Assembly (NCBI GenBank): GCA_017938285.1
Contig: JAGBBW010000088.1
Coordinates: 1 to 52,401, forward strand
DNA: 52,401 nucleotides
Source: Lachnospiraceae bacterium
GTDB taxonomy: Bacteria; Bacillota; Clostridia; Lachnospirales; Lachnospiraceae
Direction: 5' to 3'
The notes beneath the pieces were generated by a model, which was not told the DNA's origin, made no database searches, and saw only the letters and a list, made by a program, of their open reading frames with translations. Position numbers and translations under genes: made by a program. How positions within the stretch are numbered: the stretch's first letter is position 1; the number at the start of each line of letters is the position of its first letter. Positions 1 to 52,401 of this stretch are shown here, piece by piece.

Positions 1-2
1 AA

Positions 3-365
3 TGGATGAAATATGTCCCATTGTTCCTGTATGGATTCCGCTGGAATATAGAGGTAAGCTATTACGAGCAGAAAACATTCTGGTCCTTGTGCAGTTACAT
101 GGTACGCAGCAGGAAAGCGGTTGAACTGCTGGTAAATTTAATCAATATCGCCTACTGTGCCATGAAAATACTGCCTTACCAAGAAACAGAATTTTCAGAG
201 TATCAGGCTAAAAGCGTACAGGAATTCCAGTTTGTCTTAAGCAGCCAGATCCAGGAACAGGTATTTTATGCCCATTTCGTGAAAAATATCGAAAGCCATA
301 TAAAATCAAACTGGGTGATGAGAGCCTTTAAACAGCTGATTCAGCGACAAGGGTATTATTTTTAA
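3..365 (+). CDS. IS4-family transposase, C-terminal fragment (open at left edge)
   Basis: The reading frame is already open at the window edge (a Trp codon precedes the first Met), so this is the 3' end of a longer gene. The residues YGFRWNIEVSYYEQK contain the spacing Y-x2-R-x3-E-x6-K, the C-terminal signature of IS4-family DDE transposases, whose Glu is the last catalytic acid. The rest (about 100 residues) is the family's helical tail. It presumably belongs to a full element extending left of the window; whether that copy is intact cannot be told. The terminal repeat of the element should lie between the stop codon and about 440, but it cannot be identified without the other end. Confidence 0.8.
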   Translation, partial: WMKYVPLFLYGFRWNIEVSYYEQKTFWSLCSYMVRSRKAVELLVNLINIAYCAMKILPYQETEFSEYQAKSVQEFQFVLSSQIQEQVFYAHFVKNIESHIKSNWVMRAFKQLIQRQGYYF

Positions 366-439
366 AAGTTGTAAAGTGGTAAAATTTTTACTGCACCTGC
401 ATTTATATTCTCTTACAGCAAACTATATATATTAATAAC

Positions 440-480
440 AAAATGCCAAACCCAGATTTCTTAACTAAGTTTGGCATTTT
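440..480. terminator. Perfect 12-bp stem-loop, likely bidirectional terminator
   Basis: AAAATGCCAAAC (440-451) and GTTTGGCATTTT (469-480) are exact reverse complements around a 17-nt loop. The A/T tails on both sides would give a U-run in either direction. It lies directly after the stop codon of the Xre gene (minus strand) and downstream of the transposase (plus strand). Confidence 0.75.
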
Positions 481-482
481 AA

Positions 483-713
483 CTATTCACGAAAAAATTC
501 TTCATAACTTACATCAAAAATATGTTTTAACAATCGTAAATCATTCACTTTTATATTTCTTCGTCCCGTTTCAATATTTGCCAGAGTACTTCGTGACATC
601 ATACTTCCCATCAACTGCAACTTAGCCACAACATCTGTTTGTGTCATATTTTTTTGCATTCTGATTGTTTGAATGTTTCTGCCCAATGCGATATCGCTTA
701 AAATCCACTTCAT
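483..713 (-). CDS. Small Xre-family helix-turn-helix regulator
   Basis: A 76-residue protein that is almost entirely one HTH_3/Cro-C1 domain (about residues 10-70). The segment GRNIQTIRMQKNMTQTDVVA is the first two helices, RSTLANIETGRRNIKV is the recognition helix and turn, and LLKHIFDVSYEEFF is the closing helix. No second domain is present, so it is a minimal dimeric repressor-type protein. The start follows an AGGAGG about 7 nt upstream. It is divergent from the lipoprotein gene, and a 29-nt palindrome covers that gene's promoter, so the regulator is a plausible binder there (inference). The target and any ligand are unknown. Confidence 0.8.
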   Translation of the reverse strand: MKWILSDIALGRNIQTIRMQKNMTQTDVVAKLQLMGSMMSRSTLANIETGRRNIKVNDLRLLKHIFDVSYEEFFRE

Positions 714-842
714 TCAGCTGCCTCCTGATTTGTGACTTGTGAGTAACACCATTATTTAGTATATATAACTATTCCGCTCCAAATGTCACCAAATGGAAAC
801 ATTCGCATTTCATATTATTAACCTGAATTTTTGATTCGACTA

Positions 843-871
843 TTGACTTTATACTCCAGCCATTATACAAT
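843..871 (+). promoter_or_regulatory. Promoter of the lipoprotein gene
   Basis: TTGACT (843-848), a 17-nt spacer and TACAAT (866-871) give a good vegetative promoter. Transcription would start near 878, about 75 nt before the start codon. The -10 box lies inside the palindrome described separately. Confidence 0.6.
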
Positions 872-885
872 ATGTATAATGGCTG
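857..885. promoter_or_regulatory. 29-nt palindrome over the -10 box, operator-like
   Basis: The arms CAGCCATTATAC (857-868) and GTATAATGGCTG (874-885) are exact reverse complements around AATAT, and the symmetry extends one more base pair into the centre. It spans the -10 box and the expected start site of the lipoprotein promoter, the usual place for a repressor site. The stem has no trailing U-run, so a terminator is unlikely. The divergent Xre regulator is the obvious candidate ligand (inference). Confidence 0.6.
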
Positions 886-954
886 ATCATACGACAGAAA
901 CTATCTGTCTGCTCTATGTTCTTACTGACACTATTCTTTTAGGAGGAATGCCCA

Positions 955-1746
955 ATGAAAAAGATTACTATATCTCTCTTATTTTTAACTCTATGCCTTT
1001 TCTCTGGCTGCAGCCAGAAACCATCTGAACATTTGCTTTCTGAACAGTCTACGATTAGTACCACACCTTTAGCAACAACTGCTCCAACAAATATACCAAC
1101 CCCATCCACAACAGTTACTCCAACCAGTCCCCCTTCTCCTACACCAACTGTCACTCCTACCAACACACCGGCACCAATACAAGTATTTCTTCCAGAAGAG
1201 GTTGCCGTCGTACCGAAAGTCGTTTTTTATGATTTCGAAGAAGTCAGTGAAAACAACATTTATCACCAGATATATGGCCTGCTACCCGGCCTAGCTTTCG
1301 GAAACTGGTACACAGTACGTATCAATGGTGTGGAATATTATTACGCTTTAGCAGACCACAGACAAACAGAACCAGCATACTTCTATGGTTATTCCCTAAT
1401 AGATGAAAACTATAGCCTGGCAAATGGGATTTCTGTTGGAATGACTGTAGAAGAAATACTTGATTTATATCCTAACGTAGCCATCGTAAATTTTGACAAT
1501 GAGTTTATTGGAGAAAAAGTATGGAGATTTGCTGGATGGAATGGAATTGCCTATCCCTATAGTCCTATTGATTTTGATCCAAATTATAAATATAACAATC
1601 AGGATTATGATTGGACAAATCAATTTGACTATATCATAGCCGCTGATATCCAACGCCCAGCGGATACGCTACCAATCCATCTTGGGTTACTTATCAAGGA
1701 CAACAAGATTGCTGCCATTACCTTTTACTATCCAACAGCAGGATAA
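955..1746 (+). CDS. Lipoprotein with Pro/Thr linker, unknown function
   Basis: The 263-residue product starts with a lipoprotein signal peptide: MKK, a hydrophobic stretch, then lipobox LFSGC with Cys19 as the modified residue. Residues about 38-75 are a Thr/Pro/Ser-rich linker, likely a cell-wall-spanning stalk. The folded part (about 80-263) contains GISVGMTVEEILDLYP, which resembles the I-x-x-GMT-x-x-E-V motif of SmpA/OmlA-like domains; the rest I do not recognise. It should be anchored on the outer face of the membrane. The RBS AGGAGG lies near 942-947. The gene stands alone between its promoter and a terminator and is divergent from the Xre regulator, suggesting a small regulated accessory module. 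Confidence 0.75.
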   Translation: MKKITISLLFLTLCLFSGCSQKPSEHLLSEQSTISTTPLATTAPTNIPTPSTTVTPTSPPSPTPTVTPTNTPAPIQVFLPEEVAVVPKVVFYDFEEVSENNIYHQIYGLLPGLAFGNWYTVRINGVEYYYALADHRQTEPAYFYGYSLIDENYSLANGISVGMTVEEILDLYPNVAIVNFDNEFIGEKVWRFAGWNGIAYPYSPIDFDPNYKYNNQDYDWTNQFDYIIAADIQRPADTLPIHLGLLIKDNKIAAITFYYPTAG

Positions 1747-1747
1747 T

Positions 1748-1800
1748 AAAAAAGCACAACCGGAGTACATATGACCATACTCTGGCTGTGCTTTTTTTTA
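1748..1800. terminator. Bidirectional terminator between convergent genes
   Basis: An A-rich run, AAAGCACA-a-CCGGAGTA, a short loop and TACTCTGG-c-TGTGCTTT followed by a T-run form a long stem with one internal mismatch and one G-U pair. It separates the convergent lipoprotein and peptidase-fold genes and can serve both. Confidence 0.85.
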
Positions 1801-1812
1801 CTATTTCTTATC

Positions 1813-2466
1813 TTATACAAAATCCTGTACTGGTTTTAACAGTACTGTATGGGTATACACCGTCTGTAAATAGGCTGGATTCGTATATGCTGTATCCCTC
1901 CATGTCTGGCTTGCGTGGTTCAAATCCTTGGTTTCATCACCGATGTTGATATAACCATGATGCGAAGCCCCTACATCATCGGAATGTGCATATACAATGC
2001 TGGTAACAACGCCTTCTGCATTTTTATTCACAGAATGAACAACCATAACATGCGCACCTTTTTTTACCTGTATAGTACATCCCGGCTTAATATCTTTCGC
2101 CATCGTAATTTTGGTTCCATAATCTATATTCGATAACTCCGAAGCCAAAATTCCATATGCGTAACTTAATGTTCCTCCTTTCTTAGCCTCAAAATATTCC
2201 CTTACTGCACCGCCTGTTGCTTCATTTAACACATAATAAACGAAACCAGAACAGTCCAGTCCAAATATCTTTTTGTTAGCAGATACATACTCCTGAACTT
2301 CTGCCTGTGTCTTAGACTGTGTCCCAGCCCATGCAGAAATTGCCTCTCTCATTTCTTCTGGAGTTGCCTTTCCTTTCAAACGATAAGGAATTTTAATTGA
2401 CATACCATTATAGGTAAACTGTGTATATTCCATACACTTTACATTCAAATTTGTTAAAAATGACAT
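1813..2466 (-). CDS. NlpC/P60-like cysteine peptidase-fold protein
   Basis: A 217-residue protein. LDCSGFVYYVL around Cys72 is the nucleophile motif of NlpC/P60 and related papain-like amidases, and GAHVMVVHSV around His139-144 is the expected catalytic-His strand. A third polar residue may lie in YAHSDD (about 160-163). Such enzymes usually cut peptidoglycan stem peptides, but this one has no signal peptide or wall-binding repeats, so it may act in the cytoplasm, be exported otherwise, or be a phage- or toxin-like effector. The start chosen is the ATG 11 nt after AAAGGAG; a longer frame with a start at 2508 lacks an RBS and would run across the palindrome at 2490-2503. Function assignment is tentative. 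Confidence 0.6.
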   Translation of the reverse strand: MSFLTNLNVKCMEYTQFTYNGMSIKIPYRLKGKATPEEMREAISAWAGTQSKTQAEVQEYVSANKKIFGLDCSGFVYYVLNEATGGAVREYFEAKKGGTLSYAYGILASELSNIDYGTKITMAKDIKPGCTIQVKKGAHVMVVHSVNKNAEGVVTSIVYAHSDDVGASHHGYINIGDETKDLNHASQTWRDTAYTNPAYLQTVYTHTVLLKPVQDFV

Positions 2467-2489
2467 AAGAATTATACTCCTTTCCTTTT

Positions 2490-2503
2490 TGTAACCGGTT
2501 ACA
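2490..2503. promoter_or_regulatory. Perfect cre-like palindrome
   Basis: TGTAACCGGTTACA is a perfect 14-bp palindrome and fits the CcpA/LacI operator consensus TGWAANCGNTNWCA at every position. It sits a few bases upstream of the RBS of the peptidase-fold gene, so a bound repressor would block initiation or elongation. The window also encodes HprK and a Crh-like protein, which generate the CcpA corepressor signal. Confidence 0.6.
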
Positions 2504-2570
2504 TCCAATAAAAAGAGTATTTTTGTATTTTTGTAAACTTCATTTACCTATATTACTTAAATATTTCATC

Positions 2571-2648
2571 TTACCCACCAGCATAACTAAATGATGCTAT
2601 CATTTTCAAAAAAAGAACTACTACAGCAAAAATCCATATTTCTGCCAT
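2571..2648 (-). CDS. Candidate 25-residue hydrophobic small ORF
   Basis: The ATG at 2648 opens MAEIWIFAVVVLFLKMIAS, followed by six residues and TAA. The peptide is a single potential membrane segment. The upstream sequence is A-rich with only a weak GA-rich RBS, so translation is uncertain. It lies between the ABC exporter and the peptidase-fold gene. It could be a small membrane protein, a leader peptide or chance. Confidence 0.2.
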   Translation of the reverse strand: MAEIWIFAVVVLFLKMIASFSYAGG

Positions 2649-2714
2649 AATAGTTTTTTCTTATCTTATTACCACTTTACTCAAACTGTAAATTTATCAA
2701 CAGCCTCTTCTTCT

Positions 2715-4457
2715 CTACCTCGTATACGTCATCGTATACAACCCTGCATACACGCCGCCCTTTTTCAACAGCTCCTCATGTGTCCCGCGCTCTTTGATGC
2801 CGTCCTCTCCAAGCACCAGAATATTCTTCGCATTCTTAATCGTAGAAAGACGATGGGCAATCACAAACGTTGTCCTGTTCTTCGCCAGTTTCTCCAACGA
2901 TTCCTGCACTACCTTTTCGCTCTCATTATCCAAAGCAGACGTTGCCTCATCAAAAATCAGAATTGGTGGATTCTTAAGGAACACCCTGGCAATACTGAGT
3001 CTCTGCTTCTGACCGCCGGAGAGCTTAATGCCACGCTGACCGATGTAGGTATCATAACCGTCCGGCAGTTCCATAATAAATTCATGGGCGTTGGCATTCT
3101 TTGCCGCCTCGATAATTTCCTCCATGGAAGCACCCGGCTTGCCGTAGCGGATGTTGTCAGCAACTGCACCTGCAAACAGGTACACATCCTGCTGCACAAT
3201 TCCAATGCTGTTGCGCAGGGATTTCATTGTTACCTTGCGGATATCCTGTCCATCCACTTTAATAACTCCTTCTGTCACATCATAAAACCGTGGAATCAGG
3301 CTGCACAGGGTTGTCTTGCCGACACCGGAGGAACCAACCAGTGCCATATAATCGCCGGCCTTCACATCCAGCGTAATGTTCTGAAATACCTTTCCTAATG
3401 TGCCCTCATACTGGAATGCCACATTTTCAAAAGCAATATCTCCTTTGACATGTTTTAATTCCACTGCGTCCTCTGCATCCTGGATGTCCGGTTCCATGTC
3501 CATGATTTCCATGAAGCGTTCAAATCCGGTGGCACCGTTCTGGAACTGCTCCGTAAAGTTAATTAACTTCCGGACCGGCTCTACCACATTGTTTACATAC
3601 AGCAGGAACGTCAGAAGGTCACTCAGCCGGATGACTTCTTTCGCAATCATCAGGCTGCCGCCCACAATAACTCCTACATTTAACAGACTGGTGAACAGGC
3701 CCAGACCGGAATGGAAGGTTCCCATCTGCTTATAGGCCAGCTTTTTGCTGGCAACAAAACGGCTGTTGCCCTCCCGAAACTTTTCTACCTCCATATCCTC
3801 ATTGGCAAAGGATTTTACCACCCGGATACCGGAGAGATTGTCTTCAATCTGGGCGTTGATTTCTGCAATGCGCTGACGGTTCGCCTTAAAGGCAGCATTC
3901 ATTTTTGTTTTCATCTTCCAGGCAAACAAAAACATGACCGGAAGGAACAAAAACAGCAGCAGGGTCAGCGGTACATTAATCCGGATTAAAATAATAAATG
4001 CACCCACGAACTTGATAATGGAAATAATTATATCTTCCGGTCCGTGGTGGCAAAGTTCCGTTATTTCAAACAGGTCATTTGTAATACGGGACATTAACTG
4101 ACCGGTCTTCTGGTTGTCATAGAAGTTAAAGGAAAGCTTCTGGAAATGGTTAAAAATGTCATTTCGCATATCGAATTCCATCTTTGCACCCATGACATGA
4201 CCCTGATAGGAAATAAAATAATTGCAGAACAATTCCAGCAATGCAAGCCCTGCCATGGCAAGAGCCAGCTTCGCAATAATGGACACTGCCTCAGAAATTT
4301 CATAATTCACTAAAATATCGTTTGTTATGTAGCGGACTATCAATGGATACACCAGGGAAATGGCAGCCGCCCCTAAAGCACAAACCATATCTGCGGCGAA
4401 TAACCGCAGATATGGTTTGTAATAGGATAAAAACTTTTTAAATTTTTTACTGTTCAT
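2715..4457 (-). CDS. MsbA-like ABC exporter, fused membrane and ATPase domains
   Basis: The N-terminal half (about residues 1-320) is a six-helix type-1 exporter membrane domain. The C-terminal half carries a complete nucleotide-binding domain: Walker A GSSGVGKTTL, Q-loop VQQDVYLF, signature LSGGQKQRLS, Walker B ILIFDEATSALD and switch His in VIAHRLST. It works as a homo- or heterodimer exporting lipids, peptides or drugs; the substrate is not predictable. I use the ATG at 4457 (580 residues, beginning MNSKKFKKF). The alternative GTG at 4502 would add 15 residues encoded by a 27-bp palindromic repeat, which looks intergenic. pfkA ends just upstream, so co-transcription is possible. A perfect 17-bp inverted repeat lies within the first 80 nt of the coding region. 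Confidence 0.9.
   Translation of the reverse strand: MNSKKFKKFLSYYKPYLRLFAADMVCALGAAAISLVYPLIVRYITNDILVNYEISEAVSIIAKLALAMAGLALLELFCNYFISYQGHVMGAKMEFDMRNDIFNHFQKLSFNFYDNQKTGQLMSRITNDLFEITELCHHGPEDIIISIIKFVGAFIILIRINVPLTLLLFLFLPVMFLFAWKMKTKMNAAFKANRQRIAEINAQIEDNLSGIRVVKSFANEDMEVEKFREGNSRFVASKKLAYKQMGTFHSGLGLFTSLLNVGVIVGGSLMIAKEVIRLSDLLTFLLYVNNVVEPVRKLINFTEQFQNGATGFERFMEIMDMEPDIQDAEDAVELKHVKGDIAFENVAFQYEGTLGKVFQNITLDVKAGDYMALVGSSGVGKTTLCSLIPRFYDVTEGVIKVDGQDIRKVTMKSLRNSIGIVQQDVYLFAGAVADNIRYGKPGASMEEIIEAAKNANAHEFIMELPDGYDTYIGQRGIKLSGGQKQRLSIARVFLKNPPILIFDEATSALDNESEKVVQESLEKLAKNRTTFVIAHRLSTIKNAKNILVLGEDGIKERGTHEELLKKGGVYAGLYTMTYTR
4380..4420. repeat. Perfect 17-bp inverted repeat inside the ABC exporter gene
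   Basis: ACAAACCATATCTGCGG (4380-4396) and CCGCAGATATGGTTTGT (4404-4420) are exact complements around a 7-nt loop. In the minus-strand mRNA this is a very stable hairpin starting about 37 nt after the start codon, encoding KPYLRLFAADMVC. Confidence 0.85.
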
Positions 4458-4471
4458 TCTATCCAACTTTC

Positions 4472-4498
4472 GTAACTGCTTTGTACCTTTGCAGTTAC
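4472..4498. repeat. 27-bp palindromic repeat, copy A
   Basis: GTAACTGC (4472-4479), an 11-nt loop and GCAGTTAC (4491-4498) form a perfect 8-bp hairpin. Length, end sequences and the central CCTTT match the element at 18571-18597 upstream of ftsH, pointing to a small dispersed repeat family. It lies between pfkA and the ABC exporter ATG. Confidence 0.55.
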
Positions 4499-4517
4499 CC
4501 ACTTTCTTTTCTGGTTT

Positions 4518-5507
4518 TTATCTGGAAAGCTTCTTTGCCATGTTCACAAGGAACTCATCCGGCATCTTCTTCATGTTTAATGCTTCCTCAATATCATAAT
4601 CAATGAATTCACCATGCTTATAAGCTACTACACGGTTGGACTTGCCGGCACAGAGAAGTTCTACTGCCTTGGCTCCCATGGCAGATGCATACACACGGTC
4701 CTTTGCTGTCGGACTGCCGCCTCGCTGGATGTGACCGATAATGGTAGCTCTGGTTTCCACACCGGTAGCTTCTTCTACTCTCTTTGCCATTTCGTAGGAA
4801 TCACCAACACCTTCCGCATTGATGATGATGTGGTGGGTCTTACCAACTTTCTTACGCTCAATGATGTTCTGAATGATTGCCTGTTCGTCATTATCGTATA
4901 ATTCCGGAAGCAGGATATTTTCTGCACCGGTAGCAATACCACTCCACAGGGCAATATAACCTGCATGACGTCCCATTACTTCGATGATACTGCAGCGCTC
5001 ATGGGAAGTAGAGGTATCACGAACCTTATCAATCGCTTCCATAGCGGTATTTACTGCGGTATCGAAACCGATGGTATATTCAGTACATGCAATGTCAAGG
5101 TCAATGGTTCCTGGAACACCGATGGTATTAATACCGCGCTCGTACAGCTTTCTGGCACCCTGGAAGGAACCGTCACCACCAATTACAATCATGCCGTCAA
5201 TACCATGCTTCTTACAAATATATGCCCCCTTGTCCTGACCTTCTTTTGTCATGAACTCCGGACAGCGTGCCGTAAACAGCATGGTACCACCACGCTGGAT
5301 AATATCAGAAACACTCTTGGCATCCATCTCAAAAATGTCCTCGTCCAGAAGACCGGAATAACCTCTTCTAATACCCTTCACCTTTAAACCATTTGCTAAA
5401 GCAGTACGCACTACCGCACGGATAGCAGCGTTCATGCCAGGTGCATCACCACCACTGCTCAATACGCCGATCGTTTCTACTTTCTTATGCTTTGCTGACT
5501 TTGCCAT
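4518..5507 (-). CDS. pfkA: ATP-dependent 6-phosphofructokinase
   Basis: Phosphorylates fructose 6-phosphate to fructose 1,6-bisphosphate, the committed step of glycolysis, in the cytoplasm. The 329 residues match the family length. Visible motifs are SSGGDAPGMNAAIRA (nucleotide loop), IGGDGSFQGA with the Gly typical of ATP-using enzymes, PGTIDLD with the catalytic Asp, and EVMGRHAGYIAL (sugar-phosphate binding). The catalytic loop usually reads GTIDND; here Asn is Leu, with both flanking Asp kept. The start follows GGAGGTAAAGAAAA. It lies between dnaE (111 nt upstream) and the ABC exporter (downstream), all on the minus strand; dnaE-pfkA linkage is common in clostridia. Confidence 0.95.
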   Translation of the reverse strand: MAKSAKHKKVETIGVLSSGGDAPGMNAAIRAVVRTALANGLKVKGIRRGYSGLLDEDIFEMDAKSVSDIIQRGGTMLFTARCPEFMTKEGQDKGAYICKKHGIDGMIVIGGDGSFQGARKLYERGINTIGVPGTIDLDIACTEYTIGFDTAVNTAMEAIDKVRDTSTSHERCSIIEVMGRHAGYIALWSGIATGAENILLPELYDNDEQAIIQNIIERKKVGKTHHIIINAEGVGDSYEMAKRVEEATGVETRATIIGHIQRGGSPTAKDRVYASAMGAKAVELLCAGKSNRVVAYKHGEFIDYDIEEALNMKKMPDEFLVNMAKKLSR

Positions 5508-5618
5508 TTTTCTTTACCTCCATTATGATATGTATGCTTACCATATCTATTGTTAAATCTCAAACAAACTCTTTAGGGATATTTTAATCCATTTAGCGTT
5601 CTTTTTCAATAGCAAATC

Positions 5619-8600
5619 CTATCTTTTTTTATCGACAACTTTGATTTGTTCCTCTCCGTATACGTTACGGAGTCTGGCAAGCAGTTCCTGGGACAGATTT
5701 ACCCCCCTGCTTTTTGGCAGACGCTTTACTGCCCGTTCTTCTTCCAGATAAATCACAACCTCATGCTTTCCATCACTGTCTGCCAGCAGATGGAACAGCA
5801 TTTCTTCCTCTGCCAGATAATCTTCCTTGTTCTGAAACCGTATCCATAATTCCCTCGGCAGGTCATCCATGGAACTGATTTCCGTGCAGATCAGCTTTGC
5901 TGCCTTATCTTCCTCAGCTGCAACCTTTCCCCTTACCAGCACTTTGGCCTCCTCGGTAATCAGCCCTCGATAACGCTCATAATCCCTTGGAAACACGATA
6001 ACTTCCACTGTACCGAGCAGATCTTCCAGTGTCAGGAACGCCATGGTTGCATTGGTCTTTGTCGTTTTTCTTGTAATTCCGGCAATCATACCGCCTAACG
6101 TTACCACAGCGCCATCCTTTGCCTTCACTTCCCCGGTCTCTTCATCCAGCTGGAACGCCAGTGTATCTGCGGTCGCATTTTTCTGCATCACGGACATATA
6201 CTCTTCCAGTGGATGACCGCTGATGTACACACCTAGCACTTCTTTTTCATACGTCAGCATTTCTTCCTTCGTGTATTCGCCTACGTCTGGCAGCCGGATT
6301 TCAAACTCCTGCTTTTCTTCCTCTCCGGCAAAATCAAACAGACTCAGCTGACCGGTAAGTCCCTTTTTGCGCTCCTGTGCCACATCCTCCATGACACCGA
6401 CGTAAACGTGCATGAGCTGCTTTCTCGTACCAAACTCTGTACCGAAGGCACCTGCCTTGATGAAGCTTTCCATGGTGCGCTTGTTGATTTCCCTGCCGGA
6501 TAACCGCTCCACAAAATCCTTCAGTCCGGTAAACTTACCGTTCTCCCTGCGTTCTGCGGTCATTGCTTCAATCACCGGACGTCCCACGCCTTTAATGGCA
6601 GACAGACCATACCGGATGTTTCTGCCGGAAACAGAAAAGCCCATCTCCCCTTCGTTCACATCCGGCGGCAGAATTTCTATGCCCATCTGACGGCAGGAAT
6701 AAATATAGGCGGAAACTTTGCCAGGATTATCCATCACGGAAGTCATAAGTGCCGCCATAAATTCCACCGGATAATAATATTTTAACCAGGCAGTACGGTA
6801 GGACACCACCGCATAGCAGGCAGCATGCGCCTTATTAAAGGCGTACTTTGCAAAATCCGTCATTTCATCGAAAATCTTGTTACCAATTTCCTCTGGAATT
6901 CCATTGGCAATACAGCCCTTGACGCCTTCTTCCTCATTGCCATAAACGAAATTCTTCCGCTCTTTCGCCATGACATCTGCCTTTTTCTTTGACATGGCAC
7001 GACGCACCAGGTCACTTCGTCCATAACTGTAGCCCGCCAGCTCCCGGACAATCTGCATAACCTGCTCCTGGTATACAATGCATCCGTGGGTCGTCTTTAA
7101 AATCGGCACCAGTTCCGGACAGTCATACACAATGCTGTCCTGGTTCTGCTTGCCCTTGATATACTTTGGAATGAAATCCATCGGACCCGGACGGTACAGG
7201 GAAATTCCAGCAATGACATCTTCCAGATTTTCCGGTTTTAATTCTTTCATGAAATTTTTCATGCCGGTACTTTCCAACTGGAACACACCATCACATTTTC
7301 CACTGCCAATCATCTCATAAATAGCAGGGTCGTCATAATCTATGGCATTCATGTCCAGTTTATCACCTTCCGGCCGGTTTTTATTAATCAGATTTTCTGC
7401 ATCCTTAATCACTGTCAGGGTACGGAGCCCCAGAAAATCCATTTTCAAAAGTCCCAGTTCTTCCAGCGTGGTCATGGTGAACTGGGTGGTAATGGCATCG
7501 TTGGCTCCACGGGACAACGGCACATAGACATCCGCCGGCGCATTGGCAATGACAACACCGGCTGCATGCATGGAAGTATTTCTCGGCAGACCTTCCAGGC
7601 GTTTTGACATATCAATCAGATAATGTATCTTTTCATCACTCTCATAAAGATTCCGGAACTCCGAGCTGCTCTTTAAAGCTTTTTCAATCGTAATGCCAAG
7701 CTCCATCGGCACCATCTTCGCCACCTGGTCGCAAAGGGCATACGGATAATCGAGAACACGGCCCACATCACGGATGACGCCACGGGCCGCCATTGTACCG
7801 AATGTCACAATCTGCACCACCCGGTCCTGTCCGTACTTTTCTACCACATAGTCAATGACTTCCTGCCGTCTTTCGAAACAGAAGTCAATATCGAAGTCGG
7901 GCATGGACACACGTTCCGGATTTAAGAACCGCTCAAACAGCAGCTGGTAGCGGATGGGATCAATATCCGTAATGCCAAGGGAATATGCCGCAATGCTGGC
8001 GGCACCACTGCCTCGTCCCGGTCCCACCGGAATGTCGTGGTCTTTGGCGTACTTGATGAAGTCCCATACAATCAGGTAATAATCATCAAAGCCCATTTTG
8101 TGGATAATGCCAAGCTCGTAGTCCAGACGAGCCTGTAACTCCTCCGTCACTACAGCATAGCGTTTCTTCATGCCTTCCGCACAAAGGTGCTGTAAGTAAG
8201 TCCAGGCATCATACCCTTCCGGCACATCATAATGCGGCAGCTTGTAATGCCCGAACTCAATCGTTACATTACAGCGTTCTGCGATTTTATGCGTATTTTC
8301 CAGTGCCTCTTTTGCATAAGGGAAGAGCTGTTCCATCTCTTCTGCGGACTTTAAGTAATACTGGCCGCCATCATAGCGCATACGGTCTTCATCCGTGACC
8401 TTTTTCTGGGTCTGGATACAGAGCAGAATATCATGGGCTTCCACGTCTGTATCATATATATAATGCACGTCATTGGTTGCCACCAGCTCAATGCCGGTTT
8501 CCTTATGCATGCGCAGCAGTCCTGCATTTACCGTCTGCTGCTCCGGAATGCCGTGGTCCTGCATCTCTAAAAAGAAATTTCCTTTGCCGAACATCTCCTG

Positions 8601-9086
8601 CATACGCAGGGCCGCTGCTTTAGCTTCTTCATAAAAGCCTCTTCTTAAATTCAGCGCCACTTCCCCGGCAAGACAGGCAGACAGTGCAATAATACCCTCG
8701 TGATACTGTTCAAGCACCTCATAATCCACACGGGGTTTATAATAGTAACCTTCCGTAAAACCTTTGGAAACAATTTTCATCAGGTTGGAATATCCGGTAT
8801 CATTTTCTGCCAATAACACCAGATGGTAATATCGTTCGTCCGACACACTGCCCTCTTTATGAAAACGGGAGCCTGGTGCCACATAGACCTCACAGCCAAG
8901 CACGGGACGAATGCCTTCCCTTTTACATGCCCGGTAAAAGTCAATCACTCCATACATGACGCCATGGTCCGTAATGGCAAGACTGTCCATGCCCAGCTCC
9001 TTTGCCCTGGCTACAATTTCATTGATTTTTGCAGAACCATCCAGCAAACTATATTCCGTATGCACATGTAAGTGTGTGAAGTTCAT
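5619..9086 (-). CDS. dnaE: DNA polymerase III alpha subunit, DnaE type
   Basis: A 1155-residue replicative-type polymerase. An N-terminal PHP domain (FTHLHVHTEYSLLDG, ITDHG, about residues 1-200) is followed by the C-family palm with the acidic motif PDFDIDF, then fingers, tandem HhH (LSAIKGVGRPVIEAM region) and a C-terminal OB-fold (about 1000-1070). There is no DEDD exonuclease insertion, so it is DnaE and not PolC. In Firmicutes with PolC, DnaE extends RNA primers and also performs error-prone synthesis. The start follows AAGGAGG 7 nt upstream. A terminator separates it from the crh-like gene, so it probably has its own promoter. Confidence 0.95.
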   Translation of the reverse strand: MNFTHLHVHTEYSLLDGSAKINEIVARAKELGMDSLAITDHGVMYGVIDFYRACKREGIRPVLGCEVYVAPGSRFHKEGSVSDERYYHLVLLAENDTGYSNLMKIVSKGFTEGYYYKPRVDYEVLEQYHEGIIALSACLAGEVALNLRRGFYEEAKAAALRMQEMFGKGNFFLEMQDHGIPEQQTVNAGLLRMHKETGIELVATNDVHYIYDTDVEAHDILLCIQTQKKVTDEDRMRYDGGQYYLKSAEEMEQLFPYAKEALENTHKIAERCNVTIEFGHYKLPHYDVPEGYDAWTYLQHLCAEGMKKRYAVVTEELQARLDYELGIIHKMGFDDYYLIVWDFIKYAKDHDIPVGPGRGSGAASIAAYSLGITDIDPIRYQLLFERFLNPERVSMPDFDIDFCFERRQEVIDYVVEKYGQDRVVQIVTFGTMAARGVIRDVGRVLDYPYALCDQVAKMVPMELGITIEKALKSSSEFRNLYESDEKIHYLIDMSKRLEGLPRNTSMHAAGVVIANAPADVYVPLSRGANDAITTQFTMTTLEELGLLKMDFLGLRTLTVIKDAENLINKNRPEGDKLDMNAIDYDDPAIYEMIGSGKCDGVFQLESTGMKNFMKELKPENLEDVIAGISLYRPGPMDFIPKYIKGKQNQDSIVYDCPELVPILKTTHGCIVYQEQVMQIVRELAGYSYGRSDLVRRAMSKKKADVMAKERKNFVYGNEEEGVKGCIANGIPEEIGNKIFDEMTDFAKYAFNKAHAACYAVVSYRTAWLKYYYPVEFMAALMTSVMDNPGKVSAYIYSCRQMGIEILPPDVNEGEMGFSVSGRNIRYGLSAIKGVGRPVIEAMTAERRENGKFTGLKDFVERLSGREINKRTMESFIKAGAFGTEFGTRKQLMHVYVGVMEDVAQERKKGLTGQLSLFDFAGEEEKQEFEIRLPDVGEYTKEEMLTYEKEVLGVYISGHPLEEYMSVMQKNATADTLAFQLDEETGEVKAKDGAVVTLGGMIAGITRKTTKTNATMAFLTLEDLLGTVEVIVFPRDYERYRGLITEEAKVLVRGKVAAEEDKAAKLICTEISSMDDLPRELWIRFQNKEDYLAEEEMLFHLLADSDGKHEVVIYLEEERAVKRLPKSRGVNLSQELLARLRNVYGEEQIKVVDKKR

Positions 9087-9125
9087 GACAGTCCTCCTTA
9101 TTTTTGTTTATTTATATTTGAAAAA

Positions 9126-9157
9126 AACCTCCCGGAATCCAAAGACCCCGAAAGGTT
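9126..9157 (-). terminator. Intrinsic terminator of the rapZ-whiA-crh operon
   Basis: On the minus strand AACCTTTCGG and CCGGGAGGTT form a 10-bp stem (two G-U pairs) around a 12-nt loop, followed directly by a T-run. It lies between the crh-like stop codon and the dnaE start. Confidence 0.8.
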
Positions 9158-9167
9158 CTATTTTCTA

Positions 9168-9419
9168 TTATGCCTCTAAAAATTTTTCAATCTCGGCAAG
9201 TGCGTCCGATTCATCCGGGCCCTCTACTGTAACTGTCGCTTTAGTTCCGGCGGCGAAATTCAGGATCATTACACCCATGATACTCTTTGCATTGGTACGC
9301 TTTTCTGCCTGATCCACATAAACGCTGCTATCAAACTTGCTCGCCAGCTGTACCAGCATTGCAGCAGGGCTTGCATCCAGACGAGCGAAATCCTTCATTA
9401 CCAGTTCCTTAGTTACCAT
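9168..9419 (-). CDS. crh: Crh-like HPr paralogue with Asp at position 15
   Basis: An 83-residue HPr-fold protein. Ser46 in AKSIMGVM, the target of HPr kinase, is conserved, but the phosphotransfer site GLHARPA reads RLDASPA: His15 is Asp and Arg17 is Ser. It therefore cannot carry sugar-PTS phosphate in the normal way, and like Bacillus Crh (Gln15) it should act only as a regulatory target of HprK and CcpA corepressor. Its position after rapZ and whiA matches the Bacillus crh locus. The start is the ATG after GGAGGATTGGAA; a TTG two codons earlier is inside that region. Naming it crh rather than ptsH is inference from the missing His and the locus. Confidence 0.8.
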   Translation of the reverse strand: MVTKELVMKDFARLDASPAAMLVQLASKFDSSVYVDQAEKRTNAKSIMGVMILNFAAGTKATVTVEGPDESDALAEIEKFLEA

Positions 9420-9433
9420 TTCCAATCCTCCAT

Positions 9434-10378
9434 TTAAATTGACCTTGTTCTCAATCCTTCCGCTATTTCACACAGCTTTTTCAGCCGGTGGTTCACTCCG
9501 GATTTACCTACAGGTGGATTCAGCATCTCACCCAGCTCTTTTAACGACGCTTCAGGATACTCAATCCGCAGCAGGGCGATTTCCTCTAATCCCTCTGCCA
9601 GAGTGGCAAGTCCGACCTTTTCCTGAATATAAAGAATGTCCTCTACCTGCCGTGTAGCCGCTTTTACCGTTTTGTTAATATTGGCTGCTTCACAATTCAC
9701 CTTACGGTTAATTGTATTCCGCATATCCTTAAGAATGCGCACATTTTCAAATTCCATTAACGCAACATGGGCTTCCATCACGTTGAGCAGATCAACAATC
9801 TGGGCCCCTTCTTTTACATAAACAACATAATGATTCTTCCGTGTAATGATTTTTGCGTCAACATCGAAAAAGTGCATTGCTTCACATAGTAAATCCCCAT
9901 TTTTTTCCTGGTTTACTACTACCTCAAAATGGTACGCCCTGTTAGGATTCGACACAGAACCTGCCGCAAGAAATGCTCCCCGAATAAAACTTCTTTTGCA
10001 GCAGCTTTTGTTTATTATCGTCTGCTCCGCCACAAGCGGCCTTCCACCTTTTTCCTCCTCTGCTGCCGTAAGCTTACAGGCAGCAAGTACCAGCACCGTT
10101 TCCCCTTCTGCAAGACTCAGTTCATACAGATTCTTTTTCGCAGATACCGGTCTGGTTGTCAGTTCTGCTCCTATCTGAAAGACCTGCTTTAACAGCACAT
10201 ACATTTTTTTTGACAGAACAGCACTTTCCGTCTGCAATTTTAAGGTATGTTTCAGGTCTTTGTCAACTACTATTTTTCCACAAAATAAAATTATTGCCGA
10301 AATTTCTGCTAACTGGCAGTGTCTGGCAGTAGAAATCTGCTCACAAAGTTCCTTTTTCACTTGGCCTGAGAACGACAT
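9434..10378 (-). CDS. whiA: DNA-binding protein WhiA
   Basis: The 314 residues match the WhiA family: the N-terminal start MSFSGQVKKELC, a degenerate LAGLIDADG-type middle (KRSFIRGAFLAAGSVSNPNRAYHFE) and a C-terminal helix-turn-helix (ASLKELGEMLNPPVGKSGVNHRLKKL). Known roles are in cell division and chromosome segregation in Bacillus and sporulation in Streptomyces. The start has an AAAGGA RBS inside rapZ, so the two genes overlap by 38 nt and are translationally coupled or at least co-transcribed. yvcK (gluconeogenesis factor), normally between rapZ and whiA in Bacillus, is absent here. Confidence 0.95.
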   Translation of the reverse strand: MSFSGQVKKELCEQISTARHCQLAEISAIILFCGKIVVDKDLKHTLKLQTESAVLSKKMYVLLKQVFQIGAELTTRPVSAKKNLYELSLAEGETVLVLAACKLTAAEEEKGGRPLVAEQTIINKSCCKRSFIRGAFLAAGSVSNPNRAYHFEVVVNQEKNGDLLCEAMHFFDVDAKIITRKNHYVVYVKEGAQIVDLLNVMEAHVALMEFENVRILKDMRNTINRKVNCEAANINKTVKAATRQVEDILYIQEKVGLATLAEGLEEIALLRIEYPEASLKELGEMLNPPVGKSGVNHRLKKLCEIAEGLRTRSI

Positions 10379-11240
10379 TTGCAGTATCCTTTCCGATATC
10401 CCTGTGCTCCACTTTTATACCATACTCCAGCACAGAAAGCCGCCTGGTAATGGCATTTGCCAGGGTTACCGAGCGGTGTTTTCCTCCGGTACAGCCTATT
10501 CCGATTACCAGCTGGTTCTTTCCCTCATTAATATAATTTGGAATCAGAAACTTCAGCATATCTTCTAATTTATTTAAAAACTGTCCCGCAGCTTCTGTCT
10601 GCATCACATATTCCTGTACTTCCCTGTCATTTCCTGTTTTATACTTTAATTCTGGTACATAATAAGGATTTGCAAGAAAACGTACATCAAATACCAGATC
10701 TGCGTCTGCCGGTATTCCATATTTAAATCCAAACGAAAGCACCGTAATCATAAAACTGTGGAACGCTTCATTCTGTACAAAAATTTTGTCTATCTGCTGT
10801 TTTAACTCCCGGACCAGAAGCTGGCTGGTATCCAGAATATAATCTGCTTCTTTTTTCAGAAAGGCAGTCTTCTCCCTCTCTGTTTTTATACCGCTTTCCA
10901 CCCGGCCGCTTCCTGCCAGTGGATGGGTACGTCTGGTTTCCTTGTAACGCTTTATTAAAACTTCATCTGAAGCATCCAGATATAAAATCTCATACGGCTG
11001 GCGCTTCTGCTTCATCTGCTCCAGAAAAGGACCTAAATCCGAAAGTCCCTGTCCGCTGCGGATATCCACACCAATGGCAATTTTGTCATATTCCGCATGC
11101 TCCTGAAACAACAGCTGGGCAAACTTGGATATCAGCGGTACCGGAAGATTATCCACACAGAAATATCCTGCATCTTCCAGCATTTTTAATGTCGATGATT
11201 TTCCCGCACCGGACATTCCGGTCACAATTACAAATCGCAT
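10341..11240 (-). CDS. rapZ: RapZ-family nucleotide-binding protein
   Basis: The 299 residues are full length. An N-terminal P-loop domain with GMSGAGKSSTLKMLED is followed by a C-terminal domain with DVRFLANPYYVPELK and IGCTGGKHRSVTLA, the RapZ/YvcJ signature. In E. coli it binds GlmZ RNA and adapts RNase E to glucosamine-6-phosphate levels; in Firmicutes (YvcJ) it hydrolyses nucleotides and its RNA role is less clear. The start follows GAAGGAG. It lies in the murB-rapZ-whiA-crh series on the minus strand. Confidence 0.95.
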   Translation of the reverse strand: MRFVIVTGMSGAGKSSTLKMLEDAGYFCVDNLPVPLISKFAQLLFQEHAEYDKIAIGVDIRSGQGLSDLGPFLEQMKQKRQPYEILYLDASDEVLIKRYKETRRTHPLAGSGRVESGIKTEREKTAFLKKEADYILDTSQLLVRELKQQIDKIFVQNEAFHSFMITVLSFGFKYGIPADADLVFDVRFLANPYYVPELKYKTGNDREVQEYVMQTEAAGQFLNKLEDMLKFLIPNYINEGKNQLVIGIGCTGGKHRSVTLANAITRRLSVLEYGIKVEHRDIGKDTANVVLRPSEKGTL

Positions 11241-11267
11241 AGTATTCTCCTTCTATGTCCGCTTTTA

Positions 11268-12212
11268 TCATTCATCAAACGCTCCAAGAAAGCGTACCTC
11301 CGGCTCCAGTTCCACCTGGAATTTTTCTTTGACGGTCTGCCTGATATGCTGGATTAACTGATAAATATCCGCAGCAGTGGCATGTTCCGCATTAATCACA
11401 AAGCCGGCATGTTTTGTACTGACCATGGCTCCGCCTACCCGGAACCCGGACAAACCGGCATCCTGAATCAGTTTTCCTGCAAAATGTCCCTGTGGACGTT
11501 TAAACGTACTTCCGGCACTTGGATATTCCAGCGGCTGTTTTTCCTGTCTTGCCTTGCGGTAAGACTCCATTACGGCAAAAATCTGCAGTTTTGGACGCAC
11601 GGACAGCGTAAAATATGCTTTCAGAATAATATCACCACTTTCCATCATGGCACTGTGCCGGTAGGACAGATCCAGTTCTTCCCGCTTAAGACAACGGATT
11701 TCTCCATCCTTTGTCAGTACGTCTGCTGCCACAATGGTATCTTTGATTTCGCCACCATACGCCCCGGCGTTCATTAATACGGCTCCACCTACCGTTCCCG
11801 GAATTCCATTGGCAAATTCCAGACCGGTAAATCCTTTTTTTCCGGCTCTCAGGGAAAGTGCTGCCAGCATTACTCCGGCTCCGGCACAGATATTGCAGAT
11901 GCCGTCATTTACCGATTCTTTTGGAGTTACCGTTTCAAATTCCCCTGTCAGACGGATGATCACACCCCGGACTCCGGTATCCGATACCAGCAGGTCGCTG
12001 CCGTTTCCAATCACATAATATGGTTCCTGCTGCTCTTTACAAAGTACAATCACCTGTTTTAACTGCTCTATGGTATCCACATGTACAAACCATTCTGCCG
12101 GTCCGCCAACACGGAATGTAATATGCCTGCACATCGGTTCTTCCGGAAACACATGATCTTCTCCAAGAATTTCCTGCAGCCGCTGCAGCATACTTTCTTT
12201 TTTCGCTTCCAT
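11268..12212 (-). CDS. murB: UDP-N-acetylenolpyruvoylglucosamine reductase
   Basis: Reduces UDP-GlcNAc-enolpyruvate to UDP-MurNAc with NADPH and FAD, the second committed step of peptidoglycan synthesis. The FAD-binding region shows TFRVGGPAEWFV and VIGNGSDLLVSD; the substrate domain shows RHSAMM, and YPSAGSTFKRP has the proton-donor Ser of type II MurB. The C-terminus PEVRFLG is typical. The 314-residue form starts at the ATG behind GGAGGGATACC; the open frame continues 27 codons upstream without an RBS. glcK lies upstream with a structured gap between. Confidence 0.95.
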   Translation of the reverse strand: MEAKKESMLQRLQEILGEDHVFPEEPMCRHITFRVGGPAEWFVHVDTIEQLKQVIVLCKEQQEPYYVIGNGSDLLVSDTGVRGVIIRLTGEFETVTPKESVNDGICNICAGAGVMLAALSLRAGKKGFTGLEFANGIPGTVGGAVLMNAGAYGGEIKDTIVAADVLTKDGEIRCLKREELDLSYRHSAMMESGDIILKAYFTLSVRPKLQIFAVMESYRKARQEKQPLEYPSAGSTFKRPQGHFAGKLIQDAGLSGFRVGGAMVSTKHAGFVINAEHATAADIYQLIQHIRQTVKEKFQVELEPEVRFLGAFDE

Positions 12213-12272
12213 GGTATCCCTCCATTCTAAGAACACTTCACTATTCCAATCCGAATATGTAAGCCCATGCCT

Positions 12273-12319
12273 AAGTGCGGCACCATCCCGCATTTGTCAT
12301 GCAGGACAGAACCGCACTT
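12273..12319 (-). ncRNA. Nested stem-loop leader between glcK and murB
   Basis: Outer arms AAGTGCGG and CCGCACTT pair perfectly. Inside, CCTGCAT and ATGCGGG (minus strand) form a second stem with one G-U pair. There is no U-run, so a plain intrinsic terminator is unlikely; an mRNA-processing or attenuation structure about 60 nt upstream of murB is possible. Confidence 0.35.
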
Positions 12320-12354
12320 ATTATTTTACATATCTGTTTTCTCCTGCTGCCTGT

Positions 12355-13308
12355 TTATTTTGCAGCTACCTGGTCCAGAATCATCTTGGCACTGCCATAG
12401 ATTCCGGCATCATTGCCCAGGGTTGCCAGACAGAATTCCTTGTCATATAACGCACTTAATAAATTCTGGTTGTAATGCTTCTTTAAGCCCTCCGTCAGGA
12501 TTTCACCCGCTTTGGACACACCACCACCGATAACAAATACCTGTGGGTCCACGGTTGCTGCCACATGGGTCAGGGCTCCTGCCAGAATTGCACACAGTTT
12601 ATCTACCAACGCCGCTGCAACTGCATCTCCTGCCTTTGCCTGGTCAAAAATATCTTTTGCACACAGATTCTCGTAAGTTCTAAGTGCTGTCGGTGCGTCA
12701 CTTGCTGCCAGCTCTTTCTTTGCCATACGCACAATACCGGTTGCAGAAGCATACTGTTCCAGATGACCATGACCGCCGCAGCCGCATACATCCGTTTCTT
12801 CCGGATTTACAATCATGTGGCCCAGTTCTCCGCCGGCACCATTGCTTCCTGCCCAGATTTTACCATCCAGAATAATGCCGCCGCCAACACCTGTTCCAAG
12901 GGTAATCATTACCACATCCTGGTAGCCCTGGCCGCCGCCCTTCCACATTTCACCAAGAGCTGCCACGTTGGCATCATTTCCGGCTGCTACCGGAAGACCA
13001 ATCAGTTCACTCATTTTTTCATTGACATTAAATACACCCCAGCCAAGGTTGACACACTTTAATACCGTACCGTCCCCCTTTACCGGACCCGGAACACCGA
13101 TACCAACGCCAAGCACTGCGGACTTGTCAATGCCCTTTTCCGTAAGCTTTGCAGTAATGGTTGCCGCAATGTCTCCTAAAATGGACTCTCCGCCATTTGC
13201 CTTATTGGTTCTGATTTCCCATTTATCCAAAACAGTTCCTTCTGCTGTGAAAAGACCACATTTTACGGTAGTTCCTCCCACATCAATGCCAAATACATAA
13301 TTTTCCAT
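12355..13308 (-). CDS. glcK: ROK-family glucokinase
   Basis: Phosphorylates free glucose to glucose 6-phosphate. The 317 residues show the N-terminal phosphate loop FGIDVGGTTVKCGLF, a VGIGVPGPV segment, the sugar/ROK motif GAGGELGHMIV, and the zinc motif CGCGGHGHLEQYAS, in which the usual last Cys of CxCGxxGC is His (possibly still a zinc ligand). The C-terminal VIGGGVSKAGE closes the ATPase domain. The start follows AAAGGAG. It sits 23 nt downstream of hprK, so both are probably on one transcript. This links sugar phosphorylation to the carbon-control kinase. Confidence 0.9.
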   Translation of the reverse strand: MENYVFGIDVGGTTVKCGLFTAEGTVLDKWEIRTNKANGGESILGDIAATITAKLTEKGIDKSAVLGVGIGVPGPVKGDGTVLKCVNLGWGVFNVNEKMSELIGLPVAAGNDANVAALGEMWKGGGQGYQDVVMITLGTGVGGGIILDGKIWAGSNGAGGELGHMIVNPEETDVCGCGGHGHLEQYASATGIVRMAKKELAASDAPTALRTYENLCAKDIFDQAKAGDAVAAALVDKLCAILAGALTHVAATVDPQVFVIGGGVSKAGEILTEGLKKHYNQNLLSALYDKEFCLATLGNDAGIYGSAKMILDQVAAK

Positions 13309-13331
13309 GATATCTGCTCCTTTAAATCATT

Positions 13332-14258
13332 TTAGTTCTTCTTCATTAAGTTATTTGTCACACGGTTATACAGTTCCTGTGCCGCATTATATCCCATCTT
13401 CTTCTGACGGAAGTTGACAGCCGCTGACTCACAGATAATCGCCAGATTACGTCCCGGACGGATTGGCAGATCATGGCATGCCACCTTATTGCCAAGGAAC
13501 TCTGTATACTTATCTTCCAGACCCATACGGTCATACTCCCGGTTCTTATCCCACTCTTCGAGACGGATGACAAGGTCAATGGACTGGGTGTTCTTTACAC
13601 TTTCTACACCAAACAGTGCCTTAACATCTACTATACCTATGCCGCGCAGTTCAATAAAATGTCTGGTAATATCCGGAGCAGAACCAATCAGGGTTTCATC
13701 ACTTACCTTTTTAATTTCTACTACGTCATCAGATACCAGACGGTGGCCGCGCTTAATAAGCTCCAGCGCAGTCTCACTCTTACCGATACCGCTTTCACCG
13801 GTAATCAGGATACCCTCACCATAAACATCCACCAGTACACCATGAATGGAAATACGTGGCGCCAGTTCTACTTTCAGCCAGCGGATAACTTCACCCATAA
13901 AATCCGAAGTGGACTTTTCACTCTGGAAAATCGGCACACCGTATTCCTTTGCCAGTTCTAAAAGTCCGTCATTGACCGGCAGGTTCCGGCAGAAGATGAT
14001 ACATGGGATTTTGTGGCTCATGAGTTTTCTCATAATACCGATGCCATGGTCCTTCTCCATCTTTTCCATGTAGGCATACTCCACATTTCCGATAATCTGT
14101 ACACGGTCATAGTTGAAATAATCGAAAAATCCGGCAAGCTGGAGCGCTGGACGGTTTACTTCCGGCTGATTAATCAGAATCTGGGAAATATCGATTTCCG
14201 GAGTAAGGTTTACAAGCTTCATTTTGTCTACAAGCTTTGTTAATTCTACGGTATACAT
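13332..14258 (-). CDS. hprK: HPr kinase/phosphorylase
   Basis: A bifunctional enzyme that phosphorylates and dephosphorylates Ser46 of HPr and Crh in response to fructose-1,6-bisphosphate, ATP and phosphate, controlling CcpA-dependent carbon catabolite repression. The 308-residue form has the N-terminal regulatory domain (about 1-130), the catalytic HGVLVDVYGEGILITGESGIGKS (His and P-loop), LVSDDVVEI, and the family signature IELRGIGIVDVKALFG. The start is the ATG after AAAGGAG; the upstream nine codons have no RBS and run into the TSD of the inserted MITE-like element. Its likely substrate, the Crh-like protein, is encoded about 4 kb downstream. Confidence 0.95.
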   Translation of the reverse strand: MYTVELTKLVDKMKLVNLTPEIDISQILINQPEVNRPALQLAGFFDYFNYDRVQIIGNVEYAYMEKMEKDHGIGIMRKLMSHKIPCIIFCRNLPVNDGLLELAKEYGVPIFQSEKSTSDFMGEVIRWLKVELAPRISIHGVLVDVYGEGILITGESGIGKSETALELIKRGHRLVSDDVVEIKKVSDETLIGSAPDITRHFIELRGIGIVDVKALFGVESVKNTQSIDLVIRLEEWDKNREYDRMGLEDKYTEFLGNKVACHDLPIRPGRNLAIICESAAVNFRQKKMGYNAAQELYNRVTNNLMKKN

Positions 14259-14288
14259 GTGGATTCTCCTTTTCTCGAATGACATTAT

Positions 14289-14432
14289 GTAACTGTTCGG
14301 AGCCAGGCAGTTTCATCAGAAACATACGAGAAATGCCTGCATTTCATAGTATGTTTTTGTATGAAACTATCTGGCGGATACGCCACACCGAGGAAATACG
14401 AAGTATTTTCGAGGTTGGCTCTGAACAGTTAC
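14289..14432. mobile_element. 144-bp MITE-like element with 8-bp target duplication
   Basis: The terminal inverted repeats GTAACTGTTCGGAGCCA (14289-14305) and TGGCTCTGAACAGTTAC (14416-14432) pair over 17 bp with one G-U. The direct repeat GACATTAT flanks both sides exactly (14281-14288 and 14433-14440). Inside are more hairpins: AGTTTCAT/ATGAAACT with AAACATAC/GTATGTTT (309-327 with 349-368 in the 14,000s), TGGCG-gata-CGCCA (14372-14385) and AAATAC/GTATTT (14394-14408). No ORF of its own. It sits between uvrC and hprK, just upstream of the hprK RBS, and any read-through transcript would fold into a cloverleaf. Confidence 0.85.
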
Positions 14433-14486
14433 GACATTATTAATGGTATTCTAACACAAGATGAAAGGAACTGCAACGCAAAAAAA

Positions 14487-16367
14487 TCAACCCTTATGGA
14501 AGAAATTATAAACTGCCTGTGCTGCTGCCCGGTTCATACCCGGCAGTCCGGCAAGTTCTTCTTCCTCCGCTTCTTTTAGTGCTTCCAGGGAACCATAATG
14601 CTTCATCAGTGTCCGCCGTCTTACTTCTCCCACCCCCGGAATATCATCCAGAATCGAATGTGTCTGGGCTTTGCCCCGCAGGGAACGGTGGTACTCAATA
14701 GCAAACCGGTGGGTTTCATCCTGGATACGGGTAATTAAATGAAACCCTTCGCTGTGGGTGTCAATTGGAATTTCTACATTATTGTAATACAGTCCACGGG
14801 TCCGGTGGTTATCGTCCTTTACCATACCGCACACCGGAATGGCAAGCCGCTGCTCCGCCAGTACTTCCAGCGCAATATTGACCTGTCCCCTGCCGCCATC
14901 CATCAGAATCAGATCCGGCAGACGGGTGAAGCTTCCCATTTCCTTAATTTCCTCTCCATCTGCATTTCCATACTTTTCCTGTAGTTCTTCCATTTCCCTC
15001 TTTGCATGTTCAAAGCGTCTTGTCAGAATTTCCTTCATGCTGGCATAATCATCCGGTCCGGCAATGGTTCTTGTCTTAAATTTGCGGTAATCTGCTTTTT
15101 TCGGTCTTCCTCCTTCAAATACTACCATGGAAGCTACATTTTCAAAACCGCTGGTGTTGGAAATATCAAACGCTTCAATACGGTTTAACTTTTCCATGGA
15201 AAGCCAGTCTGCAATTTCCTGCAGGGCTCCTTTCGTTTTCCTTTCCTGCTGGGCAATCCGCTCCGAATCCTTCTGCAGAACAAAAGAAGCGTTCTTTTCT
15301 GCCAGTTCCACCAGCCGTTCCTTGGAACCTTTCTTCGGAATCACAATGCGTACTTTTCTTCCCCGCCTTGCCGTCAGCCATGTTTCCAGAAGTTCCTGTT
15401 CTTCTGTTTCTTCTGACAACAGCAGTTCCTTTGGAATATACGGCGTACCGGAATAAAACTGCTTGATGAAGTCTGCCATAATTGTACTTCGGGCTTCGTT
15501 TTCCACACCGGTAAGATAAAAATGCTCCCGTCCCACCATTTTCCCACCACGGACAAAAAATACCTGGGCCACCGCTTCATCCCCGGCAGACGCAAAAGCA
15601 ATAATATCCCGCTCCACATTCATGTCATCATCTGCCTTCTGTTTCTCCGCCAGACGCTTCACACTGAATAAGAGATCCCGGTATTCCGCTGCCTTTTCAA
15701 ACTCCATTTCTTCGGAAAATTTCATCATCTGTTCTTCCAGACGCTTTGTTATCAGGGCATAGTTTCCATTTAAAAATTCCTCCACCTGGCTGATGTTTGC
15801 CTGATACTCCTCTTTGGAAATATAGCCCTGGCACGGTGCCTTGCACTGCCCCATGTGGTAATACAGACAAGGCCGCTCCTTCCCCATATCCCTTGGCAGC
15901 ACCTTATTGCAGCTGCGGACAAAATAGGTCTTTTTCAACAGATCAATGGAATCATGCACCGAAGCCGCACTGGTATAAGGTCCAAAGTACTTTGCCTTAT
16001 CCTTTTTTCTCTCTCTTGCCAGCATAATCCTTGGATATTCCTCGTTCACCGTCACCCGGATGTACGGATAATGTTTGTCATCCTTTAACATGGTGTTATA
16101 CTTTGGCTGATGCTCCTTAATTAAGTTGCACTCTAAAATCAGTGCCTCCATTTCGGAATCCACCACAATATACTCAAACCAGGCAATCTGTTCCACCATG
16201 CGCTGGATTTTGGGTGATTTTCCCCGGCTGCTCTGGAAATACTGACGCACCCGGTTCTTTAATACCACCGCTTTTCCAACATAAATAATCGTATCATTTT
16301 TGTCGTGCATGAGATAAACTCCCGGTTTATCCGGGAGTTTACGCAGTTCTTCTTCGATATTAAACAT
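14487..16367 (-). CDS. uvrC: Excinuclease ABC subunit C
   Basis: Makes both incisions during nucleotide excision repair together with UvrB. The 626 residues include the GIY-YIG nuclease ([18 protein letters not shown], about residues 17-95), a UvrB-binding UVR motif (about 205-240), the RNase H-like nuclease domain with [15 protein letters not shown] and [10 protein letters not shown], and C-terminal HhH repeats ([18 protein letters not shown]). The start follows AAGAGG. It lies upstream of the MITE-like element and hprK, and downstream of ftsH across a hairpin. Confidence 0.97.
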
Positions 16368-16387
16368 AAATTTTTCCTCTTACAGCA

Positions 16388-16427
16388 CTGCCGTAAAACC
16401 GTTTACATCATAACGGCTTTACGGCAG
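16388..16427. terminator. Strong stem-loop between ftsH and uvrC
   Basis: CTGCCGTAAA pairs with TTTACGGCAG and, after one mismatch, CCGTT with AACGG, giving a 15-bp stem with an 8-nt loop. The minus-strand side lacks a U-run, while the plus strand is T-rich. It could be a Rho-independent terminator of low efficiency or a 3'-end stabiliser for ftsH. Confidence 0.5.
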
Positions 16428-16455
16428 AACATTTCTATTATTTTGTTTTTACCTC

Positions 16456-18552
16456 TTACTGCTCTGCTTTGTCCGTATCCTTCTCCGGATTACCAGCTGT
16501 CACTTCTACCGTCTGGACCTCATCCGGAACTGTCGGATGTTCTTCCTCCGGCGCATCTGCTTCTTTGACCTCCGGCTCTTCACCGTCCGTTGCTTCATTC
16601 TTTCCGGTCACACGGTTGTAGATTTCCACAAATTCCTTGCCGGTAATACTTTCCTTTTCGCAAAGGAACTCTGCAATTTCGTTCAGCACCTGCTGATTTT
16701 CCAGAAGCAGTCTCTTTGCCTCCGCATGGCACTCTTTTATCAGCTTCCGCAGTTCCCGGTCGATTTCCGCGATGGTTTCATCACCACAATTCATTACTGC
16801 TCTGCCATCCAGATACTGGTTTTCCACTGTTTCCAGCCCGACCATATCAAAATTCTCGGACATACCATACCGGGTAATCATGGCTCTGGCAATACGGGTT
16901 GCCTGCTCAATATCATTGGCTGCTCCTGTGGTAACCCGGTGGAACGTAATTTCCTCAGCGGCACGGCCGGCACAGAACGTCACAATTCTTGTGAGCATTT
17001 CGTCCTGCGTCATTAAATACTTTTCCTCTTCCGGTGCCTGTAACACATAGCCAAGCGTTCCCATGGTACGCGGCACAATCGTAATCTTCTGCACCGGCTC
17101 GGAAGATTCCTTCTTTAACATACTAATCAGCGCATGACCTACCTCATGGTAAGCAACCACCCGCTTTTCTTCCTTGCTTAAAATGCGGTCCTTCTTTTCC
17201 TTGCCGGCAATTACCACTTCCACGGATTCAAACAAATCCTCCTGCGTCACGTACTTTCTGCCGCACTTCACCGCCAGAATTGCCGCTTCATTAATCATGT
17301 TGGCAAGGTCAGAACCTACTGCTCCGGAAGTCGCCAGGGCAATAGCTTCCAAATCTACAGAGTCATGCATTAACACATTTCTTGCATGTACTTTTAAAAT
17401 TTCCAGACGTCCCTTTAGATCCGGCTTATCCACAATAACACGGCGGTCAAACCGTCCCGGACGCAGCAGTGCCTTATCCAGAACTTCCGGACGGTTTGTC
17501 GCAGCCAGAATGACAATACCCTTGGAGGTATCAAAACCATCCATTTCGGATAACAGCTGATTCAACGTCTGCTCCCGTTCATCATTCCCATAACGGGAAT
17601 CCCTGCTCTTACCGATGGCATCAATTTCATCAATAAAAATAATACATGGTGCCATGGCCTGCGCCTGCTTGAACAAATCACGGACACGGGACGCACCCAC
17701 ACCTACATACATTTCCACAAAATCCGAACCGGACAGGGAGAAAAACGGCACTTTTGCTTCTCCTGCCACCGCTTTGGCAAGCAGCGTTTTACCCGTACCC
17801 GGAGGGCCCACCAGAAGGGCACCCTTTGGCAGCTTTGCACCGATTTCCGCATACTTCTGTGGATTATGCAGAAAGTCTACCAGTTCCCGGATGGAATCCT
17901 TTGCCTCTTCCTGGCCTGCTACATCCTTAAACGTCACACCGGTCTCTTTTTCCACATAAACCTTGGCGGTACTCTTGCCAACACCCATAATACCACCGCC
18001 GGATTTTCCAATCATGCGGGAGAGGAAAAAGGACAAGATAAAAAACGTCAGAAAGATGAAGCCGATATTAAACACCATGGTTAAAATAATCGAAGACGTA
18101 TCTTCCACCACACGGATATACTGCACTCCTGCCGCTTCCAGACGCTGCTGCAGCAGATTTCCATCTTCCAGCAGTCCGGTATAATAAGTAAAGGTCATCC
18201 CGAAGACTCCGCCATTTTCATACGGCTGGTCTTTCGGAATAATCAGTAATTTTCCACTGTCCGCATTTATTTCCACACGTTCAATCTTACCTTCTTCCAG
18301 ATACGTTATGAACTGGTCGTAGGTAATCTGCTCTGTCGCCTTACTGCGCACATCGTCCGATACCCACAAAACTCCCAGAAGCATAATCAGGGAAAATAGC
18401 ATGGAAACCAGAAAGGCATAGCGGTTGGAATTTTTCCGGTTGTCACCACCGGAGCCATTTCCTCCATTATTTCCACCAGTTCCATTCCCGCCACCATTAC
18501 TGCCGGAGCCCGGACTACTGCCGTTCATCCTGTTTTGATTATCGTCACTCAT
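16456..18552 (-). CDS. ftsH: ATP-dependent zinc metalloprotease FtsH
   Basis: A membrane-anchored AAA+ protease that degrades misfolded membrane proteins and regulators. The Gly/Asn-rich N-terminus ([16 protein letters not shown]) is unusual low complexity. It is followed by TM1 (about 45-62), an extracytoplasmic loop, TM2 (about 145-165), and the AAA domain with [23 protein letters not shown] and the SRH region RPGRFDRRV. The zinc site HEVGH (usual HEAGH) keeps both His and the Glu. The C-terminus ends in an acidic Glu/Pro tail. The start is the ATG after AAGGAGG (698 residues); a 13-codon extension has no RBS. Transcription probably starts about 195 nt upstream inside a repeat-like leader. 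Confidence 0.95.
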
Positions 18553-18570
18553 CACAATCCTCCTTGTTTT

Positions 18571-18597
18571 GTAACTGCTCCATCCTTTCACAATTAC
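18571..18597. repeat. 27-bp palindromic repeat, copy B (ftsH leader)
   Basis: GTAACTG and CAATTAC bracket an internal TCCATCCTTTCA. The ends pair with one G-U on the minus-strand RNA. The sequence aligns without gaps to copy A at 4472-4498 and to copy C at 18667-18693. It ends just upstream of the ftsH RBS. Confidence 0.5.
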
Positions 18598-18666
18598 TTC
18601 TTTTTTCTTTTGTAACTAATCTGTCAGTCTCTCTATAGTATTTTCAGATTTCACTGAATTATATTC

Positions 18667-18693
18667 GCTGCTGTTCCATCCCTTCACAGTTCC
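18667..18693. repeat. 27-bp repeat, copy C
   Basis: It contains CTGTTCCATCCCTTCACAG, matching copy B at most positions (CTGCTCCATCCTTTCACA), with its own CTGT/ACAG stem. It lies exactly 96 nt from copy B in the same orientation, inside the ftsH 5' leader. Confidence 0.45.
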
Positions 18694-18754
18694 AGACGAA
18701 ACATTCCTTTCCTAATTGCAGACAGACAGTTCTGCCGGACAGTCACTGTATATC

Positions 18755-18784
18755 ATTATATAAGGAATCCCATCAGAAAATCAA
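18755..18784 (-). promoter_or_regulatory. Putative ftsH promoter
   Basis: On the minus strand TTGATT (18784-18779), an 18-nt spacer and TATAAT (18760-18755). The start would be near 18748, giving a long leader of about 195 nt that contains two copies of the 27-bp repeat. Confidence 0.6.
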
Positions 18785-18963
18785 TAGATTACTTCTAAAT
18801 TTTTGGTAAACAGATACGGCGATTAGCACCACCCCATCCAAATGAGTAAAACGGACGGCTGCAACGCAGCGACTGACAGCTTGCTGGCAGGTTTTACGAA
18901 TGCGGATCTGGGTGGGCTGAATAGTTACGTAAACTGTAACAGCCGGAGTGTAATCCGTGCTCT

Positions 18964-19848
18964 TTAGAACAATGCACTTCCTGCCTGTACCGATGGCATG
19001 TGGAGACAGAATGCTTTTCCTTCCTCTTCCTGCTCCACTTCTCTTTTCCACTCCGTACCTTCCGGGTCATAACAGATGGAAATCCGGTCATTTTCCAGAA
19101 GCTTTCTGAGGGGCGAAAATGCACAGGCCAGTTTCAGTATCTGTCCGTCACTTTCAAATACTTTAATCTTTGCTTCCGGAGCCAGTTTTGCCAGTTCCAA
19201 CACATGATACCCCATGCCAAAGCCTTTTACCAGATAGGTTTCCACGCCTTCTGACACCCAGCTTCGGGCCAGCAGAAAAGCCTCCTGGACTGCTTTATGA
19301 TTCGAATGCAGGTAAATGGAACCCCGGTCCGTTTTTACTGCCAACGTCATCAGACCGCAGGAGGTCGCCTCCACACGGTATCCGGCTTCCATCAGCTGTT
19401 CCGGGTCAAAAGTAGCTTCAAACAGTGTTTCTGCCTCTTCCTTCTGTCCGGCTTCCGCCAGTTTTTCCACCATGGCAGTACACTGTTCCAGATACATGGA
19501 CTCCGAAAAAAAAGCATAATTTTCTTTTTTTATAATCAGCTCCTGCACGTTGCAGATAAGCGTACTCAGCTGCAGTTCCAGTAAATCTGCCAGCAGCACA
19601 TAATCCACACTACGGCTTGCTTCTACGATTCCCTCCAGCATTTCGGTCAGGGAATCTGTGGAAACCAGTTGGAAATACTCTTTGTCACCAATAATTCCAT
19701 CGATGACATCCTTCATTTTTTCCGATACTACCGGCATATATTCCAAAGCCGCCGGATAGTTCTGCTCCCGGAAATAGAACACTGCCTTGTCCACCAGTTC
19801 CAGCAGTTCTATATTGGTTTGAAATAAATTTTTAATCTGTGCTGTCAT
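18964..19848 (-). CDS. Maf/MptE-like protein, C-terminus possibly shortened
   Basis: The 294-residue protein is helical in its first half (about 1-150). The second half contains SIYLHSNHKAVQEAFLLARSW and VKGFGMGYHVLELAKLAPEAKIKVFE, a Rossmann-like glycine loop with an acidic strand end. It resembles the N-terminal part of motility accessory factor (Maf/DUF115, MptE-like) proteins, which take part in flagellin glycosylation. It follows a GT2 glycosyltransferase at the end of the flagellar gene series, which fits that role but does not prove it. The start is the ATG after AGGAGGATGGCAAA. The protein ends abruptly with PSVQAGSALF, where I would expect a further helix; the repeat-rich ftsH leader starts at that point. 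Confidence 0.45.
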   Translation of the reverse strand: MTAQIKNLFQTNIELLELVDKAVFYFREQNYPAALEYMPVVSEKMKDVIDGIIGDKEYFQLVSTDSLTEMLEGIVEASRSVDYVLLADLLELQLSTLICNVQELIIKKENYAFFSESMYLEQCTAMVEKLAEAGQKEEAETLFEATFDPEQLMEAGYRVEATSCGLMTLAVKTDRGSIYLHSNHKAVQEAFLLARSWVSEGVETYLVKGFGMGYHVLELAKLAPEAKIKVFESDGQILKLACAFSPLRKLLENDRISICYDPEGTEWKREVEQEEEGKAFCLHMPSVQAGSALF

Positions 19849-19909
19849 TTTGCCATCCTCCTGTTCTATTCCCCTTTTTCGTTTTCTGTTTTTGATACAG
19901 CAGGAACTC

Positions 19910-20917
19910 TTATCCAAGTAATGCTCTGTACTGTGCCGCTTCGTCCATCCTCCCCTGCTGTTCCAGCAGACGGATGGCTTCTTTCAACGCCTCTGCACCT
20001 CCATAAAAAATGCAGACATAACTCTCCGCTTCCAGTGCCGCTCTTTTATACCAGTACACCGCTTCCGGCAGGCGTTCTGCTGTTTCATAGTACTGTCCCA
20101 GCAGATAAAATAATTCTGCCGGAAGACTGCTGTTTCCTGCCAGTTCCATCAGACATAACGCTAACAGATCCTCCCACTCCTGTCGGAGGGCAAGGGATTT
20201 TGCCAGTACACAGAGTGCTTCGTACCTGGCGTCCTGGGAAAGTTCTGTCTGTTCCAGTCTTGCCAGAAACCACTGCTCTGCCTTCGCAAAATCTTCCTTC
20301 GTTCCGGAAATAAACAGTTCCTTGGCATACATACTGTATAACCGTCCGGACAGGCGGCCACTCTTTAACAGTTCCCGCTCCATCGCCTGAAAATCCCTGG
20401 AGGAATGCATACTCTGGGGACGATGCATAATCTCGATATCACTACTGTATACCACCGGGTCCAGTGCCACGGTTTCATGCACCGGGTCAATCCAGCGGAA
20501 TTCCCGCAGCCGCTTAAACAGTTTTGGTCTTGGCTCTCTGGTAAAATTGTAGACCATATTACAGTCTTCGGGATTCACATAAATCATTTCCACAATTTCA
20601 ATCTCCGGCAGAAGCACCTGCTTTAACTGCAAAAATTTTCTGCGGTCGATTGGCTCCAGCACTTCATCGGCATCCGCAGAGTAAATATAGTCCTTCGTTG
20701 CCTTCGAAAACGCAAAATTTCTGGCAGCAGAAAAATCATGCACCCAGGTAAAATCATATATTTTATCGGTATACTGTGCCGCAATTTCCTTCGTCCGGTC
20801 TGTGGAACCGGTATCCACAATAATAATTTCATCCGCAATCCCCTGCAGGGAATCCAGACACCGTGAAAGTACGGCTTCTTCATTTTTTACAATCATACAA
20901 ACACTGATACTGACCAT
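19910..20917 (-). CDS. Family-2 glycosyltransferase with TPR-like tail
   Basis: The 335 residues start with a GT-A fold: SVCMIVKNEEAVLSRCLDSL, DEIIIVDTGSTDRTKEIA, and the metal-binding SADADEVL (about residues 85-92). The C-terminal half (about 200-335) is TPR-like helices, including AELFYLLGQYYETAERLPEAVYWYKRA. This architecture (GT2-TPR) is common for protein or surface-glycan glycosyltransferases in clostridia. The ATG at 20917 is preferred because GGAG lies 9 nt upstream; the frame opens four codons earlier. The neighbours (flagellar genes upstream, Maf-like gene downstream) suggest flagellin or flagellar-surface glycosylation (inference). Confidence 0.8.
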   Translation of the reverse strand: MVSISVCMIVKNEEAVLSRCLDSLQGIADEIIIVDTGSTDRTKEIAAQYTDKIYDFTWVHDFSAARNFAFSKATKDYIYSADADEVLEPIDRRKFLQLKQVLLPEIEIVEMIYVNPEDCNMVYNFTREPRPKLFKRLREFRWIDPVHETVALDPVVYSSDIEIMHRPQSMHSSRDFQAMERELLKSGRLSGRLYSMYAKELFISGTKEDFAKAEQWFLARLEQTELSQDARYEALCVLAKSLALRQEWEDLLALCLMELAGNSSLPAELFYLLGQYYETAERLPEAVYWYKRAALEAESYVCIFYGGAEALKEAIRLLEQQGRMDEAAQYRALLG

Positions 20918-20946
20918 GGGACACTCCATTTTATTATTATAGTTTT

Positions 20947-20981
20947 ACTGGCGCAGCATTCAAACGAATGGCTGCGCCAGT
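20947..20981. terminator. GC-rich stem-loop at the end of the flagellar run
   Basis: ACTGGCGCAGC and GCTGCGCCAGT are exact complements, with an inner ATTC/GAAT extension. It lies between the secreted-protein gene and the glycosyltransferase. No clean U-run follows on the minus strand, so partial termination is as likely as full. Confidence 0.6.
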
Positions 20982-21016
20982 GTGGTTATTATTATAACAT
21001 TTTTATTTGTATTGCT

Positions 21017-22933
21017 TTACTGCTGGTTCTGATTCTGGTTCTGGTCAGCAGGTGCTTCGGTGGCTTTGATTGGGCCGACGTAGTCGCTTGCGATTGGATT
21101 TCTATCCGGACCGGTAATGACTACCCGGACATACTTGCCTGCCTGTGTATTTGTTAATACAAAGGTCTCTGCTGTTGCACCACCAATATCTGTCCAGTTC
21201 GCATCTGCATTCTTTGGATCATCACAAACCTGCCACTTAAAGCTTACCTGTTCTTTTGTCAGATTCGTGCTGAATACCGCTGTTAATGTTTCTCCAGAAT
21301 TCTTCTTATCCTCTGCAATTCCTGCATAAGTTAATGCATCGTACTTTATTTCACCGGAAACAAGATAGGTGGATGGAAGATTTCCATCTTCACCAGCAAT
21401 ACGATACAGGAAGAAGGAACCCTTCGGAACTTTCTTATTAGCAAATTTCATTGTCTTTCCCGGCTTAATGCTGGTCCACTTCAGGTCGGAAATGTCAATA
21501 TTCTCTGTATCCTTAGGTTCTACTGTTAATTTCGCATAATCCGGATGATCCGGTGTCAGGATTGCTACCTGATATTTTACACCTGGATCTGTTTCTGTAG
21601 CCGTCTTATTCGTTACCAGAATACCACCGGTATTTGTCTTGGATTCTCCATACGTAAAGGATAATGCATCCGCATTCGGTGTTGCCAGAGTACCACCCTT
21701 GGCACATGGAATAATCACTTCTGCAACCTTGGAAGCTGCATCCTTTTCTGTACCGATTTCTCTTACATAAAGAATAATGCCATCCTTTTCCTCTGTAAAA
21801 GTAAGATAATCTTTATATTTATTATACAAAGTATCATAATCCATCGAAGAATTCATAACAAAATCACTTACGCCTTTTTCCTTCAGATAAGCTCTCAATA
21901 CCTGCTGCACCATCAGGTCAGAAACACGTTCGTTTGTATAAATTTCTTCATATTCTGCATCTCTGTAATCCAGATTTACAAAATCCACACCATCTACCAG
22001 GTCCTCACCAAACTTCTTGCTGTATTCCGGAATCATGAGCCAGTCATCCTTTTCCGGTCCCCACTTAAAGGAAAATTCCATACCATTCTTGATAGCAAGT
22101 GTCATGGTATCTGCATTTACTACAACCTGTGGAGCAGAGGAAAGCTTGGATACGCTGTACTTTGCAGTAGAACTTGCCCTTGCCATGGAAACTGTATTAC
22201 CTTCTGCATCCGTTATACCATTATCAGCCTTAATACGGAATTGAAGCTTTACTCCACGGATATTCAACTCCTTTAAATCCAGCTCGGAAAATTCTCTCCA
22301 GACACCATCCTCACCTTTACGCCACATGATATTTTCTAAATTCATGTAATAGTTGTCTCTTCCATCCTCTTCCAGATAGAAAATGAAATAACCGGTATCT
22401 TCGGTAAAATTAGGATAGTCCTCATAAACCTCCTGCCATTCTTCTGCCTGGGTAATATCTGTAGCAAGCAGGGTTCCGGTAAAATCTACCTTAAAATTTT
22501 CTTCCCACACAATATCTACTGCAACAACCTTTGTATATTTCTGGTTTCCGCAAAGATATAAGCGAACCGTCTTGCTGTCATTAATCCAGGAGATGTCAAA
22601 TACAGCAACTGCTTCTTTTTTTGTTGCTCCTGACTCATCTATATATTCACGTTCACGTACCTCACAGACATCCCACTTGGACAAATCCTTATTATACTTA
22701 TCTGTATAATAAACCATATAGTCTATCTGGTCTAAATCCACAGTAGGATATACACTACGGTCTACTACCCGCACGGTTACCGTTTCATTGATATAGTCTA
22801 CTTCAATCTGCTCCGGTTTAAATCCTTCTTCCGTTGTATCCCCGGCCCAGGCTATCAGCCTCACCGTACCTGCCAGCATAAGCACAAACATCAGCGCAAA
22901 TGCCGCCAGCTTCCATCCTTTTAATTTCTTCAT
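21017..22933 (-). CDS. Large secreted or membrane-anchored protein of unknown function, flagellar locus
   Basis: 638 residues. A Lys-rich N-terminus (MKKLKGWK) and a hydrophobic segment LAAFALMFVLMLAGTVRLIAW form a signal peptide or anchor. The body is rich in beta-type sequence without a family I recognise. The last about 110 residues look like an Ig-like or carbohydrate-binding sandwich (VSFKWQVCDD, ETFVLTNTQAGKYVRVVITG), followed by a Gln/Asn tail. The RBS is AAGGAGG. It follows the FliT-like gene by 20 nt, so it is probably co-transcribed with filament assembly genes. An extracellular role in motility, adhesion or surface glycan binding is possible, but none is shown. Confidence 0.7.
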   Translation of the reverse strand: MKKLKGWKLAAFALMFVLMLAGTVRLIAWAGDTTEEGFKPEQIEVDYINETVTVRVVDRSVYPTVDLDQIDYMVYYTDKYNKDLSKWDVCEVREREYIDESGATKKEAVAVFDISWINDSKTVRLYLCGNQKYTKVVAVDIVWEENFKVDFTGTLLATDITQAEEWQEVYEDYPNFTEDTGYFIFYLEEDGRDNYYMNLENIMWRKGEDGVWREFSELDLKELNIRGVKLQFRIKADNGITDAEGNTVSMARASSTAKYSVSKLSSAPQVVVNADTMTLAIKNGMEFSFKWGPEKDDWLMIPEYSKKFGEDLVDGVDFVNLDYRDAEYEEIYTNERVSDLMVQQVLRAYLKEKGVSDFVMNSSMDYDTLYNKYKDYLTFTEEKDGIILYVREIGTEKDAASKVAEVIIPCAKGGTLATPNADALSFTYGESKTNTGGILVTNKTATETDPGVKYQVAILTPDHPDYAKLTVEPKDTENIDISDLKWTSIKPGKTMKFANKKVPKGSFFLYRIAGEDGNLPSTYLVSGEIKYDALTYAGIAEDKKNSGETLTAVFSTNLTKEQVSFKWQVCDDPKNADANWTDIGGATAETFVLTNTQAGKYVRVVITGPDRNPIASDYVGPIKATEAPADQNQNQNQQ

Positions 22934-22953
22934 AACTGCCTCCTTTCAGACTG

Positions 22954-23442
22954 CTAATTCTTCTGGTCCATAAAATAAGACTTCTGTGCCTGCAGCCCTA
23001 TCATGTTTTTATAATACTTATCCGCTGTCTGTTTACCAACCTTAAACTGCCGGATACTCTTTTTCTTTCCCTGCAGGGCAAACTCCAGGGCAGAACGGTT
23101 TTTCTCTTCCAAAGCAGCAATCTTCACACCTAAATCAGTAATTCTGGTAATCAGACCCTGCATTTCCAGAACCTGTTCTTTATATTCCTCTTTGTTGACC
23201 TGCAGTTCTTCTGATACCCGGTTAAAAATAGACTGGAATCCATTATCAAATTCTCCGATTTTCTTAATAATTCCATCTTTGCGTTCTACCAACTGTAAAA
23301 ACTCCAGTTCATCAAACTCCGTCTGTTTTAAAAGATTGCTCTGTTCTGTTGTATACTGCAGAATTTTGGCCAGATGTACTTCCTTCTTTGTCAGAACATC
23401 CAGCATCATTCTGATATATGTCATTCCATTTGCACCTGCCAT
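22954..23442 (-). CDS. Small coiled-coil protein, FliT/FlgN-type export chaperone candidate
   Basis: The 162 residues are almost wholly helical and charged, with long coiled-coil stretches such as VHLAKILQYTTEQSNLLKQ and LGVKIAALEEKNRSALEFAL. This is the pattern of flagellar type III chaperones (FlgN/FliT). Its position directly after fliS matches fliT in many Firmicutes. FliT chaperones the cap protein FliD. Sequence identity is too weak to name it firmly. The ATG follows AAAGGATAGGG; the 8-codon upstream extension has no RBS. Confidence 0.6.
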   Translation of the reverse strand: MAGANGMTYIRMMLDVLTKKEVHLAKILQYTTEQSNLLKQTEFDELEFLQLVERKDGIIKKIGEFDNGFQSIFNRVSEELQVNKEEYKEQVLEMQGLITRITDLGVKIAALEEKNRSALEFALQGKKKSIRQFKVGKQTADKYYKNMIGLQAQKSYFMDQKN

Positions 23443-23468
23443 GAGCCCTATCCTTTCTATGCACAACA

Positions 23469-23498
23469 GGGCTGTCGCAAAAATGCCTGCAACAGCCC
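23469..23498 (-). terminator. Intercistronic stem-loop fliS / FliT-like gene
   Basis: On the minus strand GGGCTGTTGC pairs with GCGACAGCCC (one T-G wobble) around a 10-nt loop. It may attenuate or process the transcript. There is no strong U-run after it. Confidence 0.45.
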
Positions 23499-23513
23499 GC
23501 GTAGCACTACTGA

Positions 23514-23897
23514 TTAGTTTACATACATGTGATTCTGCTTCATGATTTCCTTCCAGAGGTCTCTCATTTCACGAATCTGATCCAGTGCCTGATTCACTAA
23601 TTCCAGATCCTTCTTAATATTTGCCTGCACCAAAAGGCTTCCGATATACTCGTATACTACATCAAAATCCTTTGCCGTTGGATATTTGAAATCCAAGGTT
23701 GCACGAAGCTCTGTAATAATATTCTGAACCTTGATAATGTTGTTGTTTACCTTTTCATAATCGTTCTGCTCAAAACCAAGAATTGCAATATTACAGAATT
23801 TGATTGCTCCTTCATACAGCATTAATGTAAGCTCTGCCGGAGTTGCGGTATTAACCTTGGTTCCCTTATAAAGTGTAGCTGCATTATTAATCGCCAT
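23514..23897 (-). CDS. fliS: Flagellar export chaperone FliS
   Basis: 127 residues, the usual length. It binds the C-terminus of flagellin in the cytoplasm and keeps it unfolded for type III export; in Bacillus it also helps FliW relieve CsrA repression. The family pattern is clear: AATLYKGTKVNTATPAELTLMLYEGAIKFCNIA near the N-terminus, then KVNNNIIKVQNIITELRATLDFKYP, and a closing LVNQALDQIREMRDLWKEIMKQ helix. The RBS is GGGAGG. It is 40 nt after fliD. Confidence 0.95.
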   Translation of the reverse strand: MAINNAATLYKGTKVNTATPAELTLMLYEGAIKFCNIAILGFEQNDYEKVNNNIIKVQNIITELRATLDFKYPTAKDFDVVYEYIGSLLVQANIKKDLELVNQALDQIREMRDLWKEIMKQNHMYVN

Positions 23898-23937
23898 TTG
23901 AGATATACCTCCCTAAAATCCTTCTGTATTTTTATTT

Positions 23938-26463
23938 TTACTGTGTACCTGTTCCTAATAAAGACGCCAGGGAATTGGTCTGGCTCTGCAGCTTACTTAA
24001 CGCTGTTTCCATCGCCGTAAACTGCTTATAATATCTGTCTTCCAGTTCCTTGATTCTGTCTTCCATAATATCCAGATCATCTTCATAATCATCCAGCAGG
24101 TTCTTGTACTGCTTGTCATTATAGAAGGTCAGCGCACTGCTGATTTCTGTCTTTGCACACTTCTCCGTCATGGTGTCATACAACTTACCGAATACATTGG
24201 TCAGAACTTCCATTACCTGATCCGGATCATCTTCCAATGCTTTCTTTAAACGGTCGCCGTAAGTAGCATACGTAGGGTCATCCTCATCACCATAAATGTG
24301 AAGCTTACCTTTTTCCGTATAGTTACCGGTAACAATACCAAAGGTAGACAGGGAATATGTCTTGCCATCATCTTCATCCGTATAGGTAGAAGATAAAGCA
24401 CTTCTCATACTGTTAAGCAGGGAACCAAGACTGTCATCTCTTCTTAAGAGGGAACCCTTAATCTTGTCTTCCCAGTTCTTAATGTCATCTTCGGTCATTG
24501 CTTCCTTCTGCTCATCAGTCAGAGGATCATAGCCTCTTGCAGAATCCGCATTATATAATTTGTTCATTTCTTCAATGAGTTTGTTATACTCGGTTAAAGC
24601 TTCCTTGATTAAATCGTAGGTAGCGTCGCCGTCCTTGCCGACGGTAATCTGGACAGCTTTGTGACTGTTAGTCGTTTCGTCAAATGTTGTATCAGAAAGA
24701 TTTAAAGTAATACCATTAACAGTGAAATTATTAGATGTTTCTGTCATGGTAGCACCATCTAATACAAATTCTGCGTCTGATGCCTCAACAACAACCATAC
24801 TGGTACTACTGGTTTCATTTACTGCTGTACCAGCAATTTCTCCAAGACCAATACCAGAAAGAGCTCCGGTTGTAGTTCCGGTTGTACCTGCTTCTTCTAA
24901 ACCATTCTCAATATCACCTAAAATACTTGCCAATGCTTGACCTGCCAAACTTGATGGAGAATCCGCTGCCGCATCTAAAAGAATTACTTCCTTTTCTGCT
25001 GCCACCGCTGCATCATACTCTGCCTGATTCTCTGTAATCACGCTTTTCTGAATCTCTGCAATAACATCTTCCTCTGCCGGAGTAGATACATAAGTTGCAT
25101 TATAAGCAGTTTCATATACAGATTTCAATGATACAAGTTCATTTCCATCAGCATCTTTTAATGTATTGCCATCTGCGTCTACTGGTGCATTTTCCCACTT
25201 ATCTACTACTTTCTGTGCTTCTTCTGCCTCTGTCTTTAACGTATCCAATTCATCCTGGTCTGTTGTTCCTGCAGCCAGCGCCTCATTGTATTTGTCAATT
25301 TTATCTTGTGCAGCAACTGCTTCTGCTTTTGTTACATAATTTTCACCATATGTTTCCTTAAGTGCTGCCACTGCATCATTTCCTGCTTTTTCAGCGGCAG
25401 TTTTGGAAGCCTGCACCAAAGATTCACTTGCAGTATCACGCAATGTCTTCAGTTCATCATAAGTATACGATTTATTATATACCTTAAATGCTTCAGCAGT
25501 AGTAAGTGTCGTAGTATCTGTGCCATCCTCTATGTCTGCAAGCTTGTCAAATGCCGTTTCAATACTTCCTTTAATTGCATCATTTTCAGCAGCTTCTGCC
25601 GCAATTTCAGCCTGCTGTCCTGCTACGATTTTCTTTACCTTTTCAACAGCATCTTTCACTGCTTTCTGTGTTGCATCAGCGGTATCATAATTAAAACCAT
25701 CTGCCAGAACATCATCCAGAAGCCCCACATTCTGACGAAGTGTTGTCATTGCTGTCTCATAGGCAGCTTTATCTTCTGAAGATAATTCATCAGGAGTAAC
25801 ATAATCCGTTATGTTTTTAAACGCCTGTGTACCTGTTGTATTTAAAGCAGCGGTTGTAATCGAAAATTTTTCATCCGTACCACTTTCTGCTGAACTAATA
25901 AAAAATCTCTGCTGTGTTTCATCAAAACTTGCTGTCAGACCAGCATCCTTACAAGCTGTTATGAAATCATTTACTGTAGTTTTTTCTGTCACTTCCAGTT
26001 TCTTTACTGTTTCATCATCAGAACCTTTCTTACCAGCAATTGTAATAACTGTTCCAGCTGTTACGCCCATTTCTGTCAACTTGCTGTTTTTATTATAATT
26101 TGCCTTTTTTCCATCTTTCTGAATCTGTCCGCCAGTTACATACTGGGAACTTGCCAATTTGTTAATTTGAAGAGTATGTGTACCCACAGCTGCAGTAGAC
26201 TCTGCCTTTGCCGTTACCACATCCTCATTCGAACTCTTCGCCGTTCTCGTCATAAAAGAACTCTGTAAACGAAGTTTGGAAGCATACTTGGTATAGAAAG
26301 AATAAATCTTTGTATTCAGTCCGGACCAGGCTTCTGTTGTCCACTTATTTAACGTAATCTTGTTTTCAATCTTTGTTGATTTGGTCCGCTGTGCTGATAC
26401 CATCGCCTGAACGATAGCATCCGTATCCAGACCAGAAACCATACCAGATAATCCAATTCCCAT
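23938..26463 (-). CDS. fliD: Flagellar cap protein FliD with a long internal insertion
   Basis: FliD (HAP2) caps the growing filament. The N-terminal D0/D1 region shows GLSGMVSGLDTDAIVQAM and the C-terminal coiled coil shows DIMEDRIKELEDRYYKQFTAMETALSKLQSQTNSLASLL; both are diagnostic. The protein has 841 residues, whereas typical FliD is about 450-550. The extra length is an Ala/Glu/Asp-rich helical insertion at about 225-545, including DADGNTLKDADGNE, in the surface-exposed domain region. The start is the ATG after AGGTGAGG; a 13-codon extension upstream has no RBS. It is preceded by flaG and followed by fliS. Confidence 0.93.
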   Translation of the reverse strand: MGIGLSGMVSGLDTDAIVQAMVSAQRTKSTKIENKITLNKWTTEAWSGLNTKIYSFYTKYASKLRLQSSFMTRTAKSSNEDVVTAKAESTAAVGTHTLQINKLASSQYVTGGQIQKDGKKANYNKNSKLTEMGVTAGTVITIAGKKGSDDETVKKLEVTEKTTVNDFITACKDAGLTASFDETQQRFFISSAESGTDEKFSITTAALNTTGTQAFKNITDYVTPDELSSEDKAAYETAMTTLRQNVGLLDDVLADGFNYDTADATQKAVKDAVEKVKKIVAGQQAEIAAEAAENDAIKGSIETAFDKLADIEDGTDTTTLTTAEAFKVYNKSYTYDELKTLRDTASESLVQASKTAAEKAGNDAVAALKETYGENYVTKAEAVAAQDKIDKYNEALAAGTTDQDELDTLKTEAEEAQKVVDKWENAPVDADGNTLKDADGNELVSLKSVYETAYNATYVSTPAEEDVIAEIQKSVITENQAEYDAAVAAEKEVILLDAAADSPSSLAGQALASILGDIENGLEEAGTTGTTTGALSGIGLGEIAGTAVNETSSTSMVVVEASDAEFVLDGATMTETSNNFTVNGITLNLSDTTFDETTNSHKAVQITVGKDGDATYDLIKEALTEYNKLIEEMNKLYNADSARGYDPLTDEQKEAMTEDDIKNWEDKIKGSLLRRDDSLGSLLNSMRSALSSTYTDEDDGKTYSLSTFGIVTGNYTEKGKLHIYGDEDDPTYATYGDRLKKALEDDPDQVMEVLTNVFGKLYDTMTEKCAKTEISSALTFYNDKQYKNLLDDYEDDLDIMEDRIKELEDRYYKQFTAMETALSKLQSQTNSLASLLGTGTQ

Positions 26464-26554
26464 ATTTACCTCACCTTCTGCCGGAACTAAGCTTCCGGCC
26501 ATCCTCCATGACTAAAGTTTCCATTACATCCATGTATCTGTGCTGTTAAACAAC

Positions 26555-26989
26555 TTAACGTCTTTCATCTACCAAAAGTCCGGCAAGCTCCCATACTTTG
26601 GATAACATATCAAGTGTCTCCTCCGGAGGAATCTCCTTGATAACTTCCTCTGTATTCTGGTCGATGACTTTAATAGATACTCTCTTGGTTTCTTCATGAT
26701 AAGAGAACTCACATCTTGTCTTTGTAGGAACAATCTTCTGATTCACCTTATCAATTGCATCCTTCATTTTACGGGAAACAGCCTCTTCATCCTGTCCCTC
26801 TGCTCCAGTACCCTTAGCCTCTGTAGAAACAGGAGCTGCAGAAGTTGTCATAACTGCTGCCGGAGTAACCGGTACTGCCTTTTTTGCAGCCTCCTCCGGT
26901 GCCTGTACCTGAGGTGCCTTGCTTACTGTCTTTACAACATCAGCATAATTATTCATGCTGCCTGCTCCACCAATTGATTCTAACGCCAT
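26555..26989 (-). CDS. flaG: FlaG-family protein
   Basis: 144 residues. Residues 1-75 are a variable Ala/Pro/Thr-rich region. The C-terminal domain (about 85-144) carries the FlaG pattern CEFSYHEETKRVSIKVIDQNTEEVIKEIPPEETLDM. FlaG is linked to filament length control, and in Firmicutes it usually precedes fliD, as here. The start chosen is the ATG after AAGGTGG; a GTG three codons earlier lies within that RBS. It is transcribed from a sigma-D-type promoter about 110 nt upstream. Confidence 0.85.
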   Translation of the reverse strand: MALESIGGAGSMNNYADVVKTVSKAPQVQAPEEAAKKAVPVTPAAVMTTSAAPVSTEAKGTGAEGQDEEAVSRKMKDAIDKVNQKIVPTKTRCEFSYHEETKRVSIKVIDQNTEEVIKEIPPEETLDMLSKVWELAGLLVDERR

Positions 26990-27044
26990 ACTATCCACCT
27001 TGCCTTTCCTTGACTATCTGCTCAAAGTTCCTTCTTTGATAATA

Positions 27045-27083
27045 TGTAACCATTTCCTTCCTTTACAGACCGGTAAAGTTACA
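27045..27083 (-). repeat. Stem-loop in the flaG leader
   Basis: TGTAAC (27045-27050) pairs with GTTACA (27078-27083), and inside CTTTAC pairs with GTAAAG. On the minus-strand RNA it begins about 10 nt after the sigma-D start site, and its 3' side exposes AAGGAAGGA. Its GTAAC/GTTAC ends recall the 27-bp repeat family, but similarity beyond the ends is weak. Confidence 0.35.
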
Positions 27084-27099
27084 TCATTTCTTATAAAAT

Positions 27100-27127
27100 A
27101 TATCGGACTCTTTTCCTTATTTCTTTA
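27100..27127 (-). promoter_or_regulatory. Sigma-D (sigma-28) promoter upstream of flaG
   Basis: On the minus strand TAAA (27127-27124), 16 nt, then TCCGATAT (27107-27100). The sigma-D consensus is TAAA-N14-16-GCCGATAT, so only one -10 position differs. It is nearly identical, with the same spacing, to the flgM promoter at 34304-34331. Confidence 0.75.
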
Positions 27128-27184
27128 TAGATATTCGTAAAAAATAACGTCATTTCCGCTGTATCAGCAATCAGCAACACAAAA

Positions 27185-27265
27185 GCCGTTCAATTCACGG
27201 ACTCTGTCCTCTGGTTCCGGCACCTGAACACCTTCCAGACAACTCTGCCCGCTTCCTTGAACGGC
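27185..27265 (-). ncRNA. Stem-closed GGA-rich segment after csrA
   Basis: GCCGTTCAA (27185-27193) and TTGAACGGC (27257-27265) are perfect complements enclosing 63 nt. In the minus-strand RNA the loop contains GGAAG, TGGAAGG, CGGAAC and AGGAC, the GGA cores that CsrA/RsmE proteins bind. It starts about 10 nt after the csrA stop codon. A CsrA-binding role is inference. Confidence 0.3.
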
Positions 27266-27274
27266 CTCTATTCC

Positions 27275-27493
27275 TTAAAACATCTTCTTTAATTCTTCCA
27301 GGGAAGCGCCTCCGGCTACTGCCTCTTTGTTTGCCTCCTGTATCTGGACATAAATTTCTTTCCGGTAAATCGGAACCGACTTCGGTGCGTTAATTCCAAT
27401 CTTTACCTGGTCACCCTTGACTTCCAGGATTGTAATTTCCACATCATGACCGACGACAATCGATTCATTTACCTTTCTGGATAATGCAAGCAT
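27275..27493 (-). CDS. csrA: Carbon storage regulator CsrA
   Basis: A 72-residue RNA-binding protein that blocks translation at GGA motifs; in Bacillus it represses flagellin (hag). The core [15 protein letters not shown] and IEVQ-type strands (IYVQIQEAN) are intact. Residues [18 protein letters not shown] are the canonical dimer strand. The C-terminal tail ([12 protein letters not shown]) has the length typical of Firmicutes CsrA, which is antagonised by FliW. fliW lies 4 nt upstream, so the pair is translationally coupled. Confidence 0.97.
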
Positions 27494-27497
27494 CGGC

Positions 27498-27962
27498 CTA
27501 CTCTCCCTTCTTTTCCTTCATTTTCTGGATAACCTCATAAATATTGTACTTTACCACATAATCCGCATTTTCTGCAATCACCTGACAACCTTTCTTTGTC
27601 TCCGCATTAATAATAATCGGTGCCTTCAGATTTGTTGTCATTCTGGTAATATCCGATGGAACGGTCAGTGTCAGAAATATAACGGTATTCTCTGGCTGTA
27701 ATTCTCCCAGACCTGCCAGAACCTCATCTTCTACCACCGGATTATAATCCTTTTTCACATAAAACGGACTAATCACCGGCAGTGCCATCCTTGGCTCATC
27801 CAGACTCTGCAGCCAGGTTATCACACTGCTTTCTTCGGTTTCATTATTATAAATCAAAGTAAACTTTTTGAGGTTTTCAAAGCCAATCAATCCCTCATCA
27901 AACGTAATAACCTTCTGGTCATCCACATCAATTTCACCAAAGTATCTTGTCTTAATTAACAT
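27498..27962 (-). CDS. fliW: Flagellar assembly factor FliW
   Basis: 154 residues. It binds either flagellin or CsrA; when flagellin accumulates, FliW is sequestered and CsrA represses hag. Family motifs are [28 protein letters not shown] at the N-terminus and the PALPV-like segment [10 protein letters not shown]. The rest ([25 protein letters not shown]) is typical. The RBS is AAGGAGG. Together with CsrA and FliS it makes the homeostatic flagellin switch; the flagellin gene itself is not in this window. Confidence 0.96.
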
Positions 27963-28074
27963 TGAAATCCTCCTTGTCTGCTTCCTCGTTTTAAGTTTTT
28001 ACACAAAAGAACTCCTTTATGCAGTAAACCATGCCTTCTAAAAGGTTCTTATCATTCTGGTCCCGTTATTTCTC

Positions 28075-29601
28075 TTATAAGAAATCCATCAAGGATGTCT
28101 GTACCAGCTTGGATGCTGCCGATAACGAAGAATTGTACACCGTTTCTGCTGCAGAATACTTAATAATGGTATCCACCAGATCGGCATCTTCATTATTGGA
28201 AAGCAGTTCTTCAAAGTCTACCTGCTGGTCAGAAAGTCTGCTCTGGGTCAGCTGCAGTCTCTTATAACGGCCGCCCATGTCTGCTGTAGCTACATTCAGT
28301 ACTTCCTGTTCCTGCTCTGTAATCGTAATTCCTCTCTGAAATGCTTCTGTCATAACTGTAGTTTTCAATGCATGCTCTGCCTTTAACTGTTCTTTGATTT
28401 CCTCCAGCTTGGTACGTTTAGCTCCTACTACGGAAGTATCCGCCAGCATTTTGTCCACTTCCAGCATGGCATCTTCTACTGCTTTTACACTATTAATCGA
28501 ATTTACAATTTCATCAATCATACGGGTAATTCCGGTCGTAAATGCATCGGAACCCTGGGTATTAATGGTCAGCTTCTGGTTAAAATTCACTTCATACTGA
28601 ATCTGCTGATCCTGCTTGGTATAAGTTACAGGTTCCTTAGCCGGATCTTCTGTATCTGTTACGGTACAGTCAAAGTAATGCTCCGGACGAAGATCATTAA
28701 TGTCAAACTCATCTTTCACATACTCTGCTTTAATGTTAGTAGAGGTACGAAGTTCTTCATACATATCCTTGGAAAGAATCAACTCTCCTGTTTCAGGAAT
28801 AAAATTAATTGTTCCCTCTTCTGGATCATACGCCTTTTCATCCAATACGGAAATTTGATTTAATTTTGGACGTGCTGTTGCAGGTTCTGTACCATCCAGT
28901 TCTACTTCCACACCAGCTTCTGTCGTATAAGAAAACTTAAGTCCTTCATCCGTACCAAAGGCATCTTTTTCCAGACCAGTATAAGACAATTTCATGCGGT
29001 ACTGCTCAATCTTGTACGGCATATCTGTATTCCATGTCGTCAGATTATTAGGATCAAATTCTGTAAAATCCGACTCATTCAGCACTCTGGAAATACGATC
29101 AATACTCTCTGCCTCCAACGGCTCCGTAATTTCATATTTCAGATTTGTTGACGCCTCATTAAACACGAGACTGGTATCTGTCTTATAACCACTGAACACA
29201 TAACGTCCGGCATAGTTTGTATTACCTTCCTGATACAACTGTCCCTTTAATTCCATCAGGGTAGTTGCAATCGCATTCCGGTCCTCTGCTGTCGGATAAT
29301 CGTTAGCTCCCTGATTGCAGTAAGTATTCATGGAAGTAATAATATCATTTACCGTACTTAACGCACTCTCCGTAACATCCATCCATGCCAGGGCATCCGG
29401 AATGTTCTTTTCATAGTACTGGTTCAATTCCGACAAATTCGTACGGAACTTCAACGCACGCACCGCTACAATCGGGTCATCCGAAGGCTTTGTAATTTTT
29501 TTACCACTGGAATACTGCTGCTCTAAATTGCTCATCAGGTTCTTGTTGTTATTAATATTATAGAGCGCATTATTCGTCATCATCTTATTTGTAATACGCA
29601 T
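28075..29601 (-). CDS. flgL: Flagellar hook-associated protein 3, FlgL
   Basis: The 508 residues form one of the two junction proteins between hook and filament. The flagellin-like N-terminus MRITNKMMTNNALYNINNNK and the helical SGKKITKPSDDPIVA are diagnostic, and the C-terminal helix LSDQQVDFEELLSNNEDADL is typical. It is longer than many FlgL proteins (about 300 residues) because of a beta-rich central domain (about 170-370). The RBS is GGAGG. It lies directly after the flgK pair. Confidence 0.95.
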   Translation of the reverse strand: MRITNKMMTNNALYNINNNKNLMSNLEQQYSSGKKITKPSDDPIVAVRALKFRTNLSELNQYYEKNIPDALAWMDVTESALSTVNDIITSMNTYCNQGANDYPTAEDRNAIATTLMELKGQLYQEGNTNYAGRYVFSGYKTDTSLVFNEASTNLKYEITEPLEAESIDRISRVLNESDFTEFDPNNLTTWNTDMPYKIEQYRMKLSYTGLEKDAFGTDEGLKFSYTTEAGVEVELDGTEPATARPKLNQISVLDEKAYDPEEGTINFIPETGELILSKDMYEELRTSTNIKAEYVKDEFDINDLRPEHYFDCTVTDTEDPAKEPVTYTKQDQQIQYEVNFNQKLTINTQGSDAFTTGITRMIDEIVNSINSVKAVEDAMLEVDKMLADTSVVGAKRTKLEEIKEQLKAEHALKTTVMTEAFQRGITITEQEQEVLNVATADMGGRYKRLQLTQSRLSDQQVDFEELLSNNEDADLVDTIIKYSAAETVYNSSLSAASKLVQTSLMDFL

Positions 29602-29625
29602 ATCTGGTCCTCCAAATCAATCTGA

Positions 29626-31452
29626 CTAAATACCCAGATTGTTAATCAGTGTATCATAAGTCTCATTCATGACAGAAATCACCTTTGCTGCCAGGCTGTA
29701 AGCCTCCTGGTATTTTGCCAGGTTCATGGCTTCTTCATCAATATCCACACCAGCCACCGACAGTCTCTGGGATGTTACGGACTGTACAATATTCTGCTGG
29801 CTCTGTGCAAAATTCTGTGCCGCATTGGTGTCTACGCCGACTTCACCAACCAGGGTCTGTAAAAATGCCGCCGGGTCACCCTGCTTAAACATAGTAACAT
29901 CATTCTTTAATGCCAGCAGCTTCTTTGCCACATCTGCATTGCCGATACCATCGGTAATGGAAGAGGCTGCAACAATGGAAGCCGGATCCTTCATAATCTT
30001 ATCACTCACCGTAAAATTAGCAGCGGTCAGCACATAATAAGAAGTATCCTGCACCAGACGGTCCGATTCAAACTCTGAAATCTCTACGTCCTCACCGTTT
30101 TTTACTCCAAGATTATTCAGGTTATACTGTTTGCCGCCTTCCACCGTACTGTTGGCTGTAAAGAAATTCACTCCGGTTTCTTTATTCAGATTTTCACCGG
30201 AAGAATGCACGGTATTAAAGTCCTGCGCAAATACACGGATGAACTCATTTAACTGCGCATAGTAATATGGGATTCCCTTATAATCCATGGTCGTACCAAG
30301 AGCTACTTTGGTATCCTCCGCATACTGGTGTCTTGCTTCTTCATTTAATTCAAAGGTATAACTATAAGTTCCGTCTGCATTTACCGAAACAGAGAAGGAA
30401 GAGTACGTATACTCACCATTGCCAATCGTAATTTTTCCTTCCTGCGGAATGTTCAGATCTTTCACATCATTGATATTCGTGGAATGAATGGTAACCGTTG
30501 TGGCACCTTCATCAATCTCCTCTGCATATCCCTGCAGGTTCTCCATGTTATTTCCATCTCTTACTTCAAACAATGCCTTTAATGTACCGGCAAGGGAAGT
30601 ACTTTCCGGATTCAGGCGTTCCCCATTATCCCAGTAAATATCATAAAGACCTTCCACGTCACACTGGCTCATTTTCTCTTTTCTTGGAATAACTGTCAGC
30701 TGTTTTGCTTCATAATTGTCAACCAGCAGATTTCCGTCCAGACGTACAATATATTCTGTCGCCCCACAGGTGCCCACCGTTCTTTCCTCTGTCGTCACAT
30801 TGACCAGTTCCGATAATTCATCAATCAGATTTTCTCTCTGGTCACGCAGGTCGTTCGCATTTTCTCCGCCGATTTCCACCGTATTAATCTGCTTGGTCAG
30901 AGTTGCCACCTGGGACGACAGGGAATTAATTCTGGTTACCTGATTCTTGATTTCAAAATTACATTCCGTCTGCACCTGATTCAAGCTGGTGGAAAGGGAA
31001 TTAAAATACTCACACATACTCTGTGCGTAATTGGCAACCTGGGTTCTTACTGTCAGATTCGCCGGATCCTTTTCCAGTTCCTGGAGCGAATCATACATCT
31101 TATCAAAAGTAACCGTAAAGCCTTCCAGCTCGATTTCATTTAAATACGCCTGTACTTCGTTCATAAAATAACTTCTGGATTCATATTTTCCATACAGCGC
31201 ATTGTTGGAACGGTATTTGTTATCATAATATTCACTGCGCATCTGATTAATCTCATTTACATTCACACCGCTTCCAATCATACCATAACGGTTATTGGTA
31301 GAAATCGGGGTAGCCGCAGACTGGCTGATTACCTGTCTGGAATATCCCTTTGTTTCTATATTTGCCACGTTATGCGCTGTTGTATTCAAGCCGGTCTTTG
31401 CTGCATACAGACCGGTAGTTCCAATATTCAGACCAAAAAATGTATTTGCCAT
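29626..31452 (-). CDS. flgK: Flagellar hook-associated protein 1, FlgK (second copy in the operon)
   Basis: 608 residues. The N-terminal FlgE/FlgK rod-hook segment FFGLNIGTTGLYAAKTGLNTTAHNVANIETKGYSRQ and the C-terminal SVAGVDIDEEAMNLAKYQEAYSLAAKVI are both FlgK-specific. The middle is the variable domain. It forms the first junction ring after the hook. The RBS is GAGG. A second FlgK-type gene lies 45 nt upstream. The C-terminal motif with Asp-Glu-Glu is closer to standard FlgK than that of the neighbour. Confidence 0.94.
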   Translation of the reverse strand: MANTFFGLNIGTTGLYAAKTGLNTTAHNVANIETKGYSRQVISQSAATPISTNNRYGMIGSGVNVNEINQMRSEYYDNKYRSNNALYGKYESRSYFMNEVQAYLNEIELEGFTVTFDKMYDSLQELEKDPANLTVRTQVANYAQSMCEYFNSLSTSLNQVQTECNFEIKNQVTRINSLSSQVATLTKQINTVEIGGENANDLRDQRENLIDELSELVNVTTEERTVGTCGATEYIVRLDGNLLVDNYEAKQLTVIPRKEKMSQCDVEGLYDIYWDNGERLNPESTSLAGTLKALFEVRDGNNMENLQGYAEEIDEGATTVTIHSTNINDVKDLNIPQEGKITIGNGEYTYSSFSVSVNADGTYSYTFELNEEARHQYAEDTKVALGTTMDYKGIPYYYAQLNEFIRVFAQDFNTVHSSGENLNKETGVNFFTANSTVEGGKQYNLNNLGVKNGEDVEISEFESDRLVQDTSYYVLTAANFTVSDKIMKDPASIVAASSITDGIGNADVAKKLLALKNDVTMFKQGDPAAFLQTLVGEVGVDTNAAQNFAQSQQNIVQSVTSQRLSVAGVDIDEEAMNLAKYQEAYSLAAKVISVMNETYDTLINNLGI

Positions 31453-31497
31453 AATATTCCTCTATTCCAGTGTATCACACTGTTCTTCTAAATCTTT

Positions 31498-33273
31498 TTA
31501 TCCAAGTGCATTGAGTAAATGTTCCAGCATCTGGTTTACTACATTGACATATCTCGCCGACGCATTGTACGCATGCTGGTAACGAATCATATTCGTAAGC
31601 TCCTCATCCGAAGATACTGCCGTTACGGAAAGTCTCTGGTTCTCCACACTGTTGGCCAGCGTTTCCTGTGCCTGGTAAATGTTACGGTATTTTTCACCTC
31701 TGGTTCCCAGCGCACCAATCATTTCGGTATAATATTCATTAAAATTATGCTTCTTATACTCATTTGGAGTCAGCGTGGAAAATGGTTCCTGCCACTCTGT
31801 CATCAGCTTTTCCGCAACCTCTACTGCATAGTTACCGGTTCTGTCATTCGTAGACAGTGGAATCAGAGATGGGTCTTTCATAATATCCGGATTTACTTCA
31901 ATCTCACCAAGGGTAAACAGACTGTAATTGTTTTCCGGATCTTCTTCATTATACTTCCAGACATCCACTTCCTGGAAAATACCATTCACTTCAATCATTG
32001 CAGTGGTCTTCTCATAACGGTCCATGGATTTGCGGTTAAACAATGCCTCGCCCGGTGTAAAGTTTTCATCCATACCAACCGGCGCATTTTCTGCATCAAA
32101 TATTTTAATCGTTTCCCCATCCGCTGTCAGTACTTCCTTATTCGGACAAAGCAGATCATTAATTGTTGTTACCACACCATGAATCAGCTGGTCAAACTGG
32201 GCCTGGACACTGACAATGGCAGAGCCTTCGATTTCCAGGTTGAACGTTTCCACATCCTTTTCATACTGGCGGTAATCCTTTTTATACTCATCTTCATCAA
32301 AATAACCGGATTCATCCGTATAATCCTCTTTCTGCGGTTCTCTCGGAATATGGGTATATTTACCTACAATATTACCACGTACCAGCATCAAACCTTTTAA
32401 AGAGCCAATGTCCGTATTTGCCTGTGTTGTTGGCAACGGGTTAAAACTATATACCGGTATGTCATTATAACACGGCCAGTACGGTTCAATCATACCGGTA
32501 TCATTTTCCAGAAGTCTGGTATCCATATGATACACCAGATCTTCCGATACAAGTGTCTGATTTTCCAGCATTACTGTAACAACACCATTGGTATGCTCTT
32601 TATATGTAATATCTGCCAGACTTCCCAGCTCGTCCAGAAGCAGATTTCTCGCATCCCGGTAGTCATTAGCATTCTCCATGCCGCTGGATTCGTATTTCTG
32701 GATTTTACCGTTCAGCTCTTTGATTTCTTCTGCAATTTCATTGATACGGTCCACGTAATCCCGAATGTTGGCATTCAGACTTACCTGGTACTCCTTTACC
32801 TGGTCAAATACCATTTCCGCACGTTCTACAAAGCTTACTGCTGTCTGGATAAAACTGGATCTGGTAACAATACTGTCCGGCTCTTTGCAAAGCTCCTGCA
32901 TTGCCACCCAGAAGTCCTCGATGGAATCCTGAAAAGCCACACCTTCCGTTTCACCCAGAATTTCCTCCATCTCTGTTGCACATTCATACTGTGCCTCATA
33001 AAACTTCTGCCGTCCGATTTCCTGCCGGTAAGCTTTATCCAGAAACTGGTCACGAACCTGTGTCACTGCCGAAACAGTAGCACCATGACCAACTAACAAA
33101 TGCGCATTTGCACTTCTTCCTATATTGGTATAGAAGGTATCCGTCATTATCGTCTGCTGGCGGACATATCCTTTCGTTTCTACATTTGAGAGGTTATGCG
33201 CTGTTGTATTCAAACCACGCTGACTCACCTGCAGACCGGAAATACCGGTATATAAACTACCCATTAATCCCAT
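31498..33273 (-). CDS. FlgK paralogue (first copy in the operon)
   Basis: 591 residues from the ATG after AAGGAGAGG. It has the same FlgK ends as the next gene: SLYTGISGLQVSQRGLNTTAHNLSNVETKGYVRQ at the N-terminus and SVTAVSSDEELTNMIRYQHAYNASARYVNVVNQM at the C-terminus. The middle domain differs, with an acidic segment (EPQKEDYTDESGYFDEDEYK). Whether both are present in one junction or are used under different conditions is unknown. Confidence 0.9.
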   Translation of the reverse strand: MGLMGSLYTGISGLQVSQRGLNTTAHNLSNVETKGYVRQQTIMTDTFYTNIGRSANAHLLVGHGATVSAVTQVRDQFLDKAYRQEIGRQKFYEAQYECATEMEEILGETEGVAFQDSIEDFWVAMQELCKEPDSIVTRSSFIQTAVSFVERAEMVFDQVKEYQVSLNANIRDYVDRINEIAEEIKELNGKIQKYESSGMENANDYRDARNLLLDELGSLADITYKEHTNGVVTVMLENQTLVSEDLVYHMDTRLLENDTGMIEPYWPCYNDIPVYSFNPLPTTQANTDIGSLKGLMLVRGNIVGKYTHIPREPQKEDYTDESGYFDEDEYKKDYRQYEKDVETFNLEIEGSAIVSVQAQFDQLIHGVVTTINDLLCPNKEVLTADGETIKIFDAENAPVGMDENFTPGEALFNRKSMDRYEKTTAMIEVNGIFQEVDVWKYNEEDPENNYSLFTLGEIEVNPDIMKDPSLIPLSTNDRTGNYAVEVAEKLMTEWQEPFSTLTPNEYKKHNFNEYYTEMIGALGTRGEKYRNIYQAQETLANSVENQRLSVTAVSSDEELTNMIRYQHAYNASARYVNVVNQMLEHLLNALG

Positions 33274-33367
33274 TGCACTGCCTCTCCTTCCTTTCTGCAT
33301 TTTATTTATGAATTATGGCATAACCCGACTCTGTTCACATAAAAACAGACAGAGCTGTTTCCTGCCT

Positions 33368-33880
33368 TTACTGCTTTGCATCAAACATCCCTGTCTGCGA
33401 AGCGGTCATATCCCATTGACCTGCGTTCTTTGTATAATTATTTCCAGGTACGATCCTTGTACTCTGAATCAGATTCATGTTGTATGAAATCATTTCAAGC
33501 GACTGTTCCAGCAGGTTTTTATTGTGCCCATTCACTTCAGACACCTGTTTTAAAAGTTTCAGCAGATCCTTGTGAAGCTCGTTCAGCTGCTTCTGCTCCT
33601 GCGGCTGACGGTCCAGTATCTGAATCAGCTTGGGAAGTGTCAGGTCTGCTTCCTTTTTATTCAGAACAATACCAATATTTTTAATAATACCGGTACGCTT
33701 CTTTTCCAATCCGTTAATCTTTCCGATTGTTTCCTGCTCCAGTTCCGTAATCGCCTGAACCTGTTTCAAATCATTTGCAATAATTGCTTTTGTTTTCTGC
33801 TCGACTACCGGCAGCAGTTCCTGATAAGCCTCTGCCTCCTGACGGAGTGTGGCTATCAGTTCTTCCATTAAGCTTGCCAT
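33368..33880 (-). CDS. flgN: Flagellar chaperone FlgN
   Basis: 170 residues, nearly all helix. The pattern SLMEELIATLRQEAEAYQELLPVVEQKTKAIIANDLKQVQAITELEQE and the following KINGLEKKRTGIIKNIG match FlgN, the export chaperone of FlgK and FlgL, whose genes follow. The C-terminal tail (TSQTGMFDAKQ) contains no folded motif. The RBS is GGAG. It lies 17 nt after flgM. Confidence 0.85.
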   Translation of the reverse strand: MASLMEELIATLRQEAEAYQELLPVVEQKTKAIIANDLKQVQAITELEQETIGKINGLEKKRTGIIKNIGIVLNKKEADLTLPKLIQILDRQPQEQKQLNELHKDLLKLLKQVSEVNGHNKNLLEQSLEMISYNMNLIQSTRIVPGNNYTKNAGQWDMTASQTGMFDAKQ

Positions 33881-33897
33881 AAATGAATCTCCGTCTC

Positions 33898-34170
33898 TTA
33901 TAAAGTAAGTCCACTTAATAACTTATCAGCCAGGGCAGACATGGATACATTGTAAGTACCATTCGCCATCTTCGCCTTAAGCTCCTGAACTTTATCCGTC
34001 CGGATATCCTCTGCCTGGGCAACTGCCTGTTTTGCGATCTGAAGGTCTCTGCCGAATTCAGATATTTCGACAGAATCCTTTGTATAACCAGAAGTCTTCT
34101 CTGCCTTTTTTCTTGGGCTGCTGTTTACCTGATACAGCTGACTGATTTCCGACATAGCATCAATACGCAT
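33898..34170 (-). CDS. flgM: Anti-sigma-28 factor FlgM
   Basis: 90 residues from the ATG after AGGATGGTGAG. The C-terminal half with DKVQELKAKMANGTYNVSMS and ALADKLLSGL is the sigma-28-binding domain of FlgM. The N-terminal half is disordered and basic, as needed for export through the hook. FlgM holds sigma-D inactive until the hook is finished. It is the first gene of the operon and is itself preceded by a sigma-D promoter, giving the usual autoregulatory loop. Confidence 0.9.
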   Translation of the reverse strand: MRIDAMSEISQLYQVNSSPRKKAEKTSGYTKDSVEISEFGRDLQIAKQAVAQAEDIRTDKVQELKAKMANGTYNVSMSALADKLLSGLTL

Positions 34171-34303
34171 TTTACTCACCATCCTATTACACAAAAAACT
34201 TATAATAAAGTACCTTCATCAAAACTTTTACTATCACTGCAGCTGCACTATCTTTACAGCCTGTCAGTAAATATTGTGTGTGTTTTGATTACTTATATAC
34301 CAT

Positions 34304-34331
34304 ATATCGGACAGTCTAAAAAAATACTTTA
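34304..34331 (-). promoter_or_regulatory. Sigma-D (sigma-28) promoter of the flgM operon
   Basis: On the minus strand TAAA (34331-34328), 16 nt, then TCCGATAT (34311-34304). This matches the sigma-D consensus except for one -10 base. The start would be near 34297, about 125 nt before the flgM ATG. Confidence 0.75.
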
Positions 34332-34400
34332 GAGGAATTGGATTTTTTTGTGACACAATTCTGTAAAGAAATAAAGAAAGATTTTTGTGCAAAATAAACA

Positions 34401-34440
34401 AAACCATAAAACTACATACGGGCATATAGTTTTATGGTTT
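34401..34440 (-). terminator. Terminator after lysA
   Basis: AAACCATAAAACTA and TAGTTTTATGGTTT pair perfectly over 14 bp around a 12-nt loop, with T-rich sequence following on the minus strand. It lies about 30 nt after the lysA stop and ahead of the flgM promoter. Confidence 0.8.
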
Positions 34441-34469
34441 CGTCTCATTCTGCACAACCAGCAGTTACT

Positions 34470-35738
34470 TTATTTCAAATTCAGCTTTGGAAATGTATCC
34501 GAAAAATCAAAGGTGGCAAAATAATCTGCCGGAGTCTCCGCACGGCGGATCATCTGCACTTCACCGTTTTCCTTTAACAAAAGCTCTGCGGAACGCAGCT
34601 TGCCGTTGTAATTGTAACCCATGGAAAAGCCATGGGCTCCGGTATCGTGAATGACTACGTAATCACCAATATCAATCTTTGGCAGCATGCGGTCAATCGC
34701 AAACTTATCATTATTTTCACAAAGGGAACCGGTCACATCATACTTGTGGTCACAAGGCATGTCTTCCTTGCCAGGAATCGTAATGTGATGATAAGCACCA
34801 TACATTGCCGGACGCATTAAGTTTACCGCACAGGCGTCCAGACCGATGTACTCCTTGTAAATATGCTTTTCATGCACAGCAGTAGCCACCAGCTGTCCAT
34901 AAGGCGCCAGCATAAAACGGCCAAGTTCCGTGAAAATTGCCACATTGTCCATACCTGCCGGCACAAGAATTTCTTCATACGCCTTTCTTACACCTTCGCC
35001 AATGGCAAAAATATCATTCGCCTGCTGTTCCGGACGATACGGAATACCAACACCGCCGGACAGGTTAATGAAGGTAATATTTGCTCCGGTCTTTTCCTTT
35101 AATTCCACCGCCAGTTCAAACAGGGTTCTGGCAAGCATTGGATAATAGTCATTTGTTACGGTATTACTGCAAAGGAAGGAGTGAATACCAAATTCCTCCA
35201 CGCCCTTGCTCTTTAAAATCTTATAACCTTCAATCATCTGCTCCTTGGTCATACCATACTTGGCATCTCCAGGGTTGTCCATAATACCGTTGCTGACCTC
35301 ATACACACCACCCGGATTATAACGGCAGCAGATACGCTTTGGCAGACCAGCCACCTTTTCCAGAAATGCAATGTGGGTAAAATCATCCAGATTGATGATG
35401 GCACCTAATTCCTTTGCTTTTACAAACTCCGCCGGAGGAGTCGCATTGGAGGAAAACATGATTTCCGTACCAGTGGAACCCACTGCTTCCGACATCATCA
35501 GCTCTGTCATGGAAGAACAGTCAAAACCACAGCCTTCTTCCTTTAATACCTGCATAATATATGGATTTGGAGTAGCCTTTACTGCAAAATATTCCTTAAA
35601 TCCCTTGTTCCAGGAGAACGCCTTTGCCATGTTTCTGGCATTTTCCCGGATACCCTTTTCATCATAAATATGAAACGGGGTTGGATATTTCTTTGTTACT
35701 TCTGCAATCTGTTCTTTGGTCAAAAAGGATTTTTTCAT
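34470..35738 (-). CDS. lysA: Diaminopimelate decarboxylase-type PLP enzyme
   Basis: 422 residues, fold-type III PLP decarboxylase. YFAVKATPNPYIM carries the Schiff-base Lys; GVEEFGIHSFLCSNT contains the His, and ITFINLSGGVGIPY is the glycine-rich phosphate loop of DAP decarboxylases, which turn meso-diaminopimelate into lysine. The C-terminal GSLCENNDKFAIDR and DTGAHGFSMGYNYN motifs supply the other subunit's active-site residues. It belongs to the subgroup close to carboxynorspermidine/DAP decarboxylases, so substrate certainty is moderate. The start is the ATG after AGGAGAAATC; a 36-codon extension upstream crosses the promoter. It is monocistronic between two terminators. Confidence 0.85.
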   Translation of the reverse strand: MKKSFLTKEQIAEVTKKYPTPFHIYDEKGIRENARNMAKAFSWNKGFKEYFAVKATPNPYIMQVLKEEGCGFDCSSMTELMMSEAVGSTGTEIMFSSNATPPAEFVKAKELGAIINLDDFTHIAFLEKVAGLPKRICCRYNPGGVYEVSNGIMDNPGDAKYGMTKEQMIEGYKILKSKGVEEFGIHSFLCSNTVTNDYYPMLARTLFELAVELKEKTGANITFINLSGGVGIPYRPEQQANDIFAIGEGVRKAYEEILVPAGMDNVAIFTELGRFMLAPYGQLVATAVHEKHIYKEYIGLDACAVNLMRPAMYGAYHHITIPGKEDMPCDHKYDVTGSLCENNDKFAIDRMLPKIDIGDYVVIHDTGAHGFSMGYNYNGKLRSAELLLKENGEVQMIRRAETPADYFATFDFSDTFPKLNLK

Positions 35739-35778
35739 GATGATTTCTCCTGTCCCTAAACGTAATATTTTGTAGTCA

Positions 35779-35807
35779 AGGATACAATGTATCCTGAGAT
35801 TTGTCAA
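35779..35807 (-). promoter_or_regulatory. lysA promoter with overlapping operator palindrome
   Basis: On the minus strand TTGACA (35807-35802), exactly 17 nt, then TATCCT (35784-35779). The palindrome AGGATACA-T-TGTATCCT (35795-35779) lies over the -10 box and spacer, a classic repressor site. The regulator is not identifiable; the shape fits GntR- or MerR-like dimers. Confidence 0.7.
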
Positions 35808-35845
35808 CAAAAAAGATATCTCTGCGAACAGTAATACCCAAATCA

Positions 35846-35885
35846 AAAGCCGGAAAACTCTTGTAATGAAAAGTTTTCCAGCTTT
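35846..35885 (-). terminator. Terminator of the polymer locus
   Basis: AAAGC-c-GGAAAACT and AGTTTTCC-a-GCTTT form a 13-bp stem with one mismatch and a 12-nt loop, placed right at the stop of the last glycerophosphotransferase gene and before the lysA promoter. A T-rich stretch follows on the minus strand. Confidence 0.75.
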
Positions 35886-35889
35886 GCTT

Positions 35890-38361
35890 TTACGGAATCA
35901 GTGATTCAAACTGTGCAATCGCTTCCCGGTTATATTCTTCATAGTCCACATTCAGACTCTTTGGCACTTTGCCATCCAGGCAGTCCTTCATTCCCTGTAG
36001 GATACCTTCCTCACTGTTTTCCACCAGAAGGCCACCATGCTTCTCCATGAAAGGTCTTGGTCCCGGAATGTTTGTGGAAAAACAAGGAATTCCCAGCATA
36101 TCCGCTTCTGCCAGAACAAGACCAAAAGCTTCATACAAAGAGGTCAGTGCCAGCGCATCACATTTTTTCAAAATCGTATAAGGATTGGACATATACCGTA
36201 TCAGGTAAATATGATCCCGGCTAGGAGATTCCTTTACCATTTGCAGTGTCTGTTCATATAACGGACCATAGCCTCCTAAAATAATCAGATACGTATCCTC
36301 ATACTTTTTTTCCTCCCGCAGCTTTTCAAAGGAGCGAATCAGACGGTCGTGGCTCTTTTCCACAGAAAAACGGCCAAGGGAAATAATTTTCTTTGCATCC
36401 GAATCCAGCATTGCCAGCAGACGTTCCCGTGCCACACTTAATATCGACTGATCATCAAAGGCAATTTCTTCCTCCGCCAGACTAAGCACTCTCTGATAAT
36501 CAATTACATTTTTACAGAGAACAATATTAGCCTTTCCTGCACCTTTTTCCTTTTTGTATTCAGAAATTCTCTGAATTGGCGGCATCATGTCCTCTGTTAC
36601 TGCTGCCACAGAATCATACCGTTTATATGCATGACTGAGCAGAGCCTTATCCGCATTGCCCTTCATCGCAATTTCCTGTTCCATGTCACTATGGGCGTAA
36701 ATAGTACGGCTGCATGGCAGACTTTCAAAAATACCGGTAAATTCATAAGAATAGCCGGTGAACTGGATTGCCTTGTCAATCCTCATGGTACTGAACACAC
36801 GTCTCGCATCACGGGCCGAAATCCGCTCATAAACCGGACGGACCCACCGGAATGGAAGAATCTTAATTTCCCTCCACGCCATATATGGAATAATTTCAGA
36901 CAGTTTTGCACTTCTGGCATGATAGAACCCATAATAGGAGACATTTTCCGGCAGCCGCTTGACGTCTTCCGGATGTTTTCTGATATCATTGATTCTGAAC
37001 ATGACCGCATAATTATACTTCGTTGTATCCAAAGTATTTAAGAGATTCAGGGCAGCCGTTGTAATACCATTCTTTTCAAATGCACCAATAAACAGCATGA
37101 CATTTTTCTTCCCATTGTCCGGTATATCCTGTTCTTCAATCAGACCGCTTTTTTCTCCAAATAAAAATTTATGACACAGTGCTTTTGTAACACCTTCTTT
37201 GTCATAGGCACAGAATTTTTTCAGAAATTCCGTATCATCATAGCACAAAGGTCTCTTCAGTTCCTCGATCAGTTCTTCCACTGTGTTTACCTGCGGGAAC
37301 GGAAGCTCCTCCAACGGAAAATAGAATCCTCTGTCCTGCAGATATTCTTCCTTGTCATACGTAAACAGAATAATTTTCTGTCGTCCCACTGCATAGTCAA
37401 AAAAGACACTGGAATAGTCTGTAATCAGCACATCCGCTGCATGCAGAAACTCGTAACTGTCATATTCCTTCGGAAACGGACGGATGTTCCTGTATCCTGA
37501 TAAATCAATTGCTGTGACATTCATCTGGTGCAGTTTGACATACATTACCTGGTTCTTTTCCAGAAGCCCGTCCAGTTCATCAAAATACAGTTTTAACTGT
37601 ACATTCTGGGTGGCACCATTCACCTTGCCGGTAGAACCTCTCCAGGTTGGCATAAAGGCAATCACCTGCTTGTCTCCAAACCCACATTCTGACCGCACTT
37701 CTTCCCGTCTTTTCTTATTGAGGAATATCTGGTTTCTCGGGTAACCGGTCAAAAGCAGCTTTGTCCTGCCAAAATTCCTTAACATATAGTCATCCACAAA
37801 AACATCCCTTGTGAATTCATTCGGACAAAGAAGATAATCGGAATCAAAAAAGCACTTCTGCACATTTCCAATCAGGGCATAGTCATTGTTCATTTGTTTT
37901 CCAAGGGTTTTTAACGGTGTTCCGTGCCATGTATTTAACAACACCTGCTCCGGCCGCTTAATGAACACATGGATAAAGCTTACTTCTGTCACCAGATATT
38001 TCGCCGTGGCAAGCGCTTTAAAATATTCCGGTGTATCCAGAGTCAGCACCTTTACTCTTTCCATTCCCTGACTTTTCAAGTATTCCTTCCGGTTTTCCGT
38101 AATATAACCCTTTCCTGCCAGATAAATGGTATACTCCTGATATTCCTTTTCAAAATATAACTCTTTCAGAATTGCCGCAATATTTCCGGTTGGTATTCCA
38201 CCATCCTGTGCTTCCAGTAAAATGGCTTTCTCCTCAATTGGCAGATCCAGATACCGGATATATTTTTTTCTTGCGTAGTAGCCGCTTTTCCGCTTGGTCA
38301 GACGCCCAAGCATTGTCTTTAAGCCACTTGCCTTTTTTTTCATTTTATCCTTCAGATTCAT
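35890..38361 (-). CDS. CDP-glycerol glycerophosphotransferase-GT4 glycosyltransferase fusion (paralogue 1)
   Basis: 823 residues. The N-terminal domain (about 30-400) is TagB/TagF-like: [13 protein letters not shown] with His146, YVKLHQMN with His278, and [14 protein letters not shown] near 311-324. These His residues are the expected catalytic pair for glycerol-phosphate transfer from CDP-glycerol. The C-terminal part (about 410-823) is a GT-B fold of family GT4: KKIISLGRFSVEKSHDRLI, IILGGYGPL, and EAFGLVLAEADMLGIP with the nucleotide-sugar Glu pair. One protein could thus add glycerol phosphate and a sugar to the same cell-surface polymer. The acceptor is unknown. The RBS is AGGG. It is last in the locus and highly similar to the 43862-46375 product. 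Confidence 0.85.
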   Translation of the reverse strand: MNLKDKMKKKASGLKTMLGRLTKRKSGYYARKKYIRYLDLPIEEKAILLEAQDGGIPTGNIAAILKELYFEKEYQEYTIYLAGKGYITENRKEYLKSQGMERVKVLTLDTPEYFKALATAKYLVTEVSFIHVFIKRPEQVLLNTWHGTPLKTLGKQMNNDYALIGNVQKCFFDSDYLLCPNEFTRDVFVDDYMLRNFGRTKLLLTGYPRNQIFLNKKRREEVRSECGFGDKQVIAFMPTWRGSTGKVNGATQNVQLKLYFDELDGLLEKNQVMYVKLHQMNVTAIDLSGYRNIRPFPKEYDSYEFLHAADVLITDYSSVFFDYAVGRQKIILFTYDKEEYLQDRGFYFPLEELPFPQVNTVEELIEELKRPLCYDDTEFLKKFCAYDKEGVTKALCHKFLFGEKSGLIEEQDIPDNGKKNVMLFIGAFEKNGITTAALNLLNTLDTTKYNYAVMFRINDIRKHPEDVKRLPENVSYYGFYHARSAKLSEIIPYMAWREIKILPFRWVRPVYERISARDARRVFSTMRIDKAIQFTGYSYEFTGIFESLPCSRTIYAHSDMEQEIAMKGNADKALLSHAYKRYDSVAAVTEDMMPPIQRISEYKKEKGAGKANIVLCKNVIDYQRVLSLAEEEIAFDDQSILSVARERLLAMLDSDAKKIISLGRFSVEKSHDRLIRSFEKLREEKKYEDTYLIILGGYGPLYEQTLQMVKESPSRDHIYLIRYMSNPYTILKKCDALALTSLYEAFGLVLAEADMLGIPCFSTNIPGPRPFMEKHGGLLVENSEEGILQGMKDCLDGKVPKSLNVDYEEYNREAIAQFESLIP

Positions 38362-38420
38362 TTCAATTCCCTTTCACAACAGCACACATACTTCTGCAGC
38401 CAGCCCCTGCTTCCCTATGT

Positions 38421-40913
38421 TTATATCATTCTTTCAAACTGTTCTACTGCCTCCATATTGTACCGCTCATAGTCTATCATAAGCTTTTTCGGCACATTGC
38501 CCACCAGACACTGCTTCATTCCGTCCAGAACACCATCCGTACTGTTTTCCACAAGCATACCGCCATACTGCTTCATAAATCCCCTAGGTCCCGGAATATC
38601 CGTGGAAATGCACGGCAGTCCTACCAGGTCAGCTTCTGTGATAACAACAGGAAGTCCTTCATAAAAAGAAGATAATACAAAATAGTCACAGCGTTTCAAC
38701 AACGCATAAGGATTTGACAGATACTGGATAACAGCCACATCTGCCGCTGCTTCCAGACTCTTTGCCTTCTCCATTGTTTTTTCAAACAGATTTCCATAAC
38801 CACCCAGAATCACCAGACAGGTATCCGGATGTTCCCTGTGTAACTGCTCAAACGCATCCAACAGGCGCATATGCCCTTTTTCGGCTGAAAATCTGCCAAT
38901 GGTAATAAATTTCTTTTTGTCAGAGGACAACAGGCGTTCCAATTCTTTTTCGTCCATACTCAACTGGGACTGTCCATCCACAAAAAACTCTTCCTCTTTC
39001 AGCTTTTCCACACGCTGATAATTTATGATATTTTTAGCCAGAACAATATTAGTGTTTTCTGCCGGATTATTTCCATTGGAATACCCGGCAATCTTTTCCG
39101 TCATACTGCGCTGTTCTTCTGATACCAGCGCCACATGATCGTAGTTCCGGTACGCATTCCTCAATATTTCCTTCCGGATGCCCGACTTCTTTTTTAATTC
39201 CTTCACCATATCATTGTGTACATAAATGATTCTGTTACATGGCATTTTTTCAAACATCATCATCGCATCTGTGCCATACCCGTCATACTGCACCACGGTA
39301 TCTATGCGGCAGAATGACAATAACCGTTCCACCTCATATGCAATCCGGCAGTTTAACATTTTTTCTGCTTTGGCATACGAATATTTTTCTTCATAGATCC
39401 AGTTATTATATAATTTTCTGTCTTTTCCGGATACGCCGCGTATATGGGTAAATCCATAGTATGTCACATTTTCCGGGAACTGCCGTAACACTTCCTCTTT
39501 ATCCTTTAATAATTCCATCCGGTAAAAGATAATGTAATTATTTTTATTGGTATCCAGACGGCTTAATAAGCTGATAATGGAAGATGTAATACCATTTTGT
39601 GAAAGTGTACCCGGATAAATCAGAATATTTTTCTTTCCATTATCCGGTGTATCCTTTACCGTAATTTCCGGCACCGCTTCTCCCAGAAGAATTTTCCGGC
39701 AGACCAGTTCCGCCATATCCGGGCGGTTATGGCGGCAGTATTTTTTATAAAATACGGAATCATCATAGTTTATTTTCTGATTCAGTTCCTTCACAAGTCC
39801 ATCCACATCCGGCACCTTTGGAAACGGCAGCTCCGGATGAAGCTGGTAAGCCGCCTCAAAGGCATCCTTCTGCATATAATCAAACAGAATTATCTTCTTT
39901 CTTGTAACCGCAAAATCAAAAACAGAAAAAGAACTATCGGTAATCAATGTATCCACTACATTGAACAACTGATAGATGGTATATTTTTTTGGCATAACCG
40001 TAATTTTTTTGTAACCGGAAAAATCAATACTCTTCTGTACGTCTTTCGGCACATCCACCAGCAGCACCTGGTTTTCTGTCAGTTCTTTTTCCAGTCTGGA
40101 AATCGTTTCCCGCAGGTTTTCTTCTTCTGCCAGCCGCAGTTCACCACCTGCCCTGCCGTGAACTGCCGGCTGGTACAGGAACACTGTTTTTCCTCTCCAC
40201 TGACAGTTCTCCCGGATTTCCTCTGCAAGCTCCGCACAACACATTGTTTTGTTCCTAAAGTTTCCAGTAAACACAAACTTTGTTTTTCCGATATTTGCCA
40301 GCATGTAATTGTCTACCAGGGACTCCATTGTCATCTCATTTGGACATAACAGATAATCCGCACTCAGCAGGTTCTTCTGCACATTGCCAATCTGCCCATA
40401 CTTTGTTTCCGCATAACGTCCACCTGGTCTCGCCGGAATCATATTCCACAACTTTATATAAATCTGTCCCTTTCTTTTCACAAAATGAGGAACAAAATTA
40501 CCATCATTAAATAAAAACTTTGCTGTAGCAAGCGCCTGATAGTATTCCGGAGAGCCATAGCCTACCGCCTGAATTTCCGGCATACCAATCCAGCTTAAAT
40601 AATCCTGGAATTCTTCTGTCTTTTCTTTATTACAGGTCAGATAAATCTTATAGTTCTGGTACTCTGGCTGCTTTGCTAAAACTTCTGTAATGCTCCGGAC
40701 AGCATCACCCAGTTTTTCCCCGTACTCTGATTCCAGTAAAATACTGTTTTCATCCACAGGCAGGGTCTGGAGGCATTCCATATATCCTTCCTGAAGAAGA
40801 ATGCGCAGTGGAGGATTCTGTGCCGCCCGCTTATCTTTTTTATTCTTTTCACGGATTTCTTTTTTTCTCTGCTTTTCTTCTTTTCTTTCGTTACGATTGC
40901 TCCACATCTCCAT
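38421..40913 (-). CDS. Glycerophosphotransferase-like/GT4 fusion with degenerate first domain (paralogue 2)
   Basis: 830 residues with the same overall layout as its neighbours, after a highly charged Lys/Glu/Arg N-terminus (about 1-30). In the first domain the signature NTWHGTPLK is KLWNMIPARPGG (Asn157 in place of His), the KLH motif is VDVPKDVQ, and [11 protein letters not shown] is TDSSFSVFDFA. The catalytic histidines are therefore gone, and this half is probably inactive or structural. The GT4 half keeps KKFITIGRFSAEKGHMRLL, VILGGYGNL and SSFYEGLPVVITEADLVGLP. It may be a sugar transferase that has retained a polymer- or lipid-binding domain (inference). The RBS is GAGGGG 12 nt upstream; a second ATG two codons later is also possible. 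Confidence 0.8.
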   Translation of the reverse strand: MEMWSNRNERKEEKQRKKEIREKNKKDKRAAQNPPLRILLQEGYMECLQTLPVDENSILLESEYGEKLGDAVRSITEVLAKQPEYQNYKIYLTCNKEKTEEFQDYLSWIGMPEIQAVGYGSPEYYQALATAKFLFNDGNFVPHFVKRKGQIYIKLWNMIPARPGGRYAETKYGQIGNVQKNLLSADYLLCPNEMTMESLVDNYMLANIGKTKFVFTGNFRNKTMCCAELAEEIRENCQWRGKTVFLYQPAVHGRAGGELRLAEEENLRETISRLEKELTENQVLLVDVPKDVQKSIDFSGYKKITVMPKKYTIYQLFNVVDTLITDSSFSVFDFAVTRKKIILFDYMQKDAFEAAYQLHPELPFPKVPDVDGLVKELNQKINYDDSVFYKKYCRHNRPDMAELVCRKILLGEAVPEITVKDTPDNGKKNILIYPGTLSQNGITSSIISLLSRLDTNKNNYIIFYRMELLKDKEEVLRQFPENVTYYGFTHIRGVSGKDRKLYNNWIYEEKYSYAKAEKMLNCRIAYEVERLLSFCRIDTVVQYDGYGTDAMMMFEKMPCNRIIYVHNDMVKELKKKSGIRKEILRNAYRNYDHVALVSEEQRSMTEKIAGYSNGNNPAENTNIVLAKNIINYQRVEKLKEEEFFVDGQSQLSMDEKELERLLSSDKKKFITIGRFSAEKGHMRLLDAFEQLHREHPDTCLVILGGYGNLFEKTMEKAKSLEAAADVAVIQYLSNPYALLKRCDYFVLSSFYEGLPVVITEADLVGLPCISTDIPGPRGFMKQYGGMLVENSTDGVLDGMKQCLVGNVPKKLMIDYERYNMEAVEQFERMI

Positions 40914-40930
40914 TGTCCGGTAACCCCTCT

Positions 40931-41317
40931 CTATTTATGCAGATCCTGTTTGATTTTTGTTGTGGAAATACCGTCCGTACGAGGCAGATACACTACCTCA
41001 CAATATTCCTTCAGAAAATCAAACTGGCCTTTCCAGTCATCGCCCATAACAAATACATCAATCTGGTTATCCACTACATCAGAAATTTTCTGCTCCCAGC
41101 AGGTTTCCGGAAGAACCTCATCCACATAGCGGATGGCTTCGAGAATAGCCTTCCTGTCCTCAAAACTATGATAGGCCGTTTTATGCTTCACCGCATTAAA
41201 TTCATCCGTGGAAAGCACAACAACGAGATAATCGCCCAATTCTCTTGCTCTTTTCAATAAGTTAATATGTCCAATATGTAATAAATCATAAGTTCCGTAA
41301 GTAATTACCTTTTTCAT
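40931..41317 (-). CDS. tagD: Glycerol-3-phosphate cytidylyltransferase
   Basis: 128 residues. It makes CDP-glycerol from CTP and sn-glycerol 3-phosphate, the activated donor for the flanking transferases. The nucleotidyltransferase motifs are complete: ITYGTYDLLHIGHINLL (HxGH) and LPRTDGISTTKI. The start is the ATG after AAGGAG; an 8-codon upstream extension would overlap the RBS. It lies 17 nt before paralogue 2, so both are on one transcript. A strong terminator separates it from the beta-helix gene upstream, so a separate promoter must exist, which I cannot pick out clearly. Confidence 0.95.
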   Translation of the reverse strand: MKKVITYGTYDLLHIGHINLLKRARELGDYLVVVLSTDEFNAVKHKTAYHSFEDRKAILEAIRYVDEVLPETCWEQKISDVVDNQIDVFVMGDDWKGQFDFLKEYCEVVYLPRTDGISTTKIKQDLHK

Positions 41318-41412
41318 GGATTCTGACTCCTTTTTCTGCATGGCATAACGCAGACAGCTTCAGGTCTGCTTCCTTTCTCCCTGCGTATCATATTCTCTAA
41401 TAAAACGGAAAA

Positions 41413-41454
41413 ATTCTTACACGGGAAAATTCTGAAATTTTCCCATGTAAGAAT
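41413..41454 (-). terminator. Strong terminator after the beta-helix gene
   Basis: ATTCTTACA-GGGAAAATT and AATTTTCCC-TGTAAGAAT form an 18-bp stem with one mismatch and a 4-nt loop, followed by ATTTTTCC on the minus strand. It divides the polymer locus into two transcripts. Confidence 0.85.
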
Positions 41455-41493
41455 CAGTATAACTCATTTCCTCTGATTTTTCAATCCGTCAGA

Positions 41494-43842
41494 CTATTTA
41501 ATTGTATTATCCTTGCTGGTGCAGTTTTCGGAACTGGTCAGCCATACTTCCCTCTTTGGATAAGCACCTGCCACAGTATTTCCTGTAGCAGTGGTATCAT
41601 TGGACTGGCTGATGCGGATTCCGGCCAGAGTTTCTACGGTAGAAACTTCATTTCCTGTCACCTTGGAAGCCGGCGCCTGGTAAATCATAATGGAGATATC
41701 TGCAGTGCCGGAAACCTTGTTCTTATCAATTGTAGTCGCATCACAGCTGGTCGTTGCATAAATACCGTTCTTTGTAGTACCGGAAACTTCATTTCCACGG
41801 ATGGTACAGTTCTTGCTCTGGTATACATAAATTCCACAGCCTGCCACATCATGAATTTTGTTTTCCACAATTTCCACATACTCAGAAGCGTTTACATGGA
41901 TACCATTCTGGTCTGTTTCCTCACCCGGATTGGTAATTTCATTCTTTTCAATCACCGTCTTATTGTCTTTGCTTCCAGCTTCATAAATGGCAATACCATG
42001 CTTATTTGCTTCCTTCTGGGCATAGTCAGAAATTTTATTATTGCTGATTAATGCTCCGGTACTGCCGCTGGCAATCCAGATACCACAGCTTCCTGTCTTT
42101 GTTATCTTATTTTCCTTAATTTCTGCATTCAGGCTGTTCTTTTCCAGAATAATACCATAGCCTTCGGTATTTTCTATCGTATTTCCGCTCATCACCAGTT
42201 CTGAAACAGTCGTAGCAAAAATTCCATAGCGGATTGTTGTACTGATTTTGTTATTTTTTACGGTAATTCCGCTCATCGGCATACCTTCCGTTGCACTCAG
42301 ACGGATGGCATCACCATAGGTATCACTCTTAATTGTAACGTTGCTGATTGTATTATTTTCCAGTACAATATTCAGATTTTTCGGGTCCGCTGCTGCTTTT
42401 CCACTCAGTGGCTTAAAGTAAGCATCCTTTTTGGAATTGCCAAGTTCACTGTAAACTACAATACCACCGGCACAATTACTGATTTCGTTACCGGAAACCG
42501 TTGTATCCTTGTACTGGTACAGCTTAATCGCCACTTCTTCCATATCGTGGATTTTATTATTCTGGATTACGATACCTTCATGAAATACTCCCGCCACTGC
42601 TGTATGACTTCCAATCGCTCTGGAAAAATCATAAAACTCACAATTACGGATAGTTACGTTCTTGCAGGCAAGGTCATCCCACTTAATATTCTGGGAAGTC
42701 GGCACAATTTCCACACTATGGGCAATATCTAACTGTAATGCTTCTTTTGGATCACGAACGGAATCACCATCGTCACCATAGCCATGGAAGCTGCAGTTTT
42801 CCACCAGGGCATCCTTTACACCGGCCAGCACCACAAAATGGCCGCCTTCCGGAAGATTGGCAAATTCCGCATTTTTAATTGTAATATTGGAAGCATGAAT
42901 AAAACGGAAGGTTTCTGTTCCCTCTTTTCCATTCATTACTGCTTTAGAATCCCACAAACCACCATTAACCGTCACATTTTCACAGCCATCATAACCACCA
43001 TTATCGTTTAAAATACCGCTCTCTATCACAGCACCATAAATTCTGTTTTTATAAATTTCTGCACCTTCTGCCATAATCGTTGTGTTGGAATATACATATA
43101 ACGTACTGTCCAGATGATATTCCCCAGCAGGAAGGATTACAATCAGTTCATCATAACTGCCATACTGGTTCATGTCCAGTAAAGACTGGATAGAACGGGC
43201 AGAGTCCCCCGGATATGCTGATACCTCCTTCACATTCCGGTTCGGGTCCGGCGTCGGTGTAGCTGTCGGTGCCGGAGTTGGTGTGGATGTTGGCGTCGGG
43301 CTCGGTGTTGGACTCGGCGTCGGTGTTGGCGTGGACGTCGGCGTCGGGCTTGGTGTGGACGTCGGTGTCGGGCTTGGTGTGGATGTCGGCGTCGGGCTTG
43401 GTGTGGATGTCGGCGTCGGGCTTGGTTCGGCTGTTGGTTCTACCGTTGGCTCAGCTGTTGGTTCCACCGTTGGTTCGGCTGTCGGCTCCACGGTAGGTTC
43501 GGCTGTTGGTTCTACCGTTGGCTCGGCTGTCGGTTCTACCGTTGGCTCGGCTGTCGGTTCTACCGTTGGCTCGGCTGTCGGTTCCACCGTTGGCTCAGCT
43601 GTCGGTTCTACCGTCGGCTCGGCTGTTGGTTCTACCGTTGGCTCCACGGTCGGCTCGGCTGTTGGTTCCACGGTCGGTTCGGCTGTCGGTTCCACAGTTG
43701 GTTCGGCTGTTGGCTCCATCGTCACTGTCGGAGTACTGGTGGCTGTCACCACTGCTCCAGACTCTGTTTCCTGCGGTGTTCCACAGGCACACATGGCACA
43801 TACTGATGCTACCATTAAAATTTTCATTCCACGTTTTTTCAT
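41494..43842 (-). CDS. Beta-helix lipoprotein on an EPTA/EPTV repeat stalk
   Basis: 782 residues. The N-terminus [20 protein letters not shown] fits a lipoprotein signal with Cys at about position 20. Residues 43-138 are 24 tandem EPTA/EPTV tetrapeptides, followed by about four PSPTPTST units and more Pro/Thr sequence to about 192: a rigid, glycosylatable wall-spanning stalk. The rest (about 200-782) is a right-handed parallel beta-helix with many N-x-I and G-I-x-I repeats (for example [24 protein letters not shown]). Such folds are common in polysaccharide lyases, hydrolases and epimerases, but no catalytic set is obvious. The start is the ATG after GAGGAG. It lies 19 nt after paralogue 3, so it probably acts on or binds the same surface polymer. 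Confidence 0.8.
43429..43716. repeat. Minisatellite: 24 tandem 12-bp units encoding EPTA/EPTV
   Basis: 288 bp of in-frame 12-bp units, mostly alternating in pairs (24-bp period), with one EPTV-EPTV pair out of phase. A second array of 24-bp units encoding PSPTPTST follows at about 43330-43428. Units differ mainly at synonymous positions. Copy number could change by slippage or recombination without a frameshift, altering stalk length. Confidence 0.95.
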
Positions 43843-43861
43843 CTGAACACTCTCCTCTGTT

Positions 43862-46375
43862 TTATTCCTGTTGTCCCCTGGACAGAAGCGCTTCAAACTG
43901 CGCCACTGCCTCTTTGTTGTATTCCCCATAATCCACGGCCAGCCGTTTGGGAACCAATCCCTTCACGCAGGCCAGAAGCCCCTGATAAATACCTTCTTCA
44001 CTGTTCTCTACCAGCAGTCCGCCATGCTCCCTCATAAAAGCTCCCGGTCCTTCCAGATCCGTACTGAAACACGGCACTCCGAGAATATCCGCCTCCACCA
44101 GCACCAGTCCGAAGCCTTCATAAAAAGAAGACAGCACCAGCCCGTCACACTGCTTTAACAGTGGATACGGGTTGGACATATACCGTATAACCACGATATC
44201 ATCCGCACAGTCTGTCTGTTCTGCCCACGCCACGGTTGTCTGGTACAAATCACCATATCCGCCTACAATAAACAGGCAGGTATCCGGTTCTGCCCGATGC
44301 AGACGTTCAAATGCCTTTATCAGACGTTCATGTCCCTTTTCCGGTGAAAAACGTCCAATCGTTATCAGCTTCTTTCTGGACGAAGCAAGAAGCTCCCGAA
44401 TCCGTGACTCTGGCATATTATAAACCGTAGCAGTGTCAAAAACAAGTTCTTTTTCCGCTAATTCCACGATTCTTCCCGTATCAATCACATTTTTGCAGAT
44501 GGAAATCTCTGCTTTGTCACAAATCCGTTTTGTCACCGGAACCATGCCTTCTGTTACTGCTGCCACCGCATCATAGGTTTCATAGGCATACTGAAGCAGC
44601 CTCTTATCAATTTTCTTTAAAACATCACTTTCCCGCTCCATGTCACTGTGCACAAAAATTGTCCGGCGGCATGGCATGGCGGCCATCGTCATCATCATTT
44701 CCGGTACATAACCAATATACTGGATTACCTGGTCCACCCGGCAGCTTCCAAAAAGTCTCTGCCGTTCCCGGACACCATACCGCTCCAATATTGGCTGAAT
44801 CCGCTTAAAAGAAGGTTTCCGGAACAGTTTCCATGCCGCATACGGCACAAATTCCACAAGAGTCATACTCTCTGCCCGGTAAAAACCAAGATAGGACACC
44901 TTCTCAGGAAGCACTTTAATAACCTCCTGATTACCCTTTACATCATTCATCCGGTAAATCACATAAAAGTTATACTTTGTGTGGTCCAGACGGCGCAGCA
45001 GATTCACTGCTGCCGTGGTAATGCCATTCTTTTCAAAGCCGCCGATAAACAGAACTACATTTGGTTTTCCATTGTCCGGCACGGACTGCTCCTGAATCAG
45101 CCTGTCCACATTTTTTTCTGCTTTTCTCCCGCTGCCGGAGAATTCCATTTCTCCACAAATGCCAGAAACATTCTTCCCGACACTTTCGAGAAACACCCGG
45201 CTGCACAATGCCGCTGTCACACCTTTCCGGTCATACGGACAGAATTTCTCCAGAAATTCTGCATCTTCATACTGCTTTGGACGCTTTAATTCCTCTGCCA
45301 GTTCTTTGACCGAATACACCTGTGGAAACGGCAGTTCCTCTAATGGGAAATAAAATCCCCGGTCTTTTTCATACTCCTCCCGGTCATAAGGAAACAAAAT
45401 TATTTTCCGCCTGGTCACCGCATAGTCGAAAAACACACTGGAATAATCCGTCACCAGCACATCCACGGCATTCAGAAACTCATACGTATCATACTCTGCC
45501 GGAAATGCTTCGAGATGACGATAACCGGATAATTCCATGCTTTCCATTGTCATCTGGTGCAGCTTGACAAAGCACTTCTGATGGTCCAGAAGCAGCCCGT
45601 CCAGCTCCCGTAACATCCTCTGCAGCTGTTCTCTCTGACTGCTGCCCTCCACGGTTTCCATGGTCCCCCGCCAGGTCGGAAGAAATGCAATGGTCTGTTT
45701 CTCCCCAAAGCCTTCTGCCCTGCGGATTTCCTCCCGCCGCTTCTCATCCAGCAGCCGTTCATTCCGGGGATATCCGGTCAGTAAAAGCCTGGTCTTTGCC
45801 AGATTGGAAAGCATGTAATCCCGCACCAGCACATCCCTTGTAAACTCATTCGGGCAGAGCAGATAATCCGCGTCCAGAAAATTCCTCTGGACATTTCCTA
45901 TCATGGCATAGTCTGATTTCACCTGCCGCCCCAGCGTTTTTAGCGGCGTTCCGTGCCAGGTATTTAGGTACACCTGCTCCGGCCGCTTGATAAACGAAAA
46001 ATGAAAGCTGACCTCCGTCACCAGAAATTTAGCTGTAGCCAGCACCTTAAAATATTCTCTTGTTCCAAAGGCAAGCACCTTTACCCGGTTCATACCTTTC
46101 CGTCGCAGATACTGCTTTCTCGTGTGTAACGTCTCTTTTTTTCCAGAAAGGCAGATGTGAAACTTCTGATACGCTGTATTGCTGCAAAGTTCTTCCAGAA
46201 TTGCCGCAATATTATCCGTTGGATTTGCCCCATCCAGAGACTCCAGTAAAATCACGTTCTCCTCCACCGGGCAATGCTCCCGGTACCAGATGTAGCGGGT
46301 GCGGAAATAGAGTTCCGGACGCAGCTTTGCTCCATATTTCGTTGCTTTTTTCCATAAGGTGCGGATACCTGCCAT
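43862..46375 (-). CDS. CDP-glycerol glycerophosphotransferase-GT4 glycosyltransferase fusion (paralogue 3)
   Basis: 837 residues, first gene of the locus. The TagF-like domain keeps [13 protein letters not shown] (His141), FVKLHQMT and [14 protein letters not shown]. The GT4 half has [28 protein letters not shown] and [20 protein letters not shown]. Compared with paralogue 1 it has an extra segment at the domain junction (about 395-425, rich in Gly/Ser/Lys). Both catalytic halves look intact. The product likely acts at the inner membrane face on a lipid-linked or membrane-bound acceptor. The RBS is AGGAAAGG. A good promoter lies 35-65 nt upstream, divergent from parE. Confidence 0.85.
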
Positions 46376-46411
46376 TGCTTTTTGCCTTTCCTGTTTTACT
46401 CATTAAACTAT

Positions 46412-46440
46412 AGTATACCTTTTTTCTTGCTCCAATGCAA
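46412..46440 (-). promoter_or_regulatory. Promoter of the polymer locus
   Basis: On the minus strand TTGCAT (46440-46435), a 17-nt spacer and TATACT (46417-46412). An inverted repeat CTTGC/GCAAG overlaps the -35 box. It is divergent from the parE promoter nine bases away. Confidence 0.65.
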
Positions 46441-46448
46441 GTTTTTCA

Positions 46449-46478
46449 TTGAAAAACCGAACAAAAGTATGCTATACT
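46449..46478 (+). promoter_or_regulatory. Promoter of parE
   Basis: TTGAAA (46449-46454), an 18-nt spacer and TATACT (46473-46478). The start would be near 46485, about 50 nt before the parE ATG. Confidence 0.65.
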
Positions 46479-46535
46479 AAAAGTTAGCGACACGATTTAT
46501 AAGAATAAAACCAACAGAACTTTCAGGAGGATTGC

Positions 46536-48485
46536 ATGGAACAATATAATGGCAGTCAGATTGTGGTTTTAGAAGGTCTGGAAGCGGTCAGAAAGCGTCC
46601 CGGTATGTACATCGGAAGCACCGGCTCCAGAGGTCTGCACCACCTGATCTGGGAAATCTTAGACAATGGTATTGATGAACATCTGGCGGGCTTCTGCTCC
46701 CGGATTGATATAACCTTACAAAAAGATGGTGGCATCTGCATTACCGACCACGGTCGTGGTGTGCCGGTGGACATCCATCCGACCAAAAAAATCCCAACCG
46801 TCCGGGTAGTTTACACGATTCTGCACGCCGGAGGTAAATTCGGCAGCGGCGTATACAAGGTTTCCGGTGGTCTTCATGGCGTTGGTGCTTCGGTAGTCAA
46901 CGCCCTTTCCACAAAAATGGTTGTAGAAGTAAAAAAGGACGGCAAAGTATACCGGGATACTTACGAAAACGGTGGACACCCGACCACAGAACTGGAAGAC
47001 GGTCTGCTGCCAGTGGTAGGCAAATGTGCCAAATCCGACACCGGAACCAAAGTACTTTTCTATCCGGACCCATCCATTTTTGAAACCGTGGAATTTAAGC
47101 CGGATATTATTACCAAGCGCTTAAAAGAGTCTGCCTTCCTGAATAAAGGTCTGACCCTGTACTTTAAAGATGAGAAAAACGGAACCGAAGTGACCTTTCA
47201 TGAAGAAGAAGGTATCAAGAGCTTCGTTTCCCACATTACAAAAACCGCTATGAAGGACGCAGAAAACATGAAACTTCTGCTGCCGGAACCGGTTTATGTG
47301 GAAGGCACCAGCGGCGACATTGAAGTGGAAGTTGCCTTTACCTACACCAACTCCTACCAGGAGCAGATTAACGCCTACTGTAACCGTATCAACGTGGTAG
47401 ACGGCGGTACTCTGGTGACCGGTTTCAAAAACGCCCTGACCCGCATTATGAATAAATACGCCAGGGAGCTTGGCGTTTTAAAGGACAAGGATGAAAACTT
47501 TGACGGTAAGGATATCCGTAATGGTCTGGTTTCCATCGTTTCCATCAAGCACCCGGACCCGCAGTTTGAAGGCCAGACCAAGACAAAGCTGGGCAATACA
47601 GACGCCAAAAGTGCGGTAGATGATGTATTTGCCGCTGAGGTTACCAGATACTTTGACAAAAACATCGAGGAGCTTCGTGCCATTTTAGACAACACCATGA
47701 AGTCCTACAATGCCAGAAAGGCCGGAGACAAGGCAAGAAACGCCATCTTAAAGCAGTTAAACGATGTGGATACCCGGAGCAAGCTTGCCTCCTGCTCCTC
47801 CAAAAAACCGGAGGAATGTGAAATTTACATTGTCGAGGGTGATTCCGCCGGCGGTACGGTAAAAACCGCCCGCAGCCGTAAAACCCAGGCCGTGCTGCCT
47901 CTGCGTGGTAAAATTTTAAACGTAGAAAAGGCTCCTCTGGAAAAGATTTTAGTAAACAAAGAAATCCAGACCATGATTGCCTCCTTTGGCTGTGGTATTG
48001 GCGATGATTTTGATATCAGCAAGCTCCGCTATGACAAGATTATTATCCTGACCGATGCCGACGTGGACGGTGCCCATATCAGCACCCTGCTGCTGACTTT
48101 CTTCTACCGCTTTATGCCGGAGCTTATCATGGAAGGAAAAGTGTACCGGGGACTGCCGCCACTTTACAAGGTGGACTATGAAGCTTCCGGCAAGGGAAAG
48201 AAAGCAAAACAGTCCCAGTACCTGTTCAACGACTTCGAACTGGAAAAATTCCGTAAAGAGGGACACAAAATCCTGGCTCTGCAGCGTTATAAAGGTCTTG
48301 GTGAAATGGACGCTGACCAGTTATGGGAAACTACCCTGAATCCGGAAAGCCGTATTCTGGCGCAGGTTTCCATTTCAGATACGGTGGAAGCAGACGAAGT
48401 AACTTCGCTATTGATGGGCAGTGCTGTACCGCCAAGACGGGCGTTTATTGTGGAGGAAGCAAAATATGCGAAGCTGGATGTGTAA
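46536..48485 (+). CDS. parE: DNA topoisomerase IV subunit B (type IIA, GyrB-like)
   Basis: 649 residues. The GHKL ATPase shows ILDNGIDEHLAGF, DHGRGVPVDIHP and SGGLHGVGASVVNAL; the transducer has the FEGQTKTKLGN loop; the TOPRIM metal site shows EGDSAGG and DADVDGAHI. It hydrolyses ATP to drive strand passage by the A subunit. parE versus gyrB cannot be settled by motif alone. I choose parE because the partner A subunit lacks an evident GyrA box, and gyrBA normally sits near dnaA/recF. The RBS is AGGAGG. It is the first gene of a three-gene plus-strand operon. Confidence 0.85.
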   Translation: MEQYNGSQIVVLEGLEAVRKRPGMYIGSTGSRGLHHLIWEILDNGIDEHLAGFCSRIDITLQKDGGICITDHGRGVPVDIHPTKKIPTVRVVYTILHAGGKFGSGVYKVSGGLHGVGASVVNALSTKMVVEVKKDGKVYRDTYENGGHPTTELEDGLLPVVGKCAKSDTGTKVLFYPDPSIFETVEFKPDIITKRLKESAFLNKGLTLYFKDEKNGTEVTFHEEEGIKSFVSHITKTAMKDAENMKLLLPEPVYVEGTSGDIEVEVAFTYTNSYQEQINAYCNRINVVDGGTLVTGFKNALTRIMNKYARELGVLKDKDENFDGKDIRNGLVSIVSIKHPDPQFEGQTKTKLGNTDAKSAVDDVFAAEVTRYFDKNIEELRAILDNTMKSYNARKAGDKARNAILKQLNDVDTRSKLASCSSKKPEECEIYIVEGDSAGGTVKTARSRKTQAVLPLRGKILNVEKAPLEKILVNKEIQTMIASFGCGIGDDFDISKLRYDKIIILTDADVDGAHISTLLLTFFYRFMPELIMEGKVYRGLPPLYKVDYEASGKGKKAKQSQYLFNDFELEKFRKEGHKILALQRYKGLGEMDADQLWETTLNPESRILAQVSISDTVEADEVTSLLMGSAVPPRRAFIVEEAKYAKLDV

Positions 48486-48510
48486 TTTGAAATTACAGAG
48501 GTGAAAATAT

Positions 48511-48828
48511 ATGGATGGCAAAACAACCATAAAATACTTGCAGACTTATATAAAAGAAAAGGATTATCAGCCTGAATTGTTGAAGGATTATTTTCTGAAG
48601 CTGTCCGAAGAGGTTGGAGAACTTTCCCGTGCTATGAGAAAAGGTCTGAAAGCCCCAAACAGTAATGACATCAAAGGCACAATAGACGAAGAATTATGGG
48701 ATGTCATTTATTACGCTTTAGCCATTGCAAACATATATGATATTGATATGGAACAGGTAATTAAAGTTAAATCAGAAATGAACGAAAGCAGATATCCTTC
48801 CAACGTTACATTTGAAGAAGGAAGATAA
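48511..48828 (+). CDS. MazG-like nucleotide pyrophosphohydrolase
   Basis: 105 residues. The helical EExxE motif (SEEVGELSRAM, about residues 30-40) and the second acidic pair in EELWDVIYYALAIAN (about 60-75) form the metal site of all-alpha NTP pyrophosphatases. These enzymes clear non-canonical or excess NTPs or lower (p)ppGpp precursors. The RBS is GAGG. It is inserted between parE (25 nt) and parC (36 nt), so it is probably co-transcribed with topoisomerase IV. The substrate is unknown. Confidence 0.8.
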   Translation: MDGKTTIKYLQTYIKEKDYQPELLKDYFLKLSEEVGELSRAMRKGLKAPNSNDIKGTIDEELWDVIYYALAIANIYDIDMEQVIKVKSEMNESRYPSNVTFEEGR

Positions 48829-48864
48829 CTCCCACATTACCCCTTAATATAAAGGAGAACCATA

Positions 48865-51111
48865 ATGAAAACCACAACCACAGAGCAGCTTATCCAGCTG
48901 GATTTTGCGGAGGAAATGAAAACCTCCTTCCGTGACTATGCCGTCAGCGTTATCGTGGACCGTGCCCTTCCGGACATCCGTGACGGTTTAAAGCCGGTAC
49001 AGCGAAGAATTTTATATGCCATGACCGAACTTGGTCTGGACCCAAAAAAACCGCACAGAAAAAGCGCCCGTATCGTTGGTGACACCATGGGTAAGTACCA
49101 CCCTCATGGTGACTCTTCCATTTACGATGCCCTGGTACATATGTCCGAGGACTTTTCCCTGTCCATTCCACTGATTGACGGTCACGGAAACTTCGGTTCC
49201 CTGGACGGTGACTCTGCCGCCGCCATGCGATACACCGAAGCACGACTGTCCGAGGGTGCCATGACCATGCTGGACCATCTGGAAAAGGGACTGGTAGACT
49301 TTATTCCGAACTTTGACAACAGCGAACAGGAGCCGACCGTACTGCCTGCCATGCTGCCAAACCTGTTAATCAACGGCACCACCGGCATTGCAGTTGGTAT
49401 GGTTACCAACGTACCACCCCATAATCCAGGCGAAGTCATTGACGGTGCCATGGCCTACATTGACAATCCGGACATCACTCTGGAGGAGCTGATGACGTAT
49501 ATTCCGGGACCGGATTTTCCGACCGGCGGCCAGATTATTAACGCAGAAGCCCTGCCTGCCATCTATGCTACCGGCGAAGGTAAATTAAAGGTCCGCGCCA
49601 CAGCCCAAATTGAAGCCGCTGACCACGGCAAGAAAAATATTGTCATTACTGAAATACCTTATACCAGTGCCGGCAACAAAACCCGTCTGGTGGAGAGCAT
49701 TGTGGACCTGATGAAGGACAAGGTATTCGAAGAAATCAACGATGTCCGGGACGAATCCTCCAAAGATGTACGTATCGTCATCGAAGTAAAACGTGACCGT
49801 GATGCGGAAAACCTGCTGAATGGCTTATATAAAAAGACCGGACTGGAGGATACCTACTCCGTCAATATGCTGGCGGTCAAAGACCAGCAGCCAATCATTT
49901 TCGATTTAAAGACCATGTTAAAAGAATTTCTGGAATTCCAGGAACTTCTTTACACAAGAGAATACCAGCACCTGCTTGCCAAGGCAACTGACCGTCTGGA
50001 AATTGTGGGTGGTTTAATCCGTGCTACGGATGTCATCGACCTGATTATCGAAATCCTGCGGGGCAGTACCTCTGTCAAACAGGCCAAAGGCTGTTTAACA
50101 AACGGTGACATCACCGACATCAAATTTAAGTCCGAGGCTTCCAAAAAGCAGGCTTCCACTCTGGATTTTACAGAACGTCAGGCAGATGCCATCCTTGCCA
50201 TGCCATTAAGCAAATTAATCGGTCTGGAAATCATGAAGCTGCATGAAGAAAGCGATACACTGCTCAAAAACATAGAGAACTATAAAAAAATTCTTGGCTC
50301 CACCAAAGAACTGCACAAGGTTATCAAAAAGCAGTTAAAGGAATTCAAGCAGAAATTTGACCAGCCAAGACGCACCGTAATCAGTCAGGTTACCACCTCC
50401 AACTATGTGGTAGAAGAAAAAATTGAGGATATTTACATCCTCATTGACAAGTTTGGCTACACCAAATCCTGCGATGCTTCCACGATTGCCAGAATAGGCG
50501 AGGAGACCCTGAAGGACTTCCCTTATACTATCAAGATGAAGAACACGGACAAGCTCTGCGTCTTCACCGCTGAGGGCAATCTGTACCAGGTCAAGGCTTC
50601 TGCCATTCCAAAAGGCAGACCAAAGGACAAGGGCGTACTAATTCACACCTTATGCAAAGTCGGAAAAGAAGATATTATCCTGTATGCCGGTTTTGAGGAA
50701 TTATTTGATTCCCAGTTATTGTTTGTTACAAAATCCGGTTATATCAAGCTGGTATCCGGTATTGAATTCGACACAAACCGCAGCCAGGTCAATACAACCA
50801 AGCTGGATGACGGCGATTTAATTGTCGGTCTGACCGTACTCTCCGGTGCGGATGCCGTATCCGGCGAACAGAAAGTCATTATTTACACAGCTGCGGGACT
50901 TTCCTTAGGCTTCCCACTGGATGAAGTACCGGAGCTTAAAAAGGCAAGCCGGGGCGTTAAGGGTATCGCGTTGGAAAAGGACGACACCGTAGCATATGCA
51001 ACAAGCGTCGGACCAGAAGAAGAAACCTTTACTTACCGTGGCAGGGAATATTCTGCAAAGAAAGTACGTAGCAGAAAACGTGGCGCAAAGGGACAGAAAG
51101 CGACACTGTAG
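48865..51111 (+). CDS. parC: DNA topoisomerase IV subunit A (type IIA, GyrA-like)
   Basis: 748 residues. The breakage-reunion domain contains the catalytic Tyr123 in [10 protein letters not shown] and the quinolone region [13 protein letters not shown] with Ser84 and Asp88, both the sensitive-type residues. The C-terminal beta-pinwheel is short (about 500-748). The GyrA box QRRGGKG is not evident; only RKRGAKG occurs at the extreme C-terminus. That favours ParC over GyrA. With ParE it decatenates daughter chromosomes. The RBS is AAAGGAG. Confidence 0.85.
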
Positions 51112-51160
51112 AAGCTTGTATTTTTCAGATTTTCAAAAAAATTCTAACAATATAAAATTT

Positions 51161-51202
51161 CAGCGGCTGGGGCAAAATGTAACGTTCCCTCAGCCGCTGT
51201 AT
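51161..51202. terminator. Bidirectional terminator between parC and hipA
   Basis: CAGCGGCTG and CAGCCGCTG pair perfectly, and the stem extends by GGG with TCCC, one of the pairs being G-U. T/A-rich tails lie on both sides. It serves parC and the convergent hipA fragment. Confidence 0.85.
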
Positions 51203-51230
51203 TATTTTATGCAACTAATGATCATACCCT

Positions 51231-52269
51231 TTATCTCCGTATGTCAACCAAAAAATCCTTCAGCTCACATTCCACTATCTCACGAATTTCTTCTGCTATC
51301 TTCAACAGTTTTGTCTTTGACAAACCTGTTGCTTTTCCTACTGCCACAAGTTCCTCTACCCCTGGATTTCGCCCATTACCATCAATACAGGTTGCATGTT
51401 CTCCACCAATGGAATTGCTATAGGTTAAATCATACGCTGGTGTCAGTTGCCACCGCCCCTCCTGCTCCCCATAAAAATAGGAAAAATTTTTCGAGTGGTC
51501 ATCACGGTTATGAGCAAATACATTAAAGCACATTCTGCGGTATAATTCTTCCATTTGCCGGGTATCTCTGGTCAAAATATATGTCAGCTTCATCAAATCA
51601 TGATAGTCCAGATTCGGTATCCGGTGGGATGTTTCTAAAAGTCCGCTGGCCGTTATCATATGAACCCTTCTTCCATTCCTACGATCAAATCTCTTACATC
51701 CAAAATACCCCTCACCTTTTCCTGACGGAAACAACTGTACCTCTGGCACATCAATTCCACAGGAAGCGGCACACTTCATATAGCAATACTCTTCCTTTCC
51801 AATAGAGGTACTATCATAAGGAGATGGGAATTTCACCATCCATGGTTCATCCTCTATCTTCACTAATACCTTGGGCCTTGCTCCACCAGGCGAACCGCCT
51901 AACTGAAATAATTCGTCCAGATTTGCATAATCTTTTTTTTCAAATACAAGTTCACATTCTCTGGCCAACTGCTCTAAATCAAAATATTCCTTTTCCTCTG
52001 TCGGCCATAATTCCGGTACATACTCCAAAGCTCCCATTCCACTGCTTCCTACAATGCCAAGACGGGTAATGGAACCAACGGAGGCTGGCTGTATCGACTT
52101 TGACAACAGCATTCGGTCTACCAGCAGCCTGCCCCATCCATCCGGAAGACTGTCCGAAAACACACCAAACAACCCTTCAAAAACATCCGACTTCGGAACA
52201 AATACCCTATCCTCCAAAGGCAGACTGAATGGACTGATGGAAAAGCCATCCTGCAACCAGTTGGACTTA
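51231..52269 (-). pseudogene. HipA-type Ser/Thr kinase, 5' end lost to an IS insertion
   Basis: About 345 codons remain. They hold the kinase body: the Gly-rich GGSPGGARPKVLVKI (ATP loop and Lys), PWMVKFPSP, the catalytic loop VFAHNRDDHSKNFSYF with its Asp and Asn, and the metal loop TPAYDLTYS. HipA proteins phosphorylate targets such as GltX and are toxins of type II modules with HipB. The frame runs upstream through NWLQDGFSISP, then reaches a stop at the IS terminus. About 40-50 residues of the N-terminal beta domain are missing. Possible starts inside the remnant (TTG at 52256) have no good RBS. No HipB gene is visible here. Confidence 0.8.
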
Positions 52270-52401
52270 TGTCAATACTTTGGACAAAAAAAGTTGAAAG
52301 GTTATCCAGCTTTTTTTAGTTCCTCATCCTCCTTCTGCTGAGGCGTCATATAACCAATGGCACTGTGAATCCGCTTACGGTTATACCAACCCTCTATGTA
52401 T
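52270..52401 (-). mobile_element. IS3-family element, right terminal part (continues past the window)
   Basis: The element ends TATTGACA (minus strand), preceded by GTCCAAAG, giving the ...CA end of IS3-type elements. It contains the last 32 codons of the transposase. The host sequence next to it is the truncated hipA. The other end and any target duplication are outside the window. Confidence 0.75.
52302..52401 (-). CDS. IS3-family transposase OrfB, C-terminal fragment
   Basis: The minus-strand frame entering from the window edge reads YIEGWYNRKRIHSAIGYMTP, then a Gln/Glu/Lys-rich end and TAA at 52304-52302. The YN-x-x-R-x-H-x-x-I/L-G-Y-x-x-P motif is the hallmark of the rve integrase C-terminus of IS3/IS150-type OrfB. 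Only about 32 residues are visible. Confidence 0.85.
   Translation of the reverse strand, partial: YIEGWYNRKRIHSAIGYMTPQQKEDEELKKAG

Follow-up and report, generated by a model that had tools for sequence, protein, structure and literature searches.

Polymerases in which a TagF-like domain is joined to a GT-B glycosyltransferase domain have already been published (PMC5974469, PMC11666461), and the view of the initial annotation of this locus that known systems use separate enzymes for the two reactions does not hold. In Cps3D of Actinobacillus pleuropneumoniae, a crystallised capsule polymerase (PDB 8qoy), an N-terminal TPR domain, reported to be necessary for poly(Gro3P) elongation in Cps3D/Cps7D, is followed by a Gro3P transferase and an alpha-galactosyltransferase that work in alternation (PMC11666461). 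The TPR domain is reported for the majority, not for all, of the TagF-like/GT-B family. When single-domain mutants of Cps7D were mixed in vitro, polymer synthesis was restored to the wild-type level, and the same paper describes the biosynthesis of type II wall teichoic acids (WTA) as little known and a role for such homologues in it as worth investigating (PMC5974469). In the open-licence literature, judged by titles and the openings of abstracts, we found no description of Gram-positive, Lachnospiraceae or Methanobrevibacter forms of the fusion.

The surface-polymer locus considered here occupies positions 35890..46375, on the minus strand, of the window, which is the whole stretch of 52,401 nucleotides analysed from a Lachnospiraceae assembly (3.2 Mb, 154 contigs, 87% complete). 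The open reading frames lie where the initial annotation had placed them, and the features of the locus and its flanks are the following:

46536..48485, plus strand: parE/gyrB-type topoisomerase gene, conserved upstream flank outside the system (family scan, relatives)
46412..46440, minus strand: candidate locus promoter, TTGCAT-17-TATACT (by eye; weak -35)
43862..46375, minus strand: W3, TagF-like and GT4 fusion with both active-site motif sets kept (ORF, Pfam, alignment)
41494..43842, minus strand: putative beta-helix lipoprotein with a PT repeat, accessory (Pfam; start and lipobox read by eye)
41412..41455, minus strand: strong hairpin with a T-rich stretch after it, in the gap from the lipoprotein gene to tagD (terminator scan)
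40931..41341, minus strand: TagD, glycerol-3-phosphate cytidylyltransferase, for CDP-glycerol supply (TIGR01518 above cut-off)
38421..40913, minus strand: W2, fusion with a dead TagF-like site and intact GT4 motifs (ORF, Pfam, alignments, predicted model)
35890..38361, minus strand: W1, TagF-like and GT4 fusion collinear with Cps3D, both active-site motif sets kept
34473..35738, minus strand: diaminopimelate-decarboxylase-like gene, conserved downstream flank outside the system (Pfam/family models, relatives)
34397..34444, minus strand: terminator-like hairpin separating the decarboxylase gene from the flagellar genes (terminator scan)

W1, W2 and W3 (823-837 residues) match the Pfam family Glyphos_transf (PF04464, residues about 35-400) with 204, 105 and 214 bits against a cut-off of 22.1, and C-terminal to it the GT4 family (PF00534, matched at about residues 655-810) with 85, 98 and 93 bits against 26.4; none of the three comes near the equivalog cut-offs of TarF, TarB or TarL. 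The TagD frame (136 aa) reaches 200.6 bits with TIGR01518, for which the cut-off is 165.4. The observation made in the initial annotation, i.e. three fusions whose N-terminal domains belong to a glycerophosphotransferase family, with a CDP-glycerol synthase beside them, is thus confirmed, and its interpretation is partly supported. These three proteins are the only PF04464 matches in the 87%-complete assembly, and the same search found no single-domain TagF-family protein in this genome, while the published cps7 cluster has Cps7A and Cps7C.

The kinship with the capsule polymerases extends over nearly the whole length of the fusions. W1 residues 36-822, about 790 residues, align with residues 378-1139 of Cps3D (E 8.1e-84), and the sequence matches of W3 and W2 have E values of 3.6e-84 and 7.3e-58. 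Cps3D is also the top PDB match of the predicted models, both for W1 (pLDDT 91.6; E 8.3e-60, TM 0.79 by query) and for W2 (E 3.4e-49). The two systems share the order of a TagF-like domain and then a GT-B domain in one chain, a neighbouring CDP-glycerol synthase, and, in W1 and W3, the catalytic histidines and GT4 motifs. They differ in that the window host is Gram-positive and has several paralogues, some of them half-dead, without the TPR domain: W1–W3 have no Pfam TPR match, and W1 residue 36 already aligns at Cps3D 378.

All three proteins carry TagF-like and GT-B domains in one polypeptide, the feature that defines the family (Litschko 2018); both TagF-like catalytic histidines, which also belong to its definition, are present in W1 and W3 and absent from W2. 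In the three-way alignment, W1 and W3 keep [18 protein letters not shown] and TDYSS, and two of their histidines align with the catalytic histidines named for TagF and Cps7D. In W2, WHGTP is changed to WNMIP, KLHQM to DVPKD and TDYSS to TDSSF, so that it reads LWNMIPAR, PAVHG, DVPKD and TDSSF at the four motif regions compared, which are not as such the five motifs of PMC5974469. Asn and Pro stand where both catalytic histidines stood, and for this reason we regard W2 as a homologue and not as a bifunctional member of the family. The first lost histidine aligns as asparagine, the same substitution as in TagF H444N, a protein that PDB titles describe as soaked with CDP-glycerol. The GT4 half of W2 retains GRFSAEK and EGLPVVITE, and the conserved GT-B Arg and Lys are present in all three copies (GRFSxEK). 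The proposal of three equal bifunctional copies therefore fails at W2, while that of one polypeptide building a glycerol-phosphate/sugar repeat is borne out for a collinear enzyme by what is published on Cps3D (PMC11666461).

This loss is not an individual trait of the window. The first histidine is lost in 5 of 48 distinct full-length fusions, comprising 5 of 12 in the window genus and none of 36 outside it, these rows being related and not independent. In all four genus genomes (the window genome, G150, G151 and G152) the fusion directly downstream of tagD is without at least the first histidine; in the G150 copy it is the only one gone. G151 has a second copy without the first histidine (locus L057, 10004-12463). 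The opposite defect occurs too: at L057 19552-22143 the GT4 motifs are altered (GGFSKEKGY, EGLGTNLADAD) and the TagF-like site is intact, and the catalytic GT4 part is missing in L034 8252-9949 and L057 14883-16826. Read by eye, the GT4 motifs have changes at Arg, Lys and Glu in two proteins only, those of L057 19552-22143 and L059; L016 reads ARLSVEK. A further G150 copy (L119 1040-3583), with 253 bits for Glyphos_transf and intact motifs, is divergent and not dead.

The L059 protein (447-2816) is a Methanobrevibacter fusion with GDYSKSK at the GT4 motif and intact TagF-like histidines, and represents a possible independent half-dead case. With its altered GT4 motifs, the loss of the GT4 site is not confined to the window genus.

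The divergence of the two halves matches which half is lost. Mean identity to a set of active copies (TagF-like/GT4) is 54/48% for W1, 35/43% for W2, 38/47.5% for the dead copy of G152 and 50/37% for L057 19552-22143. In the trees, W2 and its G151 counterpart, which has the same dead half, are grouped with support of 100/100 on both domains. The GT4 domain rejected a single clade of all tagD-proximal dead copies when four rows were tested (p 0.016) and did not when three were (p 0.14); the TagF-like domain did not reject it with either set (three rows, p 0.57; four rows, p 0.42).

We consider it fairly probable from these sequence comparisons that the locus represents a Gram-positive variant of the TagF-like/GT-B polymerase family and makes a sugar-glycerol-phosphate surface polymer. 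The product would be a negatively charged chain of one or more sugars and glycerol phosphate, with inferred donor sugars and linkages. TagD would supply CDP-glycerol, and W1 and W3 would be two-domain polymerases like Cps3D and Cps7D, their TagF-like N-terminal half adding glycerol phosphate to a terminal sugar and their C-terminal GT4 half adding sugar to the terminal glycerol. W2 would be an enzyme in its sugar-transfer half only, its dead TagF-like half probably serving as a scaffold or acceptor holder. Since only the sugar-transfer half is kept, W2 could act in trans with W1 and W3 by bringing a second, different sugar into the repeat or by priming the chain. The loss of one or the other active site in copies of related genomes suggests that the copies share the work, and the restoration of synthesis by mixed single-domain mutants of Cps7D (PMC5974469) indicates that half-dead copies can cooperate.

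Perhaps this is a natural and repeated split, in which paralogues at one hypervariable locus reciprocally lose the phosphotransferase or the glycosyltransferase half and form an obligate mixed complex, the live halves setting the repeat unit and the tagD-proximal copy being a dedicated glycosyltransferase on a dead TagF scaffold; we offer this extension tentatively. The motif loss in W2 could also be plain decay of one redundant copy. If so, only W1 and W3 would matter; W2 and the other half-dead copies would be duplicates in decay at a locus prone to recombination, and there would be no sharing of work. The locus does diverge fast between conserved flanks, and gene number ranges from 2 to 5 among the genus genomes, with copies broken or truncated differently. 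Decay nevertheless seems unlikely to us, because W2 keeps a full-length frame of 830 residues and all GT4 motifs, its model (pLDDT 88.5) predicts a fold for both halves, the dead domain included, it groups with its G151 counterpart, in which that half is likewise dead, and every genus genome has the same dead half in its tagD-proximal copy, with a single origin rejected on one domain and not on the other.

The lipoprotein might be another place for the sugars. Its frame (811 aa, 41494-43929) contains a PT-rich repeat and a Beta_helix match (PF13229, 151 bits), and the likelier start at 43842, read by eye, yields [21 protein letters not shown], in which the lipobox is plausible though imperfect. 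One may suppose that its PT-rich stalk receives sugars from the enzymes while still in the cell and is exported afterwards, as the gene lies among those of the window locus and encodes a long repeat rich in Thr. This we hold to be very improbable: the lipoprotein is unmatched at the locus in the three other genus genomes, despite tagD and fusions there. The beta-helix lipoprotein of the initial annotation hence stands as a protein, but its membership in the system is not supported, and we regard it as accessory.

The locus keeps a fixed chromosomal address. In the four genus genomes it is flanked by parE on one side and by the decarboxylase gene, flgN and two flgK genes on the other, with the flagellar order flgN-flgK-flgK-flgL-fliW beside it. 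The same flanks are found in L035 and L037; in L039 and L058 parE and flgN-flgK are present with the decarboxylase unmatched, and the L038 stretch excludes the parE side. Between these conserved flanks the content changes fast: identity to the window within the genus is 92-94% for parE, 89-98% for the decarboxylase and 83-89% for TagD, and 28-55% for the fusions (best tblastn pieces). A parE match of at least 72% identity is present in 18 of 150 family genomes, the window genome included. Among the 17 others, tagD and TagF-like genes occur at the address in G115 and G127, and in 14 stretches, several of them short, they were not found at parE by profile; in the remaining one, G068, a related tagD/TagF-like cluster lies downstream of parC.

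This position beside flagellar genes, together with the absence of an exporter or lipid primer gene from the locus, would suit a role in which cytosolic enzymes decorate flagellin or another filament protein with a sugar/glycerol-phosphate glycan. There are precedents in CD0244 of C. difficile (Type A) and the fused FgtA of P. aeruginosa (b-type): in these clusters (CD0240-CD0244 in C. difficile) a TagF-family transferase, joined in FgtA to a glycosyltransferase, acts on flagellin, although the donor proposed there is CDP-threonine, while the window locus has TagD (PMC10714395). A perfect sigma-28 box stands at the locus head in L037 of G115. However, the same flagellar neighbourhood lacks the locus in five relatives (G024, G054, G055, G074 and G099), and the G068 cluster adjoins parC. 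The fusions do not occur only with flagella, as flagellin glycosylation would require, and FliW gives no clear tie: of the 10 family genomes in which a full-length fusion occurs, 7 have it and 3 (G068, G078 and G136) give no hit, the corresponding figures for all 150 genomes being 78 and 72. Of the four genus genomes this search covered the window genome alone, and the fusions of those three genomes lie away from the window address. Locus L126 of G127, at the same address, encodes a PgfS-like protein along with a pyruvyl transferase, a combination that agrees better with an exported polymer. The window locus has a promoter-like element of its own, distinct from the sigma-28-like one that precedes the flgM-like frame. 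The locus-free neighbourhoods, the fusions without FliW and the separate promoter-like elements have lowered flagellin decoration from our first choice to a reading of small probability.

The candidate locus promoter was missed by the consensus scan because its -35 falls short; its -10-like element aligns by eye, without statistics, in the four genus genomes (TATACT, TATAAT, TATAAT, TATACT). Upstream of the flgM-like frame, which is named from its position, a sigma-28-like element (window 33880-34470; TAAA, a spacer near 17 and CCGATAT) likewise aligns by eye in all four. Sigma-28 control of the locus was considered and rejected, as the window has 9 and 81 sites at 1 and 2 mismatches against 7.5 and 79.1 in simulation; its one perfect site lies within W2, on the antisense strand. 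In the 10 other loci scanned, perfect sites are found only in L037 and L140, which represent one contig, at the locus head. The scan used spacers of 14-16, so sites with a spacer near 17 may be missed. Terminator-like sites in the window number 20 against 11.7 expected.

Several neighbours in the flagellar part of the window deserve mention in their own right. At 18964-20929, downstream of flagellar genes including fliS, there are candidate flagellin glycosyltransferases: a 317-aa protein with a Maf-like match of 16.8 bits, below the cut-off of 23.5, adjoins a weakly SunS-like GT2 protein. The 638-aa protein at 21017-22933, in the flagellar cluster, has a signal-like N-terminus (by eye) and matches no family above cut-off. 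Across the genus its identity is only 42-51%, against 53-89% for the flagellar genes around it. The two tandem genes at 29626-33300 are called flgK-like from their sequence and their conservation in relatives.

A surface polymer would need a membrane anchor and export, both of which we infer; the locus itself contains neither an exporter (TagGH) nor a lipid primer gene. The absence of tagO and tagA reported in the initial annotation is upheld: the scanned ORFs of the window include no tagO- or tagA-like gene, and TagA (WecG family, PF03808) has no match in the window genome or in 9 of 12 others, the nine including the other three genus members (completeness of the four genus genomes 87, 97, 86 and 78%). 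PF00953 matches one protein in each of the 7 genomes searched, including the window genome. In the two that were scanned with family models, G152 and G127, the best model is MraY (92 and 107 bits, below the cut-off of 192), ahead of WecA (40 and 44 bits), which suggests that the TagO of classical WTA synthesis is lacking. Priming transferases of PF02397 occur in all 7 genomes, in 2-5 copies each, so a lipid primer made outside the locus is possible. An LCP ligase has one strong match in the window genome and one weak match below the cut-off.

Compared with the TagF, TarF and TarB enzymes of WTA synthesis, the locus shares the phosphotransferase family and an activated donor from TagD, but differs in the low equivalog scores of W1–W3 and in the lack of TagA and of any PF00953 protein beyond one MraY-like candidate. 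A type II WTA, poly(glycosylglycerol phosphate), is the polymer type that would be expected here, and the locus is a candidate for its synthesis. The loss of both phosphotransferase histidines in W2 beside intact glycosyltransferase motifs, the loss of at least the first histidine in the tagD-proximal copy throughout the four genus genomes, with the glycosyltransferase half lost or truncated in some other copies, the fixed address with fast-changing content, and the lack of a TagA match beside one PF00953 protein per genome are new here. They provide a concrete Gram-positive set for investigating type II WTA-like synthesis (cf. PMC5974469), in which natural single-domain variants could reveal how two-domain polymerases divide their labour and how the repeat structure might be altered when half of one copy is silenced. 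They also mark, in gut Lachnospiraceae, a surface locus that is hypervariable yet keeps its place on the chromosome.

Counter-points to the polymerase reading are the lack of an exporter and primer in the locus, the missing TPR domain and the occurrence of some fusions elsewhere without tagD. The last is seen in a scan of genome contigs with two short peptide patterns, which gave 62 loci, 28 of them with a full-length fusion by the profile test. The association of homologues with tagD, by which the initial annotation proposed to judge its reading, holds for 18 of these 28 within the fetched stretch and fails for 10; in four of the 10 (L051, L052, L055 and L080) the stretch extends 4 kb or more to either side of the fusion, so not every homologue adjoins tagD. 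The 28 loci include Lachnospiraceae, Erysipelotrichaceae, Terrisporobacter, Staphylococcus simiae and Methanobrevibacter; given the Methanobrevibacter fusions in L052, L053 and L059, the product may differ between hosts.

Some relatives have richer gene sets. L042 brings together TarB-like and TarF-like single-domain proteins, a fusion and TagD, and TarF-like domains are fused ahead of the polymerase in L035 (one) and L039 (two), these TarB-like and TarF-like matches being below the model cut-offs. The three sets resemble cps7A-D in gene types, Cps3D being the sole cps sequence compared. The L039 protein (8540-13678, 1713 aa) has three TagF-family domains and then GT4, with intact motifs.

In Methanobrevibacter curvatus (L052 9213-14213) and M. 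filiformis (L053 841-6963) the fusion stands beside a protein with a pyruvyl transferase domain, assigned by Pfam for L052 and from a similar start for L053. A bacterial-type glycerol-3-phosphate dehydrogenase comes next in L053 and would fit a glycerol-phosphate polymer in an archaeon. The Staphylococcus simiae fusion of TagF-like and GT4 domains (L092 1-2364) is cut by the contig edge, and its fetched stretch is without tagD. L126 (607-7476), at the parE/decarboxylase address, encodes a GT2-TagF-like fusion, the pyruvyl transferase, the PgfS-like transferase, TagD and a TarF-like protein. A second architecture, with GT2 and/or other parts around the TagF-like domain and only the front of the GT4 profile matched, is common in L060-L093 and occupies the parE/decarboxylase address in L063, L065, L069 and L091.
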